This document shows, in pieces, positions 1-48,510 of a stretch of 48,510 nt of DNA. The notes beneath the pieces are model-generated. The model was given only the letters and a program-made list of their open reading frames with translations. It was not told the origin of the DNA and ran no database searches. Position numbers and translations under genes: made by a program. Each line of letters starts with the position of its first letter. The stretch's first letter is position 1. Source of the stretch: a virus; IMG/VR virus record IMGVR_UViG_3300009788_000034, positions 1 through 48,510 of that record, one strand, 5' to 3'.

Positions 1-123
1 CCAGAGGTGGCCTGCCAGTACATCGTTGACTACCTGTGGCGTAACGGCACCGGCGGGGACACCGTGAGCCCGACGAAGATACACCGGGGATGGACAGCCG
101 TGGGCCTCACAACCGTGCGGAAG
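1..123. repeat. Left copy of 123-bp terminal direct repeat
   Basis: These bases are identical to 48388-48510. An exact overlap at both ends of a phage-sized contig means the molecule was assembled as a circle, or that its ends are redundant. A gene reads through the junction in frame, which supports true continuity. The unique genome length is therefore about 48,387 bp. Sequence alone cannot separate an assembler overlap from a physical terminal repeat. Confidence 0.95.
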
Positions 124-264
124 TATCTGTTGACCCTTGAGGTCATGGGGCTGGCAAAGAAGCACTCCAGGGGTCGGTGGACTGCGCTGGGCAGCAAGAG
201 TGATGTGGACGTCAAGAAGGTGCTAAAGACCAAGGCATGCATGGCCAAGGTGCGTGCATCATGA
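1..264 (+). CDS. Winged-helix-like DNA-binding protein (3' part, gene crosses the junction)
   Basis: This is the continuation of the gene that starts at 48343; the frame is open across the junction and the full product is about 102 residues. The central part reads like a winged helix: a helix YIVDYLWRNG, a turn, a recognition-helix-like stretch TTVRKYLLTLEVMGLAKK, and a GRW wing. It ends at TGA 262-264 and overlaps the next gene by ATGA. It could be a small transcription regulator of the early operon, which is inference from the fold pattern only. Confidence 0.7.
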   Translation, partial: PEVACQYIVDYLWRNGTGGDTVSPTKIHRGWTAVGLTTVRKYLLTLEVMGLAKKHSRGRWTALGSKSDVDVKKVLKTKACMAKVRAS

Positions 265-677
265 GCACCCACCCCGAATACATCGACGCGGGACGCCAGC
301 TCACCGCGGGGGCACTGCTCGGCCGATATGGCGCCGAGGTGGGCGGGTACAGCGTCCTGGTGCACAACGTGAATAACTGGCCCATCCCCATGGCTGATGT
401 CGAGGTCGCTGTGGCTGCCATCGGTGACTGGGTGATGAGCCGCCACGGCCTGACTCACCCGGATATCCGAGTCGAGGCTCGCGCGCGGTTTGACGAGCCG
501 GGTACTTGGTACTACGCCTGGTGGGCCTTCCCTGCATGTTTCGAGGGAGACGAGCCCGAGGGCAACGACACCAACTACCTCGACGAGAACGGCCTTTTCG
601 AGGTCTACAGCGTCTGGGATGAGTGCGCGCCCGATTGCGATTACACCGACCGGGCAGCGCCCGGTACAAGGAGGTGA
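261..677 (+). CDS. Hypothetical early protein, 138 aa
   Basis: The start is ATG 261, four bases inside the previous gene. The product is acidic and Trp/Tyr-rich (TWYYAWWAFP near residue 80, a second cluster near 110). It has no membrane segment and no motif I recognise. The composition is that of a small folded cytoplasmic protein. It belongs to the coupled early operon. Confidence 0.75.
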   Translation: MSTHPEYIDAGRQLTAGALLGRYGAEVGGYSVLVHNVNNWPIPMADVEVAVAAIGDWVMSRHGLTHPDIRVEARARFDEPGTWYYAWWAFPACFEGDEPEGNDTNYLDENGLFEVYSVWDECAPDCDYTDRAAPGTRR

Positions 678-679
678 CA

Positions 680-1195
680 TTGACAGAGTCAAAAAAGTGG
701 CGCATCACGAGCGTCACCACGCTGGCAGACCTCCAAGCCGAGTTGGCGGGCCACCCCCACCCGATGTACGTCGAGACCGCGGACGACACGACGGGCAAGA
801 AATGGCGCCTAATACACGTACTGTGTGGCAAGTTCGGCACTGTGTGGAGGCCGCTGCTCCACCCCGAGACACCGGAGCCAGCGCCCACGCCGGACGTCGA
901 GCGTGGTGCCCGGAGTATCGCCCAGGGCGACTCCCGCACGATGTCACCGCTGGACGATGGCAGAGCGCGCGGCGCATCTGGCGCATCACCGTGCAATTGC
1001 GAGCAGGTTCTCGCCCTCCGGGACCGGCTCGATAGCGAGGTCGAGCGCAACGCAACGCTGATCACGCGCATCGAGGCCCTGATAGAGGCAAGCACCAGAG
1101 CCACGCCAGACGTCCCGCCGGGCGTGCTCGAACTCCGCACCACCGCCGCCCACATGCTCTGGCTCGTGTTAGCGCTGGAATCGGAGGGGACATGA
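680..1195 (+). CDS. Hypothetical early protein, 171 aa, TTG start likely
   Basis: Two starts compete. GTG 674 overlaps the previous stop as GTGA but sits directly against the Shine-Dalgarno. TTG 680 lies five bases after AAGGAGG (668-674), so it is preferred. The C-terminal half contains CNCEQVLALRDRLDSEVERN, a likely coiled coil, followed by an aliphatic C-terminal helix. Function is not recognised. Confidence 0.7.
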   Translation: MTESKKWRITSVTTLADLQAELAGHPHPMYVETADDTTGKKWRLIHVLCGKFGTVWRPLLHPETPEPAPTPDVERGARSIAQGDSRTMSPLDDGRARGASGASPCNCEQVLALRDRLDSEVERNATLITRIEALIEASTRATPDVPPGVLELRTTAAHMLWLVLALESEGT

Positions 1196-1626
1196 GCAGG
1201 GCGACGACGAGCAAGCTGACCCGCCTGTGGTGGACCCGGACAGCGACGGGCTGGCGATTCGCCCAGGTGGGCTTGTCCCTGGTGGCGTGGGCGCTGTTCA
1301 GCCTGGGCGCCCACTGCTCGGCGGGCTGCCAGCGACCGACAGAGCGTGACTGGACCCCGGAGATCCGGTCCAGCGAGCAGCGGTGCATCCAGGCCACCCT
1401 CGACGAACTGGCCAAGATCGTCGAGGCACTGGACGGTCACGTGGCCCTGGAGACCGCTGAGCACGAGGCCATCGAGAGACAGGTTGTCGATGCCACATGC
1501 GCCCTTGTCCAGCACACCCGACGCGCCGGTCGCCCTCTCGTCGTGTATGGCCCGCTCCGTGGGTACGACGTGTGTGGCCGGTGCAAATTCGGCAAGGGCT
1601 GCAATCTCAACCCGGAGACTCCGTGA
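1192..1626 (+). CDS. Small membrane-anchored protein, 144 aa
   Basis: The start ATG overlaps the previous gene by ATGA. Residues about 23-45 form one hydrophobic segment (FAQVGLSLVAWALFSLGAHC) after a basic N-terminus, followed by a Cys-containing polar domain. This looks like an N-terminal membrane anchor, or an imperfect lipoprotein signal since the Cys context is not a canonical lipobox. A CGRCKFGKGC cluster lies near the C-terminus. A spanin-like or membrane moron role is possible, but the early location gives no direct support for lysis. Confidence 0.65.
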   Translation: MSRATTSKLTRLWWTRTATGWRFAQVGLSLVAWALFSLGAHCSAGCQRPTERDWTPEIRSSEQRCIQATLDELAKIVEALDGHVALETAEHEAIERQVVDATCALVQHTRRAGRPLVVYGPLRGYDVCGRCKFGKGCNLNPETP

Positions 1627-1895
1627 ACACCTCTTCGCGCGCCGCTGCGATCGGCAACGCCGTATCGGCACATGTTAAGGATATGCACGCCCAAACGAGA
1701 GCAGCCCTAGACGACTTCTCTGATACGTTCTGGACGCTGGCCGAAGTCGGCTTGACCGATGAGTTGAACGAGGAGTCCCTCGACGGTGTGGGCGATGAGC
1801 TGGCCAAGATCTTGGGCCTGGTTTTAGCGACCAAGCCCAAGTGGGAGCGTGCCTTGGCCAGGTATGACGAGCTGATGAGTGTGGTCCTCGGATGA
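1623..1895 (+). CDS. Hypothetical acidic helical protein, 90 aa
   Basis: A GTG start is created by GTGA overlap with the upstream stop. The product is acidic and mostly helical, with no Cys and no membrane segment. It is followed by an ATGA overlap to the next gene. Function is not recognised. Confidence 0.7.
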   Translation: MNTSSRAAAIGNAVSAHVKDMHAQTRAALDDFSDTFWTLAEVGLTDELNEESLDGVGDELAKILGLVLATKPKWERALARYDELMSVVLG

Positions 1896-2818
1896 CCTGC
1901 GCTGAGCACGAGGTCGAGCGCTGTCCCGTCGCCCGCTGCCAGGTGTTGGCGGTGTGCGGTGCGCAGATGCCAGACGACGCCAAGCCGGACGAGCCAATCA
2001 ATTGGAGTTGGATATACACGTACGGATACTTTCGACCGGCGAACATCGACCCGCCACCGTATCTGCCTCGGTTCGCCAAACGGATCGCCGCCCGACTCGT
2101 GGCGTGGATGCGGTGGCCCGGACCCGTGGAGTGGGATCAGGATGGCCCGGGGATCCCCGGCGGAACCTTCACGCACATGCTCAACGGCATGTTCGAGACG
2201 TGGGCCGAACGGGTCGATAGGCTCTCTGACCCACTGCCGCCGACGAGGCCGCCGAACGATATCGCGCACTGCGGCCGCTGTCGTCCGCCCTGCACAACGG
2301 TCGGTCCCCATGCCGACGAGCACGACGCGCTGTGGACATGGTGTGAAGCGCGCTGGCCCGATTATCACGATGTCTGGGAAGACTGGCCACCCCAGGAAGA
2401 CGCGGACAGGGCCGAGATGGATGAGATACGCGCGCAGATCGATGGCCACCACGATGGCATCAACTGGGGCACCGTGCTCGTCGCCCTCGACTACCTCGAG
2501 ACCCAGGGCGCGCTCGGAGAAGCGTGGGCTGAAGTGCACGCGTTCCGAGCAGAGAAAACAATCACAACCCGAACAGCTGGTAGAGACATGACGATACAAA
2601 TCGAGACCCACCGCGGACCGGTCTACCGTACATCCAACACACCACCTATGCGCGCAGGGGAGACAGCCGTGTACCAAACCGCAGCCGACATCACGTTGGC
2701 CGAATTCTTCACTCTCCTGGCTGGCATGGGGGGTTTTGACGGCGAGCCGCCGCGAGATGTTCCAGAGGACATGCGCTGGACGGTTACTGTTACCGACAGC
2801 CGCGCGGTCAGTCGGTAG
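1892..2818 (+). CDS. Hypothetical 308-aa protein, last gene of early operon
   Basis: ATG overlaps the previous gene by ATGA. The N-terminus is Cys-rich (MTCAEHEVERCPVARCQ), the middle is rich in Trp and Pro with a CGRCRPPC cluster near residue 130, and the last about 75 residues after an internal Met look like a separate small domain. No known fold is recognised. The final 11 bases overlap, tail to tail, the minus-strand receiver gene. It is probably the end of the plus-strand early transcript, since everything beyond runs on the other strand. Confidence 0.75.
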   Translation: MTCAEHEVERCPVARCQVLAVCGAQMPDDAKPDEPINWSWIYTYGYFRPANIDPPPYLPRFAKRIAARLVAWMRWPGPVEWDQDGPGIPGGTFTHMLNGMFETWAERVDRLSDPLPPTRPPNDIAHCGRCRPPCTTVGPHADEHDALWTWCEARWPDYHDVWEDWPPQEDADRAEMDEIRAQIDGHHDGINWGTVLVALDYLETQGALGEAWAEVHAFRAEKTITTRTAGRDMTIQIETHRGPVYRTSNTPPMRAGETAVYQTAADITLAEFFTLLAGMGGFDGEPPRDVPEDMRWTVTVTDSRAVSR

Positions 2819-3164
2819 CCATCAGGCCCAACGCCTGACGCAGCACGGCACCATCGACAGGCTTGGCCAGCACTGGGCACCCCAACTCCTTCGAGATGGC
2901 CGCCAGGTCGTGACCGTGGGGCGTCACGACCACGACCGGAACGTCAACGCTCTGGCAGTAGCGCACCACCAATGCGGCAGGCCAGCTCTCTGTCAAGCCG
3001 TCGAGCAAGAGGTCGGTGACTACGCCGTCCACCTCAAGGCCAGAGCGGAGAGCGGCGATGTACGCGAGGGCCCATTCGAACTCGACCACGTCGACATCAC
3101 CCAGGGCGCGATGGATGTACATTCGGGCGACGCAGCTGTCATCGACGATCGCGATTCGGGACAT
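2808..3164 (-). CDS. Stand-alone CheY-like receiver protein, 118 aa
   Basis: The sequence has a complete response-regulator receiver domain and nothing else. The acidic pair D8-D9 is in IAIVDDS, the phospho-acceptor is D51 in GVVTDLLLDG, the switch Thr is T81 in VPVVVVTP, and K101 is in VLAKPV. This is the full conserved pentad of phosphorylatable receivers. With no output domain it should act, like CheY or Spo0F, by protein contact or as a phosphate sink. ATG 3164 is chosen because the domain begins right there; the longer frame upstream has no homologous look. No kinase gene is visible, so phosphate would come from host kinases. A second such gene lies at 36289. Confidence 0.9.
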   Translation of the reverse strand: MSRIAIVDDSCVARMYIHRALGDVDVVEFEWALAYIAALRSGLEVDGVVTDLLLDGLTESWPAALVVRYCQSVDVPVVVVTPHGHDLAAISKELGCPVLAKPVDGAVLRQALGLMATD

Positions 3165-3265
3165 AGTCCCAGGGTGGCAGGCCAGCGATGGCAATAACGC
3201 GGGATCGGTGGGCGTACCGTCTCCCGATAGCAACGCTGACCACCGACGGCCGAGTATTGAACCCA

Positions 3266-3278
3266 CCGGAATTTCCGG
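3266..3278. promoter_or_regulatory. 13-bp palindrome upstream of receiver gene
   Basis: CCGGAATTTCCGG is a perfect palindrome with a one-base centre. It sits about 100 bp upstream of the receiver start in the only gene-free gap (3165-3346) of this area. That gap otherwise shows no convincing ORF. Position and symmetry suggest an operator, but no second copy was seen. Confidence 0.4.
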
Positions 3279-3346
3279 ACGGTTTACTCCGGGTGCGCCA
3301 TGACCAATGCGCATTACTCCCCGCGAGAGTTTCGAGCATGCGCCGA

Positions 3347-3583
3347 TCACTCATAGGCATGATTGCCGCTCGTCACAATGTCCGGCGGACTGCCGATGAG
3401 CGAGCGGAGTTGCTCGTGTCCGCCCTCCAGGGATGCCAGGCGTACAGTGATCCATGTAGCAAATATGACGCCCAGGAGCGCCAGCACGCCAAAGGACCAG
3501 AGGGATAACCAGAGGTGAGAGCGGATATCGCGCAAGACGTCCAGCGTCGTCTCCGCGCACTCAGTCCCGCTCTTGTGTATCAT
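3347..3583 (-). CDS. Small single-span membrane protein, holin candidate
   Basis: 78 residues from ATG 3583: about 20 polar residues, a strong transmembrane segment at about 23-45 (LWLSLWSFGVLALLGVIF continuing to residue 45), then a charged tail. It overlaps the preceding gene by 23 bases. It is the last gene of the late strand, a usual place for lysis genes, and the size fits a small holin or a spanin-like protein. No endolysin was recognised beside it, so the lysis role is inference from topology and place. Confidence 0.6.
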   Translation of the reverse strand: MIHKSGTECAETTLDVLRDIRSHLWLSLWSFGVLALLGVIFATWITVRLASLEGGHEQLRSLIGSPPDIVTSGNHAYE

Positions 3584-3968
3584 CGGACACGTTGCCCTGG
3601 TCCGGTGTCGGGGCATCGACCAGGCCGGCGCCGGTGATCGCGTCGGGATCATCCTTGCCGGTGCGGGGGTTGATAGCCAGCTCATAGCTGGCCTGGAAGA
3701 TGTCGGGCTTGCACGGATAGGACTCGCCCGCGATTCCGCGGATGATGAAATCGCCATCTGTGGCAACCATGTCGCCCTCAAGGGTGGCGATGCGCAGCCG
3801 TCCATCGACATGCCGGTAAGCAGTGGGCTCACCCACCCATGCCATCACATCGTCGTGATTGCTCGGCGTGAGCAGCATCGCGGTGATGAGAACTGGCCGC
3901 TTGCGATAGGATCTTGGCCGATTTGAGGCGCCGGTGAGGTCCAGTGTGGCGCGGTCAGAAGCGGTCAC
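3561..3968 (-). CDS. Conserved phage protein with YPCKPDIF motif, 135 aa
   Basis: The segment GDFIIRGIAGESYPCKPDIF near residues 83-102, followed by a Tyr-Glu pair, matches a motif I know from many unrelated tailed phages, usually written as W-I-I-x-G-V-x-G-E-F-Y-P-C-K-P-D-I-F. The family has no known function. The start is GTG 3968 with GAGGTGG upstream and a GTGA overlap with the previous gene. Confidence 0.8.
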   Translation of the reverse strand: MTASDRATLDLTGASNRPRSYRKRPVLITAMLLTPSNHDDVMAWVGEPTAYRHVDGRLRIATLEGDMVATDGDFIIRGIAGESYPCKPDIFQASYELAINPRTGKDDPDAITGAGLVDAPTPDQGNVSDDTQERD

Positions 3969-4273
3969 GATCCCACCTCGGCAAGAATGGCGGCAACGGT
4001 GTCCCACGAACCCACATCGGTAATTACGACAATGTAGGTCGCTCCGTTGTCCAGGGGACCGCTTGTAGGTGATGCGTGCTTCCAGGTAAACCCGGCGGGA
4101 ATCACCACAGTGCTATCGCCAGCCCCATTGCCCCTCTGTCGCAACTCAGAGAGTAGTCCCCCGCCGATCTCACCGACCCGGATTTTCATGGCCGTGTCGC
4201 CGTTGCTGAGGTCCGCCGATGCACATTGGCCAAGGAGTTGCGGCTCGGGGTCTATCGTCCAGTTGTTTTCCAT
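3965..4273 (-). CDS. Hypothetical 102-aa protein in late region
   Basis: From ATG 4273 the product is a compact soluble protein rich in Gly, Thr and Val, of mainly beta character (DSTVVIPAGFTWKHASP, then ATYIVVITDVGSWDT). It lies six bases after the upstream structural gene. A small virion or head-decoration protein is possible; no family is recognised. Confidence 0.65.
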   Translation of the reverse strand: MENNWTIDPEPQLLGQCASADLSNGDTAMKIRVGEIGGGLLSELRQRGNGAGDSTVVIPAGFTWKHASPTSGPLDNGATYIVVITDVGSWDTVAAILAEVGS

Positions 4274-4279
4274 GGGTCC

Positions 4280-4954
4280 TCAGAACACCGGGTATTGTTT
4301 GTAGACCGCGACCGCCGAGTTGTCACCCCGGTTTTCGATCTCGACCTTCATCAGGCTCGGGAACCGGGCAGCGGTAATGGTTCCCGCTCCAACGTTCAGG
4401 TTGATTGTTCGCCTGGTGCCGACCGGCCCCTCGCTGGTATCCGAGCCTGATGCGAGCGCGACCTCTGCGACTGCGGGGTACACTAGATCGGCAATAGTGA
4501 GCCAACGGAGCGTCACCACCACATCGCACGTCGCCGAGTCCAGGACCTCGACCTTCCACTGAGACATCAAATTCACAGTCTGGAAATTGAACGTGTGGAT
4601 CCGGTCGGTGTTGGTCGCGATAGTCCGTTCATTGTCGGCGCCCAGTGCCCAGAACGCACCGCCAGCCGGGCCCTGGTCGGTTGGTGTATCCTGGCTGACC
4701 GCAGCGGAGAACGTGGTGGCCATCAGCGCTGATGCCTGGTTCCCGGCGTCCGTCTTTCGCATCTCGCCGACGTTGGCCGCGTTGGCGGTAAGGGTGAATT
4801 GAGAGAGGAAGGGTCCGCGGTCCGCAGTCTGGATGGCGTCGGTATCTTGGCCAATGTCTGCCGGTCCGAGTGCAATGGCTGGCACGAGGAGCGAGCCACC
4901 ATCACCGTCATCGATCCGGGCCTCGACCGGAGATCCACTTTCGACGTCAGCCAT
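4280..4954 (-). CDS. Putative structural protein, 224 aa
   Basis: ATG 4954 overlaps the upstream stop (TGATG). The N-terminal 60 residues are Asp/Gly-rich; the remainder is Ser/Thr/Val-rich beta-type sequence ending AVAVYKQYPVF, typical of phage virion proteins. It sits in the block after the coat gene. A decoration or tail-fibre-like role fits, but no domain is recognised. Confidence 0.65.
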   Translation of the reverse strand: MADVESGSPVEARIDDGDGGSLLVPAIALGPADIGQDTDAIQTADRGPFLSQFTLTANAANVGEMRKTDAGNQASALMATTFSAAVSQDTPTDQGPAGGAFWALGADNERTIATNTDRIHTFNFQTVNLMSQWKVEVLDSATCDVVVTLRWLTIADLVYPAVAEVALASGSDTSEGPVGTRRTINLNVGAGTITAARFPSLMKVEIENRGDNSAVAVYKQYPVF

Positions 4955-5280
4955 CAGAGAACCCCCAGAGCTTGGAGTTCCGCAGCAGCTCGAATCGCAG
5001 CGAACGCGTGCGACGATGGTACCGGCTCGCCTCGCTCGCACCCGAGCAGGTGATTCCTCATCTCCTTGAGACGAGCGCCCGCCGTGAGACCGTCCACGGT
5101 GACGCATGGAGCCGCCAGCACCCTGGTGAGAGTATCGGAGAAGGCCACATCGATGGCGTCGATCAGGCTCTCCACGGTCATGGAGTTCGGGCCAGGGAAT
5201 CGTAGGACGGTGCCGTCATCCAGCTTCGCGGTGGCGAACCGCAGCGCTACACACGCGTTCTCGTATAACTTGCCATTCAT
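4954..5280 (-). CDS. Hypothetical 108-aa protein in head gene block
   Basis: An alpha/beta protein starting MNGKLYENACVALRFA, with a mostly helical C-terminus. ATG 5280 overlaps the upstream stop and its own TGA overlaps the next ATG, so it is part of the translationally coupled late block. Function is unknown. Confidence 0.7.
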   Translation of the reverse strand: MNGKLYENACVALRFATAKLDDGTVLRFPGPNSMTVESLIDAIDVAFSDTLTRVLAAPCVTVDGLTAGARLKEMRNHLLGCERGEPVPSSHAFAAIRAAAELQALGVL

Positions 5281-5627
5281 ATGACCCTCACACTGACAGT
5301 CTGCGGACCATCAGCGAGGACCGCACCGCCAGAGATTCCCACGACGATCCCCCCTGCAACCACGCGATAGTTTTGGCGACGCACGGCCTCGGGTGACGAT
5401 GATGACTGGCCCGCGCTGGAACCCACGACGTGGGCGCTGAGTGTGATATCTGGATGAGTGATCAAGAGCTCGGACTGGCCGATGACCTGCAGGACCTTGA
5501 TTTCGCGAACGCCGGAGCCCACGACGACATCACCGGGCGTGCCGGTGGCATCCACCACACGAGAGCTGCCGACGGGAAGCGCGGGGTCCTGGCCGTCGCC
5601 GAAAACATCTGCGGCGCCGAACGGCAT
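5277..5627 (-). CDS. Hypothetical 116-aa beta-rich structural protein
   Basis: The sequence is Val/Gly/Ser-rich with alternating hydrophobic residues (YRVVAGGIVVGISGGAVL) and no Cys, as expected for a small head or head-tail protein. It sits between two similarly sized genes with four-base or one-base overlaps. No family is recognised. Confidence 0.7.
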   Translation of the reverse strand: MPFGAADVFGDGQDPALPVGSSRVVDATGTPGDVVVGSGVREIKVLQVIGQSELLITHPDITLSAHVVGSSAGQSSSSPEAVRRQNYRVVAGGIVVGISGGAVLADGPQTVSVRVI

Positions 5628-6034
5628 CAGCCACCACGCGCCTGCTGAGACACATAGAGCGAGAACTCGGGAAGATCCTCCAGGGGCTCGACGACGACCA
5701 TCGCGTAGGCAGCAGCATCGGCACCGAGCGTCAGGTAATCACTGCCGATCGAGTTGCCGGGGACCGTAGGCCACACACCGCCCTTGCTGGCTGTCTCACT
5801 CCACAGCGGGTTGGTCTCGTTGAGAAGCGCGCCGTCGATGTCCTCGCGGGTTCGCGTACCGGTGAGGAAGATGGACAGATTGGCGGCGGGGGCCGCGGCT
5901 GCCGCCTGGAACATCACCCACTGGAAAAACACGTCATTGAACAGCGGCAGGGAGATCAGCCTGCGCTGCGCACCACCGGCCGCCGTCAGCGCCTCGCGTT
6001 CCCACAACGGGCCGGATGTGAAGTCAGCGCCCAC
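5627..6034 (-). CDS. Putative small structural protein, 135 aa
   Basis: The N-terminal half contains FNDVFFQWVMFQAAAAAP, a hydrophobic stretch rich in aromatics and then Ala; the rest is soluble and acidic. It overlaps the next gene by one base. It lies two genes downstream of the coat gene. Possible head-completion or decoration protein by position only. Confidence 0.65.
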   Translation of the reverse strand: MGADFTSGPLWEREALTAAGGAQRRLISLPLFNDVFFQWVMFQAAAAAPAANLSIFLTGTRTREDIDGALLNETNPLWSETASKGGVWPTVPGNSIGSDYLTLGADAAAYAMVVVEPLEDLPEFSLYVSQQARGG

Positions 6035-6040
6035 CGATGC

Positions 6041-6433
6041 TCATCCCCCACCGAGCACGGAAACGTGAATGCGGATACCCGCGGTCGTGACCGCCACGCC
6101 GCCAGAGTCCCAGACGAACACATCGACCTCTCGTCGGGCATCCGGTGCGCTCGGGGCCGCAGAGCGGGTGTAGTCGGCAAAAACCTTGGTCGCGTTGTTC
6201 GGGGTCTGCAGCGTGACTTGTACGTTGGTGTCGATGGACGCGAAGTCGAAGTCGTGGCGCAGACGAATGCGGGTGAAGAAGACCGCGCCCCCAGAGTCGA
6301 GACGCGTGGCGCTCTCCACGTCCGAGGAGAACACCGTCGGGTCGCTAGCGCCGTCGAGTTCGACGGTGCCGGCGATCAGTGTCGCTCGAGTCAGTGAACG
6401 GGAAGAGCGGAGCAGCGGGGCGGTTGCGGTCAT
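6041..6433 (-). CDS. Putative head protein downstream of coat, 130 aa
   Basis: A beta-rich sequence (VQVTLQTPNNATKVFADYTR, later VFVWDSGGVAVTTAGIRIHV). It begins 48 bases after the coat stop and ends seven bases before the next gene. Size and place match capsid decoration proteins, but no sequence family is recognised. Confidence 0.65.
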   Translation of the reverse strand: MTATAPLLRSSRSLTRATLIAGTVELDGASDPTVFSSDVESATRLDSGGAVFFTRIRLRHDFDFASIDTNVQVTLQTPNNATKVFADYTRSAAPSAPDARREVDVFVWDSGGVAVTTAGIRIHVSVLGGG

Positions 6434-6481
6434 GGGAGTGGTCCTCTACGTGGGCGCAAGTCGGAACGCAGTCGCTGAGTT

Positions 6482-7906
6482 CTACTTCTCGGTCTCGGTG
6501 GAGACCACAAGATTCTTGGCCGTGTTGTGGGTGATGAACTGCAGAATTGCACCATAGGGCGCGTTGTGTTGAGTCGTGTTGCCGTCCACGGGGATCAAGA
6601 TTCTCGATCCATCCCGCATCTGCCAGTTGACGCCCGCGATTGTTGTGACGACCTCGAGGTTCCCGTTCAACACGACCCTCATCGTTGCATCCGCCTCGCG
6701 GGTCAGCTCCATGTCGCCCATCATGGCGTCCGACTTCAGGACCAGCTTGTGGCCGGATGGGAATATCGCCACCGCGCCGCTGATGCCAAACTGCATTTTC
6801 AGCGGATCGCTCCCTGTCGTCGCCCCGGTCATCGCGTTCGTGACAGTGATGTTCTGCGACGCGAAGGCGTCCATCAACCTCTTGTTCATCCTGGCCGGAA
6901 AGAAGAGGGCGCCGCTGAGTTCGTTCTCCCCTGCGGCATGTGGGAGGAACGCCAGCTCGACGGAGAGATTGCCGATGGCTTCGTGAAAACCCGCGATCGG
7001 GACATTCACGCGGCGCCCGGCCAGTCGGCTCGGATTCTCGCCACGGGGTACGCCGTAGAGGGTGTTCACGTCGCTGGTCCTTGCTGGACACCAGAGGTCC
7101 AGACCAGCGATCGGTCCACTCGTGCCTGGCGAGGACAGCGACGTCCCATCGTAGAATCCATCGAGCGTCAGATAGTCGCCGTTGGCTGCAGTGGGCACAA
7201 TGGTATCAACGGCCGCCGGGAAGGTGAGGCGCCCCCTGTTCTCGTCGATTCCCGTAACCACGAGGATCCCGCCCTCCCCGGGGGTGACGCCTACCCTGCG
7301 AGTCACGAGGGTGCCCCCAACGCGCGGGCCGGCCGCGAGGCTCAACTTGTCCCCCTTGCGGATGCGGTGGATCAGATCCTTCTGCTGAAGCACCAGAGTG
7401 GAAGTCGTGATACCAGTGCCCACTTCTGGGGTCGTCTGGGTTTTCGCGATCGACCCCGATCCATCTTCGTGGATCATCCATGACAAGGAGCGCCAAAAGG
7501 CCGTCCGCGTGCCGGTGAGCATCATCGGAATCGGCATGACGAAACCACCGTTGGCGGCGAACTGCATCGCTTTCCATTCGATGGAAAAGAAGTTCCACAA
7601 CTCCTGCATTGGGGCAACGAACTGCTCGAAGTCCTGCGCTACATGCGTGGATGCGGCCTTGCCAAAGTTTGATGCAGCGTTGCCACCAGAGCCGGTCCAC
7701 AGGGGGATCTTGATCTTGCCGTCACCCTTGATGTTGCCAGTAACGATCACCCCCTCATTGGTACTGGGACCCTTGGCGATCATCCGCAGGAGTTCGCCCT
7801 GGGCGATTTCAGTGTTGGGCGGCGGGATATTCTTCTCGTCCCACTGCTCCCGCTGGACATCCAGTGTGGTGGCCAGAGTGTTGAGGTCGGAGATTGGTGC
7901 AGTCAT
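6482..7906 (-). CDS. Major capsid protein (inferred), 474 aa
   Basis: This gene directly follows portal and scaffold genes in transcription order and has the length usual for a short-tailed-phage coat protein. The N-terminus is a charged helical arm, followed by mixed alpha/beta sequence with several aromatic motifs (QELWNFFSIEWKAMQF near residue 100) and a beta-rich C-terminus. There is no N-terminal delta-domain protease site. The assignment rests on order, size and composition. Structure prediction for an HK97 fold would settle it. Confidence 0.8.
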   Translation of the reverse strand: MTAPISDLNTLATTLDVQREQWDEKNIPPPNTEIAQGELLRMIAKGPSTNEGVIVTGNIKGDGKIKIPLWTGSGGNAASNFGKAASTHVAQDFEQFVAPMQELWNFFSIEWKAMQFAANGGFVMPIPMMLTGTRTAFWRSLSWMIHEDGSGSIAKTQTTPEVGTGITTSTLVLQQKDLIHRIRKGDKLSLAAGPRVGGTLVTRRVGVTPGEGGILVVTGIDENRGRLTFPAAVDTIVPTAANGDYLTLDGFYDGTSLSSPGTSGPIAGLDLWCPARTSDVNTLYGVPRGENPSRLAGRRVNVPIAGFHEAIGNLSVELAFLPHAAGENELSGALFFPARMNKRLMDAFASQNITVTNAMTGATTGSDPLKMQFGISGAVAIFPSGHKLVLKSDAMMGDMELTREADATMRVVLNGNLEVVTTIAGVNWQMRDGSRILIPVDGNTTQHNAPYGAILQFITHNTAKNLVVSTETEK

Positions 7907-7942
7907 GTTGGTCTCTCAGCGGGGGGGGTAGGGGTGGCCGGA

Positions 7943-8902
7943 CTAGTTGGGCCGATTCGTACGGCGTCGAACCTCTTCGGCGACCAACGCGTTGTAGTCT
8001 GTCTCTGACAGCGGCGCACCGCCTGGCGACGCCGCTGAGTAACCAGCGCTTTCCCCCGGGGCAGTGCTCGGCGTACTCGGGGGGGGCGTGATGGCAGGCG
8101 CCGGTGGTGGTGGGTCATTGCCGTTGACGGCAGGCGCCTTGCTCAGCATGGCCTCGAACGTGGGCAGCCACTGGGCCAGCTGGTCGAAGGCCACGTCCTC
8201 GCCTCGACTCCAATCGATGCCGCCTACCAGCCTTTCGTGGGTGAGCCGACCATCCAGGATGGCAGCGCTCACACCAGGGTATTTCTCGGCCAGGACCGCT
8301 GCAGTGCTCTCTTCGGCCAACTGTGCCATGGTCGAAGCGCGGACCGCTTCGGGTGTCACCTGCACAGCCGTCTCCGGCTGCCCCGCCGGCGTCTGCTGGT
8401 TCAGGTAGTACCTGTGCATCTGCGCCTGGCGGGTCAGGTCCATCAGCTGTTCACGTCCCAGGCGGAGCTGCTCCGGTTGCCTGGGGTCATCGTTGGCGGA
8501 TTCCCATCCCGCGATCCTTCCCAGCACCCTGGTGGTCTGGTCGACGAGTGCTACGCCCGGGGGGTCCGTGAACGGCTCATCGAGGTTGAGGTAGGTGTGG
8601 GCCTGTGCACTCAACACCGACTGTGGGCGCGCAGCTGCCCGCTCGGCAGCCTGACGCTCTTTCTCTGCCGCCTGATTCTCCGCACGCATGAACTCGCGCA
8701 CCTGCTGCTGGACGGCCGGGTCGGAGAGGTCCAGGGCCGGGGCCGGGGTCGGGGTCGGCGGCGCTGCGGGCGCTGCGGGCGCTGCGGGCGCGGTCGCCAG
8801 TGGAGCGCCATCAACTGCGGGCGCACTACCTGGCTCGGGTGTACTGTTGGGCTGCGGCGGCTCGGAGATTCCTGGGCTATCAGTGCTTTCCATCGCCCCC
8901 AT
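7943..8902 (-). CDS. Scaffold protein, 319 aa
   Basis: It lies between portal and coat genes. The N-terminus is Pro/Ala-rich with repeats of AAPAAP; the middle is charged and helical (QVREFMRAENQAAEKERQ); the C-terminus is Pro-rich and then basic, ending VRRRTNRPN. A helical core with a basic C-terminal tail is typical of podovirus scaffolds. ATG 8902 is used; ATG 8893 is equally possible. Confidence 0.85.
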   Translation of the reverse strand: MGAMESTDSPGISEPPQPNSTPEPGSAPAVDGAPLATAPAAPAAPAAPPTPTPAPALDLSDPAVQQQVREFMRAENQAAEKERQAAERAAARPQSVLSAQAHTYLNLDEPFTDPPGVALVDQTTRVLGRIAGWESANDDPRQPEQLRLGREQLMDLTRQAQMHRYYLNQQTPAGQPETAVQVTPEAVRASTMAQLAEESTAAVLAEKYPGVSAAILDGRLTHERLVGGIDWSRGEDVAFDQLAQWLPTFEAMLSKAPAVNGNDPPPPAPAITPPPSTPSTAPGESAGYSAASPGGAPLSETDYNALVAEEVRRRTNRPN

Positions 8903-8912
8903 TCTACACGCT

Positions 8913-8942
8913 GCGACGTTCGTTGCAACGTCGCGCGACGTT
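8913..8942. promoter_or_regulatory. Triple GCGACGTT half-site / palindrome between portal and scaffold
   Basis: AACGTCGCGCGACGTT (8927-8942) is a perfect 16-bp palindrome, and GCGACGTT occurs once more at 8913-8920. The middle half-site can therefore pair with either neighbour, giving two mutually exclusive hairpins on the late mRNA just before the scaffold start. It could be an mRNA processing or expression-balancing element, or an operator. Confidence 0.5.
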
Positions 8943-10899
8943 ACGTGACCGGCGGTGCCTGGGGGGCAGGTGCCAATGTGGGGCTGACAGGTAGCGATTC
9001 TGGTGGCGGCAAGAGCTGTGCTGCGGCAAACAAATACTCCCGATATCGGACGACCGTCTCAGGCTTGGCGCGCTGTGCAATCGCCAGGTTGATCATCTCC
9101 GTCGTGAGTTCGAGGAGCAGAGGGATATCCATGTCTCGGCTGGGCTGAGCCTGGGCATGGTCCGCATCCGGGTCGGACAGTAGCCAGAGGTGATACTCGA
9201 TCGCCCGCTGCATCGCTGTCTCTCGGGTGGTCAGCCGCTCGTCATCCACCGGGCCGACGATCGCCGAGAATGCGCTTTGTGGACTGATGAGCCCCTTGGT
9301 CGCATCGTCCAGCACCTTGGAGATGCGCGCGGCCCGACTGTCGCCGAACTGTCCGGTTTCCTCGAAGCCCAGAACCCACTCCTCGTGATTCTGGGTGAGC
9401 TCTGCCCAAGGGGTCGATGTCCAGAGTCCGCTGCTGTCCTTGAAGCTGGCCGAGAACTCGGGATCCAGCCTCACCGCATCCTCTGTGGTGTTCAGCAGCT
9501 CTCGGACGCTTCGCAGCTGTGCGGTGGAGAACGCCTCGATCAGGTGATTCTGTCGGTCGCGTGTGCGAAGCCGCTCCTCGACCTGTGCGCGGCCGCTGGC
9601 ATTGGCTCCAAGCTGGCTCCGGCCTTCGGTGACCACGCTCGTGATGCCCAGCTCGTTGGTCGGAACCGCCAGCGCCCATTCCAGGAGTTGCAGCTGCTCG
9701 GGCGCGAGCACCTGTGGGGGGACGATCTGTGGCAACTCGTTGGGTTCGGCGACAGGAACGGCGTTGATGCCAGCCGCGAGCAACGCCGTTATCGTCGCCT
9801 TGGGTGAGTTCTTTGGGACAAACACCTTGTGATGCCCGTATCTGATTTGCACCTTGACGATTTTCCATAGCTGGTAATTGATGAAGCCCTGGACCGCCAG
9901 CAAGTGGTCGGCCAGCGCGATGCCCCGCATGCCCGAGTCGGCCGGTGTAGGCATATACCAGACCACCGGCAAGGTGTCGCGACGGAACTTGTAGTCCAAA
10001 GCCACCACGCTATCGGTGCCCGATAGGACAGAGCACGTATAGCGCCCGCCTGATGTCCCAGGGCTATAACTCCGACGCCACGAGTGGACGACTCGAATCC
10101 GGTCGGTGCGATCAACCGTCGTTCCCTGGGTGGATATCGTGGAGAAGTACGCCCCTTGCCAAAAATTGCTGTGTCCATCGACGTGCTCGGTTGCACGCGG
10201 GACCGTGCGGATCCGGCCTATACGCGCGTCGTGGTTGGGAATCGGTATTGCATCGCCCGCATCGCCGAGGCTCCGAGCGTTTTCATACCAAGCCAGAAAG
10301 AGGTCGCGATCCACCAGCTCGACGACATGGCAGAATGTCGGCTCCCCAGTGTTCAGCGCATCGTGGGGGTCGATATGGACCTGCCATGGATGGAGGCGCC
10401 GTTTTGTGATGCGCCCGCCCTTCCCATCGTATCGCCACATGGACCAGCCGACCCGCTTGACCAGGCCGTCTCGAGCCCACAACCTATCGACCTCGGAGAC
10501 CTCTGGGGTGCTTCGAATCCCATTGATCGCGCGCTGCCGAGTGTCGAACTGACGTAGCTGCTCAAAGGTGCCATTCCGTGACTGGATTGTGATTCGCGGT
10601 TGCTCGATCACCTTGTTGAGCACCGCGTCCACCGAGTGGGCTAGTTTGTTGATCGTGAACGGAGATGGGCCCAGTCCGTCGCGCGCTAGACGGTCATGGA
10701 ACGGGTCTTTCTGCCACTGCTGGTATTCGTCGTCGTTCCACCACTCACGCTCATATGCCAGGGCCAGGACCGCCATCCGAGCGATCTCGGGGCCACGGGC
10801 CAGCGCGCAATGCTCGAGGTTCTGGCGGATGACCTCGGGTAGCCGATCGTCCCAGAGGGGTACTTGGTCGGTGCGATACCATTGGAGTTCGTGAGTCAT
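8941..10899 (-). CDS. Portal protein, 652 aa
   Basis: It immediately follows the large terminase (ATGA overlap) and precedes the scaffold, with the length typical of short-tailed-phage portals. The N-terminal half is rich in Trp and charged residues; the segment SGRAQVEERLRTRDRQNHLI and the following helix resemble the long helices of portal stems. The C-terminal tail is Pro-rich. Assignment is by order, size and pattern. Confidence 0.87.
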   Translation of the reverse strand: MTHELQWYRTDQVPLWDDRLPEVIRQNLEHCALARGPEIARMAVLALAYEREWWNDDEYQQWQKDPFHDRLARDGLGPSPFTINKLAHSVDAVLNKVIEQPRITIQSRNGTFEQLRQFDTRQRAINGIRSTPEVSEVDRLWARDGLVKRVGWSMWRYDGKGGRITKRRLHPWQVHIDPHDALNTGEPTFCHVVELVDRDLFLAWYENARSLGDAGDAIPIPNHDARIGRIRTVPRATEHVDGHSNFWQGAYFSTISTQGTTVDRTDRIRVVHSWRRSYSPGTSGGRYTCSVLSGTDSVVALDYKFRRDTLPVVWYMPTPADSGMRGIALADHLLAVQGFINYQLWKIVKVQIRYGHHKVFVPKNSPKATITALLAAGINAVPVAEPNELPQIVPPQVLAPEQLQLLEWALAVPTNELGITSVVTEGRSQLGANASGRAQVEERLRTRDRQNHLIEAFSTAQLRSVRELLNTTEDAVRLDPEFSASFKDSSGLWTSTPWAELTQNHEEWVLGFEETGQFGDSRAARISKVLDDATKGLISPQSAFSAIVGPVDDERLTTRETAMQRAIEYHLWLLSDPDADHAQAQPSRDMDIPLLLELTTEMINLAIAQRAKPETVVRYREYLFAAAQLLPPPESLPVSPTLAPAPQAPPVT

Positions 10900-12674
10900 T
10901 GGAGTTGCTCGGTCATGAAAGCCCGGTGACGCTGGTTGGGGATGTCCTGCATGTGGGCTGTGGGGTCTGGTCGCTCGGCGCGCAATGCCTTGATCTCGTC
11001 ACCACCATACAGCATGGTGTCCAGGCAGTGATTGCCCGGGATGAGCGACCGACCGCCAGGAAGGGGGATCTCCCGTTGCTTGTCCACCTCGCCCGGGCGA
11101 TCGGCCTTGAATCGTAAATTGCGACCCTCGACGTCGAGGGTCGAGCCCGCCAGTACACGGATCCGTCCATCCCACAGATCGATGTTGGCGATACGCCGGC
11201 GCGCCAATTTCGGCCCTTTTTTGGGCGCGACGACGCGCAGTGCATCACCCCCTGCGGCTGTCGGGAAGCGCGCGCGGACCGCACGGTCCCAATCAACACG
11301 GGTTCCAGTTCGCATGCCTGTGAGATCCGCGACAATGACGTCCACCTGCCAGCCAGCACCGAACAGTCGGTCCGTGACGCTGACCATCTCGCGGAGCATC
11401 TCCGCATCTCCCATCTCGTGGCGAGCATCGCTGTACAGCTCCAGGGCAGCGGGATGAAGCCAGGACCATGCCCAGACGGTTATCGCCCACGGGTCAGGCC
11501 GATAGCCGATGTCCACCGAAACGACGATCTGCCACTCGAGTGACCGCGCCGGGTCCGGGTGCCGGAGACTTTCGTCGGGGTGAGACGTCAGGAGCGCGAG
11601 CCGGTCCTCGAGCGTCGCAGCCACGGGTAAGGCGTTATCGCGGTCATGCGCTGTACCGGTTGCCGCCCAATATAGCTGCAGTGGTGGAACTCTGTGCCAC
11701 ACGTAGACATGGGCAGCAGCATTGCGGACCGACCGCCCAAACAGGTTCTTCAGCAACTCCGAATCCAACCCCGGATTCTCGGGCGTGCCATCACCATCGA
11801 TCCAGAGACGCAGCTCGTCGCTCTCATCGCCCGCCATGACGGCATCACACTCGGTCTCGCTCAGCCCGTGAAGTCGGGCCAGGTCGCTGTCTTGCAGTGC
11901 GTAGTCGGTGCGTGCGGTCTCCACGCTCCTGCGGAGTACGGTTGCCCAGCGCTCACCAAACGCTTCCCCGAAATGGGGGTTGCGCCAACTCGCAAGGGTA
12001 CAGCTCTTCCATGCGCCATCGTTGCCGGACTGCAGGCGACTGGGCAGGCTGTCCGGGTCATCGTCGGGCGTGTACGTGAGCATGATCCTGGCTCCGTAGT
12101 CGGCCAGGGTCGGGTAGACCAGAGACCGCAGGGCATAGCTCAGGATGCCCGGGCGCATCTTCGTGGCCTCGTCAACCCAATACAGGGATGCCGTGATTCC
12201 GTGATGCTTGGCCACCGCCTGCTCGTTGTTGATGTCGTGCACGTACAGGCCAGAATTCCACGGGAATGTGATCGACATAACAGAGCGGCCGTGTCGGTGG
12301 ACACTGGCGATCCCGGGCACGAGCCCCAATTCGGTGAGCCAGCCGACCACCCCCCGGTCCTGCGCGCGATCAAGGATGTTGGCGCTTGGTGCGCGGAGTA
12401 CGCTGGTGAGCATGCGCACCACGTAGCCATCGTGGATCAGCATCAGCGCGAGTACTACCCGGGCCAGCATCGACTTGCCCGAGCGCCGGGGACCGAGAAC
12501 CGCTATGTGATACAAGGCCTCAGCCAGGACACGGGCGATATCCGCCTGGCCCTGATAGTTCAGGACGGGGCGCAACACGGCTTCTGCCCATTCCTCGCGT
12601 TGCCGTATGCTCACCCCCCCAACAATTCCGAATGCCGGGGCCAGGGCAATCAGGGCATTGGGCCCTCCGGCCAT
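10896..12674 (-). CDS. terL: Large terminase subunit, 592 aa
   Basis: This is the packaging motor and headful nuclease. Walker A is GPRRSGKS at residues 61-68. Walker B is LYWVDEA, with D168-E169 as the catalytic pair. The C-terminal RNase-H-like nuclease shows D388 in VSVDIGYRPD, D450 in VIVADLTG and D552 in HCLDTMLYGG. ATG 12674 is chosen; it lies one base after the small-subunit stop, and the longer frame upstream has no terminase character. Product length is normal for the family. Confidence 0.95.
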   Translation of the reverse strand: MAGGPNALIALAPAFGIVGGVSIRQREEWAEAVLRPVLNYQGQADIARVLAEALYHIAVLGPRRSGKSMLARVVLALMLIHDGYVVRMLTSVLRAPSANILDRAQDRGVVGWLTELGLVPGIASVHRHGRSVMSITFPWNSGLYVHDINNEQAVAKHHGITASLYWVDEATKMRPGILSYALRSLVYPTLADYGARIMLTYTPDDDPDSLPSRLQSGNDGAWKSCTLASWRNPHFGEAFGERWATVLRRSVETARTDYALQDSDLARLHGLSETECDAVMAGDESDELRLWIDGDGTPENPGLDSELLKNLFGRSVRNAAAHVYVWHRVPPLQLYWAATGTAHDRDNALPVAATLEDRLALLTSHPDESLRHPDPARSLEWQIVVSVDIGYRPDPWAITVWAWSWLHPAALELYSDARHEMGDAEMLREMVSVTDRLFGAGWQVDVIVADLTGMRTGTRVDWDRAVRARFPTAAGGDALRVVAPKKGPKLARRRIANIDLWDGRIRVLAGSTLDVEGRNLRFKADRPGEVDKQREIPLPGGRSLIPGNHCLDTMLYGGDEIKALRAERPDPTAHMQDIPNQRHRAFMTEQLQ

Positions 12675-12675
12675 G

Positions 12676-13356
12676 TCACTCGACCTCCTTGTCAGCACCG
12701 CCGCGCAGGAGACTGAGTTCTGGGCGCTCGACATCCTGCGACTTGCCAAGGTCGAGCGCCTTGCGCAATCGCGCCGCGTCGTCTGGCGCCAACCTGGGGG
12801 CGATGGCGATGAACAGCTCGATGGCCTTGGTCCGCTGCTCGGGGGCTGTGAGCACCTCGCCAATCGGCGGAATCCTGTCTAACCCATAGAGGCGGATCAC
12901 CTGGGCGTTGGCCGTGAGCGCGGCTTCTGATGCCTTGATGCCCAGGCGGGTTCGAGCGCCGTACTCCGAGACCTTGGCCGTGTCGCCGCTCTCGATGGCC
13001 TGTCGCACCAACGCGGATGGAGGCAGAAACGCATCGCTCAGCGAGAACAAGCTCATCGCCGATGCGCGCGCATCCGTGCCCAGGAGCGCCCGCGTTCGCT
13101 CGATATCCGTCGGGTCCAGTCCCTGAATCTGCTCGGTGCGGGCCTCCCCAGCCCACCGCTCGGTAGTCCTCTTCGATGCGGACAGCCCGAGCCGCTGGCA
13201 GTGAGGGGTGATGTACGCTGCCACCTTGGCCGCACTGCTCGACGGACCGAGCTCACGCCACGCGGTCGCCGCCATGCGCACGCCGAGCGCACGCCGCTGT
13301 GGAGCCGTCATGTGCTCAACGGTCTCGGGTGCTAGATGGTCGAGCTGGCTTTCCAT
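12676..13356 (-). CDS. terS: Small terminase subunit, 226 aa
   Basis: Directly upstream of the large subunit, with a helical N-terminus containing a helix-turn-helix-like stretch (AYITPHCQRLGLSASKRTTE near residues 47-66), a helical middle and a charged C-terminus. It would recognise the packaging site. ATG 13356 overlaps the upstream stop region. The family is too diverse for sequence-level recognition, so the call depends on position and helical pattern. Confidence 0.75.
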   Translation of the reverse strand: MESQLDHLAPETVEHMTAPQRRALGVRMAATAWRELGPSSSAAKVAAYITPHCQRLGLSASKRTTERWAGEARTEQIQGLDPTDIERTRALLGTDARASAMSLFSLSDAFLPPSALVRQAIESGDTAKVSEYGARTRLGIKASEAALTANAQVIRLYGLDRIPPIGEVLTAPEQRTKAIELFIAIAPRLAPDDAARLRKALDLGKSQDVERPELSLLRGGADKEVE

Positions 13357-13358
13357 GG

Positions 13359-16300
13359 CTACGTGTCGAGTGTGAAGACTTGGTCCTCGGGTACCTGGTC
13401 TGCGCCACGCGCGGCCGAGCTTGTTATGTCGATCGTCAGCCCCTCGAGCACCAGTGTGTTGACCAGCTCGCCACCGTCGGTGACCTCGATCGACGTGGAA
13501 GCCATCGGCTGACCGTTGGGCCGGTATTCGTAGAAGCGATTGGCCGTGGTGGCCGCCACCGCCACCGACGAGACGACGGTCTCGTCGTAGTCGTGGCGCA
13601 CCACCAGCTTGTGGCTGTGGTCGGTGACCACGCGCCCGAACGTGTGAACGATCGACAGAGACCCGGCGCCCCACGGGTTGCCGGGCTCCGAATAGATCCA
13701 GGGTGTCCGGGCAAATATCGTGACGTAGCCGATGCCGCCATCGTCGAAGCGGTCAGCACACTCCAGGAGCACGCGCCCGTCGGCGGTGAGGATCACCACG
13801 CGTCCCGAGGGATTGCTCGACATATCGCGTGTGGTCCACCGGGTCCCGCGGTGCCACCGCTGGGTGTCTCGGTTCCAACGAAAAATCGCAGCGTTGACCG
13901 TGTCTGCGCAAATGACGTCGCCAGTGGACTCGGAATAGACCACGATGTCGCCGCGCGCACCCGCCGCGTATGCTGCATCGAGCGGCTCTCCGACACGCAA
14001 CACGGTGAGCCCGCGAGACAGCAACCGTGGAGCCAGGCCGGGGTCACAATCACGCTCTGGGGGCGGTGTGCCGTAGATGAGCCCATCGGGCGTGGATGCA
14101 ATCGCCGACTGCCCACCGCAGCCGATATCCAGCGCGAGCAGCGCGGGCACCGCGTACGAGCCCTGGCCTGTCTCGGTCGGTCCGTCGCCCGATACGACGC
14201 TTGCGCTGGTGCCGGTCATGATCACGACGCGGCCGTCAAGCTCGGCGACAGCCGTGACCTCGCCCGGTCCGTTGTGTCGCAGTACCAATTCACCCGGCCA
14301 GTGGAGCCCAAACACCGCACCCAGGCCAAAGTCGCGGGATGCCACCGTGTAGCGCACACGCTGATCGGCAGCCGGGTCGCGGCTCCATATGCGCGAATTG
14401 ACTGCCGCGGTGAAGTCGGTGACTGAGGTCGGGACCGAGAACAGGACGCCGCCGTCGCCTACGAATTGGTCGAGGATCTCCCGCTGTTGAAGCACTTCGT
14501 CAGTCAAGACGAGGGCCAGGGTCAGTATGACTGAATCAGTGCCAAAGACCGCCAAGCCATCGAGCTCTCGATGCAGTTCTACACCATTGGCGATCGAACG
14601 CCAAAAGACCAATCGAACATTGGTGTGTTCGGTCTGAGTCAGGCTAAAATGCGGGACGCTGATCGCCGACGAGGCGGCCACCGTAATCGTAGGATAGAAG
14701 GTTGGTGCCGATCTATATAGCTGGCCGGTCTCGTCGGTTCTCTCCCATGTGATAGCGACAGTATACGTCCCAGCGCTCGTCACACCAGCCAATGCCACCT
14801 CAATGAGATCGCCACTCGCCTCGGGGAGTTCGTGCCAGTCGTGCTCTCCCACCACCTGCCCCGCATACATACGTGGTGAGCCACCGTGAGCATTCACCGC
14901 CACTCCGTCAATAACCGCTGGCGAGGCGGGGCCCGCGTTTGGGTCCCATCGCAGCAGAGCCGTAACGGGCGAGCTGTCGGTCAGGGGATCTACGGTGGAC
15001 AGTTGCCATCCCAATACTATCGCTCCTGTTGGGTCAAGGTTCAGCCCAGTGTGTGGGGTCCTCAGTAGCCTCTCCCGGAAGTTCTCGGATAGACCAACGG
15101 CGAGGCGACCTACGATCTCACCCGTTACATGAGCCTTCAAGAAAACACCATTCCGGAAGATCTTGGTGTCGAAAAACTCACCCCCTAGCAGCGAGAATGC
15201 GCCAACAATCTGGCCGGATAGAATTTGTAGTTGGGAAACCAGAGCGCTTCGCCTCTCGGCGCGACGAAGAATCTCATCGCCGACTGTCACGTCGTATACG
15301 CGTAGCAGGCGGTTTGTACCCTCGTCCGTCTCAACCCACACCGCAGCCGTGGTCGAGTCCAGCGCGCCAACGGCGATCGCGAATGGGTCCTGGCTGATAT
15401 TCACGATTCGCTGGAACTGTGCCACAACAACGCCTGTCGCGGTGTCCACCTCGTCGATGCCGGTGTTGAAGCCATCAACGCCCACCGTTGCCCCGCTCAC
15501 TGCCCATGCAATGCGGATGATTGTCCCTGCAATAGGCGCAGCAAATATCGCAGCATCGGTGGCGACCAGGCCATGGACCCGGACGTACGTGACGGGGGTT
15601 CCAGTCTCGGGAACGACGCGTATATTCAGGGTTCCGCCACCACCATCAACATCCCATGCGATGACGGATACGGGGCTCGTTTCATGACGTGTCGCGGTCT
15701 GGTCCCATGCTCTCGACGGGTCAACAAAGGCGCCGAACGATGCAAAGCTCAGCGATGATCCTGGCGACCAAATGGTGGTCACTAGTTCGCGTGTCGGCAG
15801 TTCGTATGTCACCACCGCCCGATTGGCGTCGTACGTACTGGCACGAGGCCGCAATCCCACTGGGTCGATCGTCTCCGAGCTCTCGGTGTGGGTGCTCACG
15901 ATGTCGACGACGGCTCCGAGGGTCGCCACCTCTTGGGCGACGAACGTGCACACATCGCCCTCCGAGTTCACGACTGTGGCCGCGTCGCAACTCACGACAT
16001 TGTTCACACTGTAGTTGCGGACGACGGTCTGCCGCGCCCGTGTCCTTGTCCATGGGCCGCGTAGCACCCAGTCGCCGCCAGCCAGCACCACCAAGGGCGG
16101 GGAGACGCGGACGAAGAGATCGGTATTCACTTCCCAGATCTCGGTCGAGCCGCTGGAATACTCGATCCCGAAGATCGACCGGGGCGGCACCACCGGGTTG
16201 CCGGGTGTGGCCGCGGCGAAGGCTGGTACCTCGAGGAATGCATCGGTCCGCGGGTCGGTGAGCGTATCACTGACACCTTCGAGCGTTACCGAGAAGACGG

Positions 16301-18014
16301 TGCCATCGGCCAGCCAAGAGTGCACCCTGACATCAGCGTCCTCACCAAAGCCATTCTCCAGTAGGACCGCGCAAGCCAATGGGTTGCCGAGCGCGTATAC
16401 AGCTGCCGCTGTCGCTGTGGATGTCTCGGGCGAGGCATCGTCATATGACGAGAGCACGCGAATCTCTAGGTCGGTGGTGCTCGTCCAGTACGCGAACACA
16501 AAGCGATTGGCCGACTGTGCCAATGCCGCGGCATCGGTGAATCTGACGAATACCACCGGGGTGTCAAACGAGCGCTCCCAGCTCAGTTGGAAGAGGCGCC
16601 CGCCGTCGATGAGCGCCCCCACCACCTCATCGCCAGAGACCACGAACTGGCTGTCTACGACAGCGACCAGCGCGCCCATGGGCTGGTTGTTCGTCAATCG
16701 CTCCCCAGTGTCTTCCCTGCGCATCACGTACGTCACCTGGCTACCGGTGGCCGTGTCGAGCAGGAGATCTGCGCCCTCAAGGTCGGAGACGCGGATCGTC
16801 GTTCCTGCGGTATCCCAGCCGAGCGCTGGGATTGTGGGGCTGTTCGTCTGCCGCCATCCGGCCAGCCACTCAACCGCGAACTCTGACGCCTCGACGATGG
16901 CCACGGTTTTCCGTGCCGTTGAGGATGATGAGAGTACACCCGGGGCACTGGCCTCGGCGTTGACGGTCGCGCCCACGACGTCCAGGTCTGCCATGTTCAA
17001 CGTGTTGTCTGCGGCCGACAGCCACACCGCGCCAAAGGGCCCTGGTGTCGGAAACAAGCCCGCCGAGTGATCGGTCAGGTACGAGTCTCCGTCAGGCGGC
17101 GGATTGGATACCGCGAAGTCACGGACCGAGGCGAGGGCATCGACCCTATACACCCGGTAGGTGCCATTGGTGAGGAACCCGGCGATGGCGTTGTCACGAA
17201 GGGTCGCCCAGGACTGCGCTGGGGCGCCACGCAACTCGTCGAGCAACGTGGTTGACTGGGTGAACGTCAGCGGGTCCTGATCCGTCAGCTCAAGCGTATC
17301 GGCCACCAGCGTGCCGCGCGTGATGTTGAAGTTGCTCACGTACGAGATCACGAACTCTTCGCGTGACGAGAGGATCGCCTTGATGTTGGCGATACCCGGC
17401 GCCCTCTGCAACGGGCTGGCGCCGTTGGCGCTCTGCAGGAGCCCGGTGGCTGTCGTGGCGTTCAGGCTCTGGGTGGCCGTCCACCGCAGAACGTTCGGGT
17501 TGACCGCGTCGGGCGCCACAACCATCGTGACGGTGTTGACCGGGCCGGCGAATCCGGTCATCTCCGCGCTCACCACCTCGGGGTCGCGGTTGGCCCGGAC
17601 GCGCAGGGCCGTCGATGCGAGGTCGCCAGGGAGTGGCACCGTGATTTGGCGGTTGCGGTCCGCGCGATCTTCGAGCACCTGCAGTGCGGTCGTGATCTCG
17701 CCCGCGGTGGCGGTACCCGCTGTCTGGCTACCTGCCGCGCCCTGAGCGCAGACCTGCCTGGAGTACAGCTCCGCCTTTGTCTCGAGGACAAGCTCGGGCC
17801 CACGGTGCCAGATTGCCCGGGTGTCATCCGCCGGAATCAGGTCGGTGGGGTCGCCCGAGCGCACGAGGCTCACGATGTCGTGGCCGGTGGCTTTTTTGAT
17901 GACACCGACCTCGTCCATGGCAACGTTCTCGGCAGCCAGGAGGGTGCCCTGGGTGATATCGCTCGATCGAACACCGAGGCCGAAGCCGCGACGGAATCGT
18001 ATGGGTGTTGTCAT
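13359..18014 (-). CDS. Very long tail nozzle-like protein, 1551 aa
   Basis: The N-terminus (RGFGLGVRSSDITQGTLLAA, followed by NVAMDEVG) resembles the start of podovirus tail-hub proteins of the T7 gp12 / P22 gp10 kind. Near residues 1180-1300 a segment reads like the conserved core of these proteins: RIWSRDP, later GEVTAVAELDGRVVIMTG, then VSGDGP, ALDIGCGG and STPDGLIYG. The remainder is beta-rich and repetitive, as in a multi-blade propeller. It is much longer than the usual 500-800 residues, so extra domains are present. It overlaps the upstream gene by ATGA. Confidence 0.75.
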   Translation of the reverse strand: MTTPIRFRRGFGLGVRSSDITQGTLLAAENVAMDEVGVIKKATGHDIVSLVRSGDPTDLIPADDTRAIWHRGPELVLETKAELYSRQVCAQGAAGSQTAGTATAGEITTALQVLEDRADRNRQITVPLPGDLASTALRVRANRDPEVVSAEMTGFAGPVNTVTMVVAPDAVNPNVLRWTATQSLNATTATGLLQSANGASPLQRAPGIANIKAILSSREEFVISYVSNFNITRGTLVADTLELTDQDPLTFTQSTTLLDELRGAPAQSWATLRDNAIAGFLTNGTYRVYRVDALASVRDFAVSNPPPDGDSYLTDHSAGLFPTPGPFGAVWLSAADNTLNMADLDVVGATVNAEASAPGVLSSSSTARKTVAIVEASEFAVEWLAGWRQTNSPTIPALGWDTAGTTIRVSDLEGADLLLDTATGSQVTYVMRREDTGERLTNNQPMGALVAVVDSQFVVSGDEVVGALIDGGRLFQLSWERSFDTPVVFVRFTDAAALAQSANRFVFAYWTSTTDLEIRVLSSYDDASPETSTATAAAVYALGNPLACAVLLENGFGEDADVRVHSWLADGTVFSVTLEGVSDTLTDPRTDAFLEVPAFAAATPGNPVVPPRSIFGIEYSSGSTEIWEVNTDLFVRVSPPLVVLAGGDWVLRGPWTRTRARQTVVRNYSVNNVVSCDAATVVNSEGDVCTFVAQEVATLGAVVDIVSTHTESSETIDPVGLRPRASTYDANRAVVTYELPTRELVTTIWSPGSSLSFASFGAFVDPSRAWDQTATRHETSPVSVIAWDVDGGGGTLNIRVVPETGTPVTYVRVHGLVATDAAIFAAPIAGTIIRIAWAVSGATVGVDGFNTGIDEVDTATGVVVAQFQRIVNISQDPFAIAVGALDSTTAAVWVETDEGTNRLLRVYDVTVGDEILRRAERRSALVSQLQILSGQIVGAFSLLGGEFFDTKIFRNGVFLKAHVTGEIVGRLAVGLSENFRERLLRTPHTGLNLDPTGAIVLGWQLSTVDPLTDSSPVTALLRWDPNAGPASPAVIDGVAVNAHGGSPRMYAGQVVGEHDWHELPEASGDLIEVALAGVTSAGTYTVAITWERTDETGQLYRSAPTFYPTITVAASSAISVPHFSLTQTEHTNVRLVFWRSIANGVELHRELDGLAVFGTDSVILTLALVLTDEVLQQREILDQFVGDGGVLFSVPTSVTDFTAAVNSRIWSRDPAADQRVRYTVASRDFGLGAVFGLHWPGELVLRHNGPGEVTAVAELDGRVVIMTGTSASVVSGDGPTETGQGSYAVPALLALDIGCGGQSAIASTPDGLIYGTPPPERDCDPGLAPRLLSRGLTVLRVGEPLDAAYAAGARGDIVVYSESTGDVICADTVNAAIFRWNRDTQRWHRGTRWTTRDMSSNPSGRVVILTADGRVLLECADRFDDGGIGYVTIFARTPWIYSEPGNPWGAGSLSIVHTFGRVVTDHSHKLVVRHDYDETVVSSVAVAATTANRFYEYRPNGQPMASTSIEVTDGGELVNTLVLEGLTIDITSSAARGADQVPEDQVFTLDT

Positions 18015-18229
18015 TGGTCCTCCTCGAGCGCTCGGAGTCGCTGGCTGATCTCTCTTCCGTCGAGGATTCGACGAGTTTGCGCAGCGGCCAGGTCACGGTC
18101 GAGCGCGGTCTGGCCGCCCATGCCGAAGCCCTTGCGCTTCACCGACTTCGACAGCGGCTTGATGGTCGGTACCACCGCGGGCCGCTCGGCTTCACTCTCG
18201 CCTGGCAATGGGCGGAACTCACCCGCCAT
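18011..18229 (-). CDS. Small structural-region protein, 72 aa
   Basis: It starts at ATG 18229, 11 bases inside the preceding gene, and ends by ATGA overlap with the nozzle gene. The sequence is basic in the middle (IKPLSKSVKRKGFGMGGQ) with a charged C-terminal helix. Likely a minor virion or assembly protein by context; no family is recognised. Confidence 0.65.
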   Translation of the reverse strand: MAGEFRPLPGESEAERPAVVPTIKPLSKSVKRKGFGMGGQTALDRDLAAAQTRRILDGREISQRLRALEEDQ

Positions 18230-18461
18230 CAGAGATGGCCTTGTCCAGGGTGCCGACGCGCAGAATCGCGACCGTAACCGGCGCCCCATCGACGCGGACC
18301 ACAAGCTCCTTGGCGAGCACCTCGTCGATGACGAGACGGCCGCCGTTGGTCACGATCTCGTACACCGAGCTCTTGGCCGCCCTGGGGCGCTTGATGTTCG
18401 AGCGGGTGCCAGCGCGGAGTCCACCGGGCGGGAGCTTGATTCGGCTTTCCTTCCAGGTCAT
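18219..18461 (-). CDS. Small structural-region protein, 80 aa
   Basis: ATG 18461 begins MTWKESRIKLPPGGLR; a beta-rich second half follows (GGRLVIDEVLAKELVVRVDG). It lies between the adaptor-like and nozzle-like genes, where short connector or assembly proteins are expected. No family is recognised. Confidence 0.65.
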   Translation of the reverse strand: MTWKESRIKLPPGGLRAGTRSNIKRPRAAKSSVYEIVTNGGRLVIDEVLAKELVVRVDGAPVTVAILRVGTLDKAISDGG

Positions 18462-18514
18462 GGGGGCACAGTACCACACCGCCGATCAGGCATGGCATGC
18501 GTGCCAGCGAGTGA

Positions 18515-19258
18515 TCAATACCCGGAAACGTGCCCGCCCATCCCGAAGTCGTCCGCATCGAGCACGCCGAGGTCATCCTGCCGACCTCGGAGGGTGTTGA
18601 GTTGCACCGCAATCTCGGATGCCTTTGCCCGCGCCCGCTGAAGTTCTTTTGCCTCCTCGCGCGTGACCATGCCGATCCGCACCTCGTTCGCCAGCCACGC
18701 AAACGCCGGTTCCGCGATCACGTCCACCTGGATGACATCATCGTTGTCGTCGGTGGGGTCGCCCAAGCTCGGGGCCTGGGTCCGGTAGCCCAGGGTCACC
18801 AGGGTGCCGGCAGGGACGTCGGGGAAGAACCTGATCCGCTGCGGATACGGGACGTCGGCTTGCAGGTTCTCGTCAAACTCTTCCCCCGGCCCCTCGAGAA
18901 AGTAGTGCGGACTGGAAGGGTTCTGGTCTCCGTCGTACCATCCGCGCTCTTCGGCCGCCGTCGGGTCTACACGGTACACGCGCTGGCGCCTGTCGAAGTC
19001 GTCGCGCCTGAGCGCCTGCAGGGACAGGAAGTTGTTGGGCAGTGTGAGCGTTGGCCCCGCGGCGGTTAGGGTCAGTTGGCGCCGGGTGTATCCGTATCCG
19101 TCCTGCCACCCTGCGCTGATCGCGAAGTGCAGCTCTCGCCACGCGTCCAGGGCGTACCGTCGTCGGTCAGTCCTGGTGACCGGGCCGGTGTCGCCGCCGC
19201 GGTGGGAGTAGCGATCGGCACGTAGGAGGATGTCGGCGTAGCTGGCGGGGAATGACAT
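18515..19258 (-). CDS. Head-tail adaptor, P22 gp4-like (inferred), 247 aa
   Basis: The N-terminus (DRRRYALDAWRELHFAISAG) is a helix like those opening head-tail connector adaptors; residues 60-170 are beta-rich with TLTLPNNFLSLQAL and IRFFPDVPAGTLVTLGYRTQ; a long helical C-terminus (AFAWLANEVRIGMVTREEAK) follows. This alpha-beta-alpha plan, and the place next to the nozzle gene, match gp4-type adaptors of short-tailed phages. Confidence 0.65.
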   Translation of the reverse strand: MSFPASYADILLRADRYSHRGGDTGPVTRTDRRRYALDAWRELHFAISAGWQDGYGYTRRQLTLTAAGPTLTLPNNFLSLQALRRDDFDRRQRVYRVDPTAAEERGWYDGDQNPSSPHYFLEGPGEEFDENLQADVPYPQRIRFFPDVPAGTLVTLGYRTQAPSLGDPTDDNDDVIQVDVIAEPAFAWLANEVRIGMVTREEAKELQRARAKASEIAVQLNTLRGRQDDLGVLDADDFGMGGHVSGY

Positions 19259-20405
19259 GGCGCCAGGATACCACCTGCTCGCTGTAGGCGGACCCCCCCC
19301 TTTTGCCGTGACCTACCAGGGACCACTCGGTCCCAAGGGCTCTGCCCAACAATCCTGCCGCGGATGCGGCTACCATTCTCCGGGGCCCCCTGGTCACTTT
19401 TCAGGGGAGAGTCCGGATCAGACCCACACCGGAGCGTCGGTGCTGGCTCCACTCGACGACACGGTCCCCGTCGCACGTCCTACCGGCGAGTCGAGCTCGC
19501 TCCCAGACTGCAATGGTAGGGGATCGCATCGGCCAGAAGAGCCAGCGACAACCGGGGTCACACGCATCACCCGCGCGGTCGAGTGCTCTTCGAGAGCGAC
19601 CGTGCGGGCCATGTTTCGCGATGGACGGGGGGTGTGGTGCCTCATGCGCTCAAGGGCAGACGCGGCGAGTGGGCCTTCTGTCCCAGCTTCGTCAAGATAC
19701 GAGGGGGTCGGCTTCATCCGGTCACGGTCGGAGCATCCCACCGCTTTCCTGCCTACTGTCCAAGTCCGTGTCCACCATCCAGCGCACGAAGGACACAATC
19801 CATCGGCCTGACCAGCGTGCTGTGGGGTGGCGTGCTCGGTCGTGTGCTCAATGGGGCGATGCCAGCATTGCAACAGAGGCGCGCGTACTCCGTGAACATG
19901 CCGGGGGGCACTACGGGGGAACGTCCCACCATGGCCTTTGTACGGGTGTTCGCAGTCTTCGGCCTGTATCTGGCCCTCGGTCTCTGACGGCGCGGACGCC
20001 GCATCGCTCCATTCAACACACGACGTCTCACCGTCGATGCCGTGCCGCCATTTGGCCACTCGCGGCGTTGTCGGACCCTCACGACGAGAGGGCGCCCGTG
20101 GCGGGTCGCTGTGCTCAGTGCTGGGACCGGGAGTCGAACCCGGATTGCCTGCTCCCTGCCGCAGTGGTCTGCCGCGAGGCTTTCTTCCTTGCGTCTGGGC
20201 TTCGGTCCCATGACGTGGTGCAGGGTGGCACTCGCGCTCACGATCGCGGTCGTCTACCGTTCCGACATCGCAGCATTCAACACAGCGACCCATTGCTATC
20301 GACGTGGGTCGAGCCCGCCGGCCACATGCTCGAACCGCGGTGAGTGACGCTCCCGCGGTTGCCACTGTCAGGGGATGCCTGTAGAGTGATTTCAGCATGT
20401 TGCAA
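19259..20405 (-). ncRNA. Candidate large structured RNA region (no convincing gene)
   Basis: About 1.1 kb without a believable protein gene: all frames are Arg/Ser/Pro-rich shadows. Strong hairpins include a 15-bp interrupted stem at 19570-19608, GGGACC-ACTC-GGTCCC at 19319-19334, GCCGC-GGAT-GCGGC at 19357-19370, CCCCTG/CAGGGG at 19387-19407, CGGCG/CGCCG at 19988-20001 and CCCTC/GAGGG at 20076-20092. A tRNA-like T-arm lies at 20119-20143 and a TTGACG promoter at 20412-20440, both on the minus strand. Large phage RNAs such as GOLLD have this size and often neighbour tRNAs, but identity is not established; strand is inferred. Confidence 0.4.
20119..20143 (-). other. tRNA-like T-arm and 3' acceptor strand without a 5' half
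   Basis: On the minus strand, CCGGG-TTCGACT-CCCGG is a perfect T stem and loop, followed by TCCCAGC and a discriminator A, exactly the layout of a tRNA 3' end. The 5' partner GCTGGGA is absent within 100 bases upstream, and no proper anticodon stem can be folded. It may be a tRNA remnant, an attachment-site core copied from a host tRNA 3' end, or a tRNA mimic inside a larger RNA. No CCA is encoded. Confidence 0.55.
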
Positions 20406-20411
20406 TGCTGA

Positions 20412-20440
20412 GTCTGAACCCTACAGACTCACCCGTCAAC
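20412..20440 (-). promoter_or_regulatory. TTGACG-N17-CAGACT promoter (minus strand)
   Basis: TTGACG (20440-20435) and CAGACT (20417-20412) are separated by 17 bases, matching the spacing of the leaderless-gene promoters of this genome. No start codon follows at six bases, so it could instead drive the structured RNA region downstream. Confidence 0.5.
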
Positions 20441-20480
20441 CCCTGGGACCCGACCGGGTTGCCGGGGGTTGGCTTTTTCG
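20441..20480 (+). terminator. Rho-independent terminator-like hairpin (plus strand)
   Basis: CCCCTGG-ACCCG pairs with CGGGT-CCGGGG through a two-base loop with small bulges, and is followed by GGCTTTTTC. It would stop plus-strand transcription arriving from about 20.4 kb. No plus gene upstream is evident, so it may end an antisense or noncoding transcript. Confidence 0.55.
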
Positions 20481-20577
20481 GGGATGAAGACGCGGGCCCA
20501 GTTGCCGATATGCCGGGTGCGCTGGCTGCGACAATAGGCCGCAGGGCCACGCCAGAGCCAGGTGCTACGGTCGCGTC

Positions 20578-20791
20578 ATGACCATCAACACTTTCCGTCT
20601 CGAGGTCAGGTCTACGCCCTGGCTCACCATCGTGATCACCGACGCCGAGCAGGATACCCAACCCAAACATCGCGCGTATCGCTGACGAGTGGGCACAGCT
20701 CAATGAGCGATGGCAGGCGCTCCACGGCAGCGACGGGGAGCCGCTGGCTGAGTCAGGCGAGCAATACGATGCCCTCGCCCGACAGCGCTAA
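20578..20791 (+). pseudogene. Small gene split by a +1 frame change
   Basis: ATG 20578 encodes 34 protein-like residues (MTINTFRLEVRSTPWLTIVI onward) and stops at TGA 20683. The frame one base ahead continues in natural-looking sequence (IARIADEWAQLNERWQALHG) to TAA 20791 and has no start codon of its own. A single +1 shift gives one product of about 70 residues. The stop context is CGC-TGA-C, like the release-factor-2 shift site. Sequencing error, decay and programmed shifting are all open. Confidence 0.45.
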
Positions 20792-20839
20792 GATCGTGGT
20801 TTCTGGCTATAGCAGACTGTATTGGGCATCAAGCCCCGA

Positions 20840-21217
20840 TCATTCGTCCCTGGGGGCGAGCACCATCCACGCCTTGCCGCACGACCAATCGACGCGGGGC
20901 CACGCGCAGTCGCACCACAGATCGTTGAGATCCTCATCGTAGTGGTCATCGTTGCAGCTGCCGAACTCTTCTCGTATCCAATCCTCGACATCATCGATGT
21001 GGTCGCGAAACTCTTCGCCGTTGGTGTCGCCAGTCAGCCACCGGCTGTCGATACGGACGTGGAAACACTTGGGACGGTGGTTGATATTCCAGACGATGCA
21101 CAGCGCCTGCCCGTCGCCGAACTGCCGACCAACGACGACAGGGATGATCGTGTTGCACGTGTCGGGGACGAGATGCGTCTCCGATGGAAGGATGGAAGGA
21201 ATGCGAAGGGTCTTCAT
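20840..21217 (-). CDS. Hypothetical acidic Trp/Cys-rich protein, 125 aa
   Basis: From ATG 21217 the product has a beta-type N-terminal half, then a strongly acidic helix (EFRDHIDDVEDWIREEF) and a tail with DLWCDCAWPRVDWSCG, a possible metal site. The ATG is eight bases after the CGTC of the ECF-like promoter at 21226-21252, so translation is probably leaderless. It is not part of the virion gene chain. Function unknown. Confidence 0.75.
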   Translation of the reverse strand: MKTLRIPSILPSETHLVPDTCNTIIPVVVGRQFGDGQALCIVWNINHRPKCFHVRIDSRWLTGDTNGEEFRDHIDDVEDWIREEFGSCNDDHYDEDLNDLWCDCAWPRVDWSCGKAWMVLAPRDE

Positions 21218-21225
21218 GATCAGAA

Positions 21226-21252
21226 GACGAGCGAGTACCCCTTGCGGTCACA
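21226..21252 (-). promoter_or_regulatory. ECF-like promoter TGTGACC-N16-CGTC (minus)
   Basis: TGTGACC is at 21252-21246 and CGTC at 21229-21226, with exactly 16 bases between, containing a G-run. The start codon of the downstream gene is eight bases beyond CGTC. TGA of the TGTGACC box is also the stop of the upstream gene. A near mirror copy of the -35 half lies at 21312-21318 on the other strand, making an 11-bp inverted repeat. Confidence 0.65.
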
Positions 21253-21472
21253 ATTCTTTGCGAGGGTGCCCGGATAAGGGCTGACGTTTTTCGGAGAAAT
21301 CGACGGGGAAATTGTGACCGGAGGGGGTGTATGTAACGAGGACAGCAGCCCACCGCGTCCCGCTCATCAGTAGGACTCCGACAGCCCTCGTGACGCATGT
21401 CCGGGCGAGCCCGCGCTTGAGGGTGGGGAATATGGCAAGCGCGTTGCCGACGTGGAGTGTGCCGCTGGTCAC
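21248..21472 (-). CDS. Small hydrophobic protein, 74 aa, GTG start
   Basis: GTG 21472 overlaps the preceding stop by GTGA. The product is basic with aliphatic stretches (HVGNALAIFP and AVGVLLMSGTRWAAVLVTY), the second long enough for a membrane segment. It ends exactly in the promoter of the next gene. Supported by coupling and composition; function unknown. Confidence 0.55.
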   Translation of the reverse strand: MTSGTLHVGNALAIFPTLKRGLARTCVTRAVGVLLMSGTRWAAVLVTYTPSGHNFPVDFSEKRQPLSGHPRKEL

Positions 21473-21603
21473 GCCCGAGGCCTGCCCTGCCCAGCCATCC
21501 GTCTCGCCGTCCAGTCGTGGAACCGCGTCGCCCATCGTCCGCGAGTGACGAGTAGCGGGTGAGCGACGAGCTGGTGGATATGCCACCAGAAGGTATTGCG
21601 CAT
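21469..21603 (-). CDS. Small phage protein with WWHIHQLVAHPLL motif, 44 aa
   Basis: MRNTFWWHIHQLVAHPLLVT is followed by RWATRFHDWTARRM. Short proteins of the form W-W-x-H-N-x-x-A-H-P-L-L then F-H-D-W-T are familiar in tailed phages but have no known function. TACCCT lies six bases before the ATG, so the gene is probably leaderless. A truncated relative sits in opposite orientation at 22618-22710, and the DNA of both is about 80% identical over about 45 bases. Confidence 0.7.
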   Translation of the reverse strand: MRNTFWWHIHQLVAHPLLVTRGRWATRFHDWTARRMAGQGRPRA

Positions 21604-21670
21604 TTTTGCAGGGTAGCACTTCTTGCGTGAACCCGCTGGCCCTACAGGGCGGCTCAACGTCCCAGGCTGT

Positions 21671-21738
21671 GGTATGATGGTGCCCATCTGCTACTCGACA
21701 CCTTGCCGCCGGCCAGAGCCCGATCTGGTCGAGTAGCA
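21671..21738 (+). promoter_or_regulatory. Extended -10 promoter and leader hairpin
   Basis: TGGTATGAT at 21670-21678 is an extended -10 element without an obvious -35. The leader then carries an 11-bp perfect inverted repeat, TGCTACTCGAC (21689-21699) with GTCGAGTAGCA (21728-21738). It precedes the plus-strand gene at 21782 by about 45 bases and could be an operator or an RNA control stem. Confidence 0.45.
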
Positions 21739-21781
21739 TCCCTGGATACCGGGCCGGCTGGCGACCTTGAAAGGATGAATT

Positions 21782-22633
21782 GTGGGTGGGAAATCTCGTG
21801 TACGTCTAGCAGCCGTAAAAATACGTCGTCATTTCGCCCTTGGGAGACTGACCGTCGAACGATTCCAGGGTGGGGTCTGGTTCAGCAACGTGGATAATGG
21901 GCATGCGTGGCTGTCAAACGAACTCCTCTTTGCGGCTGAAGAATACGCCTGGTCCGGTACAGGCCGCGAGACGCTGTTCAACGTCTCGGGCTATGGCCTA
22001 TCCGTCGCCAACGGTAAGTCAACCCTGCGGCTGGGGGGCACGTACGGGGACAGGCACGACCTGCCGACACCGGGGGTCATGCTCACCGCGCTTCAGGACA
22101 TGGGGATCAGTGGCCCAATACCTAGAGCATTCGGCCACGATGCCGCTGTCTACTTCGAGTACAGACACAAGATGCCCCGGCGCATGTACGCAGGCGGGGA
22201 CGGGCAAACCTTTGTCGATGGTCACCCAGGCGAGCCCGACCGTTGGGAGCATGCCGCCGATATGACGGTATGGCGTGGCCAAGCGCACACTACATTTTTG
22301 CTGAGATGCTTCCGCCCAAGCGAGTCCCCTAATTACTTCTGGTTGTCTATGCCCAACGTCGTTATTGACGAGGCATCCAAGCACGACGACGGGGCGAATG
22401 TGACCGTGGAGATCGATGACTACAAAGTGACGATGTGGCTGAACAGAGTTGTGATCCAGCACGGGTACACCGATTTTTACAAACCGTGGAAGCAAAAAAT
22501 GGAGTTCTCGACCAACGCCCATGCCCTTGCTGCGTGGCTGCGAACACTGGCCCTGACGACGTCATGCGAGGGGTGCGGCGAGCCCATCGACAGGGGATCG
22601 AGCAGAGACCACCGATCATGTCCGATCCAGTAA
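21782..22633 (+). CDS. Hypothetical 283-aa accessory protein with C-terminal zinc motif
   Basis: The start is GTG 21782 after AAAGG. The N-terminus is basic; the middle is aromatic and polar (AWLSNELLFAAEEYAWSG, later FEYRHKMPRRMY); the end has CEGCGEPIDRGSSRDHRSC, a likely Cys/His zinc site. No known domain. It lies on the opposite strand to the late genes with its own promoter, as expected of a moron or accessory gene. It uses more A and T than neighbouring virion genes. Confidence 0.75.
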   Translation: MGGKSRVRLAAVKIRRHFALGRLTVERFQGGVWFSNVDNGHAWLSNELLFAAEEYAWSGTGRETLFNVSGYGLSVANGKSTLRLGGTYGDRHDLPTPGVMLTALQDMGISGPIPRAFGHDAAVYFEYRHKMPRRMYAGGDGQTFVDGHPGEPDRWEHAADMTVWRGQAHTTFLLRCFRPSESPNYFWLSMPNVVIDEASKHDDGANVTVEIDDYKVTMWLNRVVIQHGYTDFYKPWKQKMEFSTNAHALAAWLRTLALTTSCEGCGEPIDRGSSRDHRSCPIQ

Positions 22634-22710
22634 TATCTACACCGCTAAGGTGCAGTTTTTGGTGGCACATCCACCAGCTTATTGCCCACCCGTTACTGGT
22701 CAGAGGCTGA
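22618..22710 (+). CDS. Truncated paralogue of the WWHIH protein, 30 aa
   Basis: The product contains RCSFWWHIHQLIAHPLLV and then stops, lacking the F-H-D-W-T half found in the gene at 21469-21603. It overlaps the 3' end of the preceding gene by 16 bases. It may be a remnant of an inverted duplication flanking the 21782-22633 gene, or a minimal functional form. Confidence 0.5.
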   Translation: MSDPVISTPLRCSFWWHIHQLIAHPLLVRG

Positions 22711-22758
22711 TTCTGTCAAGTAGCTAAGAGGGGCCACGATGCCCGATTGGCCAGAGCA

Positions 22759-23139
22759 ATGAGGTATGATCTTTTGGACCCCGGAATCAGAGAGGTCGTG
22801 CGGTGGCTTCGCGCCGCTGGGTTCGACACGTACGACAGCGGCGATGGGGTGTCCAAGACGGATTGGATCGCAAGGGGAACCGCAATGCGTGTGCCGCACG
22901 TATTCATCCGTACGACCCCGGCAGCGATGACCACCGATGCTCGCGACTTGTTGTGGGCTGTTCGCGCGACTGGCGTGGATGTCCAGAGTAGCCTCGTTGC
23001 GCGTGGTAGTGCTGTGACCGTCGAAGCATGGTACTGCACTGTCACAGACACTGCGTGGATGTGCCTGGTCGGTTTCGATGATGCAGCGCTGCCGTCTACA
23101 CCTCACCCATCGAAAAGAGCGACCGAGATCAAATCATGA
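22759..23139 (+). CDS. Conserved phage-type protein with DSGDG motif, 126 aa
   Basis: The N-terminus LDPGIREVVRWLRAAGFDTY is followed by DSGDG. This resembles small phage proteins of the form P-G-I-x-x-x-V-x-x-L-x-x-x-G-F-x-T-x-D-S-G-D-G, whose function is unknown. Its stop overlaps the next ATG. Part of a plus-strand island inside the late region. Confidence 0.7.
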   Translation: MRYDLLDPGIREVVRWLRAAGFDTYDSGDGVSKTDWIARGTAMRVPHVFIRTTPAAMTTDARDLLWAVRATGVDVQSSLVARGSAVTVEAWYCTVTDTAWMCLVGFDDAALPSTPHPSKRATEIKS

Positions 23140-23489
23140 ACGAGCGAACACCGACCATTATCGATGCCATCAATCACCTACTTGGCGATGGCGTCGCCGT
23201 CCAGCTCGGTGTCGTCAACGAGGACGGGACCCCGGTCGAGCCCGACAAGGCGCCGCAGACCCAGCAAGCGGGCGAGGACACCAAACCCCTCGGCAGCGCC
23301 AAAGAGGTCAGCCAAGCCATTACCGAGAATCCGCCCCAGGATACCGTGTTCGTCGTCGTATCGGCGGAGTGGAAGTCATACGGGCTGTGGCTTGCTGGCC
23401 AATATAGGCGGCCGGACTTGGACTTTGTCATTGACGAGAATCGGAGCTGCGCTACACCTGACCGCGCGCCCGAGCCTGATCCGCAGTGA
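23136..23489 (+). CDS. Hypothetical acidic protein, 117 aa
   Basis: Coupled by ATGA to the preceding gene. An acidic, Gln-rich middle separates an N-terminal helix (TIIDAINHLLGDGVAVQLGV) from a beta/aromatic segment (TVFVVVSAEWKSYGLWLAGQ). The last 38 bases overlap the late gene on the other strand tail to tail. Function unknown. Confidence 0.65.
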   Translation: MNERTPTIIDAINHLLGDGVAVQLGVVNEDGTPVEPDKAPQTQQAGEDTKPLGSAKEVSQAITENPPQDTVFVVVSAEWKSYGLWLAGQYRRPDLDFVIDENRSCATPDRAPEPDPQ

Positions 23490-25710
23490 GCTCGGTGGTC
23501 ACCGACGGGCTCGTCGTCGGCCCTGGACCGCGAGCGATATCGGTCGCCTGCGGGGGTGGCTGCAGTTGTTGCGACGTCTGCGCTGTCGGATAGCCTGGTA
23601 GCTGGCTGATGCTCATCGGCAGCCGGTAGGCGCGACCAAGGGCAAGAAGGCGATGCTCGGGCAGCTTCTTGCGCAACCTGTTGATCTCGTCTCGGAGGTT
23701 GGTTCGTGCCGCCTCGTAGATCGCCGGGTACACCTCGCGTAGCACCTCGGCCTCGAGGTCAGGGTACGGCTCACGCATGGTCGAGGTCACCGCTCCAACC
23801 GGATTTGCCACCGCGTCGACACGCCGCTGCCAGAGGTGGCGCTGTTCTTCGGTTGGTGCCCACGACACCGCGAATGGGGCGTCTTGGTACGGACTCTTGG
23901 GCGCGTGCTCGACCAGGTAGTCGCGGGCGCGCACCGTGGCACCGATGGCGGCCGGGGCAAGGGTTGGCACCCCGCGGGTGACCGCGGTGGCCCGCTCGGC
24001 TATCATCTCCGGCGTCTGGGATCGGAGGTCTGCGATCTGGCTGGCGACCACCACGGGCGTCCTGCGCCCTATTCTGCGCGTCGTAGCCGACACCGCCACC
24101 TTGGCCACGGCCCGGGCGACCTGTGAGCGAGTGTTGTTCACCGCGCTTGCCGCCCTGGTCTGGGCTGTTGCTGGGAGCACGCCCGTTTTGCGCAAGGCGT
24201 TGGCGCCCGCGCGGAACCGAACCCATATCGACAGCGCATCGCCGACGACTGGGATGTCACCAACCGAGGGTATGCCGACGTCCACACCGGCCTCGCGGGC
24301 AAACTCAGCGGCTCCAAGGGTGGTCTCCGCCGCTTGGCGCACGCCACCGAGCCGACCGCGGAACAGCTGGCCGACACGGTCACGGATTCCAGTGGTTGCT
24401 GCCGCGTCACCGCCCGCAGCCTGAGCCGCAATCGTGTTGCCCTCGTCGATCGCGCTGCCGACCGACCGCTCGAGCGCGGTGAGCTCCGCTCCGGTCTCAT
24501 CCAGTTGGGCCAGCACCAGGGCGCCGCGGTCCTCGAGTTCGTCAGGCAGCGCCCGGGCCAGGACATCGGGGCTGGCCGTGGCCAAGTTGATATCCCCAAG
24601 GTGCTCGCCCGCATCGCGAAGCCACTCCTGTGCACTGTTCGCCGCTGCCTGGTGCCTGGTCGCTGCGCTCTGGGTTGCATCTACCACTTCCTGGCGAACC
24701 TGTGGTGGAATCGGCAGGTCATCGAGTCGCGATCCCAGTCGGGCGAGGTCATCACCCTGGGCGGTGAAGGCGCGGGTCCCCTGGTCGTCGATGTGGGTCG
24801 CCAGATCTCCGAGTGCTTCTCCAGTCCGCTGCTGCGACCTCTTGGAGACCACCTCTTCGAAGGTCAGGCCCCTGCCCGAGAGCGCGGGCTGATCCAAAGC
24901 AGCGAACGCAGCCGGGTCGATCTCGTCCACGTCGCCAGCCAGTCGGCGCGCCAGCCGTGAGCGTACCGCCCTCGTCGCCTCGCCCGCGAGGCCGATGCCA
25001 CCGCCGATGCCACCACCCAACAGACCACCGATGCCCGCTGCGCTGACGATCGCGGATGCGCTGAATTCGGGATCCTCTTCCAGTGCTTCGCGGGCGAGGA
25101 ACGAACCGACGCCCGTGGCCGCGCCCTCGACAGCGCCGCCCAGGGCCTGAGCACCGACACGTGACAGCGGCTTTGTCCCGCGTGCTGCGATCTGGCCGGA
25201 GATCGCCGACAGTCGGGCCGCAGGGGACAGCCGTCCAAGTCCCACGAGAAAGCGAGCCTGTGACCCAGGCAGGAGCGCGCCGCCCACGCCGCCAGCCAGC
25301 TCACCCACTGCAAAAGCGGTAGCGTTCTCGGCTCGTCGGTCGCGCTGCTCTTCGCGCTCGAGTCGGGTGGTGCCGGCCAGGGCCAGCTCAGACAGGTTTT
25401 GGGTGAGCCCCGCGCCCACCCCGCGGACCCCTTCCAACAGCGTGTTGGTCAGTCCCCCGTGGCGCTCTTTGCGCACCGCCGCCCGAGTGATTTCGAGTTC
25501 GCGGTCGGCGCTGATCCGGTCGAACGACTGGCGGCGGATCTCCTCTTCGGTCAGCTCGAGGGCAGCGGCCTCACCCTCGGCACCCGAGATCGCCCCGGGG
25601 TCAACGGCGACGTGCTGCCCTGGCTTCAGCCTGTGGAATTCGGGGTCAAAGGCATCCTCGGCAATCGCAAGGTCTGCTCCGGTCGCGAGGTCAACAACGG
25701 TGATGGGCAT
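23452..25710 (-). CDS. Large internal virion / ejection protein (inferred), 752 aa
   Basis: Ala/Gly-rich protein with long helices and several glycine-zipper-like hydrophobic stretches (AVGELAGGVGGALLPG near residue 130; AGIGGLLGGGIGGGIGLAG near residue 230), then Arg-rich helices. Such sequences are typical of podovirus core proteins that form a trans-envelope channel during DNA ejection. No peptidoglycan-hydrolase motif was seen. The C-terminal tail is Gln/Pro/Thr-rich. Confidence 0.7.
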   Translation of the reverse strand: MPITVVDLATGADLAIAEDAFDPEFHRLKPGQHVAVDPGAISGAEGEAAALELTEEEIRRQSFDRISADRELEITRAAVRKERHGGLTNTLLEGVRGVGAGLTQNLSELALAGTTRLEREEQRDRRAENATAFAVGELAGGVGGALLPGSQARFLVGLGRLSPAARLSAISGQIAARGTKPLSRVGAQALGGAVEGAATGVGSFLAREALEEDPEFSASAIVSAAGIGGLLGGGIGGGIGLAGEATRAVRSRLARRLAGDVDEIDPAAFAALDQPALSGRGLTFEEVVSKRSQQRTGEALGDLATHIDDQGTRAFTAQGDDLARLGSRLDDLPIPPQVRQEVVDATQSAATRHQAAANSAQEWLRDAGEHLGDINLATASPDVLARALPDELEDRGALVLAQLDETGAELTALERSVGSAIDEGNTIAAQAAGGDAAATTGIRDRVGQLFRGRLGGVRQAAETTLGAAEFAREAGVDVGIPSVGDIPVVGDALSIWVRFRAGANALRKTGVLPATAQTRAASAVNNTRSQVARAVAKVAVSATTRRIGRRTPVVVASQIADLRSQTPEMIAERATAVTRGVPTLAPAAIGATVRARDYLVEHAPKSPYQDAPFAVSWAPTEEQRHLWQRRVDAVANPVGAVTSTMREPYPDLEAEVLREVYPAIYEAARTNLRDEINRLRKKLPEHRLLALGRAYRLPMSISQLPGYPTAQTSQQLQPPPQATDIARGPGPTTSPSVTTELTADQARARGQV

Positions 25711-25722
25711 GCGGCGATGATA

Positions 25723-26178
25723 TCAGGTTCGCCTTGACGGTGAGCCCGTCGGCACGGGGATCACTCGACGGTGTTCCGGCACATAGCCATCGGCTGGCAC
25801 GATGATCAAAGCGCCACACGCACAGCGCCACCGGAACCCAGGCGCCATCTGGCGCTCGGGACGCTCGCCACACAGGTCTGCGGGACCCCGCAGCGTGTCT
25901 TCACCGTGCTCTGCACACCACCCCGCACGAACAAGGTTGCGCAGTTGGTCCATCACCGACCCAAATGAAAACTCCCAGTCGGCGACCTGAAGAAGGGACC
26001 ACACCTCGTATAGCCAACCGGGTCGTCGGCCGTCCCGCCGTAGCTCCTCGGCTAGGACTGTTGCTTCTTTTTGGTTGTAACCCGCAGCCTCCCACACCCC
26101 TTCCCAGCGCTGGAACCTATCCCGGTATTCGGGATCGTCCGCGTCACTCCCTGGCTCGTAGCGCACCACCACCCACAC
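25723..26178 (-). CDS. Hypothetical 151-aa protein; coding sense extends upstream
   Basis: From GTG 26178: MWVVVRYEPGSDADDPEYRD, a helical middle, and a C-terminal zinc-like motif (FRWRCACGALIIVP). The same frame stays open and protein-like for about 40 more codons upstream (WTADSLRAEITRLQTLALTR) but offers no ATG, GTG or TTG. GTG 26300 is in the frame one base away, and the frames meet at a run of five T. Either a CTG or rare start is used, or a one-base difference is hidden there. Confidence 0.65.
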   Translation of the reverse strand: MWVVVRYEPGSDADDPEYRDRFQRWEGVWEAAGYNQKEATVLAEELRRDGRRPGWLYEVWSLLQVADWEFSFGSVMDQLRNLVRAGWCAEHGEDTLRGPADLCGERPERQMAPGFRWRCACGALIIVPADGYVPEHRRVIPVPTGSPSRRT

Positions 26179-26381
26179 ACGCTCGCCTGCCCGGATGCCG
26201 GCCCACTTCGCCTCCCGTGTGAGCGCCAGGGTTTGCAGTCGCGTTATTTCTGCCCGCAGGCTGTCTGCGGTCCAAAAAGTTCGCGTTGAGGCGAGTTCAC
26301 GGCACGATATCCGACCAAATTCGGACCGTATGCAAATCGGTGCCGTTGTGCCCCACTATAGCGTCGCCTACCATCAATCCC

Positions 26382-26657
26382 ATGCTTCCCGCGACCCCGG
26401 CCCTGTTCGACCCTCCACCCCACGGGCCATCATTCAAGCTCCCCTCTCAGTCCGACGTCCTGTGGGCTCGCAAGGGTGCCGTGTGGCATGCGTTTCCTCT
26501 GGCCCCTCGCGACGGTGTTCCGGGGGCCGCGGAGAAGAGTGCATGCCATCGCTTGACGTACACCGAGGCTGTTGCCGTCGCCTATGCCGGCATGACCGTC
26601 GAGGGCGCAGTGTGCGGCCCATGCCGCAGTGAGTGGATCATGGGCGGACGGTCGTGA
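26382..26657 (+). CDS. Small Cys/His protein, 91 aa, probably leaderless
   Basis: ATG 26382 follows TTGTGC-N17-TACCAT with seven bases to the ATG. The N-terminus is Pro-rich; the C-terminus has CHRLTYTEAVAVAYAGMTVE and then CGPC, suggesting one zinc site formed by CH and CGPC. It lies on the plus strand within the late minus-strand region, as moron genes do. Function unknown. Confidence 0.65.
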   Translation: MLPATPALFDPPPHGPSFKLPSQSDVLWARKGAVWHAFPLAPRDGVPGAAEKSACHRLTYTEAVAVAYAGMTVEGAVCGPCRSEWIMGGRS

Positions 26658-26720
26658 CCTGATATCAGAACGTGTGGCGCTGCCCGCCTCTTCGAGCTTG
26701 TGGACGTTCTCCCAGAAAGA

Positions 26721-29321
26721 TCAGTCGCCGAGTATCTCCGTCGCCCGCTTTTGGAACTCGCGCCCCCTACCCCTACGACCCCTACGGCTTCTGGCCTTCG
26801 CAGCTTCCACACTCTCTCGCTCCCGCCGCTCATCGAACTCCTCGACGTCGCTCCGTTGCTGCTTGAGCTTTTTCCGCACGAGATCCATACGCTCAGCGTT
26901 CTCCTTGCGAGCCTTGACGAGCCGTCGCTCGCGGTCCCGGTCGCCGTCTTCATTGGCCTGCTCGATGCCCTCACCAATCTCTTGGTCACGGTCGAGAAGA
27001 CGATCCAGCAACCGAGCGTTGTCCTCTGCTCCGATCTCGGAGCGGAGACGTTTGACCCTCACGCCCTCCACACCGCGGGTAGGCGAGAACTCGCCGACGC
27101 CCACCCCGGGCTGGGTGCGAGCCGCCGCTTGGCGGGCCGCCTCCTCTTCCTCGAATCGCGCCTGTCGCCTTGCAAACGCTTCGTCGGTCTCGTTCCCCCT
27201 CTGCGCAGGTGCCTCGCGCGGCCGAGATACCCGAGGTCCGGGACCCTGGAATTCTTCTCGGCCAACCGGGGTCGGGCCAGCCGCGCGTCCGATATCGCGC
27301 TCTCGCACCACGTCCTTCTCATCGAGCTTGGCCGCGAACTCCGCGGTAGTCAGTCCGTGCGTCCCGGTTCTGCGATCGAAGTCCGCGTTCAGGCTGGTCT
27401 CGACGTCCTCGAGCTTGGCCTCTGGCTTGTCCCTGGTGATCGGCACTGTGACCTTTCCACGGAAGCCAGCCGACTTGAGCTTGTTGCCGAATCCTCGAAC
27501 CATCGTCGCCTGCAGTTGGCGCAATGCAGGTGTCGGGTCGTCGACTCCTGTGAGATCTCCGCCCGCCAAGTCGTCCAGAATCAGCCCTGTTTGCTGGTCC
27601 AGCGACTCCCCCAGTAGCGCATTTTTCATCCCCAGCGTGATTTGTGCGCCGGTGGATGCCATCCGCTTGCCCTCAGCCGTGGCGATACCCTTCCGTGTGA
27701 ACTCGAACCCATCCGCGGCTCTTTGCGATATCGCCGTCTCGATCAGGCTGTTCAGCTCTTGAATGGCGGCCACCGACGACGCCAACTCTTTGGCCTCCGC
27801 GACATCGCGCGCGATGAACGGCGTATTGTCGGGGCGCCTGAGCAGGCGCCCGTCGTCGAACGGGTTGCTCACCCCTTGCTTCTCGATCAGCTCTGCGAGC
27901 TTCTTGCCCTCGGGTCCGGTCCGGGCGATCTCGCGGATCTCGGACCGGAATCGGAGCAGGCCCGTCTCCTTGTCGCGCCCTCGGCCCCTACCCCGCCCGC
28001 GCCGTTCCTCCTTGGCCGCCCGCGCCCGCTTCTCCCTGGCCTCGGCGTTCAGCTTCGCGATCTGGGCTCGCTCCTTGGCGGCCCGCAAGGCCGCAGTCTC
28101 GGCGACCACCGCGCTCTTGGCCTTCGCAGCATCAAGCTGGTCTTGGGCCGCGACGCGAACGCCGAGCAGGGCTTGCCGGTCACGCTCGTTGCCAGCGCGG
28201 GCGATCCTCACGTCCACGTCCTGCAGGATGTCCTCGAGCACGGCCTCGTCGGCTGCGGCGTCGAGCAACCGTCGTCGGTCCTGTTGTCGGGCCAGATCCG
28301 CAGCACGGTCCACACCGAGCCGCACCTCTTCGGTCACGGCCTCGGTTTCGCGCTGAAGCACGTCCTGGGCATCGGTTCGAAGACGCGCGAACACGGCGCC
28401 GAAGTTGGCTGGCCGACGCTGGTCGGTCGCGGCCAGCGCTTCAGCGACCATCTCACCGATGGTGCGACCGATGAGCTCGGGCGCTCCCTTGCGGATGACC
28501 TCGATCCTGCGCTCCTTGGTCCGGGTGATCTCGGCCTGCTCCTCATCACGAGCGCGCTGGCGCTCGTCTTCGTCGACCACAGCCTCGGCGCGTTGCTGGC
28601 GCTGAGTCTCGATCACCTGCTGCTGAGCATCGAGCCGAGCCCGGCTGGCCTCTGCCTGCTGCCTGGCATCGGCCTCGGCTCCGACCACTGCGGCCTGCTC
28701 CTGGTTGGCTGCCAATTCGGCATCCGTCAGCTGCAAGGCAGACACGGTCTCTTGCTGCTGCGCAATGAGCGCGTCTCGCTTGGCCGGGTCCTGCTCAAGG
28801 GCGATCTGGGTTTGCAGATCGGTCGCGCGCCGCCGGAGGATCGTCCGCTGCTCGCCCAGCTCGCTGACGTTGGTGAGCGTGGCGCCCAGCTCTTCGTTGA
28901 CAGCCAACGGGTCGGGTGCGGGCGCGATTGGTGGCGGCGGCGCCACCACGGTCTCGCGCTCGATGGCTACCGGCTGGGCGGCCTGGATGCCTGGCGCTGG
29001 CAAGAATTCCTGTGGTGCCGAGGGGGCTGGCAGTACTGTGGGCTGGGTTGCCGCGATCACCTGTGGTCGCTCAACGATAACGGGCGGGAACTCCCCAAGT
29101 TCCAGCGGTTCCGGCTCCTCTATGGGTACCGGTGGGGCGAGTGTCTGTGCTGGCAGGCTACCGACTGGCTGGAACTCTCCCGCGAGTGGCGGCAAGGCTC
29201 CTGGCACCCGAGGTGGCGGCAGAAGCGTCGGTGCTGCGAATGGCAGTGGCTCGAGTGGTGGTGCCGCTATGGCTTGCGCCACACCAAAGGGTTCAGGGGT
29301 CGAGGGGTCGCCATGGGGCAT
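26721..29321 (-). CDS. Large coiled-coil virion protein (inferred), 866 aa
   Basis: The first about 140 residues are Pro/Ala-rich; residues about 150-450 are a long charged coiled coil rich in Gln, Arg and Glu (QQVIETQRQQRAEAVVDEDE is typical), including an Arg/Gly run RRGRGRGRGRDKE; a globular region follows; the C-terminal 200 residues are again highly charged. Such proteins form the internal core of podovirus heads or are injected with DNA. No enzymatic motif was found. Confidence 0.65.
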   Translation of the reverse strand: MPHGDPSTPEPFGVAQAIAAPPLEPLPFAAPTLLPPPRVPGALPPLAGEFQPVGSLPAQTLAPPVPIEEPEPLELGEFPPVIVERPQVIAATQPTVLPAPSAPQEFLPAPGIQAAQPVAIERETVVAPPPPIAPAPDPLAVNEELGATLTNVSELGEQRTILRRRATDLQTQIALEQDPAKRDALIAQQQETVSALQLTDAELAANQEQAAVVGAEADARQQAEASRARLDAQQQVIETQRQQRAEAVVDEDERQRARDEEQAEITRTKERRIEVIRKGAPELIGRTIGEMVAEALAATDQRRPANFGAVFARLRTDAQDVLQRETEAVTEEVRLGVDRAADLARQQDRRRLLDAAADEAVLEDILQDVDVRIARAGNERDRQALLGVRVAAQDQLDAAKAKSAVVAETAALRAAKERAQIAKLNAEAREKRARAAKEERRGRGRGRGRDKETGLLRFRSEIREIARTGPEGKKLAELIEKQGVSNPFDDGRLLRRPDNTPFIARDVAEAKELASSVAAIQELNSLIETAISQRAADGFEFTRKGIATAEGKRMASTGAQITLGMKNALLGESLDQQTGLILDDLAGGDLTGVDDPTPALRQLQATMVRGFGNKLKSAGFRGKVTVPITRDKPEAKLEDVETSLNADFDRRTGTHGLTTAEFAAKLDEKDVVRERDIGRAAGPTPVGREEFQGPGPRVSRPREAPAQRGNETDEAFARRQARFEEEEAARQAAARTQPGVGVGEFSPTRGVEGVRVKRLRSEIGAEDNARLLDRLLDRDQEIGEGIEQANEDGDRDRERRLVKARKENAERMDLVRKKLKQQRSDVEEFDERRERESVEAAKARSRRGRRGRGREFQKRATEILGD

Positions 29322-29381
29322 GGCTCCACGATATCACAAAGCGACTGGACGACCGCCTTGTCGGTCTGCCACGATGGGGTC

Positions 29382-29708
29382 ATGAACCTCTCGGCTGATA
29401 TCGACCTGGGTGATGCCGAGATTTCGATTCCGGTGCGTGCTTCTCTTGCTTTGCCTGCGGAACTTGCACTGCGCATCACCACCGCCCATCGCGCCATGGT
29501 GCGGCGATGGCGTCGTCGGTTCGGCGACGACAGCCTGCCCGCGATATCCTGGTCTTGGCAGCAGAACATCCTCACCGCGTCCTGGTCCATGGGTTTTCAC
29601 GAGCCCAGTGCAGATGTTTTCTTCCCCGATTGGTCACATGACCGCCCCGTGATTTCCCGCCTGAATCTGATATGCGCTCGCGTGATTCGGCGACTATGGA
29701 CGAGGTGA
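29382..29708 (+). CDS. Accessory protein, 108 aa, probably leaderless
   Basis: ATG 29382 lies six bases after CACGAT, with TGGACG 18 bases further up: the geometry of the leaderless class. The product starts MNLSADIDLGDAEISIPVRA and ends in a Trp/Arg-rich half (SWSWQQNILTASWSMGFHEP). It is an isolated plus-strand gene between two late minus-strand genes. No family recognised; a moron role is likely. Confidence 0.65.
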   Translation: MNLSADIDLGDAEISIPVRASLALPAELALRITTAHRAMVRRWRRRFGDDSLPAISWSWQQNILTASWSMGFHEPSADVFFPDWSHDRPVISRLNLICARVIRRLWTR

Positions 29709-29729
29709 GTGTCAACGTCCGGGTCAAGA

Positions 29730-30296
29730 TCAGCGCAACAGCGTCTGAGTCAGGAGCCCAGTCTCGAAACCGATCTGGCCACCGGTGCGTGCGCCCTTTC
29801 CCCTCTGACCCTCGGGTGACAGCGCGGCGCCTGCCGCCGCCCCGCCTGCAGTCAACAGCGCCGCGAGGACTCCGGGCTTGGCCCGTTCTGCCTGGGCTTG
29901 CTCGATGGAGATCTGTCCCGCTTCCAGGGCCGCTTGCAGCGCGATGTCCAGCCGCTCGGCACGCTCGACCTCGGCAGCCTCGGCCTCGGCAGCCCGACCC
30001 GCGGTCTCCCCTGCGATCTCGGCTCCGGCCTGGGCCAGTGCAGCGCGCCCGCCCCGTTCCGCGAGCAACCGCCCGGCACCCCGCCTGCCAGCGACCCCGG
30101 CTTGGATGCGCCTCCCGAGAGCACCCAAAAGACGTTCGCCGCCCTCGAGCACTCGCTGTCCTGCGGTCGGTGCCTCCTGTCGTGCTCGCAACCGCTCAGC
30201 GAGACGCCGACGCTGTCGCTGTGGGTCGAGTCTCGCCTCTGACAGCTCGACATCCTCCGGTCGCTGTCCCAGCAGAATTTCCCTTGCGGTGGCCAT
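29730..30296 (-). CDS. Small virion core-like protein, 188 aa
   Basis: An Ala/Arg/Glu-rich helical protein with a hydrophobic Gly/Ala segment near the C-terminus (LAALLTAGGAAAGAAL). Placed first among the three internal-protein-like genes, it resembles in plan the smallest ejection protein of short-tailed phages (T7 gp14-like). Assignment is by composition and order. Confidence 0.6.
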   Translation of the reverse strand: MATAREILLGQRPEDVELSEARLDPQRQRRRLAERLRARQEAPTAGQRVLEGGERLLGALGRRIQAGVAGRRGAGRLLAERGGRAALAQAGAEIAGETAGRAAEAEAAEVERAERLDIALQAALEAGQISIEQAQAERAKPGVLAALLTAGGAAAGAALSPEGQRGKGARTGGQIGFETGLLTQTLLR

Positions 30297-30365
30297 GCGA
30301 GCAGCCTACCACATGCCAGCGAAGTGTGGTCAAAGCCACAACACGGTCCCTGCCTTCGGTCGTCT

Positions 30366-30391
30366 ATGCCCCAGCTCTCGGACTGGGGCAT
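30366..30391. other. Perfect 9-bp stem hairpin in intergenic gap
   Basis: ATGCCCCAG and CTGGGGCAT pair perfectly around an 8-base loop in the 210-base gap 30297-30506, which holds no gene I can support. There is no U-run on either side, so it is more likely an mRNA processing or stability element than an intrinsic terminator. Confidence 0.5.
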
Positions 30392-30506
30392 GGGTGCCAA
30401 CGATATGCCATGTCGGGGCAATGGGCCACGCACACACCGGGAGGGCTGGCGGTCGAGGCGCCAGTCACGCACGGGGTTGTGGCCATCGGTCTACCGCAGG
30501 TGGGGG

Positions 30507-30923
30507 CTACCGGTCTACCGCGAGCGTCCGCTTGACCACGGCGGTCAGGCGCATCTTGACTCGACCGCCCTCTGCCAGTCCAGCCGTGTACACGTACCCC
30601 ATGTCCCCCGGCGCCTTGCCCAGGCCAGCGTCAACCATGCTGTCCAGCGCGCTCGCCCGAGACTTTACCTCGATCTTTCTTGCTTCTTTGCCCACGAGTT
30701 CCGCGACGCGACCACGGGTCGCCTGGTGCTCTACGGCCTCGATTCGACAAGTGACGCGATCCTCTTTGCCCACGAGTCGCAGCTGGGGCGCCCGCTTGCG
30801 ATGGGCCTCGAAGTGCTTGACCGCCTTCTTGATCAGACGCTCGACCTCGCGCTCGAGGTACGCGGTCTCGGGGTTGGTGGACTCTTCTGCGTCGGCCAGT
30901 TCTGCTGCCTTTTCTTTCGTCAT
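30507..30923 (-). CDS. Hypothetical late-region protein, 138 aa
   Basis: Charged N-terminal helix (ETAYLEREVERLIKKAVKHF) followed by a beta-rich, basic second half (GGRVKMRLTAVVKRTLAVDR). It follows GAGAGAG ahead of ATG 30923. A duplicated TTCAGGATATC (30942-30963) lies between it and the upstream gene. Minor virion or assembly protein by context. Confidence 0.6.
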   Translation of the reverse strand: MTKEKAAELADAEESTNPETAYLEREVERLIKKAVKHFEAHRKRAPQLRLVGKEDRVTCRIEAVEHQATRGRVAELVGKEARKIEVKSRASALDSMVDAGLGKAPGDMGYVYTAGLAEGGRVKMRLTAVVKRTLAVDR

Positions 30924-30953
30924 GCTCTCTCTCGGTTGGTGTTCAGGATATCT

Positions 30954-31907
30954 TCAGGATATCACACGGTGTCTCGTCGGCAGGCGATCGCGGCGCAGGG
31001 GTGTGCGACGGGTGTCCCACCCATCTGTCACTGTCACCACTACGCTCAGGGTCGGGTTGCCATCGTCATCCCAGCCGGCGTCATCGAGCCGGATGGTGAT
31101 TGACGCGAAGCTCGGGCCGCGCGGCTCGCTCAGCTCCTCGAAAGCTCGCTCGACGAAGGCCAGGAGCTTGGCCGTGGTGAACTCGGCCACCGTCTCCTCG
31201 TTCGGGTCCCTGTCGGCGAACCGTTCGTCACCCGGGCTCGGCTCGGGCACCGACGCCTCTACATGGCCACTTACCATCGGCGGCGCGTCGGGCTCAGGCT
31301 GCCCGCTCACTGGTGGAGGAATCAGCGCGTCGAGTCCGAGCCCCGCCAAATGCCTGGGGTCGGTGAGCTCGACCACGGTGATTCCTGCTTCCGGGAGCGC
31401 CGATGGGCTCCACTCGCTCGCGTCTGCGGGCTCGACCGGCTGCTCGACCGGCTGCTCGACCGGCTGCTCGACCGGCTGCCCGACTCCGAGCTGGCGCAGG
31501 TACGCCTTGACATCCTTGGGCGCCCCGGATGCGACGCCATCGTTTCGGGCTCGCTCACGGGCAGCCCTTGCCCAGGACACCAGCCGTCTGGCATGGGCCC
31601 ACGGCATCGGCTTATTGGCGTCGTCCGCCAGGGTCACGATACATTGCCTGTTGTTGTCCAGCTCTGTGTCGCTGAACCGTTCCAGCACGCCCTTGAGCCT
31701 GCCGACCGGATTCGGCATGTACTCGCTGCCGGTCGGTTTTCGCGTCTTTCCGATCGTGCTGGCTTCGTAGATGGGGCGCGCGCGTCGGGCGCTCATGCCC
31801 ATCACGAACTCACCACTCAGACTCCATCGAGCCATCGCCTCGTGGTAGCCCCATGTCTTGCCTTCGTTCGCGGCGAGGAACGCAGCGAATTGTTCTTCTC
31901 TGGTCAT
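30954..31907 (-). CDS. Hypothetical 317-aa protein, first gene of late strand
   Basis: ATG 31907 follows AGAGGTG. The N-terminal about 130 residues form a helical, basic domain (WAHARRLVSWARAARERARN); then comes a linker with four PVEQ units and a Pro/Glu-rich stretch; the C-terminal about 90 residues are an acidic alpha/beta domain. The linker is encoded by four exact 12-base repeats. Being first after the TTGACT promoter it may be regulatory rather than structural. No family recognised. Confidence 0.65.
   Translation of the reverse strand: MTREEQFAAFLAANEGKTWGYHEAMARWSLSGEFVMGMSARRARPIYEASTIGKTRKPTGSEYMPNPVGRLKGVLERFSDTELDNNRQCIVTLADDANKPMPWAHARRLVSWARAARERARNDGVASGAPKDVKAYLRQLGVGQPVEQPVEQPVEQPVEPADASEWSPSALPEAGITVVELTDPRHLAGLGLDALIPPPVSGQPEPDAPPMVSGHVEASVPEPSPGDERFADRDPNEETVAEFTTAKLLAFVERAFEELSEPRGPSFASITIRLDDAGWDDDGNPTLSVVVTVTDGWDTRRTPLRRDRLPTRHRVIS
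31431..31478. repeat. Four tandem 12-bp repeats inside a gene
   Basis: CTCGACCGGCTG occurs four times without interruption, encoding Pro-Val-Glu-Gln units on the minus strand. The exact copies suggest recent slippage, so copy number may vary between related phages. Confidence 0.9.
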
Positions 31908-31955
31908 GCACACCTCTGAAGTCCCTGGCTACCCCGCCGCGTAGAGGGTATGCAG

Positions 31956-31984
31956 ACTCGTGCGGCAGGGCGTGCCAGAGTCAA
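31956..31984 (-). promoter_or_regulatory. Candidate late promoter TTGACT-N17-ACGAGT
   Basis: TTGACT (31984-31979) and ACGAGT (31961-31956) are 17 bases apart and about 50 bases upstream of the first late gene. Spacing fits a sigma-70-type promoter although the -10 is weak. It is the only promoter-like element seen just above the late strand. Confidence 0.4.
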
Positions 31985-32672
31985 GGTCCGAGTCTGCCCG
32001 TTGACAATACATATCCGCGCTGGTGCCCGCAAGTCCTTTCCGCGTCGCGGTTTGATGTCGCGGCGCCTCCCTGGTGCTCGCTTGCGCCCTGGGTGGACAT
32101 GCCTTGTCGGTGCGCGCCGGTGCGCGAGTACGCGAAATCATTGACCCTTTCACCTCAATCGAAGGCCTTAGAAGCCGGCGCCCTGGCTCGACACCAGAAA
32201 GCCGACCGCATGCGCGAATTCCGCCCACCATCGCCCGGACCCCGCCCTAGCCGTCGCCAACCTATATCTTATACAGGCGACGGTCGTGGCATATCGCCAG
32301 CCGCGGGTCCCGGGTACTACCCGGTCACGTGGTCCAGCTCGGACCGTCGCAGGGTTTCCCCGGCCAGCTGTGCCAGCACGCCTGACGCTCCGGGTCCGAT
32401 TCGACGGTACTCCGGAGCAATGCGCGTGCGTTCGTGGCACTTGGCTGACAAGGGCAGGTGATTCGGATCGTGTGGGTCAACACGTCCGGCCGCCGCCAGT
32501 CTGCGAGGGTTGGCCTGATCCGGCTCATGAGCTGGACTGTGCGTCGATGCGAAGTTGCAAGGGCCAAATTGCCCCAGCAAGTCAAACTCCATAGACATAG
32601 ACGCACAATCCAGCCCACGAGCCCCCGGGTGGCCGTACAGGGGTACCCCCCCTGGCTGCCGATCTCCTGCTC

Positions 32673-32839
32673 GTGGGCTGCGATGGACTATCCTGCAGAT
32701 CCAGGTACACCGACGCATCAGACTAGCGAAGCCAGAACGCACGCGCAATACCTGGGCAGCGGCTGCAACCGCCGTTCCCTCCACGAGCAGTTGCAGCCGC
32801 TCGGATCGGTTTCCTGCAGAATGGCCCATCGCAGCCCAC
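32673..32839. repeat. Long nested inverted repeat
   Basis: Outer arms 32673-32698 and 32814-32839 match at 23 of 26 positions. Inside are a 7-bp pair (32701-32707/32749-32755) and a perfect 12-bp pair AGCGGCTGCAAC/GTTGCAGCCGCT (32758-32769/32790-32801). This forms a three-stem junction in RNA or a cruciform in DNA, and is too long to be chance in a random gap. Confidence 0.8.
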
Positions 32840-32990
32840 GAACCAAGGGCGGCCCCGTGGTCTGCGTGGGATCTTCGCTGGCTCGTGGGCTCGATGCCAT
32901 GCTGATACCCGATTGTCCCCGGGGTTTGGGGTCGGGACGAGGATTGTGCTCCCGGGCCTACTCGGCCTGCAGCATCCACGTCAGCACAGC

Positions 32991-33048
32991 ATCCAACCCA
33001 CGAGGGCGGACGTACAACCAGGCCCGTCGCGGTGCCTGGACTACCTTG
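32991..33048. repeat. 58-bp dispersed repeat, copy 1
   Basis: 53 of 58 bases match the copy at 34233-34290 in the same orientation. On the minus strand both can encode the short peptide VRPRGLD after a shared KVV-x-AP-x-RAWLY. Copy 1 lies in the structured gap, copy 2 just above a gene start. A shorter core (AGTAGTCCAGGCAC) recurs at 35857-35870. Confidence 0.85.
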
Positions 33049-33150
33049 GCACTCATCGCACCTCGCACCGGCCACCCGCAGGTGATTTACATCCGTGACT
33101 TGACACGGCGGTGCGGAAACGTGTTTGATGAGATTGACCAATGCAGGGCG

Positions 33151-33180
33151 AGCGTAATGCACTCGCCCGACCGACGTCAA
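33151..33180 (-). promoter_or_regulatory. TTGACG promoter facing the structured gap
   Basis: TTGACG (33180-33175) is followed, 18 bases on, by TACGCT (33156-33151). The surrounding bases (GCGAG then GCATTACGCTCGCC) closely match the leaderless promoter at 35823-35851, but no ATG follows at six bases. This is consistent with transcription of a noncoding RNA; a TTG at 33141 is the only nearby start. Confidence 0.5.
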
Positions 33181-33479
33181 GCCACCCGGTCCACACGTCG
33201 CCCGACGCCCCGTCCTCTCGGGGTGTTCGTGGTTTCGGTGAGCGGTACCAATCGCCCGTCAGAGAGCTGGCAATACGCCATGTCTGGATCTCCGTGCCCG
33301 CAACAGGCATTCATCACGCCGGGGATATTGCCGAGGCATGCGTCGTGACCGTCTGGCTGGTTGGGGAGCCTGCAGTGGCCGCACACGCGATCTGGACACT
33401 CGGCGACGGCGATGCCCGTGTCGCAGTACACCCACAACCCCAGCAATCGTTCGGTGATCGGATGACCTCGCCACCTCAT
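33177..33479 (-). CDS. Conserved phage protein with ACCGHG motif, 100 aa
   Basis: CGHCRLPNQPDGHDACLGNI is followed by PGVMNACCGHGDP: a Cys/His cluster seen in many phage and prophage proteins that share G-H-D-x-C-L-G-x-L-P-G-V-x-x-A-C-C-G-H-G. Probably metal binding; function unknown. ATG 33479 overlaps the stop of the HTH gene by ATGA, so it is co-translated with a regulator. The C-terminal ETTNTPRGRG lies in a dispersed DNA repeat. Confidence 0.75.
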   Translation of the reverse strand: MRWRGHPITERLLGLWVYCDTGIAVAECPDRVCGHCRLPNQPDGHDACLGNIPGVMNACCGHGDPDMAYCQLSDGRLVPLTETTNTPRGRGVGRRVDRVA

Positions 33480-33721
33480 ATCTCGTCCTCGAGCACGCGG
33501 ATCAGGTCGCCGAGCCTGCCATGGGATATTCTCTTCGTGCCCTTCTCGGCGCGGCTCAGATGGCCGTGATCGAGCCCCGCTCGACGGGCTACGTCTCGTA
33601 GTCCGAGCCCCGCCCTCCGCCTCGCGGTGTACAGCAAGACACCGATGTTCTCCCACCGCGCCTCGATCTCGCGCTCTAATCCGCTTATAATCGCTAACTC
33701 GTCCGTTACGCGTTGCCCCAT
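33476..33721 (-). CDS. Cro/CI-type HTH regulator, 81 aa
   Basis: Residues about 25-75 are an XRE helix-turn-helix: TARRRAGLGLRDVARRAGLD with HGHLSRAEKG as recognition helix, then HGRLGDLIRVL. Only a DNA-binding domain is present, as in Cro proteins. ATG 33721 is six bases after CACGGT of a TTGACG promoter, so the mRNA is probably leaderless. It faces away from a second HTH gene at 34876. A repressor or Cro-like role in the lytic/persistent decision is likely. Confidence 0.85.
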   Translation of the reverse strand: MGQRVTDELAIISGLEREIEARWENIGVLLYTARRRAGLGLRDVARRAGLDHGHLSRAEKGTKRISHGRLGDLIRVLEDEI

Positions 33722-33727
33722 GCGGGC

Positions 33728-33756
33728 ACCGTGGCAGGCCGAGTACCCCGCGTCAA
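33728..33756 (-). promoter_or_regulatory. Leaderless promoter of HTH gene
   Basis: TTGACG (33756-33751), 17 bases, CACGGT (33733-33728), six bases, ATG. The transcript should begin at or next to the A of the ATG. A GTTCGTGGTTTCGG repeat lies 25 bases further upstream. Confidence 0.6.
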
Positions 33757-33796
33757 GGTTTTGCACCCACTCCGGCGGGTGTTCGTGGTTTCGGGG

Positions 33797-34234
33797 TCAT
33801 ACAGCAAGCGTGGTCTGGCCAATCTTCCAAGTTGCCGCCTGGTCAGCTACCGCGCGAAGCCCAGACGCCAGCGCGAGATCCGCGTCGCCGCTGATGGCCA
33901 CACGTTCATTGTACGCCTCTGCGAACTGCAGGAAGATGTCACCGTGACAAGGGGCTGGTGCGCAGACGCACACCATGCCAGCAGACCAGGATGCTGCCAT
34001 GAGCACGTCGTGTTGGAAGTCCCCCTCGTTTTTCAACCGGCGATAGAAGTGACGGGCCGCGCACACGAGTGCAGCCGTCCCGTCACTGTCGCGTGTGTGG
34101 ATCACTCCGCAGATGGGGCATGGTTTGCCCAAGGCGATGGGGTTGCCGAGTGGACCGGGGCGGGTAATCGAGTCTCGACGAGGCAGATCACCCGGCATCG
34201 GGCCGAGGTCTGTCTCGATACGGCAAACGACCAT
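33797..34234 (-). CDS. Hypothetical zinc-motif protein, 145 aa
   Basis: Near residue 39 CPICGVIHTRDSDGTAALVC suggests a small zinc site, followed by HFYRRLKNEGDF and an Ala-rich helical half. ATG 34234 is chosen; GTG 34243 in frame is an alternative. The start lies at the end of the 58-bp repeat copy at 34233-34290. Function unknown. Confidence 0.65.
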   Translation of the reverse strand: MVVCRIETDLGPMPGDLPRRDSITRPGPLGNPIALGKPCPICGVIHTRDSDGTAALVCAARHFYRRLKNEGDFQHDVLMAASWSAGMVCVCAPAPCHGDIFLQFAEAYNERVAISGDADLALASGLRAVADQAATWKIGQTTLAV

Positions 34235-34290
34235 CCAGCCCACGAGGGCGAACGTATAACCAGGCCCGTTGCGGTGCCCGGACTACCTTG
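34233..34290. repeat. 58-bp dispersed repeat, copy 2
   Basis: Matches 32991-33048 at 53 of 58 bases. It ends at the start codon of the minus gene 33797-34234, so here it forms the untranslated leader or promoter of that gene. Confidence 0.85.
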
Positions 34291-34430
34291 CTCGATGCCA
34301 TCCCCTCCCTGTGTAGACCCGTAGGTCCTCGCCCGTTGTCGGGCTTCCTGCCTGGACAGTGTCACAGGGGATAGGTAGGATGGATTCGTCAACAAAGCCC
34401 CGCGAGCCTATGGCAACTCGCCCGCCCTCG
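34291..34430 (-). other. Gene-free leader with stem structures
   Basis: On the minus strand, TTGACG (34396-34391) and CCCTGT lie 17 bases apart. The transcript that follows contains GCCCG-ACAA-CGGGC (34333-34346) enclosed by an interrupted pairing of CCCCTGTG with CACAG-GGAGGGG. No gene is seen. It may be a structured 5' leader for the gene at 33797-34234. Confidence 0.4.
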
Positions 34431-34745
34431 TCAAGGGTCTGAGCCGGTCACGAGACCGGGGTAGGACTTCGAGCCCCTGCTCTCGAGTGGGGGCTTGGTG
34501 GTTTCGGCCAGGATGGCTCGGACTTCCATATCGATCTCGTCAGAGAATTCTTTGGACTGCCTCTGCTCTTCTGCCGTGAGCCAACGAGTGACGAAGCGCG
34601 GCGACCTCCACTGCGGCGGTCGGTATTCCAGGCGGTCCACCGTCCGTTGGATATCGGGACGATCGAGCTGTTGCTGTATCAGAGGGATCTCGTCGGGTGG
34701 GGGGAGGTTGCGCATCCACGCGCGCATGGCGGTTTCTGAGAGCAT
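34431..34745 (-). CDS. Hypothetical regulatory-region protein, 104 aa
   Basis: Helical, acidic and basic mixed sequence (RWLTAEEQRQSKEFSDEIDM) with no Cys; it ends with ETTKPPLESRGSKS, echoing the ETTN-peptide encoded by a DNA repeat in neighbouring genes. ATG 34745 is eight bases after the -10 of a TTGACG promoter. Divergent from the HTH gene at 34876, it might be an antagonist or immunity partner. No family recognised. Confidence 0.6.
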   Translation of the reverse strand: MLSETAMRAWMRNLPPPDEIPLIQQQLDRPDIQRTVDRLEYRPPQWRSPRFVTRWLTAEEQRQSKEFSDEIDMEVRAILAETTKPPLESRGSKSYPGLVTGSDP

Positions 34746-34753
34746 GGCAACGA

Positions 34754-34782
34754 GCATGGCGCGCGCAGCTCTTGCCCGTCAA
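34754..34782 (-). promoter_or_regulatory. TTGACG promoter, minus side of divergent pair
   Basis: TTGACG (34782-34777), 17 bases, CCATGC (34759-34754), then eight bases to the ATG at 34745. Together with the plus promoter at 34841-34869 it forms a divergent control region of about 60 bases, a natural place for repressor operators. Confidence 0.5.
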
Positions 34783-34840
34783 GAGTCCGCCACCCTCGGG
34801 TTGCGCTCAGGGGTACTCCCCCTGGCTGCCGGTTTCGGGC

Positions 34841-34869
34841 TTGACGTGGCCACGCCTTGTCACCATGAT
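34841..34869 (+). promoter_or_regulatory. Leaderless promoter of second HTH gene
   Basis: TTGACG (34841-34846), 17 bases, CATGAT (34864-34869), six bases, ATG 34876. A 29-base repeat (34808-34836, 26 of 29 identical to 32638-32666) ends just before the -35 and contains the near-palindrome AGGGGTACTCCCCCT, a possible operator. Confidence 0.6.
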
Positions 34870-34875
34870 GGCGTC

Positions 34876-35226
34876 ATGTATGACCTGACGAGAACACTAC
34901 GAGAACTCGAAATCACACAGACCGAGCTGGCGACAACGATGGAAGTGCCACCAAACTCGATTGCCCAGTGGTGCACCGGCAACCGCACCCCCTCACTCCA
35001 GAACGCGATGGCAATCACGGACGCTTTGGGCATCACGCTCGATGAGCTGGTCGGCCACCCGTCCACGAACGGTGCGGAGATGTCTCCCGCGTACCATGAC
35101 GGATATGACGTCGGCTATCGCGGGAGTGCCAATCCAAACAAGCATGGCACAGAAGAGTGGGGGGCATGGATTCGCGGAAATCGCCTCGGGCGGCAAGCCC
35201 GTAAGGAATCGCAGCTCCCCAGATAG
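34876..35226 (+). CDS. Cro/CI-type HTH regulator, 116 aa
   Basis: Residues 1-60 are an XRE helix-turn-helix: LRELEITQTELATTMEVPPN then SIAQWCTGNRTPSLQNAMAI, then LGITLDELVG. The C-terminal 50 residues are Gly/Asn-rich with no known dimerisation or protease-like domain. It has the leaderless start geometry shared by the other regulators. With the minus-strand HTH gene at 33476-33721 it could form a CI/Cro-like switch, though they are not immediate divergent neighbours. Confidence 0.88.
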   Translation: MYDLTRTLRELEITQTELATTMEVPPNSIAQWCTGNRTPSLQNAMAITDALGITLDELVGHPSTNGAEMSPAYHDGYDVGYRGSANPNKHGTEEWGAWIRGNRLGRQARKESQLPR

Positions 35227-35475
35227 ACACCTCACGATCCCCCGGTCAGCCGACACGCCGCCCGACACGCCCCGTCCTCTCGGGGCGTTCGTGGTTTCGG
35301 GTGTCGGTGGGGCCAACTCCAGGGCGAGGGAGCTTTCTGCTCGTGGGCTCACGGCCCGCACACCAGCGCTCTGCAGCGCGCCCGCTCCTACAATGGGAAC
35401 GGTCGGCTCGTCGAACCAGCCGACGGTGTGCGAGGCATCAACCCACGAACGCCCGGGTAGCCGTGCCACCTCCAT
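34993..35475 (-). CDS. Doubtful 160-aa ORF antisense to HTH gene
   Basis: ATG 35475 overlaps the stop of the preceding gene (TGATG), and the first about 80 residues (MEVARLPGRSWVDASHTVGW onward) look translated. The frame then runs 234 bases into the opposite strand of the HTH gene, where it is probably a shadow. It includes the repeat-coded ETTNAPRGRG. The gene may have lost its original stop through repeat recombination. Low confidence for the 3' part. Confidence 0.4.
   Translation of the reverse strand: MEVARLPGRSWVDASHTVGWFDEPTVPIVGAGALQSAGVRAVSPRAESSLALELAPPTPETTNAPRGRGVSGGVSADRGIVRCLSGELRFLTGLPPEAISANPCPPLFCAMLVWIGTPAIADVISVMVRGRHLRTVRGRVADQLIERDAQSVRDCHRVLE
35287..35300. repeat. GTTCGTGGTTTCGG dispersed 14-mer (one of four)
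   Basis: Exact copies lie at 33225-33238, 33781-33794, 35287-35300 and 35484-35497, all in the same orientation, with a weaker copy at 34494-34507. Copies at 33225 and 35287 are preceded by a shared GC-rich hairpin, GCCCCG-TCCTCT-CGGGG. They fall at or near the 3' ends of minus-strand genes. Confidence 0.85.
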
Positions 35476-35816
35476 CAGGGGGCGTTCGTGGTTTCGGGGG
35501 ACACCTCGAGCAGCGAGGACAGCGATTCGATGTCCATGACAACGAACAGTGGGCGCATTCCCAGCGCGCGAGCACCACCCACAAAGCACGACCGGCACAA
35601 CAGGCCAGCGCCGCCAAGGGAGACACCGGTGAGATGGCGATACACCTCGTCCCATTGCTCGTGCGCCCACCAGGAGTGTCGCACACGTCCACCGCAGTGG
35701 TCGCAGGTCTCAGCCGAATATCCGAGAACGCGGAGAAGTAGCCAGGCCCTGATGCGAGCATGAACCCGTCGCGGCCGTCGCCAACGCGTCACGGAATAGC
35801 AAAACCAGACCCTCAT
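35475..35816 (-). CDS. Conserved-looking phage zinc protein, 113 aa
   Basis: A basic N-terminus (WRRPRRVHARIRAWLLLRVL) precedes ETCDHCGGRVRHSWWAHEQW and GLLCRSCFVGGARALG: two CxxC pairs around a Trp-rich segment. This resembles small phage proteins with C-x-x-C-G, W-W-A, L-W and G-L-L-C-P-x-C-F. Probably a zinc-bound fold; role unknown. ATG 35816 is leaderless by geometry and also overlaps the upstream stop. Confidence 0.75.
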   Translation of the reverse strand: MRVWFCYSVTRWRRPRRVHARIRAWLLLRVLGYSAETCDHCGGRVRHSWWAHEQWDEVYRHLTGVSLGGAGLLCRSCFVGGARALGMRPLFVVMDIESLSSLLEVSPETTNAP

Positions 35817-36091
35817 GCGGCGAGCGTATGCCGCTCGCACCCCAGCGTCAAGCTAGTGCCTGGACTACTTCGAGCGACCCCCCCCCTCGCTGCGATCCCC
35901 CGTAGAGGCACAATGATCGCGCTGGCTTGCGCGACGGCCGAGACCTTGCCAGCCAGCTGCCGGGAAAGTGTCAGGTCGCGTACCTGCCGAGCCATGGATT
36001 CGGCGCGTTCCCTGCGCTCCACGAACTCCCGCTCACTGTCCGTCGTCAAGCGCGGCCCGAACACCTCCGACACGCACCAGCTGGCAGGCAC
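35813..36091 (-). CDS. Hypothetical helical basic protein, 92 aa
   Basis: GTG 36091 start. A helical core (TTDSEREFVERRERAESMAR) is followed by an aliphatic stretch (GKVSAVAQASAIIVPLRG). No Cys cluster apart from two single Cys. Its 3' end carries the promoter of the next gene and the stop overlaps it by ATGA. Function unknown. Confidence 0.55.
   Translation of the reverse strand: MPASWCVSEVFGPRLTTDSEREFVERRERAESMARQVRDLTLSRQLAGKVSAVAQASAIIVPLRGIAARGGVARSSPGTSLTLGCERHTLAA
35823..35851 (-). promoter_or_regulatory. Leaderless promoter inside upstream gene
   Basis: TTGACG (35851-35846), 17 bases, TACGCT (35828-35823), six bases, ATG 35816. The whole element lies within the last codons of gene 35813-36091, so the downstream gene can be made both by read-through and from its own start site. 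Confidence 0.65.
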
Positions 36092-36187
36092 CGCATAGGA
36101 CCCGACCTCTCAGAGCACTGCCGCGTCAAACCCCCTCACCGTGACGACGAGCCCTCGCCAGAGACACCGATGGGGTATGCTGTCAGT

Positions 36188-36292
36188 ATGAGGATGACAA
36201 GCTATTCGGATATCTCCACCGATATGGACGGACTCCATGGCGATCTACCCAGCAAGAACATTGCACGAGTCACCCTGACGGTTCAGCAATGA
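36188..36292 (+). CDS. 34-residue protein coupled to the receiver gene
   Basis: M-R-M-T-S-Y-S-D-I-S-T-D-M-D-G and then a helical, polar remainder ending VTLTVQQ. TATGCT (36176-36181) lies six bases before the ATG, so translation is again leaderless; no -35 was found, suggesting an activator. Its stop overlaps the receiver start by ATGA, so the two are made together and may work together. Confidence 0.65.
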   Translation: MRMTSYSDISTDMDGLHGDLPSKNIARVTLTVQQ

Positions 36293-36693
36293 TCACCATA
36301 TACGTTGTGGACGATTCGGCGACTGCGAGACAGTGGATGGCGGGAATCCTGCACGACCATCACGTGATCCAATTGGATGGCAAAGAGCAGCTCGATCGCA
36401 TGATCGATTCTCAGGGATTTCCGACCGCCATCGTCTCCGATGTCATGATGGATGGACCTCAGGGGTATGAAATAGCCCGGGAGCGTAGCGCAAGGGTGCC
36501 GGTCATATTGGTATCCGCCGTGGGGCCGGGTACACAGGAGAGTCGGGAGAGGCGTGACCAAGCACGCGTTCTCAAGGTTGCATTCGTGGCCAAGGAAAAC
36601 GCCGAACGAGACCTCGCTGGTTTGGTCAAGGGCGCTGTCAGGAAAGGGACAAGACATGTCCGTGGGTACACTGGAGACACTACCGCTCGCTGA
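36289..36693 (+). CDS. Second stand-alone CheY-like receiver, 134 aa
   Basis: Receiver pentad complete: D8-D9 in YVVDDSATAR, D51 in AIVSDVMMDG, S76 in VPVILVSA, and K102 in AFVAKEN. The domain fills residues 1-118; a short basic tail follows. There is no output domain and no kinase nearby. D8, D9 and D51 sit at the same positions as in the receiver at 2808-3164, but the rest differs a lot, so they are not recent duplicates. It may intercept host two-component signalling, for example motility or stress control. Confidence 0.92.
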   Translation: MITIYVVDDSATARQWMAGILHDHHVIQLDGKEQLDRMIDSQGFPTAIVSDVMMDGPQGYEIARERSARVPVILVSAVGPGTQESRERRDQARVLKVAFVAKENAERDLAGLVKGAVRKGTRHVRGYTGDTTAR

Positions 36694-36727
36694 ACTTTCG
36701 GCCCTGGGATTCGTCCTGGGGCTTTAA
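36656..36727 (+). CDS. 23-residue hydrophobic peptide overlapping receiver end
   Basis: ATG 36656 follows GGAAAGG with good spacing; the peptide is M-S-V-G-T then LETLPLAELSALGFVLGL. Its stop lies in the tail of a terminator. It could be a third product of the receiver operon, or chance. Confidence 0.4.
   Translation: MSVGTLETLPLAELSALGFVLGL
36702..36727 (+). terminator. Terminator with UUCG loop after receiver operon
   Basis: CCCTGGGA pairs with TCCTGGGG (two G-U pairs) around TTCG, followed by CTTTAA. The short U-tract makes it moderate. It separates the plus-strand receiver operon from the convergent minus-strand operon ending at 36776. Confidence 0.6.
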
Positions 36728-36775
36728 CCGCCAACCACGGCACGGAGAGCGCCGCGCGGCCGGGTGACGGTTGAA

Positions 36776-37063
36776 TCACAGTAGCTCCAACTGGCCGCGT
36801 TCCAGTTCGTCTGGAACAAGCTGTCCCTCGTCATGTCGCAACTTGTTGACCAGCGCGAAGTCGTTCTTCTCGTAGATCAGATCGCCATTTCGCACTCGGT
36901 AATACCTCGCGCCAGGTGTTTGGCCACCGGAAAATCGTGCTCGCAAGACCATCGCCGAGCCCCGTCCCCGCCGCATGGGGTATCTCCACCCGACGAGAAG
37001 AACAGGCATGGTGGACCGGTCACTGTCCCACCGGTATTTCATGGCGCGATCAGACTGAGTCAT
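36776..37063 (-). CDS. Hypothetical basic protein, 95 aa
   Basis: ATG 37063 lies 14 bases inside the previous gene; an internal Met at residue 8 is an alternative. Beta-rich, basic N-terminal part (STMPVLLVGWRYPMRRGRGS), then YYRVRNGDLIYEK, and an acidic C-terminus. Last gene of the five-gene minus operon driven by the promoter at 38115-38141. Confidence 0.65.
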   Translation of the reverse strand: MTQSDRAMKYRWDSDRSTMPVLLVGWRYPMRRGRGSAMVLRARFSGGQTPGARYYRVRNGDLIYEKNDFALVNKLRHDEGQLVPDELERGQLELL

Positions 37064-37352
37064 CGTCACGGACCCTCTTCGGAATAGATGGTGGCTGGTC
37101 ACTCCACGGTGCCCACTCGCTGTAGCCATTGCTGGCGTGACGCTCCATCTGGTCCGGGCGACGCTTGACGGGGCTGCACCCAGTGCGGTTGTGCATCTGC
37201 CAGAAGTCCGGGCGCCCTGGCCATAGACCGATGGCATGCACCACCTTGATCCACCTGCCCACGGTGGCGCTGTAGTACCAGAGGCGCCCACCAGCCATGG
37301 GCAGACCGCGGAGGTCGTACTCGAGAGGAGTATGGGGTTCGATGACGCTCAT
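37050..37352 (-). CDS. Hypothetical Trp-rich protein, 100 aa
   Basis: Contains GGRLWYYSATVGRWIKVVHA, a beta/aromatic segment, then a basic polar tail. GGTGG precedes ATG 37352, which overlaps the upstream stop by ATGA. Function unknown. Confidence 0.65.
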   Translation of the reverse strand: MSVIEPHTPLEYDLRGLPMAGGRLWYYSATVGRWIKVVHAIGLWPGRPDFWQMHNRTGCSPVKRRPDQMERHASNGYSEWAPWSDQPPSIPKRVRDDDSV

Positions 37353-37477
37353 GGGGCCACCGTGTCAACAAGGTGGCACGTCTTCTTGCGCCGTCGCTTC
37401 GCGAGCCTCTTGCGGCGCTTGGCGCAGTTCCGCTCGACCCGTCCGTGGTAGACCACCGTCGGCTTGTGCCGGTTCAT
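37349..37477 (-). CDS. Very basic 42-residue protein
   Basis: The middle is RNCAKRRKRLAKRRRKKTC, almost entirely Arg and Lys. Both ends overlap neighbours by ATGA. Such a peptide should bind nucleic acid; a role in DNA or RNA handling is inference from charge alone. Confidence 0.65.
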   Translation of the reverse strand: MNRHKPTVVYHGRVERNCAKRRKRLAKRRRKKTCHLVDTVAP

Positions 37478-37770
37478 GGCGCTACCGTCCCGATGAGTGC
37501 CTGCGCAACGAGCCAGTGCTCGATCGCCCCACCGAAGAACCGCCCGGCATACACGTCCAGGATGGCGGCGCGCTCCCCGGTCTCACCAGCGTGGACGCGC
37601 GCAGAGCGGGCATGTCCGGTGTACCCCGCGCGCAGACGCCGAAACCCCGCGACCGCGGTGCACGCCATGTGGTGGAGGCGCAACTCGGCCAGGACGCCAG
37701 CATCCGCCGAAACCGCCCAGTCCGAGTACCCCTCACGGCACAGTGGGCAGTCACCGAGCGGCCACCTCAT
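37474..37770 (-). CDS. Hypothetical zinc-like protein, 98 aa
   Basis: MRWPLGDCPLCREGYSDWAV begins with a CxxC pair; HHMAC near residues 33-37 could complete a metal site. A helical C-terminus follows. Coupled by ATGA on both sides within the minus operon. Confidence 0.7.
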   Translation of the reverse strand: MRWPLGDCPLCREGYSDWAVSADAGVLAELRLHHMACTAVAGFRRLRAGYTGHARSARVHAGETGERAAILDVYAGRFFGGAIEHWLVAQALIGTVAP

Positions 37771-38090
37771 ACCGCCACCGTCCCCGCGCAGACCACAGCG
37801 TCGATGTCGTCGAGCAGGTCCTCGGCCAGGCCGATGAGGCCATCCCCGAGCAGGGCAGTGAGCTCCGCCGCCATCGCCCTGATAGTGGGCAGCCCGGCAA
37901 GCGCGGTGAATGCCTGGCTCGCGTGGCCATGGGCAGCGGTGAGGTCGGAGGTCAGCTCGTCGCGACAGGCCGTCAGCTCGGCGCCAGCTTCCCAGACGTT
38001 CGCCACGCGGACGGTGATGCACGAGGGCGCGTGATTGATGAGCGCTGCACGACCGCAGGACTGGCACGAGACGCTGATGATGAAGGCCAT
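37767..38090 (-). CDS. Hypothetical protein with N-terminal CxxC, 107 aa
   Basis: FIISVSCQSCGRAALINHAP at the N-terminus suggests a zinc knuckle; the rest is a helical, acidic, Ala/Leu-rich domain (TALLGDGLIGLAEDLLDDID). AAGGAGA seven bases before ATG 38090 is a strong ribosome site, unlike the leaderless genes. First gene of the operon under the ECF-like promoter. Confidence 0.75.
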   Translation of the reverse strand: MAFIISVSCQSCGRAALINHAPSCITVRVANVWEAGAELTACRDELTSDLTAAHGHASQAFTALAGLPTIRAMAAELTALLGDGLIGLAEDLLDDIDAVVCAGTVAV

Positions 38091-38114
38091 GATATCTCCT
38101 TTTTCCATATAGAA

Positions 38115-38141
38115 GACGACCAACACCCCCTCGCGGTCACA
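38115..38141 (-). promoter_or_regulatory. ECF-like promoter TGTGACC-N16-CGTC (minus operon)
   Basis: TGTGACC (38141-38135), 16 bases with GGGGG, CGTC (38118-38115) followed by TTCTAT. Upstream, AAAAAGCGAC-N5-A partly matches GAGAAATCGAC upstream of the copy at 46165. It drives genes 38090 down to 36776. Confidence 0.65.
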
Positions 38142-38246
38142 ATCGCACGTCGCTTTTTGCAGGAAATCCGGAGCTCATCGATGGCGGTTCGAAAAGCTCA
38201 ATGATTCCAGGCATCTGCGATTTTGTCGTTACAAGTGCCGCCAAGA

Positions 38247-38273
38247 TGTGACCAGCGCAGGGGCTGAGTCGTC
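38247..38273 (+). promoter_or_regulatory. ECF-like promoter TGTGACC-N16-CGTC (early operon)
   Basis: TGTGACC (38247-38253), 16 bases, CGTC (38270-38273), then eight bases to ATG 38282, the same offset as at 21217. With the minus copy 100 bases away it forms a divergent early control region. The gap 38142-38246 holds no gene. Confidence 0.65.
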
Positions 38274-38281
38274 CTTTGGGT

Positions 38282-38512
38282 ATGACGAACAAGTGGCGAA
38301 GGCCATACTCGGAAATCGTTGACAAGGTCGTGCGCCAGACACTCAAACACCCTGCGTGGAACGCACGGGGTGAGCCGGAAGACTTCGTCCGACTCTGCCA
38401 CAGGGCCACTGAGGAGAACAGGACCCCACGGGGGCGGATCAGCGGCGAGGTCAGCGCGCAGCGCACGATCTCGCAGGAGATCGGCTGGTACGGGGTGGTG
38501 AGGCCGACATGA
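38282..38512 (+). CDS. First early-operon protein, 76 aa
   Basis: Basic N-terminus (MTNKWRRPYSEIVDKVVRQT), Arg-rich middle. The ATG lies eight bases after the promoter CGTC, so the message is probably leaderless. Its stop overlaps the next ATG. Possibly a small nucleic-acid-binding protein; not recognised. Confidence 0.7.
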   Translation: MTNKWRRPYSEIVDKVVRQTLKHPAWNARGEPEDFVRLCHRATEENRTPRGRISGEVSAQRTISQEIGWYGVVRPT

Positions 38513-38694
38513 TGACACCACAACCAACGTATGAATTTCGCTGGCACCCCAGCGAGGACACCGACCCGAACGCACCCTCGCAGCATCCGAGAGGAACCTA
38601 CGAGGAGGCCAACCTGTGCGCCACGGCCTACCAGGCACGGATCGATCTCATCGCGCCCGATGGCAGCGTGGTGGCGACGGTGGCTCGCGCGTGA
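38509..38694 (+). CDS. Hypothetical 61-aa early protein
   Basis: Acidic and aromatic, ending in a beta-strand pair (RIDLIAPDGSVVATVARA). Start overlaps the previous stop; the next gene begins at GTGA. Function unknown. Confidence 0.65.
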   Translation: MMTPQPTYEFRWHPSEDTDPNAPSQHPRGTYEEANLCATAYQARIDLIAPDGSVVATVARA

Positions 38695-38912
38695 AAGACG
38701 GTGATGCCAGGCGACTGGCCGAGCGTACAGCGCCCATGTCGCTGCAGGAGCAAAGGCAGATCGGGTACGCCGATGACTACGGATGCGAGCTTTGGATGGT
38801 CCCCGCGTTCATCCTCGCGCACAGCGCCCTGACGCTGCTACGCGATGGTCTGCCCGAGCAGGCAATCGCAGCGTTCGAGGGCGCGGTCAGAGTGCTGAGG
38901 GCCAGGACATGA
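38691..38912 (+). CDS. Hypothetical 73-aa helical early protein
   Basis: GTG 38691 arises from GTGA overlap. The C-terminal half (HSALTLLRDGLPEQAIAAFE then GAVRVLRA) reads like one TPR-type helical pair. Function unknown. Confidence 0.6.
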   Translation: MKDGDARRLAERTAPMSLQEQRQIGYADDYGCELWMVPAFILAHSALTLLRDGLPEQAIAAFEGAVRVLRART

Positions 38913-39169
38913 CCCTCCAGGCCTTCGTGGGCCGAACGGCGCAACTCGTGGCGGAAGCGGGCATCCCATCCGATGAGGAGTGGTGCATGTTCTGCGAGGT
39001 GGCAAGCTCACCGTCATGGCCCGAGGGTGCGACCGAGCGAGCGTTCCAACTGTTCCGTCCCGACGAACCGGACTGGACCGTCGAGCTCCGGCGATTCTGT
39101 CGAGACTTCGACCTGCGCATCCCGCCACAGGCTGCCCACCGCGGGCGAGAGCAAATGGAGCTGATATGA
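38909..39169 (+). CDS. Hypothetical 86-aa early protein
   Basis: Helical and acidic with two Cys near residue 26-30 (EEWCMFCEVA). Overlaps both neighbours by ATGA. Function unknown. Confidence 0.7.
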   Translation: MTLQAFVGRTAQLVAEAGIPSDEEWCMFCEVASSPSWPEGATERAFQLFRPDEPDWTVELRRFCRDFDLRIPPQAAHRGREQMELI

Positions 39170-40134
39170 GCCCAAACCACGCAACGACAGACATGATACC
39201 CGTCGTCGCATCGGTGCACGCAGTGGACATCGGCACACACGTGCCAGCGTCAGAGCGCCAGTACACAGGAAGCCCGATCGACCCGCCTGATAACATGCCC
39301 CATGTCTGGGACGAGCTCTGGCACGGTAGGTCGAGGCCGCGAGTCGAACACTTCACCGAATATCGAATCTGGCGGGACCGCGGGCTCCGCCTGCGAATCC
39401 GGGCAACGGCAAGCGGCCGACTGATTGGCATCTACGCCGCGGAAACAACCGGCAAGGGCACACGCAAACCACCTGCGCACGAGGACGTCGATTTGGCGGC
39501 ACAGCTGGCGAAGTGGATGACGGGCAGTGAGAGCATCCACGATGTGGAGCCACTCGTGGAGCCGGTACTGCGCTACGTCAAAGACGTTGGACTACCGACG
39601 GGGACACAAATCACCCTAGTGCATGAGAAGCGAAATGGCATAAGCTCGACACCCGCCCTCTATCACGTGGTCTACGAGGGTTTGATGAGCCTGGCCTACT
39701 TGGTCTATGCGGATAGTCATGGTGGCCCTACGCGGTTGGTCAAGCGGTCCAAGCCCGGACCGTTCGGCCAGCAAATCATCGTGGGGCAGATCTCAGCTGA
39801 GCACCTACTCGCGACGGGGAGTAAGAGCTTTCTCCCGTGGTGGCTCGACATGGGCGAGGATGACCGGAAAGGACTCGCCCAACACATCCGAAGCGCGGCT
39901 GGCGCCATCATCGATCAACCACCATCCTGGACGTGGTGGCAGGCATGGGTCGTTCGCAACCAATACACGCTCTGGTATGAGCCGCTCGGCGTTCGAGCCT
40001 GGGCTCCAGGCTTGAGGTGCTCGATACGGGCCGCTGCGAATAAATATCTGCGACCCCAACGGAACAGCCCGCCGCCCGCGACTGCAGTGCAGGGCTCTCT
40101 ATTCGACACCACCGCAGACAGGGAGATGCCATGA
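39166..40134 (+). CDS. Hypothetical 322-aa early protein
   Basis: The longest early gene without a recognised family. A helical N-terminal third is followed by an alpha/beta region with Trp clusters (FLPWWLDMGEDDRKGLAQHI, later PSWTWWQAWVVRNQYTLWYE) and a Pro/Gln-rich tail ending QGSLFDTTADREMP. QGSLF near the C-terminus resembles a sliding-clamp-binding motif (Q-x-x-L-F), which would tie it to DNA replication or repair; this is inference. Confidence 0.7.
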   Translation: MSPNHATTDMIPVVASVHAVDIGTHVPASERQYTGSPIDPPDNMPHVWDELWHGRSRPRVEHFTEYRIWRDRGLRLRIRATASGRLIGIYAAETTGKGTRKPPAHEDVDLAAQLAKWMTGSESIHDVEPLVEPVLRYVKDVGLPTGTQITLVHEKRNGISSTPALYHVVYEGLMSLAYLVYADSHGGPTRLVKRSKPGPFGQQIIVGQISAEHLLATGSKSFLPWWLDMGEDDRKGLAQHIRSAAGAIIDQPPSWTWWQAWVVRNQYTLWYEPLGVRAWAPGLRCSIRAAANKYLRPQRNSPPPATAVQGSLFDTTADREMP

Positions 40135-40307
40135 GCGCAAGACACTGCTGGCAGGACTACGAAGAGTATACCGAGCTCCTGTTCGGCGCGTCGTCGTCTG
40201 AACACATCGCCGCCCTCACGGGGCCAGGCAAGACATGTATGCGCGAGGTGGACCATGATGGTGCCCACGAGTGGACCGACGACCGGTCCATTGGACTGAG
40301 CTTCTAG
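40131..40307 (+). CDS. Small phage Cys/His protein, 58 aa
   Basis: Starts MSARHCWQDYEEYTELLFGA and has CMREVDHDGAHEWTDD, a pattern of short phage zinc proteins (C...H..GAH.W). Coupled to the previous gene by ATGA and last before the operator region at 40322. Confidence 0.65.
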   Translation: MSARHCWQDYEEYTELLFGASSSEHIAALTGPGKTCMREVDHDGAHEWTDDRSIGLSF

Positions 40308-40321
40308 CCCACGAATACGTC

Positions 40322-40458
40322 TTGACACCAGAGATAATCACTGTCACCGTATACAAGGTTCCTACACCAGACACCATTTTTCCAAAGGTGTCACCGCGCC
40401 CCCTGTGTGGTGTAGGAACCTCCGCAGCGGGGCGCGGGATACCCGAGGTTCCTACGCA
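40322..40458. promoter_or_regulatory. Operator-like region with three AGGTTCCTAC motifs before the BRO gene
   Basis: AGGTTCCTAC occurs at 40356-40365 (plus), as its reverse complement at 40412-40421, and at 40446-40455 (plus), touching ATG 40458. The first two form a 19-base inverted repeat (40356-40374/40403-40421, 17 pairs). Within it GACACC and GGTGTC (40370-40375/40387-40392) form an alternative stem. A TTGACA box is at 40322. The layout suits autoregulation by the BRO protein or control by a repressor. Confidence 0.6.
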
Positions 40459-41342
40459 TGCATCCCCTGATTGAGTTCAACAACGAGCAGATCCACACAT
40501 TCGATCACAAAGGGCGCCCGTGCTGGCTGGCCGGGCAGATCTCGGTGGCCATCGGCTACGTGAATCGAGGCCGCATCAGCGCCTATGTTCGCGGACACTG
40601 GGCGGAAGAGTTCGAGGAAGGTCAAGACTTTCAGACCCTGCGCGGTCAAGAGATGAGAGATTTCAAGAGGTTGAATGGGGACATACTCCATGGTGGTATG
40701 CCCCTGAAGGGGGTGAGCATGGCGACCATCCTCTTCGAGCCCGGCGTCTTTCGCGCATTGACCCTGTCCGAGCTGCCGACAGGCAAGGAACTCAGACGCG
40801 TGCTGAGCACGGAGGTGCTACCGCAGATCGCCAGGGATGGACAGTACAGCGGTGTGCGAACCGTGACACAGCGAGGCGAGATGGTGAACTCGCAATCCAC
40901 GAGCCCAGGACAGTCACTTCGCGACCTGTTCGCATCGCTCGGACGGCTGGGCACGACGCCACCCGAGGTGATGTCCTCACTCGCGATCCGCATCGCGGAG
41001 CTTGAGACGGGACTCGATGCGGAGAACATCTTTCGACACGCGCCAGCGGCAGCCACCGTCACGGCGTTCATAACCGAGACGCCACAGCTCGAGCTACGGT
41101 CGATCCCGTCGCCGCTCCGCACTGCCACGGAGCTGGGACTGCGGTTCAAGGTGTCCAAGCAGATGGTAGGCGTCGCCGCCAACTCACTCGGGTGGCGCGA
41201 TGGCGGTCCCGGGGTATCCTTCGCTGCACAGGTCCTGCCCGACGGCCGCGCGGTGAATGTCCGGTACTTCGACGTGGAGGCGGCTGAGGCCATCGGGGCA
41301 GAACTGGTACGTCGAGGGAAGATCGAAGAGGAGACACCATGA
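40458..41342 (+). CDS. BRO-family antirepressor-like protein, 294 aa
   Basis: Residues about 8-120 match the BRO-N domain pattern: IHTFDHKGRPCWLAGQISVA, then the G-Y run, FEEGQDFQTLRGQEM, and ALTLSELPTGKELRRVLSTE near 105. The C-terminal part (TELGLRFKVSKQMVGVAANS) is a separate helical domain, perhaps DNA binding. BRO-N proteins in phages bind DNA and often act as antirepressors. No ribosome site is seen; the third operator motif overlaps the start, so autoregulation is likely. Confidence 0.85.
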   Translation: MHPLIEFNNEQIHTFDHKGRPCWLAGQISVAIGYVNRGRISAYVRGHWAEEFEEGQDFQTLRGQEMRDFKRLNGDILHGGMPLKGVSMATILFEPGVFRALTLSELPTGKELRRVLSTEVLPQIARDGQYSGVRTVTQRGEMVNSQSTSPGQSLRDLFASLGRLGTTPPEVMSSLAIRIAELETGLDAENIFRHAPAAATVTAFITETPQLELRSIPSPLRTATELGLRFKVSKQMVGVAANSLGWRDGGPGVSFAAQVLPDGRAVNVRYFDVEAAEAIGAELVRRGKIEEETP

Positions 41343-41848
41343 GGCACACCCTCCACATGACAGGCGGGGGCGAGACCATTCCACCGGAGCACGACGCCCC
41401 CGTCTGCACCAAGCCAAACTGCGAGGGTTCGCTGGTGCCAGTTGTCTACGCGGATGGGCGAATCCTCCAACCTCGCCACATCAGCACGCCAGGAACGACG
41501 GTATATAACAAGGAGTGGATGACGCTGCGGTGTGCTGGCTGTGGCCGGCAGACGCCACTCCCCGCCACCCATGACTTGCTGCAGGCTTGGTATTCCGCAG
41601 GCGCGCACGAGCAGCGGCTGTACATGGATGCCTCGCCCATCCGCGAGTCGTCAGGGCTGGACATCATCACATCCTGCGAGCGCTGCCCGTGTCTCGACGT
41701 CCGCGTCGAGTGTGACACCGGGAACGACGTCCTGGTGTGCTCGGCAGACGAGACCGTTGAGATCCAGGACGACGAGGTCCACACCATGCCCGCCGACTGC
41801 CCGCGGGTGGGGCGCACGGCTACTTGGCCACGCGAGGTCAAGTCATGA
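41339..41848 (+). CDS. Multi-cysteine zinc-ribbon-like protein, 169 aa
   Basis: Three Cys pairs: CTKPNC near residue 23, CAGCG near residue 65, and CERCPC near residue 112. The remainder is acidic. It is coupled between the BRO and nuclease genes, so it probably serves DNA metabolism or gene control. No named family recognised. Confidence 0.7.
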   Translation: MRHTLHMTGGGETIPPEHDAPVCTKPNCEGSLVPVVYADGRILQPRHISTPGTTVYNKEWMTLRCAGCGRQTPLPATHDLLQAWYSAGAHEQRLYMDASPIRESSGLDIITSCERCPCLDVRVECDTGNDVLVCSADETVEIQDDEVHTMPADCPRVGRTATWPREVKS

Positions 41849-42369
41849 GCACCAAGCGATATCCCAAGAGCCGGGACGGGAACGAGAAACCGATCGTCAA
41901 CGCCCTCCGAGCGCACGGGTGCAAAGTGTGGAGGATCGAGGGCGGGCCAGGGTCCGAGGGTGTGCTCGACCTCCTCGTGGAGTATCCAGACCGCGCCATT
42001 GATGAGTTGATTGGCGATCTGGAGGCCCTGTCGATGTGCCTCGATCACGACCGTAGGTACATCTCGGACATCGAGCGCGTAGAGAAAGTGGTCCATGTAC
42101 TACGGCGCCGCGAGATGGCCTGGATGGTTATGGAGGTCAAGAACCCGGACGGCAAGACCGGGGGAGGCAAGGGGACGATCCGCGTTCGAGACCTTGCCGC
42201 GGGTGCCAAGTATCGCGAGGTCCTGCGCTTCTGCACCCAACCCATCGCGCGGCTATGCAAGGAGTCCCAGGGTGATTTCCTCCTGGCTCACAGTGCTCCT
42301 ATGGCCGTGGTGACATCGGTCGCGGAAGCCCTCGCAGCGGTGGGCATCGAGCAAGGAGAGACGACGTGA
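41845..42369 (+). CDS. VRR-NUC / resolvase-like nuclease, 174 aa
   Basis: E14 lies in DGNEKPIVNALRAHGCKVWR, D42 in GVLDLLVE, and E97-V-K99 in WMVMEVKN: the order E...D...ExK of PD-(D/E)xK nucleases of the VRR-NUC kind common in phages. The about 50-residue helical insertion between D42 and E97 is longer than usual. It should cut branched or damaged DNA during recombination. Position beside the ERF-type gene supports this. Confidence 0.82.
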   Translation: MSTKRYPKSRDGNEKPIVNALRAHGCKVWRIEGGPGSEGVLDLLVEYPDRAIDELIGDLEALSMCLDHDRRYISDIERVEKVVHVLRRREMAWMVMEVKNPDGKTGGGKGTIRVRDLAAGAKYREVLRFCTQPIARLCKESQGDFLLAHSAPMAVVTSVAEALAAVGIEQGETT

Positions 42370-42737
42370 ACATCATGACCGTATGGGTCCCGTGGGAGGA
42401 CTGGTATCGCAGGGGGTCGCATGCGCAGCATCGGGCATTGCGCACCGCTGTCCTCGCCGTCGTCGGCCACCAGTGGAGCGAGCACATCGTGCAGGTCGTG
42501 GTCGAGATACGGCAGGAGCGACGACCACGCCAGAAGCGGCCGACCGTCGTCGGCCACCAGCTGCTCGGGCCAGTGGCAAGCGCGCTGGTTGGCCCGGTGC
42601 TGGCGCATGGGCGGCAAATCACGAGGCTCGAGATGGTCGTACGCTGGTGTGCGCCAGACGAGGAGCCCGGGTGCACGATCACCGTCGCAGACGAGGCCGC
42701 CCTGGCACTCTTACCGACAACCAAGGAGCAGACATGA
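42366..42737 (+). CDS. Hypothetical 123-aa protein with internal repeat
   Basis: GTG start from GTGA overlap, with GGAGAG upstream. Two similar segments (VVGHQWSEHIVQVV and VVGHQLLGPVASAL) suggest a small internal duplication. Aromatic N-terminus MTVWVPWEDWYRR. Lies in the recombination module. Confidence 0.65.
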   Translation: MNIMTVWVPWEDWYRRGSHAQHRALRTAVLAVVGHQWSEHIVQVVVEIRQERRPRQKRPTVVGHQLLGPVASALVGPVLAHGRQITRLEMVVRWCAPDEEPGCTITVADEAALALLPTTKEQT

Positions 42738-42922
42738 GAATCCGCATCGTTTGGAATGGCTGCAACGCCTGTCACGGCGCTGTGTGGACGGACCCGAGCG
42801 GCGAGAGGGCGTGTCGAGGCTATTACAGGATAGAAAGGACGATGGCGAACGACGTCTATGGCCCACCCGACGAGCCTAGCTGTGGGGCCAGGTGGCGAGA
42901 CCCCAAAGGAACGACACCATGA
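42734..42922 (+). CDS. Small Cys-rich protein, 62 aa
   Basis: MRIRIVWNGCNACHGAVW opens with a CxxCH motif; two further Cys follow near residues 28 and 51. CxxCH could be a zinc knuckle; heme attachment is unlikely without a signal peptide. ATGA-coupled on both sides. Confidence 0.65.
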   Translation: MRIRIVWNGCNACHGAVWTDPSGERACRGYYRIERTMANDVYGPPDEPSCGARWRDPKGTTP

Positions 42923-43286
42923 AGATGAAGACCGAGCGAACCGAGACAGACGAGAACGGGCTTCCGCCAGACTGCGGTTGCTTTCGCTTCCACCGCGGAT
43001 GGTGCCCTGGGCGAGAGTCGGAGCTGTTCGAGCGTCAGACATACGTCCTGGCTCTGATACCCGAAGAGATGGCCAACGCCCTGGATGTGTGTCCACGCGC
43101 GGCATGTGGTCATCGAGGCAGTGACCATGGGGTGTTGGCCACTGGCTGCATGGTGGACGACTGCCCGTGTGGAGAGAGTCCCGCACTGGACACGAAGGTG
43201 CGCACGGCAGCAGCTGAGAACTTCGCCGACACCATGAGCGACGAAGAGAGAATCAAACGAGGCTTCGCCGCACGCGATGAGACATC

Positions 43287-43290
<4 letters not shown>
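42919..43290 (+). CDS. Cys/His-rich protein, 123 aa
   Basis: CGCFRFHRGWCPG near residue 19 and CPRAACGHRGSDHG near residue 59, then CMVDDCPCG: three Cys/His clusters consistent with two zinc sites. The tail is helical and acidic. Immediately upstream of the ERF gene. Role unknown. Confidence 0.7.
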
Positions 43291-44134
<844 letters not shown>

Positions 44135-44138
<4 letters not shown>

Positions 44139-44506
44139 GCAGCGTCCCAAGGTCCGTCGTCCCGGAGTCCGTGTATCTCGATATCCGAGCTGACCTGCAC
44201 GACGCGCTGGCCCTGGTGGACACCCAGCGGGAGCAGCTCATGCATCACCAACGTCTCACGCGCAACGTTCTTCGCGCGCGGTCCGAGGATGTATCGCCGC
44301 CCATCAAGCTGGACACAAAGGTCACTGCCACCGAGTCTTGCCCAGAGTGCGGCCTGGCGATCCCCCTCACCTACGCGCAGCAGGCCAACGTTTACGCGTG
44401 CGCCATAAGCTGGCGTACTCAGGGTTACGATTGGAGAGAGGGGCGTGACAAGTATCTCTCAGGCCTGTGCGACCACGAGGCGCCAGCCGGGGCGGTGGCA
44501 GCATGA
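44135..44506 (+). CDS. Hypothetical zinc-motif protein, 123 aa
   Basis: N-terminal coiled-coil-like helix (YLDIRADLHDALALVDTQRE), then CPECGLAIPLTYAQQANVYA, with another Cys downstream. The N-terminal helix resembles that of gene 45440 (LFRIRADLVSALAAVDDQIS), so the two may be distant duplicates. Confidence 0.7.
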
Positions 44507-45126
44507 GCGCGGGTAAGAAAGTGGTATGGACCGCGGCCTATTTGCGCCGAGACGATGGCACGGTGCTTGTGCGACGCCGTGGGCAGGGTGTCATCGACGC
44601 GGGCATGTACGGCCCACCAGGCGGCAAGCTCGAGGTCGGCGAGACCATCGAGGAGTGCCTGTACCGGGAACTCGAAGAGGAGACGGGGCTGCTGGGTGCC
44701 GACGCGAAACTCGTCCAGATCTACGACACCACGCGCGGCGTGTGTTTCTTCTATCGCGTTCATTGGTGGGAAGGTGATCTCACCAGCGAGCACGGCCACG
44801 GCTCCTGGTTTTGGCTCCGCCCCGAACAAATCAAGGATGAGCCGACCCAGGGAGGACTGGCCGCGTGGTTGGGTCGAGAGACCCCCGGCTGCGTAGCCCT
44901 GTTGGGCAACCACGACATGGAGCTGTACCAGATCATTGAGGAGGCACGCGCACGGATGCAAGCGCGGATCGACGGCCCAGAGATTCGCCAGTTGCTCGAT
45001 CTGTGGTCAGCCCTGGCCCAGTTCTCCCAGGCCCTGGGCCTGGATGCGCTGGGCCAGACGGCCGAGACCGTGGCGACCGACTTGTTGAGAGCGATTCACC
45101 CACCGAACGACAAGGATGCGCTATGA
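44503..45126 (+). CDS. Nudix hydrolase with C-terminal extension, 207 aa
   Basis: The Nudix box is complete: G41-x5-E47-x7-R55-E56-L57-x-E59-E60-x-G62-L63, preceded by VLVRRRGQG and GMYGPPGG, as in MutT-like enzymes. Such enzymes cleave nucleoside diphosphate linkages. Residues 130-207 form an added helical tail (IRQLLDLWSALAQFSQALGL). In a recombination module it may clean the nucleotide pool or modify NAD or RNA caps; the substrate cannot be read from the sequence. Confidence 0.88.
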   Translation: MSAGKKVVWTAAYLRRDDGTVLVRRRGQGVIDAGMYGPPGGKLEVGETIEECLYRELEEETGLLGADAKLVQIYDTTRGVCFFYRVHWWEGDLTSEHGHGSWFWLRPEQIKDEPTQGGLAAWLGRETPGCVALLGNHDMELYQIIEEARARMQARIDGPEIRQLLDLWSALAQFSQALGLDALGQTAETVATDLLRAIHPPNDKDAL

Positions 45127-45443
45127 GCGATATCATGGTCCGGTCCGTCAACCAATGGCTGAGAGGCGGACTCAATACCGACGAGTTGATCAAGATACTG
45201 GACAGATTAGACCGTCCGTGGGGCAAGCCCGGGGTCGTGCCCACCGAGCACGGCTGGTACGAGGTCTACCGGAAGCTCGTCGGGGTGACCCCAGCACAGC
45301 TTACGCGTGGCAACGCGTGGATGTGGTGGGGTCGCTCCGGTTCGGTCAAAACCGCGTGGGTGACGGGCCGTGCCACGAACCAGGGCTGGCAGTTCCGGCC
45401 ATACCACCCAGCGCCACCCAGCGCCACCCAGGAGACGAGATGA
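45123..45443 (+). CDS. Hypothetical 106-aa protein
   Basis: Helical N-terminus (SVNQWLRGGLNTDELIKILD), then Trp-rich beta segments (NAWMWWGRSGSVKTAWVTGR). The 3' end consists of a ten-base tandem repeat (CAGCGCCACC, about 45409-45431). ATGA overlap upstream. Function unknown. Confidence 0.65.
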   Translation: MSDIMVRSVNQWLRGGLNTDELIKILDRLDRPWGKPGVVPTEHGWYEVYRKLVGVTPAQLTRGNAWMWWGRSGSVKTAWVTGRATNQGWQFRPYHPAPPSATQETR

Positions 45444-45775
45444 GCGATCCCCTGTTTCGAATCCGCGCAGACCTCGTGTCGGCGCTGGCAGCCGTAGACG
45501 ACCAGATCAGCTTTCACCGCCGTCAGGCGACGTATCGAGATGAGCCAAGGTGGCATTTACCCTTCGATGAAAGCATGCGCCAGGAACTCGAAACCGACCG
45601 CGGGCGCGAATACTCCACGCTACTGGCCGATAAGTGGCAGACGGCACGAGACTCCCTCGTGAAAGCAGCGCACGACTATATGGTCGCCGCCAGAGCGACT
45701 CACCTACGATGGGCTGGAGAGGGTAACGACGATGATTCCAGCATCGAGATACGAAACGACAAGGAGACGAGATGA
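45440..45775 (+). CDS. Hypothetical helical protein, 111 aa
   Basis: Almost wholly helical and polar, beginning LFRIRADLVSALAAVDDQIS, similar in plan to gene 44135. The acidic C-terminus ends DDDSSIEIRNDKETR. Coupled by ATGA. Confidence 0.7.
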   Translation: MSDPLFRIRADLVSALAAVDDQISFHRRQATYRDEPRWHLPFDESMRQELETDRGREYSTLLADKWQTARDSLVKAAHDYMVAARATHLRWAGEGNDDDSSIEIRNDKETR

Positions 45776-45996
45776 GGAGACGGCAGGTTCTGATTTTGGA
45801 GACACACGATCGCGGTACACGATGCGCTGTAAGGGGTGCCGAGGTTATCGGCGTGCTGAACACGGGCGACCCGCACAGATACGACAACCCGAGGGCGGCT
45901 GTCTTGGACGGATGGCACCTGCTCTCGCCACCGGTATGGGTCGATGTCGCGGGGGTGTACGAGTGGTGGTTTGAACGAGAGGAGCCGACGACATGA
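45772..45996 (+). CDS. Hypothetical 74-aa beta-rich protein
   Basis: RRRQVLILETHDRGTRCAVR then WVDVAGVYEWWFEREE: short strands and Trp residues, without motifs. ATGA-coupled on both sides. Confidence 0.65.
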   Translation: MRRRQVLILETHDRGTRCAVRGAEVIGVLNTGDPHRYDNPRAAVLDGWHLLSPPVWVDVAGVYEWWFEREEPTT

Positions 45997-46169
45997 CACC
46001 CGAATACCTCAGACGACAGTACGGGCATGCCACCAATGAAGCATGGGCCGCGATAGCTGGGATGCTCGACGATCTGCTCGGCGTCGTTTCGCTGATTCGC
46101 AATGGCCACATGGATAGCTCGATTCTCATCGGGGCAGAAGTTTCTGAGAAATCGACATCCGACTTGTGA
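45993..46169 (+). CDS. Hypothetical 58-aa helical protein
   Basis: Helical sequence (TNEAWAAIAGMLDDLLGVVS). Its TGA stop is part of the TGTGACC box of the promoter at 46165-46191, the same arrangement seen at 21248. Confidence 0.65.
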   Translation: MTPEYLRRQYGHATNEAWAAIAGMLDDLLGVVSLIRNGHMDSSILIGAEVSEKSTSDL

Positions 46170-46191
46170 CCAGCATGGGGTCTGAGTCGTC
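46165..46191 (+). promoter_or_regulatory. ECF-like promoter TGTGACC-N16-CGTC (second early operon)
   Basis: TGTGACC (46165-46171), 16 bases with GGGG, CGTC (46188-46191), then TTCTGT. GAGAAATCGAC lies just upstream (46146-46156) and also upstream of the half-site at 21312. Drives the genes from 46214 through the junction to 2818. Confidence 0.65.
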
Positions 46192-46213
46192 TTCTGTATG
46201 AGAGGAAAACGAC

Positions 46214-46432
46214 ATGACGACCACCACCCGCCAAGAATTCAGCCCTGCCACACCGACCGCCATCACCATCGCCTGGGACCAAAACGCCGAGGACGAGTAC
46301 GGCTGGTTTTCCCGCCACCCAGTTGACGGCGACGACGTGCTCGAGGTCGCCGGGCAGGGTGCCACGGACGCAGAGCTGAACGCCGCGGTGCATCCGATGT
46401 ATCGCAGCTGTGTCGTCACCATCGAGCGCTGA
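46214..46432 (+). CDS. Hypothetical acidic protein, 72 aa
   Basis: PTAITIAWDQNAEDEYGWFS, an acidic middle, then HPMYRSCVVTIER. GAGAGG lies nine bases before ATG 46214, so this copy of the promoter has a normal leader. Function unknown. Confidence 0.7.
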   Translation: MTTTTRQEFSPATPTAITIAWDQNAEDEYGWFSRHPVDGDDVLEVAGQGATDAELNAAVHPMYRSCVVTIER

Positions 46433-46462
46433 TCGCCATCTACGCTGACCAGGAGACTCGCG

Positions 46463-46477
46463 ATGTACAACATGTAG
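46463..46477 (+). other. Four-codon ORF after a strong ribosome site
   Basis: ATG-TAC-AAC-ATG-TAG follows AGGAG with normal spacing in the gap 46433-46505. It may be a minimal leader peptide or the remnant of a lost gene. Nothing else is seen in the gap apart from AAGGAG before 46506. Confidence 0.3.
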
Positions 46478-46505
46478 TCACCACCCACCGCCAAGGAGCC
46501 ACCAC

Positions 46506-46685
46506 ATGATTACAGCCAACCCCACCGCACGCGACCTCTACCGAGCAATCCGCGCCACCACACGACAGCGCCGAATTGCCCTACGCAACGACGCACCGCA
46601 GACCGCCGCCCGCGTCGAGCGCGACGGGCAGGCCCTGTTCCGCCGCGCGCATCAGCTGGGGATCGACCCGTTCGACGGTCGCTGA
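46506..46685 (+). CDS. Small basic helical protein, 59 aa
   Basis: TARDLYRAIRATTRQRRIAL and later RDGQALFRRAHQLGI are Arg-rich helices. AAGGAG lies eight bases before the ATG. Possibly nucleic-acid binding; unknown. Confidence 0.65.
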   Translation: MITANPTARDLYRAIRATTRQRRIALRNDAPQTAARVERDGQALFRRAHQLGIDPFDGR

Positions 46686-46714
46686 TGGTTACCGCCCACA
46701 CCCAAGGAGACGCC

Positions 46715-46879
46715 ATGACCCCGGAGAACAACAGTCGAGAAGCCGATGCCATCAGCGCCCCACTGCTGGGACCGACAGGCAGCCGTACCATCACGCACGA
46801 CCGTGGCGACCACCTTATCCACCACTCTGATGAATACCCGTGCATCATCTGCCAGACCCATCGAGGCGACTACTCTTGA
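46715..46879 (+). CDS. Small zinc-motif protein, 54 aa
   Basis: ATG 46715 with AAGGAG eight bases upstream; the longer frame from 46685 lacks a good site. The C-terminus HHSDEYPCIICQTHRGDYS has a CxxC-x2-H motif. TTGA overlap to the next gene. Confidence 0.6.
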   Translation: MTPENNSREADAISAPLLGPTGSRTITHDRGDHLIHHSDEYPCIICQTHRGDYS

Positions 46880-47070
46880 AGAAGCGCAAGGCCCGCGATT
46901 TCAACCACGCACTGAGGATGATCAGGCAGGGCTTCGAGGTCACCCTGGAAGGCGTCACCGTCAGCACACCCGACCTCGCGGACATGGACTACGACTGCGA
47001 GGTCTGCGGCTCGGACATACATCCCGACAAGCGATGTCCGCAGAGCGCTGGATCGGTAGGGTATCCATGA
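46876..47070 (+). CDS. Small zinc-motif protein, 64 aa, TTG start
   Basis: TTG 46876 comes from a TTGA overlap. KKRKARDFNHALRMIRQGFE, then YDCEVCGSDIHPDKRCP: a CxxC...C cluster. Supported by coupling and motif; function unknown. Confidence 0.6.
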   Translation: MKKRKARDFNHALRMIRQGFEVTLEGVTVSTPDLADMDYDCEVCGSDIHPDKRCPQSAGSVGYP

Positions 47071-47240
47071 ACGCACAGAGCCGACGAAAATGGCATTTGG
47101 CCATCGCCAACTGGTACAATAAGCACCCAAAAAACAACGCCCCAGCCGTTTTTGCGGAGGCATTTCGGCGCATGCGGCTCAACGCTCCGCATCCCCACGG
47201 GAGTAAATGCAGCTGCAGTCAGTGCCGGGAGATGCCATGA
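47067..47240 (+). CDS. Small basic protein with C-terminal CxCxxC, 57 aa
   Basis: SRRKWHLAIANWYNKHPKNN followed by helices, ending HPHGSKCSCSQCREMP. ATGA-coupled at both ends. Possibly zinc binding. Confidence 0.6.
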   Translation: MNAQSRRKWHLAIANWYNKHPKNNAPAVFAEAFRRMRLNAPHPHGSKCSCSQCREMP

Positions 47241-47653
47241 TCGTCATCTACCAATGGATCGCAGCCGAGATGTCGCCGACCATGAGCACGGACCAGCTCA
47301 CCGTGGATGCCGTCTGTCGGCGGCTCGACGAGGCGTCGTTCGAATCGACCACGCATCTGCGAACGGTATACGATCGGCTCAGGTCAGTGTTCGGGCAGGT
47401 CGACGATCCTCGGGCGTGTCTGCGAGCGGGCATGTACAGCGTCGAGGAGATCGTCGCGCAGTGGAACGACGGCAACCGCGCGCGCATCAGTGAGGCTACG
47501 GCAGTACTCTGTGTGGTCGATCGCGGTGGGCGCGTGGACTGGGCAGACCCGGCCATTGCGAGCGCGTTCGGGTTCAGCGAGGCGCGCAGACGCACGCTGG
47601 ACCGGATAGCCGACGAAGTCTTCAAGGGGATAGAGATGGATCTTCAATCATGA
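47237..47653 (+). CDS. Hypothetical helical protein, 138 aa
   Basis: Helical, with ARISEATAVLCVVDRGGRVD in the middle and GFSEARRRTLDRIADEVFKG near the end. ATG 47237 overlaps the previous gene. No family recognised. Confidence 0.7.
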   Translation: MIVIYQWIAAEMSPTMSTDQLTVDAVCRRLDEASFESTTHLRTVYDRLRSVFGQVDDPRACLRAGMYSVEEIVAQWNDGNRARISEATAVLCVVDRGGRVDWADPAIASAFGFSEARRRTLDRIADEVFKGIEMDLQS

Positions 47654-47979
47654 GCACGCCCGCTGAGCGCAGCATCCAGCGTCGGGCAGCCCGCACGCGC
47701 CAGGAGTACCACCAAGACCGACAAGACTCCCATCAGCGCAGAAAGCGCAAGAGAAGATGTCGCCGGGTATGGCGCTGGAACAGGCGGCACGATTGCGGCG
47801 CGCCGCTCTGCAGTGATAGCGGGTTCTACGCGTGCGAGCACTGCAAGGTGTTCGCCTGCCGCTGCTGTGGTCTCGATGTGAGCTGGGACGCTGGGGCATC
47901 TCTCTCGGACGGGTTGAACGGCTGGTGTAACGACTGCTGGTACGATGCGCAGCCGGCGGGGACGGGGCTGGAGCCATGA
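47650..47979 (+). CDS. Arg-rich protein with treble-clef-like Cys cluster, 109 aa
   Basis: The N-terminal 45 residues are highly basic (HQRRKRKRRCRRVWRWNRRH). Then YACEHCKVFACRCCGLDVSW and GWCNDCW give four CxxC-type pairs, a likely two-zinc fold. A nucleic-acid-binding role is plausible. Confidence 0.7.
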   Translation: MSTPAERSIQRRAARTRQEYHQDRQDSHQRRKRKRRCRRVWRWNRRHDCGAPLCSDSGFYACEHCKVFACRCCGLDVSWDAGASLSDGLNGWCNDCWYDAQPAGTGLEP

Positions 47980-48305
47980 GCCGCATCACGAGCAGGAGTG
48001 ACCGGAGACTGCGAAAGCCAGTACCGCCGAACAATCAGCCATTGCGGCGACGCACGGAGAGCCAGCGAGGCATCACGCCTGATGGCGATGGCCCAAGGTG
48101 GAAGAGCCGTCGTCATTGGCTGCTTCGTCTGCCGGCGATTCGCCCTCTACGGGGGGCCGCCCTTGCATACGGCTCCTACGAAAGGGCGATGGTTCGGAGA
48201 GTGCGTCCATGGGGTCGTGATGTGCGACGCCGAGATCCGATACGTGCTCGCCGCTGCCACTTTCGGCGCATGCGCCGCCGCCGCGGCTGGGGGCCGGGAC
48301 GATGA
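47976..48305 (+). CDS. Ambiguous frame before the winged-helix gene
   Basis: The ATGA overlap favours this 109-codon frame, but its product is Arg-rich and shadow-like. The frame of the winged-helix gene is also open here from ATG 48082 and encodes a Cys-rich stretch (VVIGCFVCRRFALYGG, then ECVHGVVMC) with more G/C at third positions. It could be an N-terminal extension or a fused zinc domain. A 14-codon ORF (48302-48346) linking by ATGA is a third possibility. I favour the Cys-rich frame slightly. Confidence 0.35.
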   Translation: MSRITSRSDRRLRKPVPPNNQPLRRRTESQRGITPDGDGPRWKSRRHWLLRLPAIRPLRGAALAYGSYERAMVRRVRPWGRDVRRRDPIRARRCHFRRMRRRRGWGPGR

Positions 48306-48342
48306 GCGCCGCAATTCAGGCCCTGAGCCCGGAGTCACCACC

Positions 48343-48510
48343 ATGAAGAAGGTGACGAGCCACGTGGGCACAGTGAGGCAGATCCTGCCAGAGGTGGCCT
48401 GCCAGTACATCGTTGACTACCTGTGGCGTAACGGCACCGGCGGGGACACCGTGAGCCCGACGAAGATACACCGGGGATGGACAGCCGTGGGCCTCACAAC
48501 CGTGCGGAAG
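48343..48510 (+). CDS. Winged-helix-like DNA-binding protein (5' part)
   Basis: ATG 48343 has GGAG eight bases upstream and begins MKKVTSHVGTVRQILPEVAC. It continues at base 1 of the window in the same frame and ends at 264. See the 3' part for the winged-helix reading. The window therefore opens inside a gene, confirming circular continuity. Confidence 0.7.
   Translation, partial: MKKVTSHVGTVRQILPEVACQYIVDYLWRNGTGGDTVSPTKIHRGWTAVGLTTVRK
48388..48510. repeat. Right copy of 123-bp terminal direct repeat
   Basis: Identical to 1-123. It lies wholly inside the winged-helix gene, which argues for an assembly overlap of a circular or permuted genome rather than a special terminal repeat placed between genes. 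Confidence 0.95.

Follow-up and report, generated by a model that had tools for sequence, protein, structure and literature searches.

Stand-alone receivers of Alteromonas phages

Receiver domains encoded by phages as stand-alone proteins are already in print for marine phages of Alteromonas (PMC7289586, PMC10579305, PMC8228385), those of V22, A5, and R8W having been interpreted as auxiliary metabolic or "PhoB" genes. The latter label has been used although R8W gp48, for example, has no DNA-binding domain. Stand-alone receivers are present in at least five Alteromonas phage lineages, and comprise V22 gp30, A5 gp11, R8W gp48, H4/4 gp44, gp12 of R9Y1-3, and the receivers of PB15 and V19. In all five lineages the gene directly preceding that of the receiver codes for a small coiled-coil protein, in most cases a membrane-anchored one. 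Genes of an endolysin, spanin, or holin lie at or near the receiver gene in four of the lineages. In V22 and A5 the gene order is upstream protein–receiver–Rz-like spanin–two-TM protein, with an annotated endolysin also near the receiver in A5; in R9Y1-3 it is TM protein–receiver–GH108 endolysin (adjacent in R9Y3), and in R8W and H4/4 holin–TM protein–receiver, with the holin two genes upstream. PB15 displays the order XhlA-like–receiver–M15 peptidase–holin, and V19 that of TM protein–receiver, with no lysis genes identified. The arrangement is found at positions 7370-8578 of locus L013, 2639-3956 of L014, 3485-4851 of L017, 3687-5143 of L019, 3727-4450 of L020, 3631-4886 of L021, 5634-7043 of L030, and 5631-7055 of L031, and the IMG/VR loci L024-L028, L030, and L031 have the same gene order as the alterophages. 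No report of a receiver gene following a coiled-coil protein gene beside lysis genes was found in the literature searched.

The upstream gene often overlaps the alterophage receiver gene by 4 bp. Its product has a segment serving as membrane anchor, which in V22 and A5 is weak by hydropathy, and a helical stretch that, judged by eye, resembles a coiled coil; the PB15 product is a member of the XhlA/haemolysin family (phrog_937, E 1.8e-16). A conserved histidine of the upstream coiled-coil proteins was considered as a phosphotransfer site and dropped, since the histidine varies across the lineages. The V19 receiver (L020, positions 3998-4450) has lost both the acceptor aspartate and the conserved lysine; it looks like a pseudo-receiver and, judging by these residues, may signal without phosphorylation. 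All the known hosts are Alteromonas, so that the pattern may be genus-specific.

Generic receiver matches in the phage collection amount to 165 records, largely assembly contigs resembling host DNA. Several candidates for stand-alone phage receivers were rejected: the match in MT835672 is a complete hybrid histidine kinase, that in LR756503, of 735 kb, a PAS-kinase-receiver protein, the Komp_PAO1_1 match lies opposite an annotated gene, and those in Bhz63 and MW462191 are longer PhoP-like regulators. The "receiver domain" of a preprint on phage N4 lysis (PMC12642591) is its authors' name for a pinholin region and is not CheY-like.

General features of the phage genome

The window, i.e., the whole stretch of DNA analysed here, is the IMG/VR virus record IMGVR_UViG_3300009788_000034 of 48,510 bases. 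It is bordered by an exact direct terminal repeat of 123 bp (positions 1-123 and 48388-48510), and an open frame spans its joined ends, which argues that the record is circularly joinable and, with high probability, represents the complete genome, of 48,387 bp. On the circle, the rightward early genes, including BRO-like, Erf-like, and Nudix ones (the last at 44503-45126, plus strand; PF00293, E 6e-17), begin at about 38.3 kb and continue across the junction as far as 2.8 kb, where they converge with a leftward block extending from about 32 kb down. The leftward block contains the P22-like portal and terminase large subunit genes (8941-12674, minus strand) and, at 18515-19258, that of an SU10-type adaptor (family matches among the three: PF16510, E 2e-7; phrog_2, E 1e-8; PF24175, E 6e-8), and is thus regarded as the packaging and structural, i.e., late, operon. 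Where the two blocks diverge, coding is sparse and there are two genes of HTH regulators, one of the HTH_31 type (33476-33766, minus strand) and one HTH_3/CI-like (34876-35226, plus strand).

The terminase, the portal, and the major capsid candidate have no relatives in INPHARED or IMG/VR, and by sequence comparison the phage is an orphan with no detectable relatives. Most proteins of the minus-strand structural block (6482-31907), apart from the portal and the adaptor, lack a Pfam or PHROG match, including those of 1551, 824, and 752 aa. The genome is tightly packed except for 19260-23130 and 31900-38280, where coding density judged by codon usage is low; genes with a foreign composition, or elements that do not code, may lie in these stretches, and Rfam gives no match. 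The sequence at 20117-20190, on the minus strand, ends in a perfect tRNA-like T-arm with the acceptor 3' half (CCGGGTTCGACTCCCGGTCCCAGCA), whereas its 5' half is unconvincing, and ARAGORN calls it only as a tRNA-Thr of poor quality, with an intron of 37 bases. It might represent a tRNA in decay or an attachment site; searches for recombinase domains of the tyrosine and serine types found neither.

Two single-domain receivers

The first receiver gene, coding for the 118-aa protein P0003, lies at 2808-3164. The original prediction placed it correctly and left the strand unstated; the coding strand is the minus one, the plus-strand translation of this segment being unrelated. The protein begins with MSRIAIVDDS, and the five conserved residues claimed for it, D8, D9, D51, T81, and K101, are all found in the translation. 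The reading frame stays open upstream to a GTG at 3350, which would add 62 residues, and as the codons of this extension are non-coding-like (log-odds of -0.158 per codon vs. +0.142, GC3 of 0.58 vs. 0.81), the ATG at 3164 is preferred as the start. The sequence of P0003 departs from that of textbook receivers in P82, following T81, and in V98 at the aromatic switch position. A scan around the gene yielded no promoter or terminator above chance.

The second, divergent receiver announced together with it is indeed present: the gene at 36289-36693 on the plus strand codes for P0002, of 134 aa, with the conserved residues D8, D9, D51, S76 (replacing threonine), and K102, and with E103 in the position where proline normally follows the conserved lysine. 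It is located in the sparsely coding stretch, with the HTH regulator genes on one side, upstream of it, and the rightward early operon on the other. The two receivers are 27% identical over 84 aa (BLASTP E 4e-6).

PF00072 is the sole Pfam family matched by either protein, and it is matched over nearly its full length, i.e., over positions 1-110 of 111 by P0003 (E 0.0019) and 1-106 by P0002 (E 8.9e-6). The scores, 18.8 and 26.3 bits, respectively, lie below the gathering cutoff of 30.2, which is a database threshold and not a biological feature. An HMM built from seven bacterial single-domain receivers, collected from among 84,980 species genomes, finds only P0003 (E 4.8e-12) and P0002 (E 6.4e-5) among the 582 stop-to-stop ORFs of the window, the next-best ORF having an E of 0.99, in a test that is mildly circular because the bacterial set was retrieved with an alignment of these two proteins. 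The best of 10,000 shuffles reaches 11.0 bits in this HMM vs. 41.2 for P0003 and 18.2 for P0002. As two ORFs are picked out of 582, well above the shuffles, the finding is real and not due to chance, and both proteins are almost certainly receivers. Single-sequence AlphaFold2 models of the two are of low confidence (pLDDT of 55.6 and 51.4); receivers head the list of structural matches to the P0003 model, with E > 0.01, while in the P0002 model strands and helices alternate and there is no receiver among its listed structural matches. The receiver-only architecture foreseen for the first protein holds for both, since neither carries an output domain beside PF00072.

A receiver fold might also serve catalysis. 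Phosphoesterases of the cRec type, with cyclic phosphate nucleotides or ADP-ribose as substrates, have been proposed for jumbo phages; their domains retain the catalytic aspartates and co-occur with Nudix proteins (PMC7824862). The proteins considered here could by analogy be enzymes of this kind, having no part in signalling. The phage does have a Nudix gene, but it adjoins neither receiver gene, both proteins carry the Thr/Ser and the Lys typical of signalling receivers, and cREC_REC (PF20274) is missing among the Pfam matches up to an E of 1, which together make an enzyme of this type very improbable. A direct PF20274 search was negative, and its controls likewise gave no match.

Nor is it probable that the two genes are mere passengers, acquired from host DNA and expressed with no benefit to the phage. 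Such an origin would fit two copies unrelated beyond the receiver-family level and the fact that no syntenic relative showing their conservation was found in INPHARED or IMG/VR. P0003 as a query matches nothing in either collection, and the lone IMG/VR match of P0002, over 31 residues (L003), is due to chance, the open frames there encoding no receiver. On the other hand, all the catalytic residues are retained in both proteins despite their strong divergence, the codon usage of P0003 agrees with that of the phage's own genes, and similar genes persist across five alterophage lineages.

Probable phosphorylation of the receivers

The absence of a kinase, assumed in the original prediction, is borne out for the probably complete record, as profile searches found no HATPase_c, HisKA, or Hpt domain in it, the control matches for the three being obtained in 14/14, 12/14, and 8/14 known genomes, respectively. 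A phosphoryl donor must in that case be sought in the host or among small molecules such as acetyl phosphate. At least one of the two receivers is probably phosphorylated in vivo, and during infection host histidine kinases or acetyl phosphate may supply the phosphoryl groups to both.

An acceptor of this kind could, as the original prediction suggested, act as a decoy or phosphate sink, draining the host kinases and thereby shutting a host two-component pathway, e.g., that of envelope stress, motility, or general stress. The active-site residues are intact, no output domain is attached, and the phage has no kinase of its own, all of which would suit a sink. It would, however, be expected early in infection, whereas the first receiver gene ends the late operon, and, the phage having no detectable relatives, there is no cognate host kinase to point to; a sink is considered unlikely.

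Neighbourhood of the first receiver gene

The gene of P0003 shares the strand and the block with the genes of the structural region, including those that code for the portal, the terminase, and the adaptor, and it is the final late gene before the convergent early block. Directly upstream, at 3347-3583 on the minus strand, there is a gene coding for a 78-aa protein with one predicted TM helix (residues 24-42) whose 19-residue hydropathy mean is 2.14, the only called gene product of the window exceeding 1.9. For a neighbour drawn at random, the chance of meeting this gene on a given side is about 1 in 59. Its start is overlapped by another gene of the same operon, at 3561-3968 on the minus strand, coding for a conserved phage protein (phrog_419, E 9e-26; phrog_1810, E 6e-20). 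The 78-aa protein, a candidate partner of P0003, has no match in family profile searches, and an HMM built from the upstream proteins of the alterophages does not detect it either. Among the scanned late proteins of the window no endolysin, spanin, or known holin was recognised; as the phage is an orphan, a divergent lysis gene could have been missed by family searches.

On this arrangement an explanation can be built which is favoured here. P0003 and P0002 would be single-domain regulators phosphorylated by the host and, having neither a DNA-binding nor an enzymatic output domain, would signal by binding another protein. By its position, P0003 is expected to be a late protein, made alongside the packaging and structural ones, and it may act at the cell membrane in the final phase of infection, via or together with the small TM protein encoded upstream. 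What it would influence is lysis timing: phosphorylation would report the energy or envelope state of the host and would modulate a small membrane protein involved in lysis. Since no lysis gene is recognisable in the window, the link to lysis is an analogy with the alterophages, and the membrane or lysis version of the role of P0003 is accordingly put forward as plausible, if doubtful. P0002, encoded beside the HTH regulators, more likely acts on the early or regulatory side and need not share the role of P0003. The explanation as a whole, i.e., two host-phosphorylated single-domain regulators of which the first acts late, possibly on lysis, is offered tentatively, at somewhat short of an even chance. 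None of the results favours the function suggested in the original prediction, a sink or a mimic of host regulators, over other roles, and the gene context speaks at least as much for a late or lysis stage of action.

In a wider form, several unrelated phage lineages would have recruited host-type receivers as signal inputs to lysis, with host phosphorylation setting the burst time via the receiver and a small membrane coiled-coil protein, and the phage analysed here would be an independent, non-homologous instance; so broad a generalization is rather unlikely. If, nevertheless, the recurrence of receivers next to lysis genes has a functional basis, host signal transduction would feed directly into the timing of lysis, an input which textbook holin-clock models do not include. 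The alterophages, having cultured hosts, make the idea of a link to lysis testable.

Comparison with known systems

The closest relatives found for P0003 are bacterial: stand-alone receivers from Holophagaceae, from another acidobacterium, and from a proteobacterium, with 32-37% identity to it over residues 1-108 or more. Like P0003, the bacterial single-domain regulators (Holophagaceae loci L004-L010 and the CheY and Spo0F models) are receiver-only proteins of about 120 aa with the DD/D/T-S/K residues, and their identity to P0003 is 28-37%. They differ from it in being host-encoded and in exceeding the PF00072 cutoff by far (66.6 bits for the member tested), while P82 after the conserved threonine and V98 at the switch position set P0003 apart. 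Known host regulators of this type work by protein contact (PMC5964349, PMC12802240), and by that precedent the phage proteins could be adaptors or mimics which, when phosphorylated, bind a host target such as the flagellar switch, an anti-sigma factor, or a polysaccharide enzyme and retune host physiology. Both the affiliation of P0003 and the location of the P0002 gene in a regulatory region near the HTH genes would accord with such a role. There is, however, no specific host target to point to, and the identity to any relative is only 24-37%; an adaptor of this kind is considered as unlikely as a sink.

Among phage proteins, the jumbo phage cRec (PF20274) has a receiver fold, presumed for P0003 and P0002 as well, and resembles the two in its phage origin and its catalytic aspartates, but it has a profile of its own and is linked to NAD/ADP-ribose or RNA-repair genes. 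PIT4 of the Pseudomonas phage LSL4 would be similar to them if they act on host two-component systems; it is reported to bind histidine kinase domains and is not described as a receiver.

The alterophage receivers share several features with those of the window. They likewise have no recognised output domain, are encoded by tailed phages, and have, as P0003 does, a gene of a small, mostly membrane-anchored protein just upstream, and the active-site aspartate and lysine are intact in all those examined except V19. They are located after tail-fibre genes and are mostly longer, reaching 147-153 aa through a C-terminal tail that is helical (about 128 aa in PB15). Their scores exceed the Pfam cutoff, except for that of V19 (29.9 bits), whereas those of P0003 and P0002 fall below it. 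Most of them adjoin recognisable lysis genes, which the first receiver gene of the window does not, and are tightly coupled to the upstream gene, while in the window the TM gene and the receiver gene are separated by 182 bp. The identity of P0003 to the alterophage receivers is 13-22%, and an HMM of eight phage receivers leaves it unmatched and detects P0002 with an E of 0.014. As P0003 is nearer to bacterial receivers and is missed by this HMM, the loci are not demonstrably related by descent, and the arrangement in the window would at most be an independent, analogous one. The view that two stand-alone receivers in one phage are unusual stands with respect to the number, no second case having been met in a non-systematic look, but not with respect to stand-alone receivers as such, which recur in the alterophages. 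P0003 and P0002 are divergent additions to the phage-borne single-domain receivers, a kind already known, and the points of interest are the presence of two receivers in one orphan phage and the lysis-cassette pattern in the comparison set.

Follow-up and report, generated by a model that had tools for sequence, protein, structure and literature searches.

The phage genome recorded as IMGVR_UViG_3300009788_000034 (48,510 bp, 63.7% GC; this whole stretch is the window analysed here) carries four intergenic copies of a bipartite element, TGTGACC-N16-CGTC, each 8-24 nt upstream of a same-strand start codon, and from their sequence and placement it is highly probable that these constitute a real set of promoters. 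A narrower proposal, that they are group IV (ECF) promoters read by an ECF-type sigma factor, likelier the host's than the phage's, is one that we hold at about even strength. The host ECF sigma is the leading reading because the closest published promoter forms, those of Tt-RpoE1 and ECF41, are bacterial, as far as the accessible portions of the respective papers go.

Genome layout and the four sites

The record has a direct terminal repeat of ~124 bp and is therefore probably a complete circular assembly. On a gene map curated by hand from the open-reading-frame list and several gene calls, plus-strand genes run from 38.3 kb to the record end and on to 2.8 kb, structural genes lie on the minus strand, mostly from ~31.9 kb to 2.8 kb, and ~16% of the genome is intergenic. 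Profile searches identified a P22-type portal, a terminase, an SU10-type adaptor, an ERF annealing protein, a NUDIX hydrolase, a BRO/Ant antirepressor, and two HTH_3 proteins (33476-33721 and 34876-35226), with the majority of phage proteins matching no PHROG or Pfam family. Searches for a relative of the phage were negative (i) in IMG/VR with the terminase, portal, ERF, capsid, and a 1551-aa protein as queries, (ii) among genome contigs with the terminase as query, and (iii) among phage records with the terminase, capsid, and NUDIX protein as queries. Megablast of 30000-48510 against phage records also gave no match, and searches with the BRO/Ant protein and the 3561-3968 protein returned matches to widespread domains only. 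There are weak hints of a host in Actinomycetota, namely the leaderless starts described below and one widespread phage protein whose best matches are in Gordonia and Microbacterium phages.

The genome is densely coding apart from two long stretches, 31913-33476 and 35300-37767, in which both strands show a weak coding signal. Four exact copies of GTTCGTGGTTTCGG (33205-33238, 33761-33794, 35267-35300, and 35464-35497; 0.02 expected) occupy a gene-poor stretch, each directly following a short hairpin, the stems not being the same in all copies; the stretch also holds a 59-nt, 92% repeat (32990/34232) and a 28-nt inverted repeat (32671/32814). The GTTCGTGGTTTCGG repeats have no Rfam match and, with their hairpins, possibly form a repeated RNA element. 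At 36289-36693 is encoded a CheY-like receiver domain that stands alone (VVDDS...SDVMM...), which phages do not usually carry; the Pfam receiver match (E=8.9e-6) came from a pooled scan and was assigned to this frame from its sequence, and the protein has no match in phage records.

A preliminary description of this DNA had reported four copies of the box TGTGACC, a 16-base spacer with a G-run, and CGTC, each copy preceding a gene or operon start, and this is borne out in every particular. Two sites are on the minus strand, s1 at 21226..21252 and s2 at 38115..38141, and two on the plus strand, s3 at 38247..38273 and s4 at 46165..46191. CGTC is followed by TTCT in three cases, as had been claimed (21226-, 38115-, and 46165+), and by CTTT in s3. 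The chance that a random stretch falls 6-25 nt before a curated same-strand start is 0.0138. At s1 and s3, only 8 nt separate CGTC from the ATG (21217 and 38282, respectively), and both starts are predicted to be leaderless. The distance is 24 nt at s2, which is divergent from s3; here a predicted start at 38106 leaves a 16-nt predicted leader with AAGGAG before ATG 38090, an in-frame ATG being present also at 38108. At s4, which lies inside the plus-strand operon, the distance is 22 nt, and a predicted start at 46200 leaves a 14-nt predicted leader with AGAGGA before ATG 46214. In all four sites, the base 9 nt past CGTC is a purine (A, G, A, and G) and has a pyrimidine before it.

None of the four downstream genes encodes a protein of known family. 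Site s1 precedes a lone gene among structural genes, for a 125-aa protein (20840..21217, minus strand; coding score 10.8) that is predicted to be s1-driven, matches no PHROG family, and has an insignificant best Pfam match (E=0.22). The gene predicted to be driven by s2 encodes a 107-aa CxxC protein (37767..38090, minus strand) with no Pfam family and only a weak PHROG match (E=0.028); it was taken from a gene call, and one coding-score gene caller chose GTG 38126 over ATG 38090. The long plus-strand operon begins after s3 with a gene for a 76-aa protein (38282..38512, plus strand) that has no PHROG or Pfam match and was called by coding score, a simpler gene caller not having chosen it. The first gene downstream of s4, also from a gene call, encodes a 72-aa protein (46214..46432, plus strand) with no family in PHROG or Pfam.

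In the mechanism we propose, RNA polymerase with an ECF-type sigma, for which the host is a likelier source than the phage, would bind all four sites, using TGTGAC(C) as the -35 box and CGTC as the -10 box across the 16-base spacer, with RNA presumably starting ~9 nt past CGTC. Transcription would begin at the ATG itself for 20840-21217 and 38282-38512, and 14-16 nt before a Shine-Dalgarno-bearing ATG for 37767-38090 and 46214-46432. The s2/s3 pair at 38.1 kb, which heads both genome arms, would drive them outward from the centre, a divergent arrangement that suits an early switch; s4 (46165) falls in the same plus arm as s3. The assignment to early operons in the preliminary description is nonetheless not established, s1 standing ahead of a single gene within the structural half. 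The conserved G-run may be a spacer element that the sigma factor, or a co-regulator, contacts, and several genes of the structural half would use promoters of a second class, TGnTAnnnT-N6-ATG, as for a housekeeping sigma.

This second class occurs seven times versus 0.28 expected (largest number in 100 shuffles, 3), a motif scan placing the starts at 30296-, 29321-, 25710-, 21603-, 19258-, 18461-, and 20578+; at other spacings between TGnTAnnnT and ATG, there is one copy at N5 and none at N7-N12. The copies span 18461-30311 on the minus strand and 20563 on the plus strand, among genes of the structural half, and we take them to be a form of extended -10, leaderless housekeeping promoter. As an internal comparison, predicted leaderless starts are usual in this phage, and its apparent housekeeping-type promoters bear no resemblance to the four ECF-like sites. 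The start at 21603- belongs to a 44-aa leaderless gene (ORF 21469-21603; end entered as 21472 in the gene map) whose beginning encodes one copy of FWWHIHQL(V/I)AHPLLV, the other being encoded by an opposite-strand C-terminal fragment; the two copies lie in the arms of a 46-nt inverted repeat (21546-21591 / 22657-22702) that is 83% complementary.

The usual view is that phages gain entry via the housekeeping sigma or supply a polymerase or sigma of their own. Tentatively, and as a possibility with the balance tilted against it, this phage may split its transcription between two holoenzymes, with the central arms expressed via a host ECF sigma, or via a phage sigma belonging to a new family, and the structural genes via leaderless extended -10 promoters. 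If so, the phage's genes would be expressed in step with envelope or other stress signalling in the host; likewise, if the central divergent promoters are host-ECF-shaped, infection would be tied to the stress state of the host.

Recurrence of the motif in the window

TGTGACC-N16-CGTC matches four times in 48,510 bp versus 0.05 expected, and 0 of 100 shuffles reach four; this count alone does not settle the matter, the pattern having been selected from a sequence already read, and arbitrary other 7-mer/gap/4-mer pairs in the phage genome also reach 4-5 copies. Among exact TGTGACC-Nk-CGTC matches with k from 5 to 59, four fall at k=16 and single ones at k=36 and k=50, and no copy with one mismatch at the 16-base spacer is present anywhere in the phage genome. 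A T directly precedes CGTC in all four sites (TCGTC), and the majority consensus reads TTGTGACC-N16-CGTCTTCTnTATG.

Because the pattern had been chosen by eye, we tested the columns unused in its choice (n=27; one before the -35 box, the spacer, and ten after CGTC). On these columns, which exclude the 11 defining bases, pairwise identities among the four sites total 81, the mean of 200,000 random quadruples being 43.5 and the maximum 76. An unsupervised repeat search independently finds the pairs 38247/46165, 21222/38111, 38106/46164, and 21221/46161. With a leave-one-out profile, each held-out site is the best non-training match, at 20-38 bits versus 12-13 bits for the best non-site, a separation that is partly circular in that the profile includes the 11 site-selecting bases; on the other columns, the positions scoring at or above the held-out site number 36, 4, 179, and 4 of 96,938 (training sites included). 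Equally good matches inside genes, which the preliminary description had held to count against its reading, did not appear in the whole-genome motif scan, the leave-one-out scan returning no near-copy of the four sites there.

G-run sites and alternative readings

The G-run in the spacer of all four sites extends beyond them. TGTGACC occurs 12 times in the phage genome, six times with GGGG in the next bases versus ~2% expected per site, and exactly those six are intergenic, the other six all falling within genes. Two of the six (21313+ and 29632-) are without CGTC at spacer 16: s5 (21313..21327, plus strand), which is divergent from s1 and forms an inverted pair with it, and s6 (29623..29638, minus strand), which reads TGTGACC-N4-GGGG with TGTGACC at 29632-29638 and has CATC at spacer 15. 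An upstream element, TTTCnGAGAAATCGAC, lies 8 nt upstream of the s4 TGTGACC (46141..46156, plus strand) and again at 21289-21304 before s5, both copies being in register with TGTGACC; these are its only two matches in the genome, with 0 in 100 shuffles. Given the CGTC-less G-run sites, the TTTCnGAGAAATCGAC common to s4 and s5, and the inverted s5/s1 pair, what is conserved may extend past the -35 and -10 boxes. The lack of CGTC in s5 and s6 is not explained by a pure -35/-10 reading; these two sites may be promoters that have decayed, or else operators bound by the same regulator.

Since the G-run is found also at two CGTC-less TGTGACC sites, a model of a regulator plus the housekeeping sigma stays live. 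Here, a regulator of phage or host origin would have TGTGACC-N3-6-GGGG as its operator and would activate or repress a housekeeping-sigma promoter, with CGTC and the bases downstream belonging to that promoter or to the operator. We consider this unlikely, yet deserving of real weight: the intergenic confinement of the G-run copies and the recurrence of TTTCnGAGAAATCGAC in register would both fit an operator, as would the lack of CGTC in two of the six, and the divergent site pairs at 21.2 and 38.1 kb and the two encoded HTH_3 proteins point the same way. However, TGTGACC is not palindromic and has no paired half-site at a fixed distance. Moreover, the four sites are not followed by a TAnnnT -10 at any fixed position, the constant features being CGTC and the predicted start, and the TGnTAnnnT class illustrates the appearance of a housekeeping -10 in this phage. 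A CRP-like half-site was rejected for want of a TCACA partner.

A highly diverged sigma factor, or sigma-appropriating protein, encoded by the phage itself could also read the sites, in the way that gp36 of phiEco32 serves its own promoters; we judge this unlikely, to about the same degree as the regulator model. Phage-encoded sigma promoters typically come in small numbers of almost identical copies in the available text of PMC4331800, and a diverged sigma could hide here because the majority of the phage's proteins match no family. Nevertheless, the search for sigma regions 2 and 4 suggested in the preliminary description came back empty, with 0 matches to Sigma70_r2 (PF04542) or r4_2 (PF08281) in six frames of the phage at E<=10, the same domain searches giving positive matches in control genomes. 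Tblastn with phiEco32 gp36 yielded nothing significant (best E=0.94, next 7.8), and single-sequence structure models of the 38282-38512 and 47207-47653 products had mean pLDDT of 51 and 52, too low to use. The promoters themselves also differ: those of the phiEco32 and 7-11 phage sigmas have another -10, with motifs tAATGTAtA or TGATGT in the accessible part of the source (PMC4331800), and phage ECF-type sigma promoters are described, in the excerpt available, as having no recognizable -35 element (PMC5333181).

Among 396 genomes of one phylum (that of a Streptomyces record), 234 have a match to the motif, with a maximum of 10 per genome, no outlier, and no regulon-like excess. No large regulon is visible, as none of the 396 has >10 copies, in a scan that would miss a small regulon; this lack of enrichment is a point in favour of a phage-encoded sigma. 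A 17-base core was found in one IMG/VR contig, inside a CxxC coding sequence, and in genome contigs as 18 scattered matches, where an open frame of >=184 codons covers the core in 18/18, weak evidence since GC-rich DNA commonly holds long frames. A 14-base core is present in at least 118 IMG/VR stretches; among the matches listed, 117 of 118 have one TGTGACCN16CGTC and one has two. Full-record scanning of 43 IMG/VR records with this core, being those longer than ~15 kb among the 80 listed of the 118, gave one match in 40 and two in 3.

That the sites are instead a translational or RNA-level element is very improbable: they do lie 8-24 nt before an ATG, but two are only 8 nt away without an obvious Shine-Dalgarno, two have a separate Shine-Dalgarno, and there is no Rfam match, a riboswitch or leader RNA being rejected on the same result. 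Chance, or simple recent duplication without function, is scarcely credible, for although the pattern is post hoc and other 7+4 patterns reach similar numbers, the repeat search, the leave-one-out scan, the intergenic placement, and the off-box identity test all speak against it, with the copies identical in the boxes and varying by substitution elsewhere.

Comparison with known promoters

The -35 element of ECF promoters has an AAC-like core. One of the two closest published forms is from Thermoanaerobacter tengcongensis, a Firmicute. The promoter of its ECF sigma Tt-RpoE1 was defined by scanning mutations as tGTTACN16CGTC, with CGTC at -13 to -10 (PMC3397946, seen in part); like the phage sites, it is bipartite, with an identical -10 CGTC, a -35 core of GTnAC, and spacing equal within one base. 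The phage sites differ from it in having G for T inside the -35, an extra C after, and the AC pair one base further from CGTC, and they carry a G-run, none being reported in the accessible text on Tt-RpoE1 (PMC3397946). With the published -13 to -10 numbering, the RNA start would be one base later than the leaderless ATGs.

The ECF41 target promoter, TGTCACA-N16+-1-CGTC in the portion of PMC3426412 available, shares the -10 and the spacer length with the phage sites and agrees in 5/7 bases of the -35. There, the -35 box is termed ECF41-specific, and the genes downstream of the promoters are bacterial COE or ECF41 genes (PMC3426412); in contrast, the phage sites read TGTGACC in 4/4 and precede phage genes. 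The phage -35 core is GAC, against GTTAC (PMC3397946) and GTCAC (PMC3426412) in these partly seen sources, and TGTGACC has no exact match among the published -35 consensus sequences found. For an ECF -10 of CGTC or CGTT, the phage has CGTC in 4/4; for a constant ECF spacer of 16-17 bp, N16 in 4/4. The earlier claim of an ECF-like rather than a sigma-70 shape thus stands, the bipartite geometry being within one base of the forms excerpted from PMC3397946 and PMC3426412; a consensus scan found no TTGACA or TATAAT hexamers at the four sites, and sigma-70 promoters there were rejected. Targets of Streptomyces coelicolor sigma-E, in the available part of PMC6767563, have a CGTC/CGTT -10; one site reads TGTGACC but ends in CCTC, and the others have -35 boxes that differ from TGTGACC, several of the AAC type.

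Among phages, the accessible accounts of phiEco32 and 7-11 offer a parallel in few, strongly conserved promoters set in divergent gene arms and read by a non-housekeeping sigma; those promoters, however, have another -10 and no -35, whereas the sites here have an invariant TGTGACC, and a sigma gene is annotated in phiEco32, with none detectable in this phage. In the open-subset PMC literature, as partly seen, phage-encoded ECF sigma factors do appear, but phage promoters of this ECF form do not. The promoter architecture itself is already known, and the novelty would be a host-type ECF promoter in a phage.
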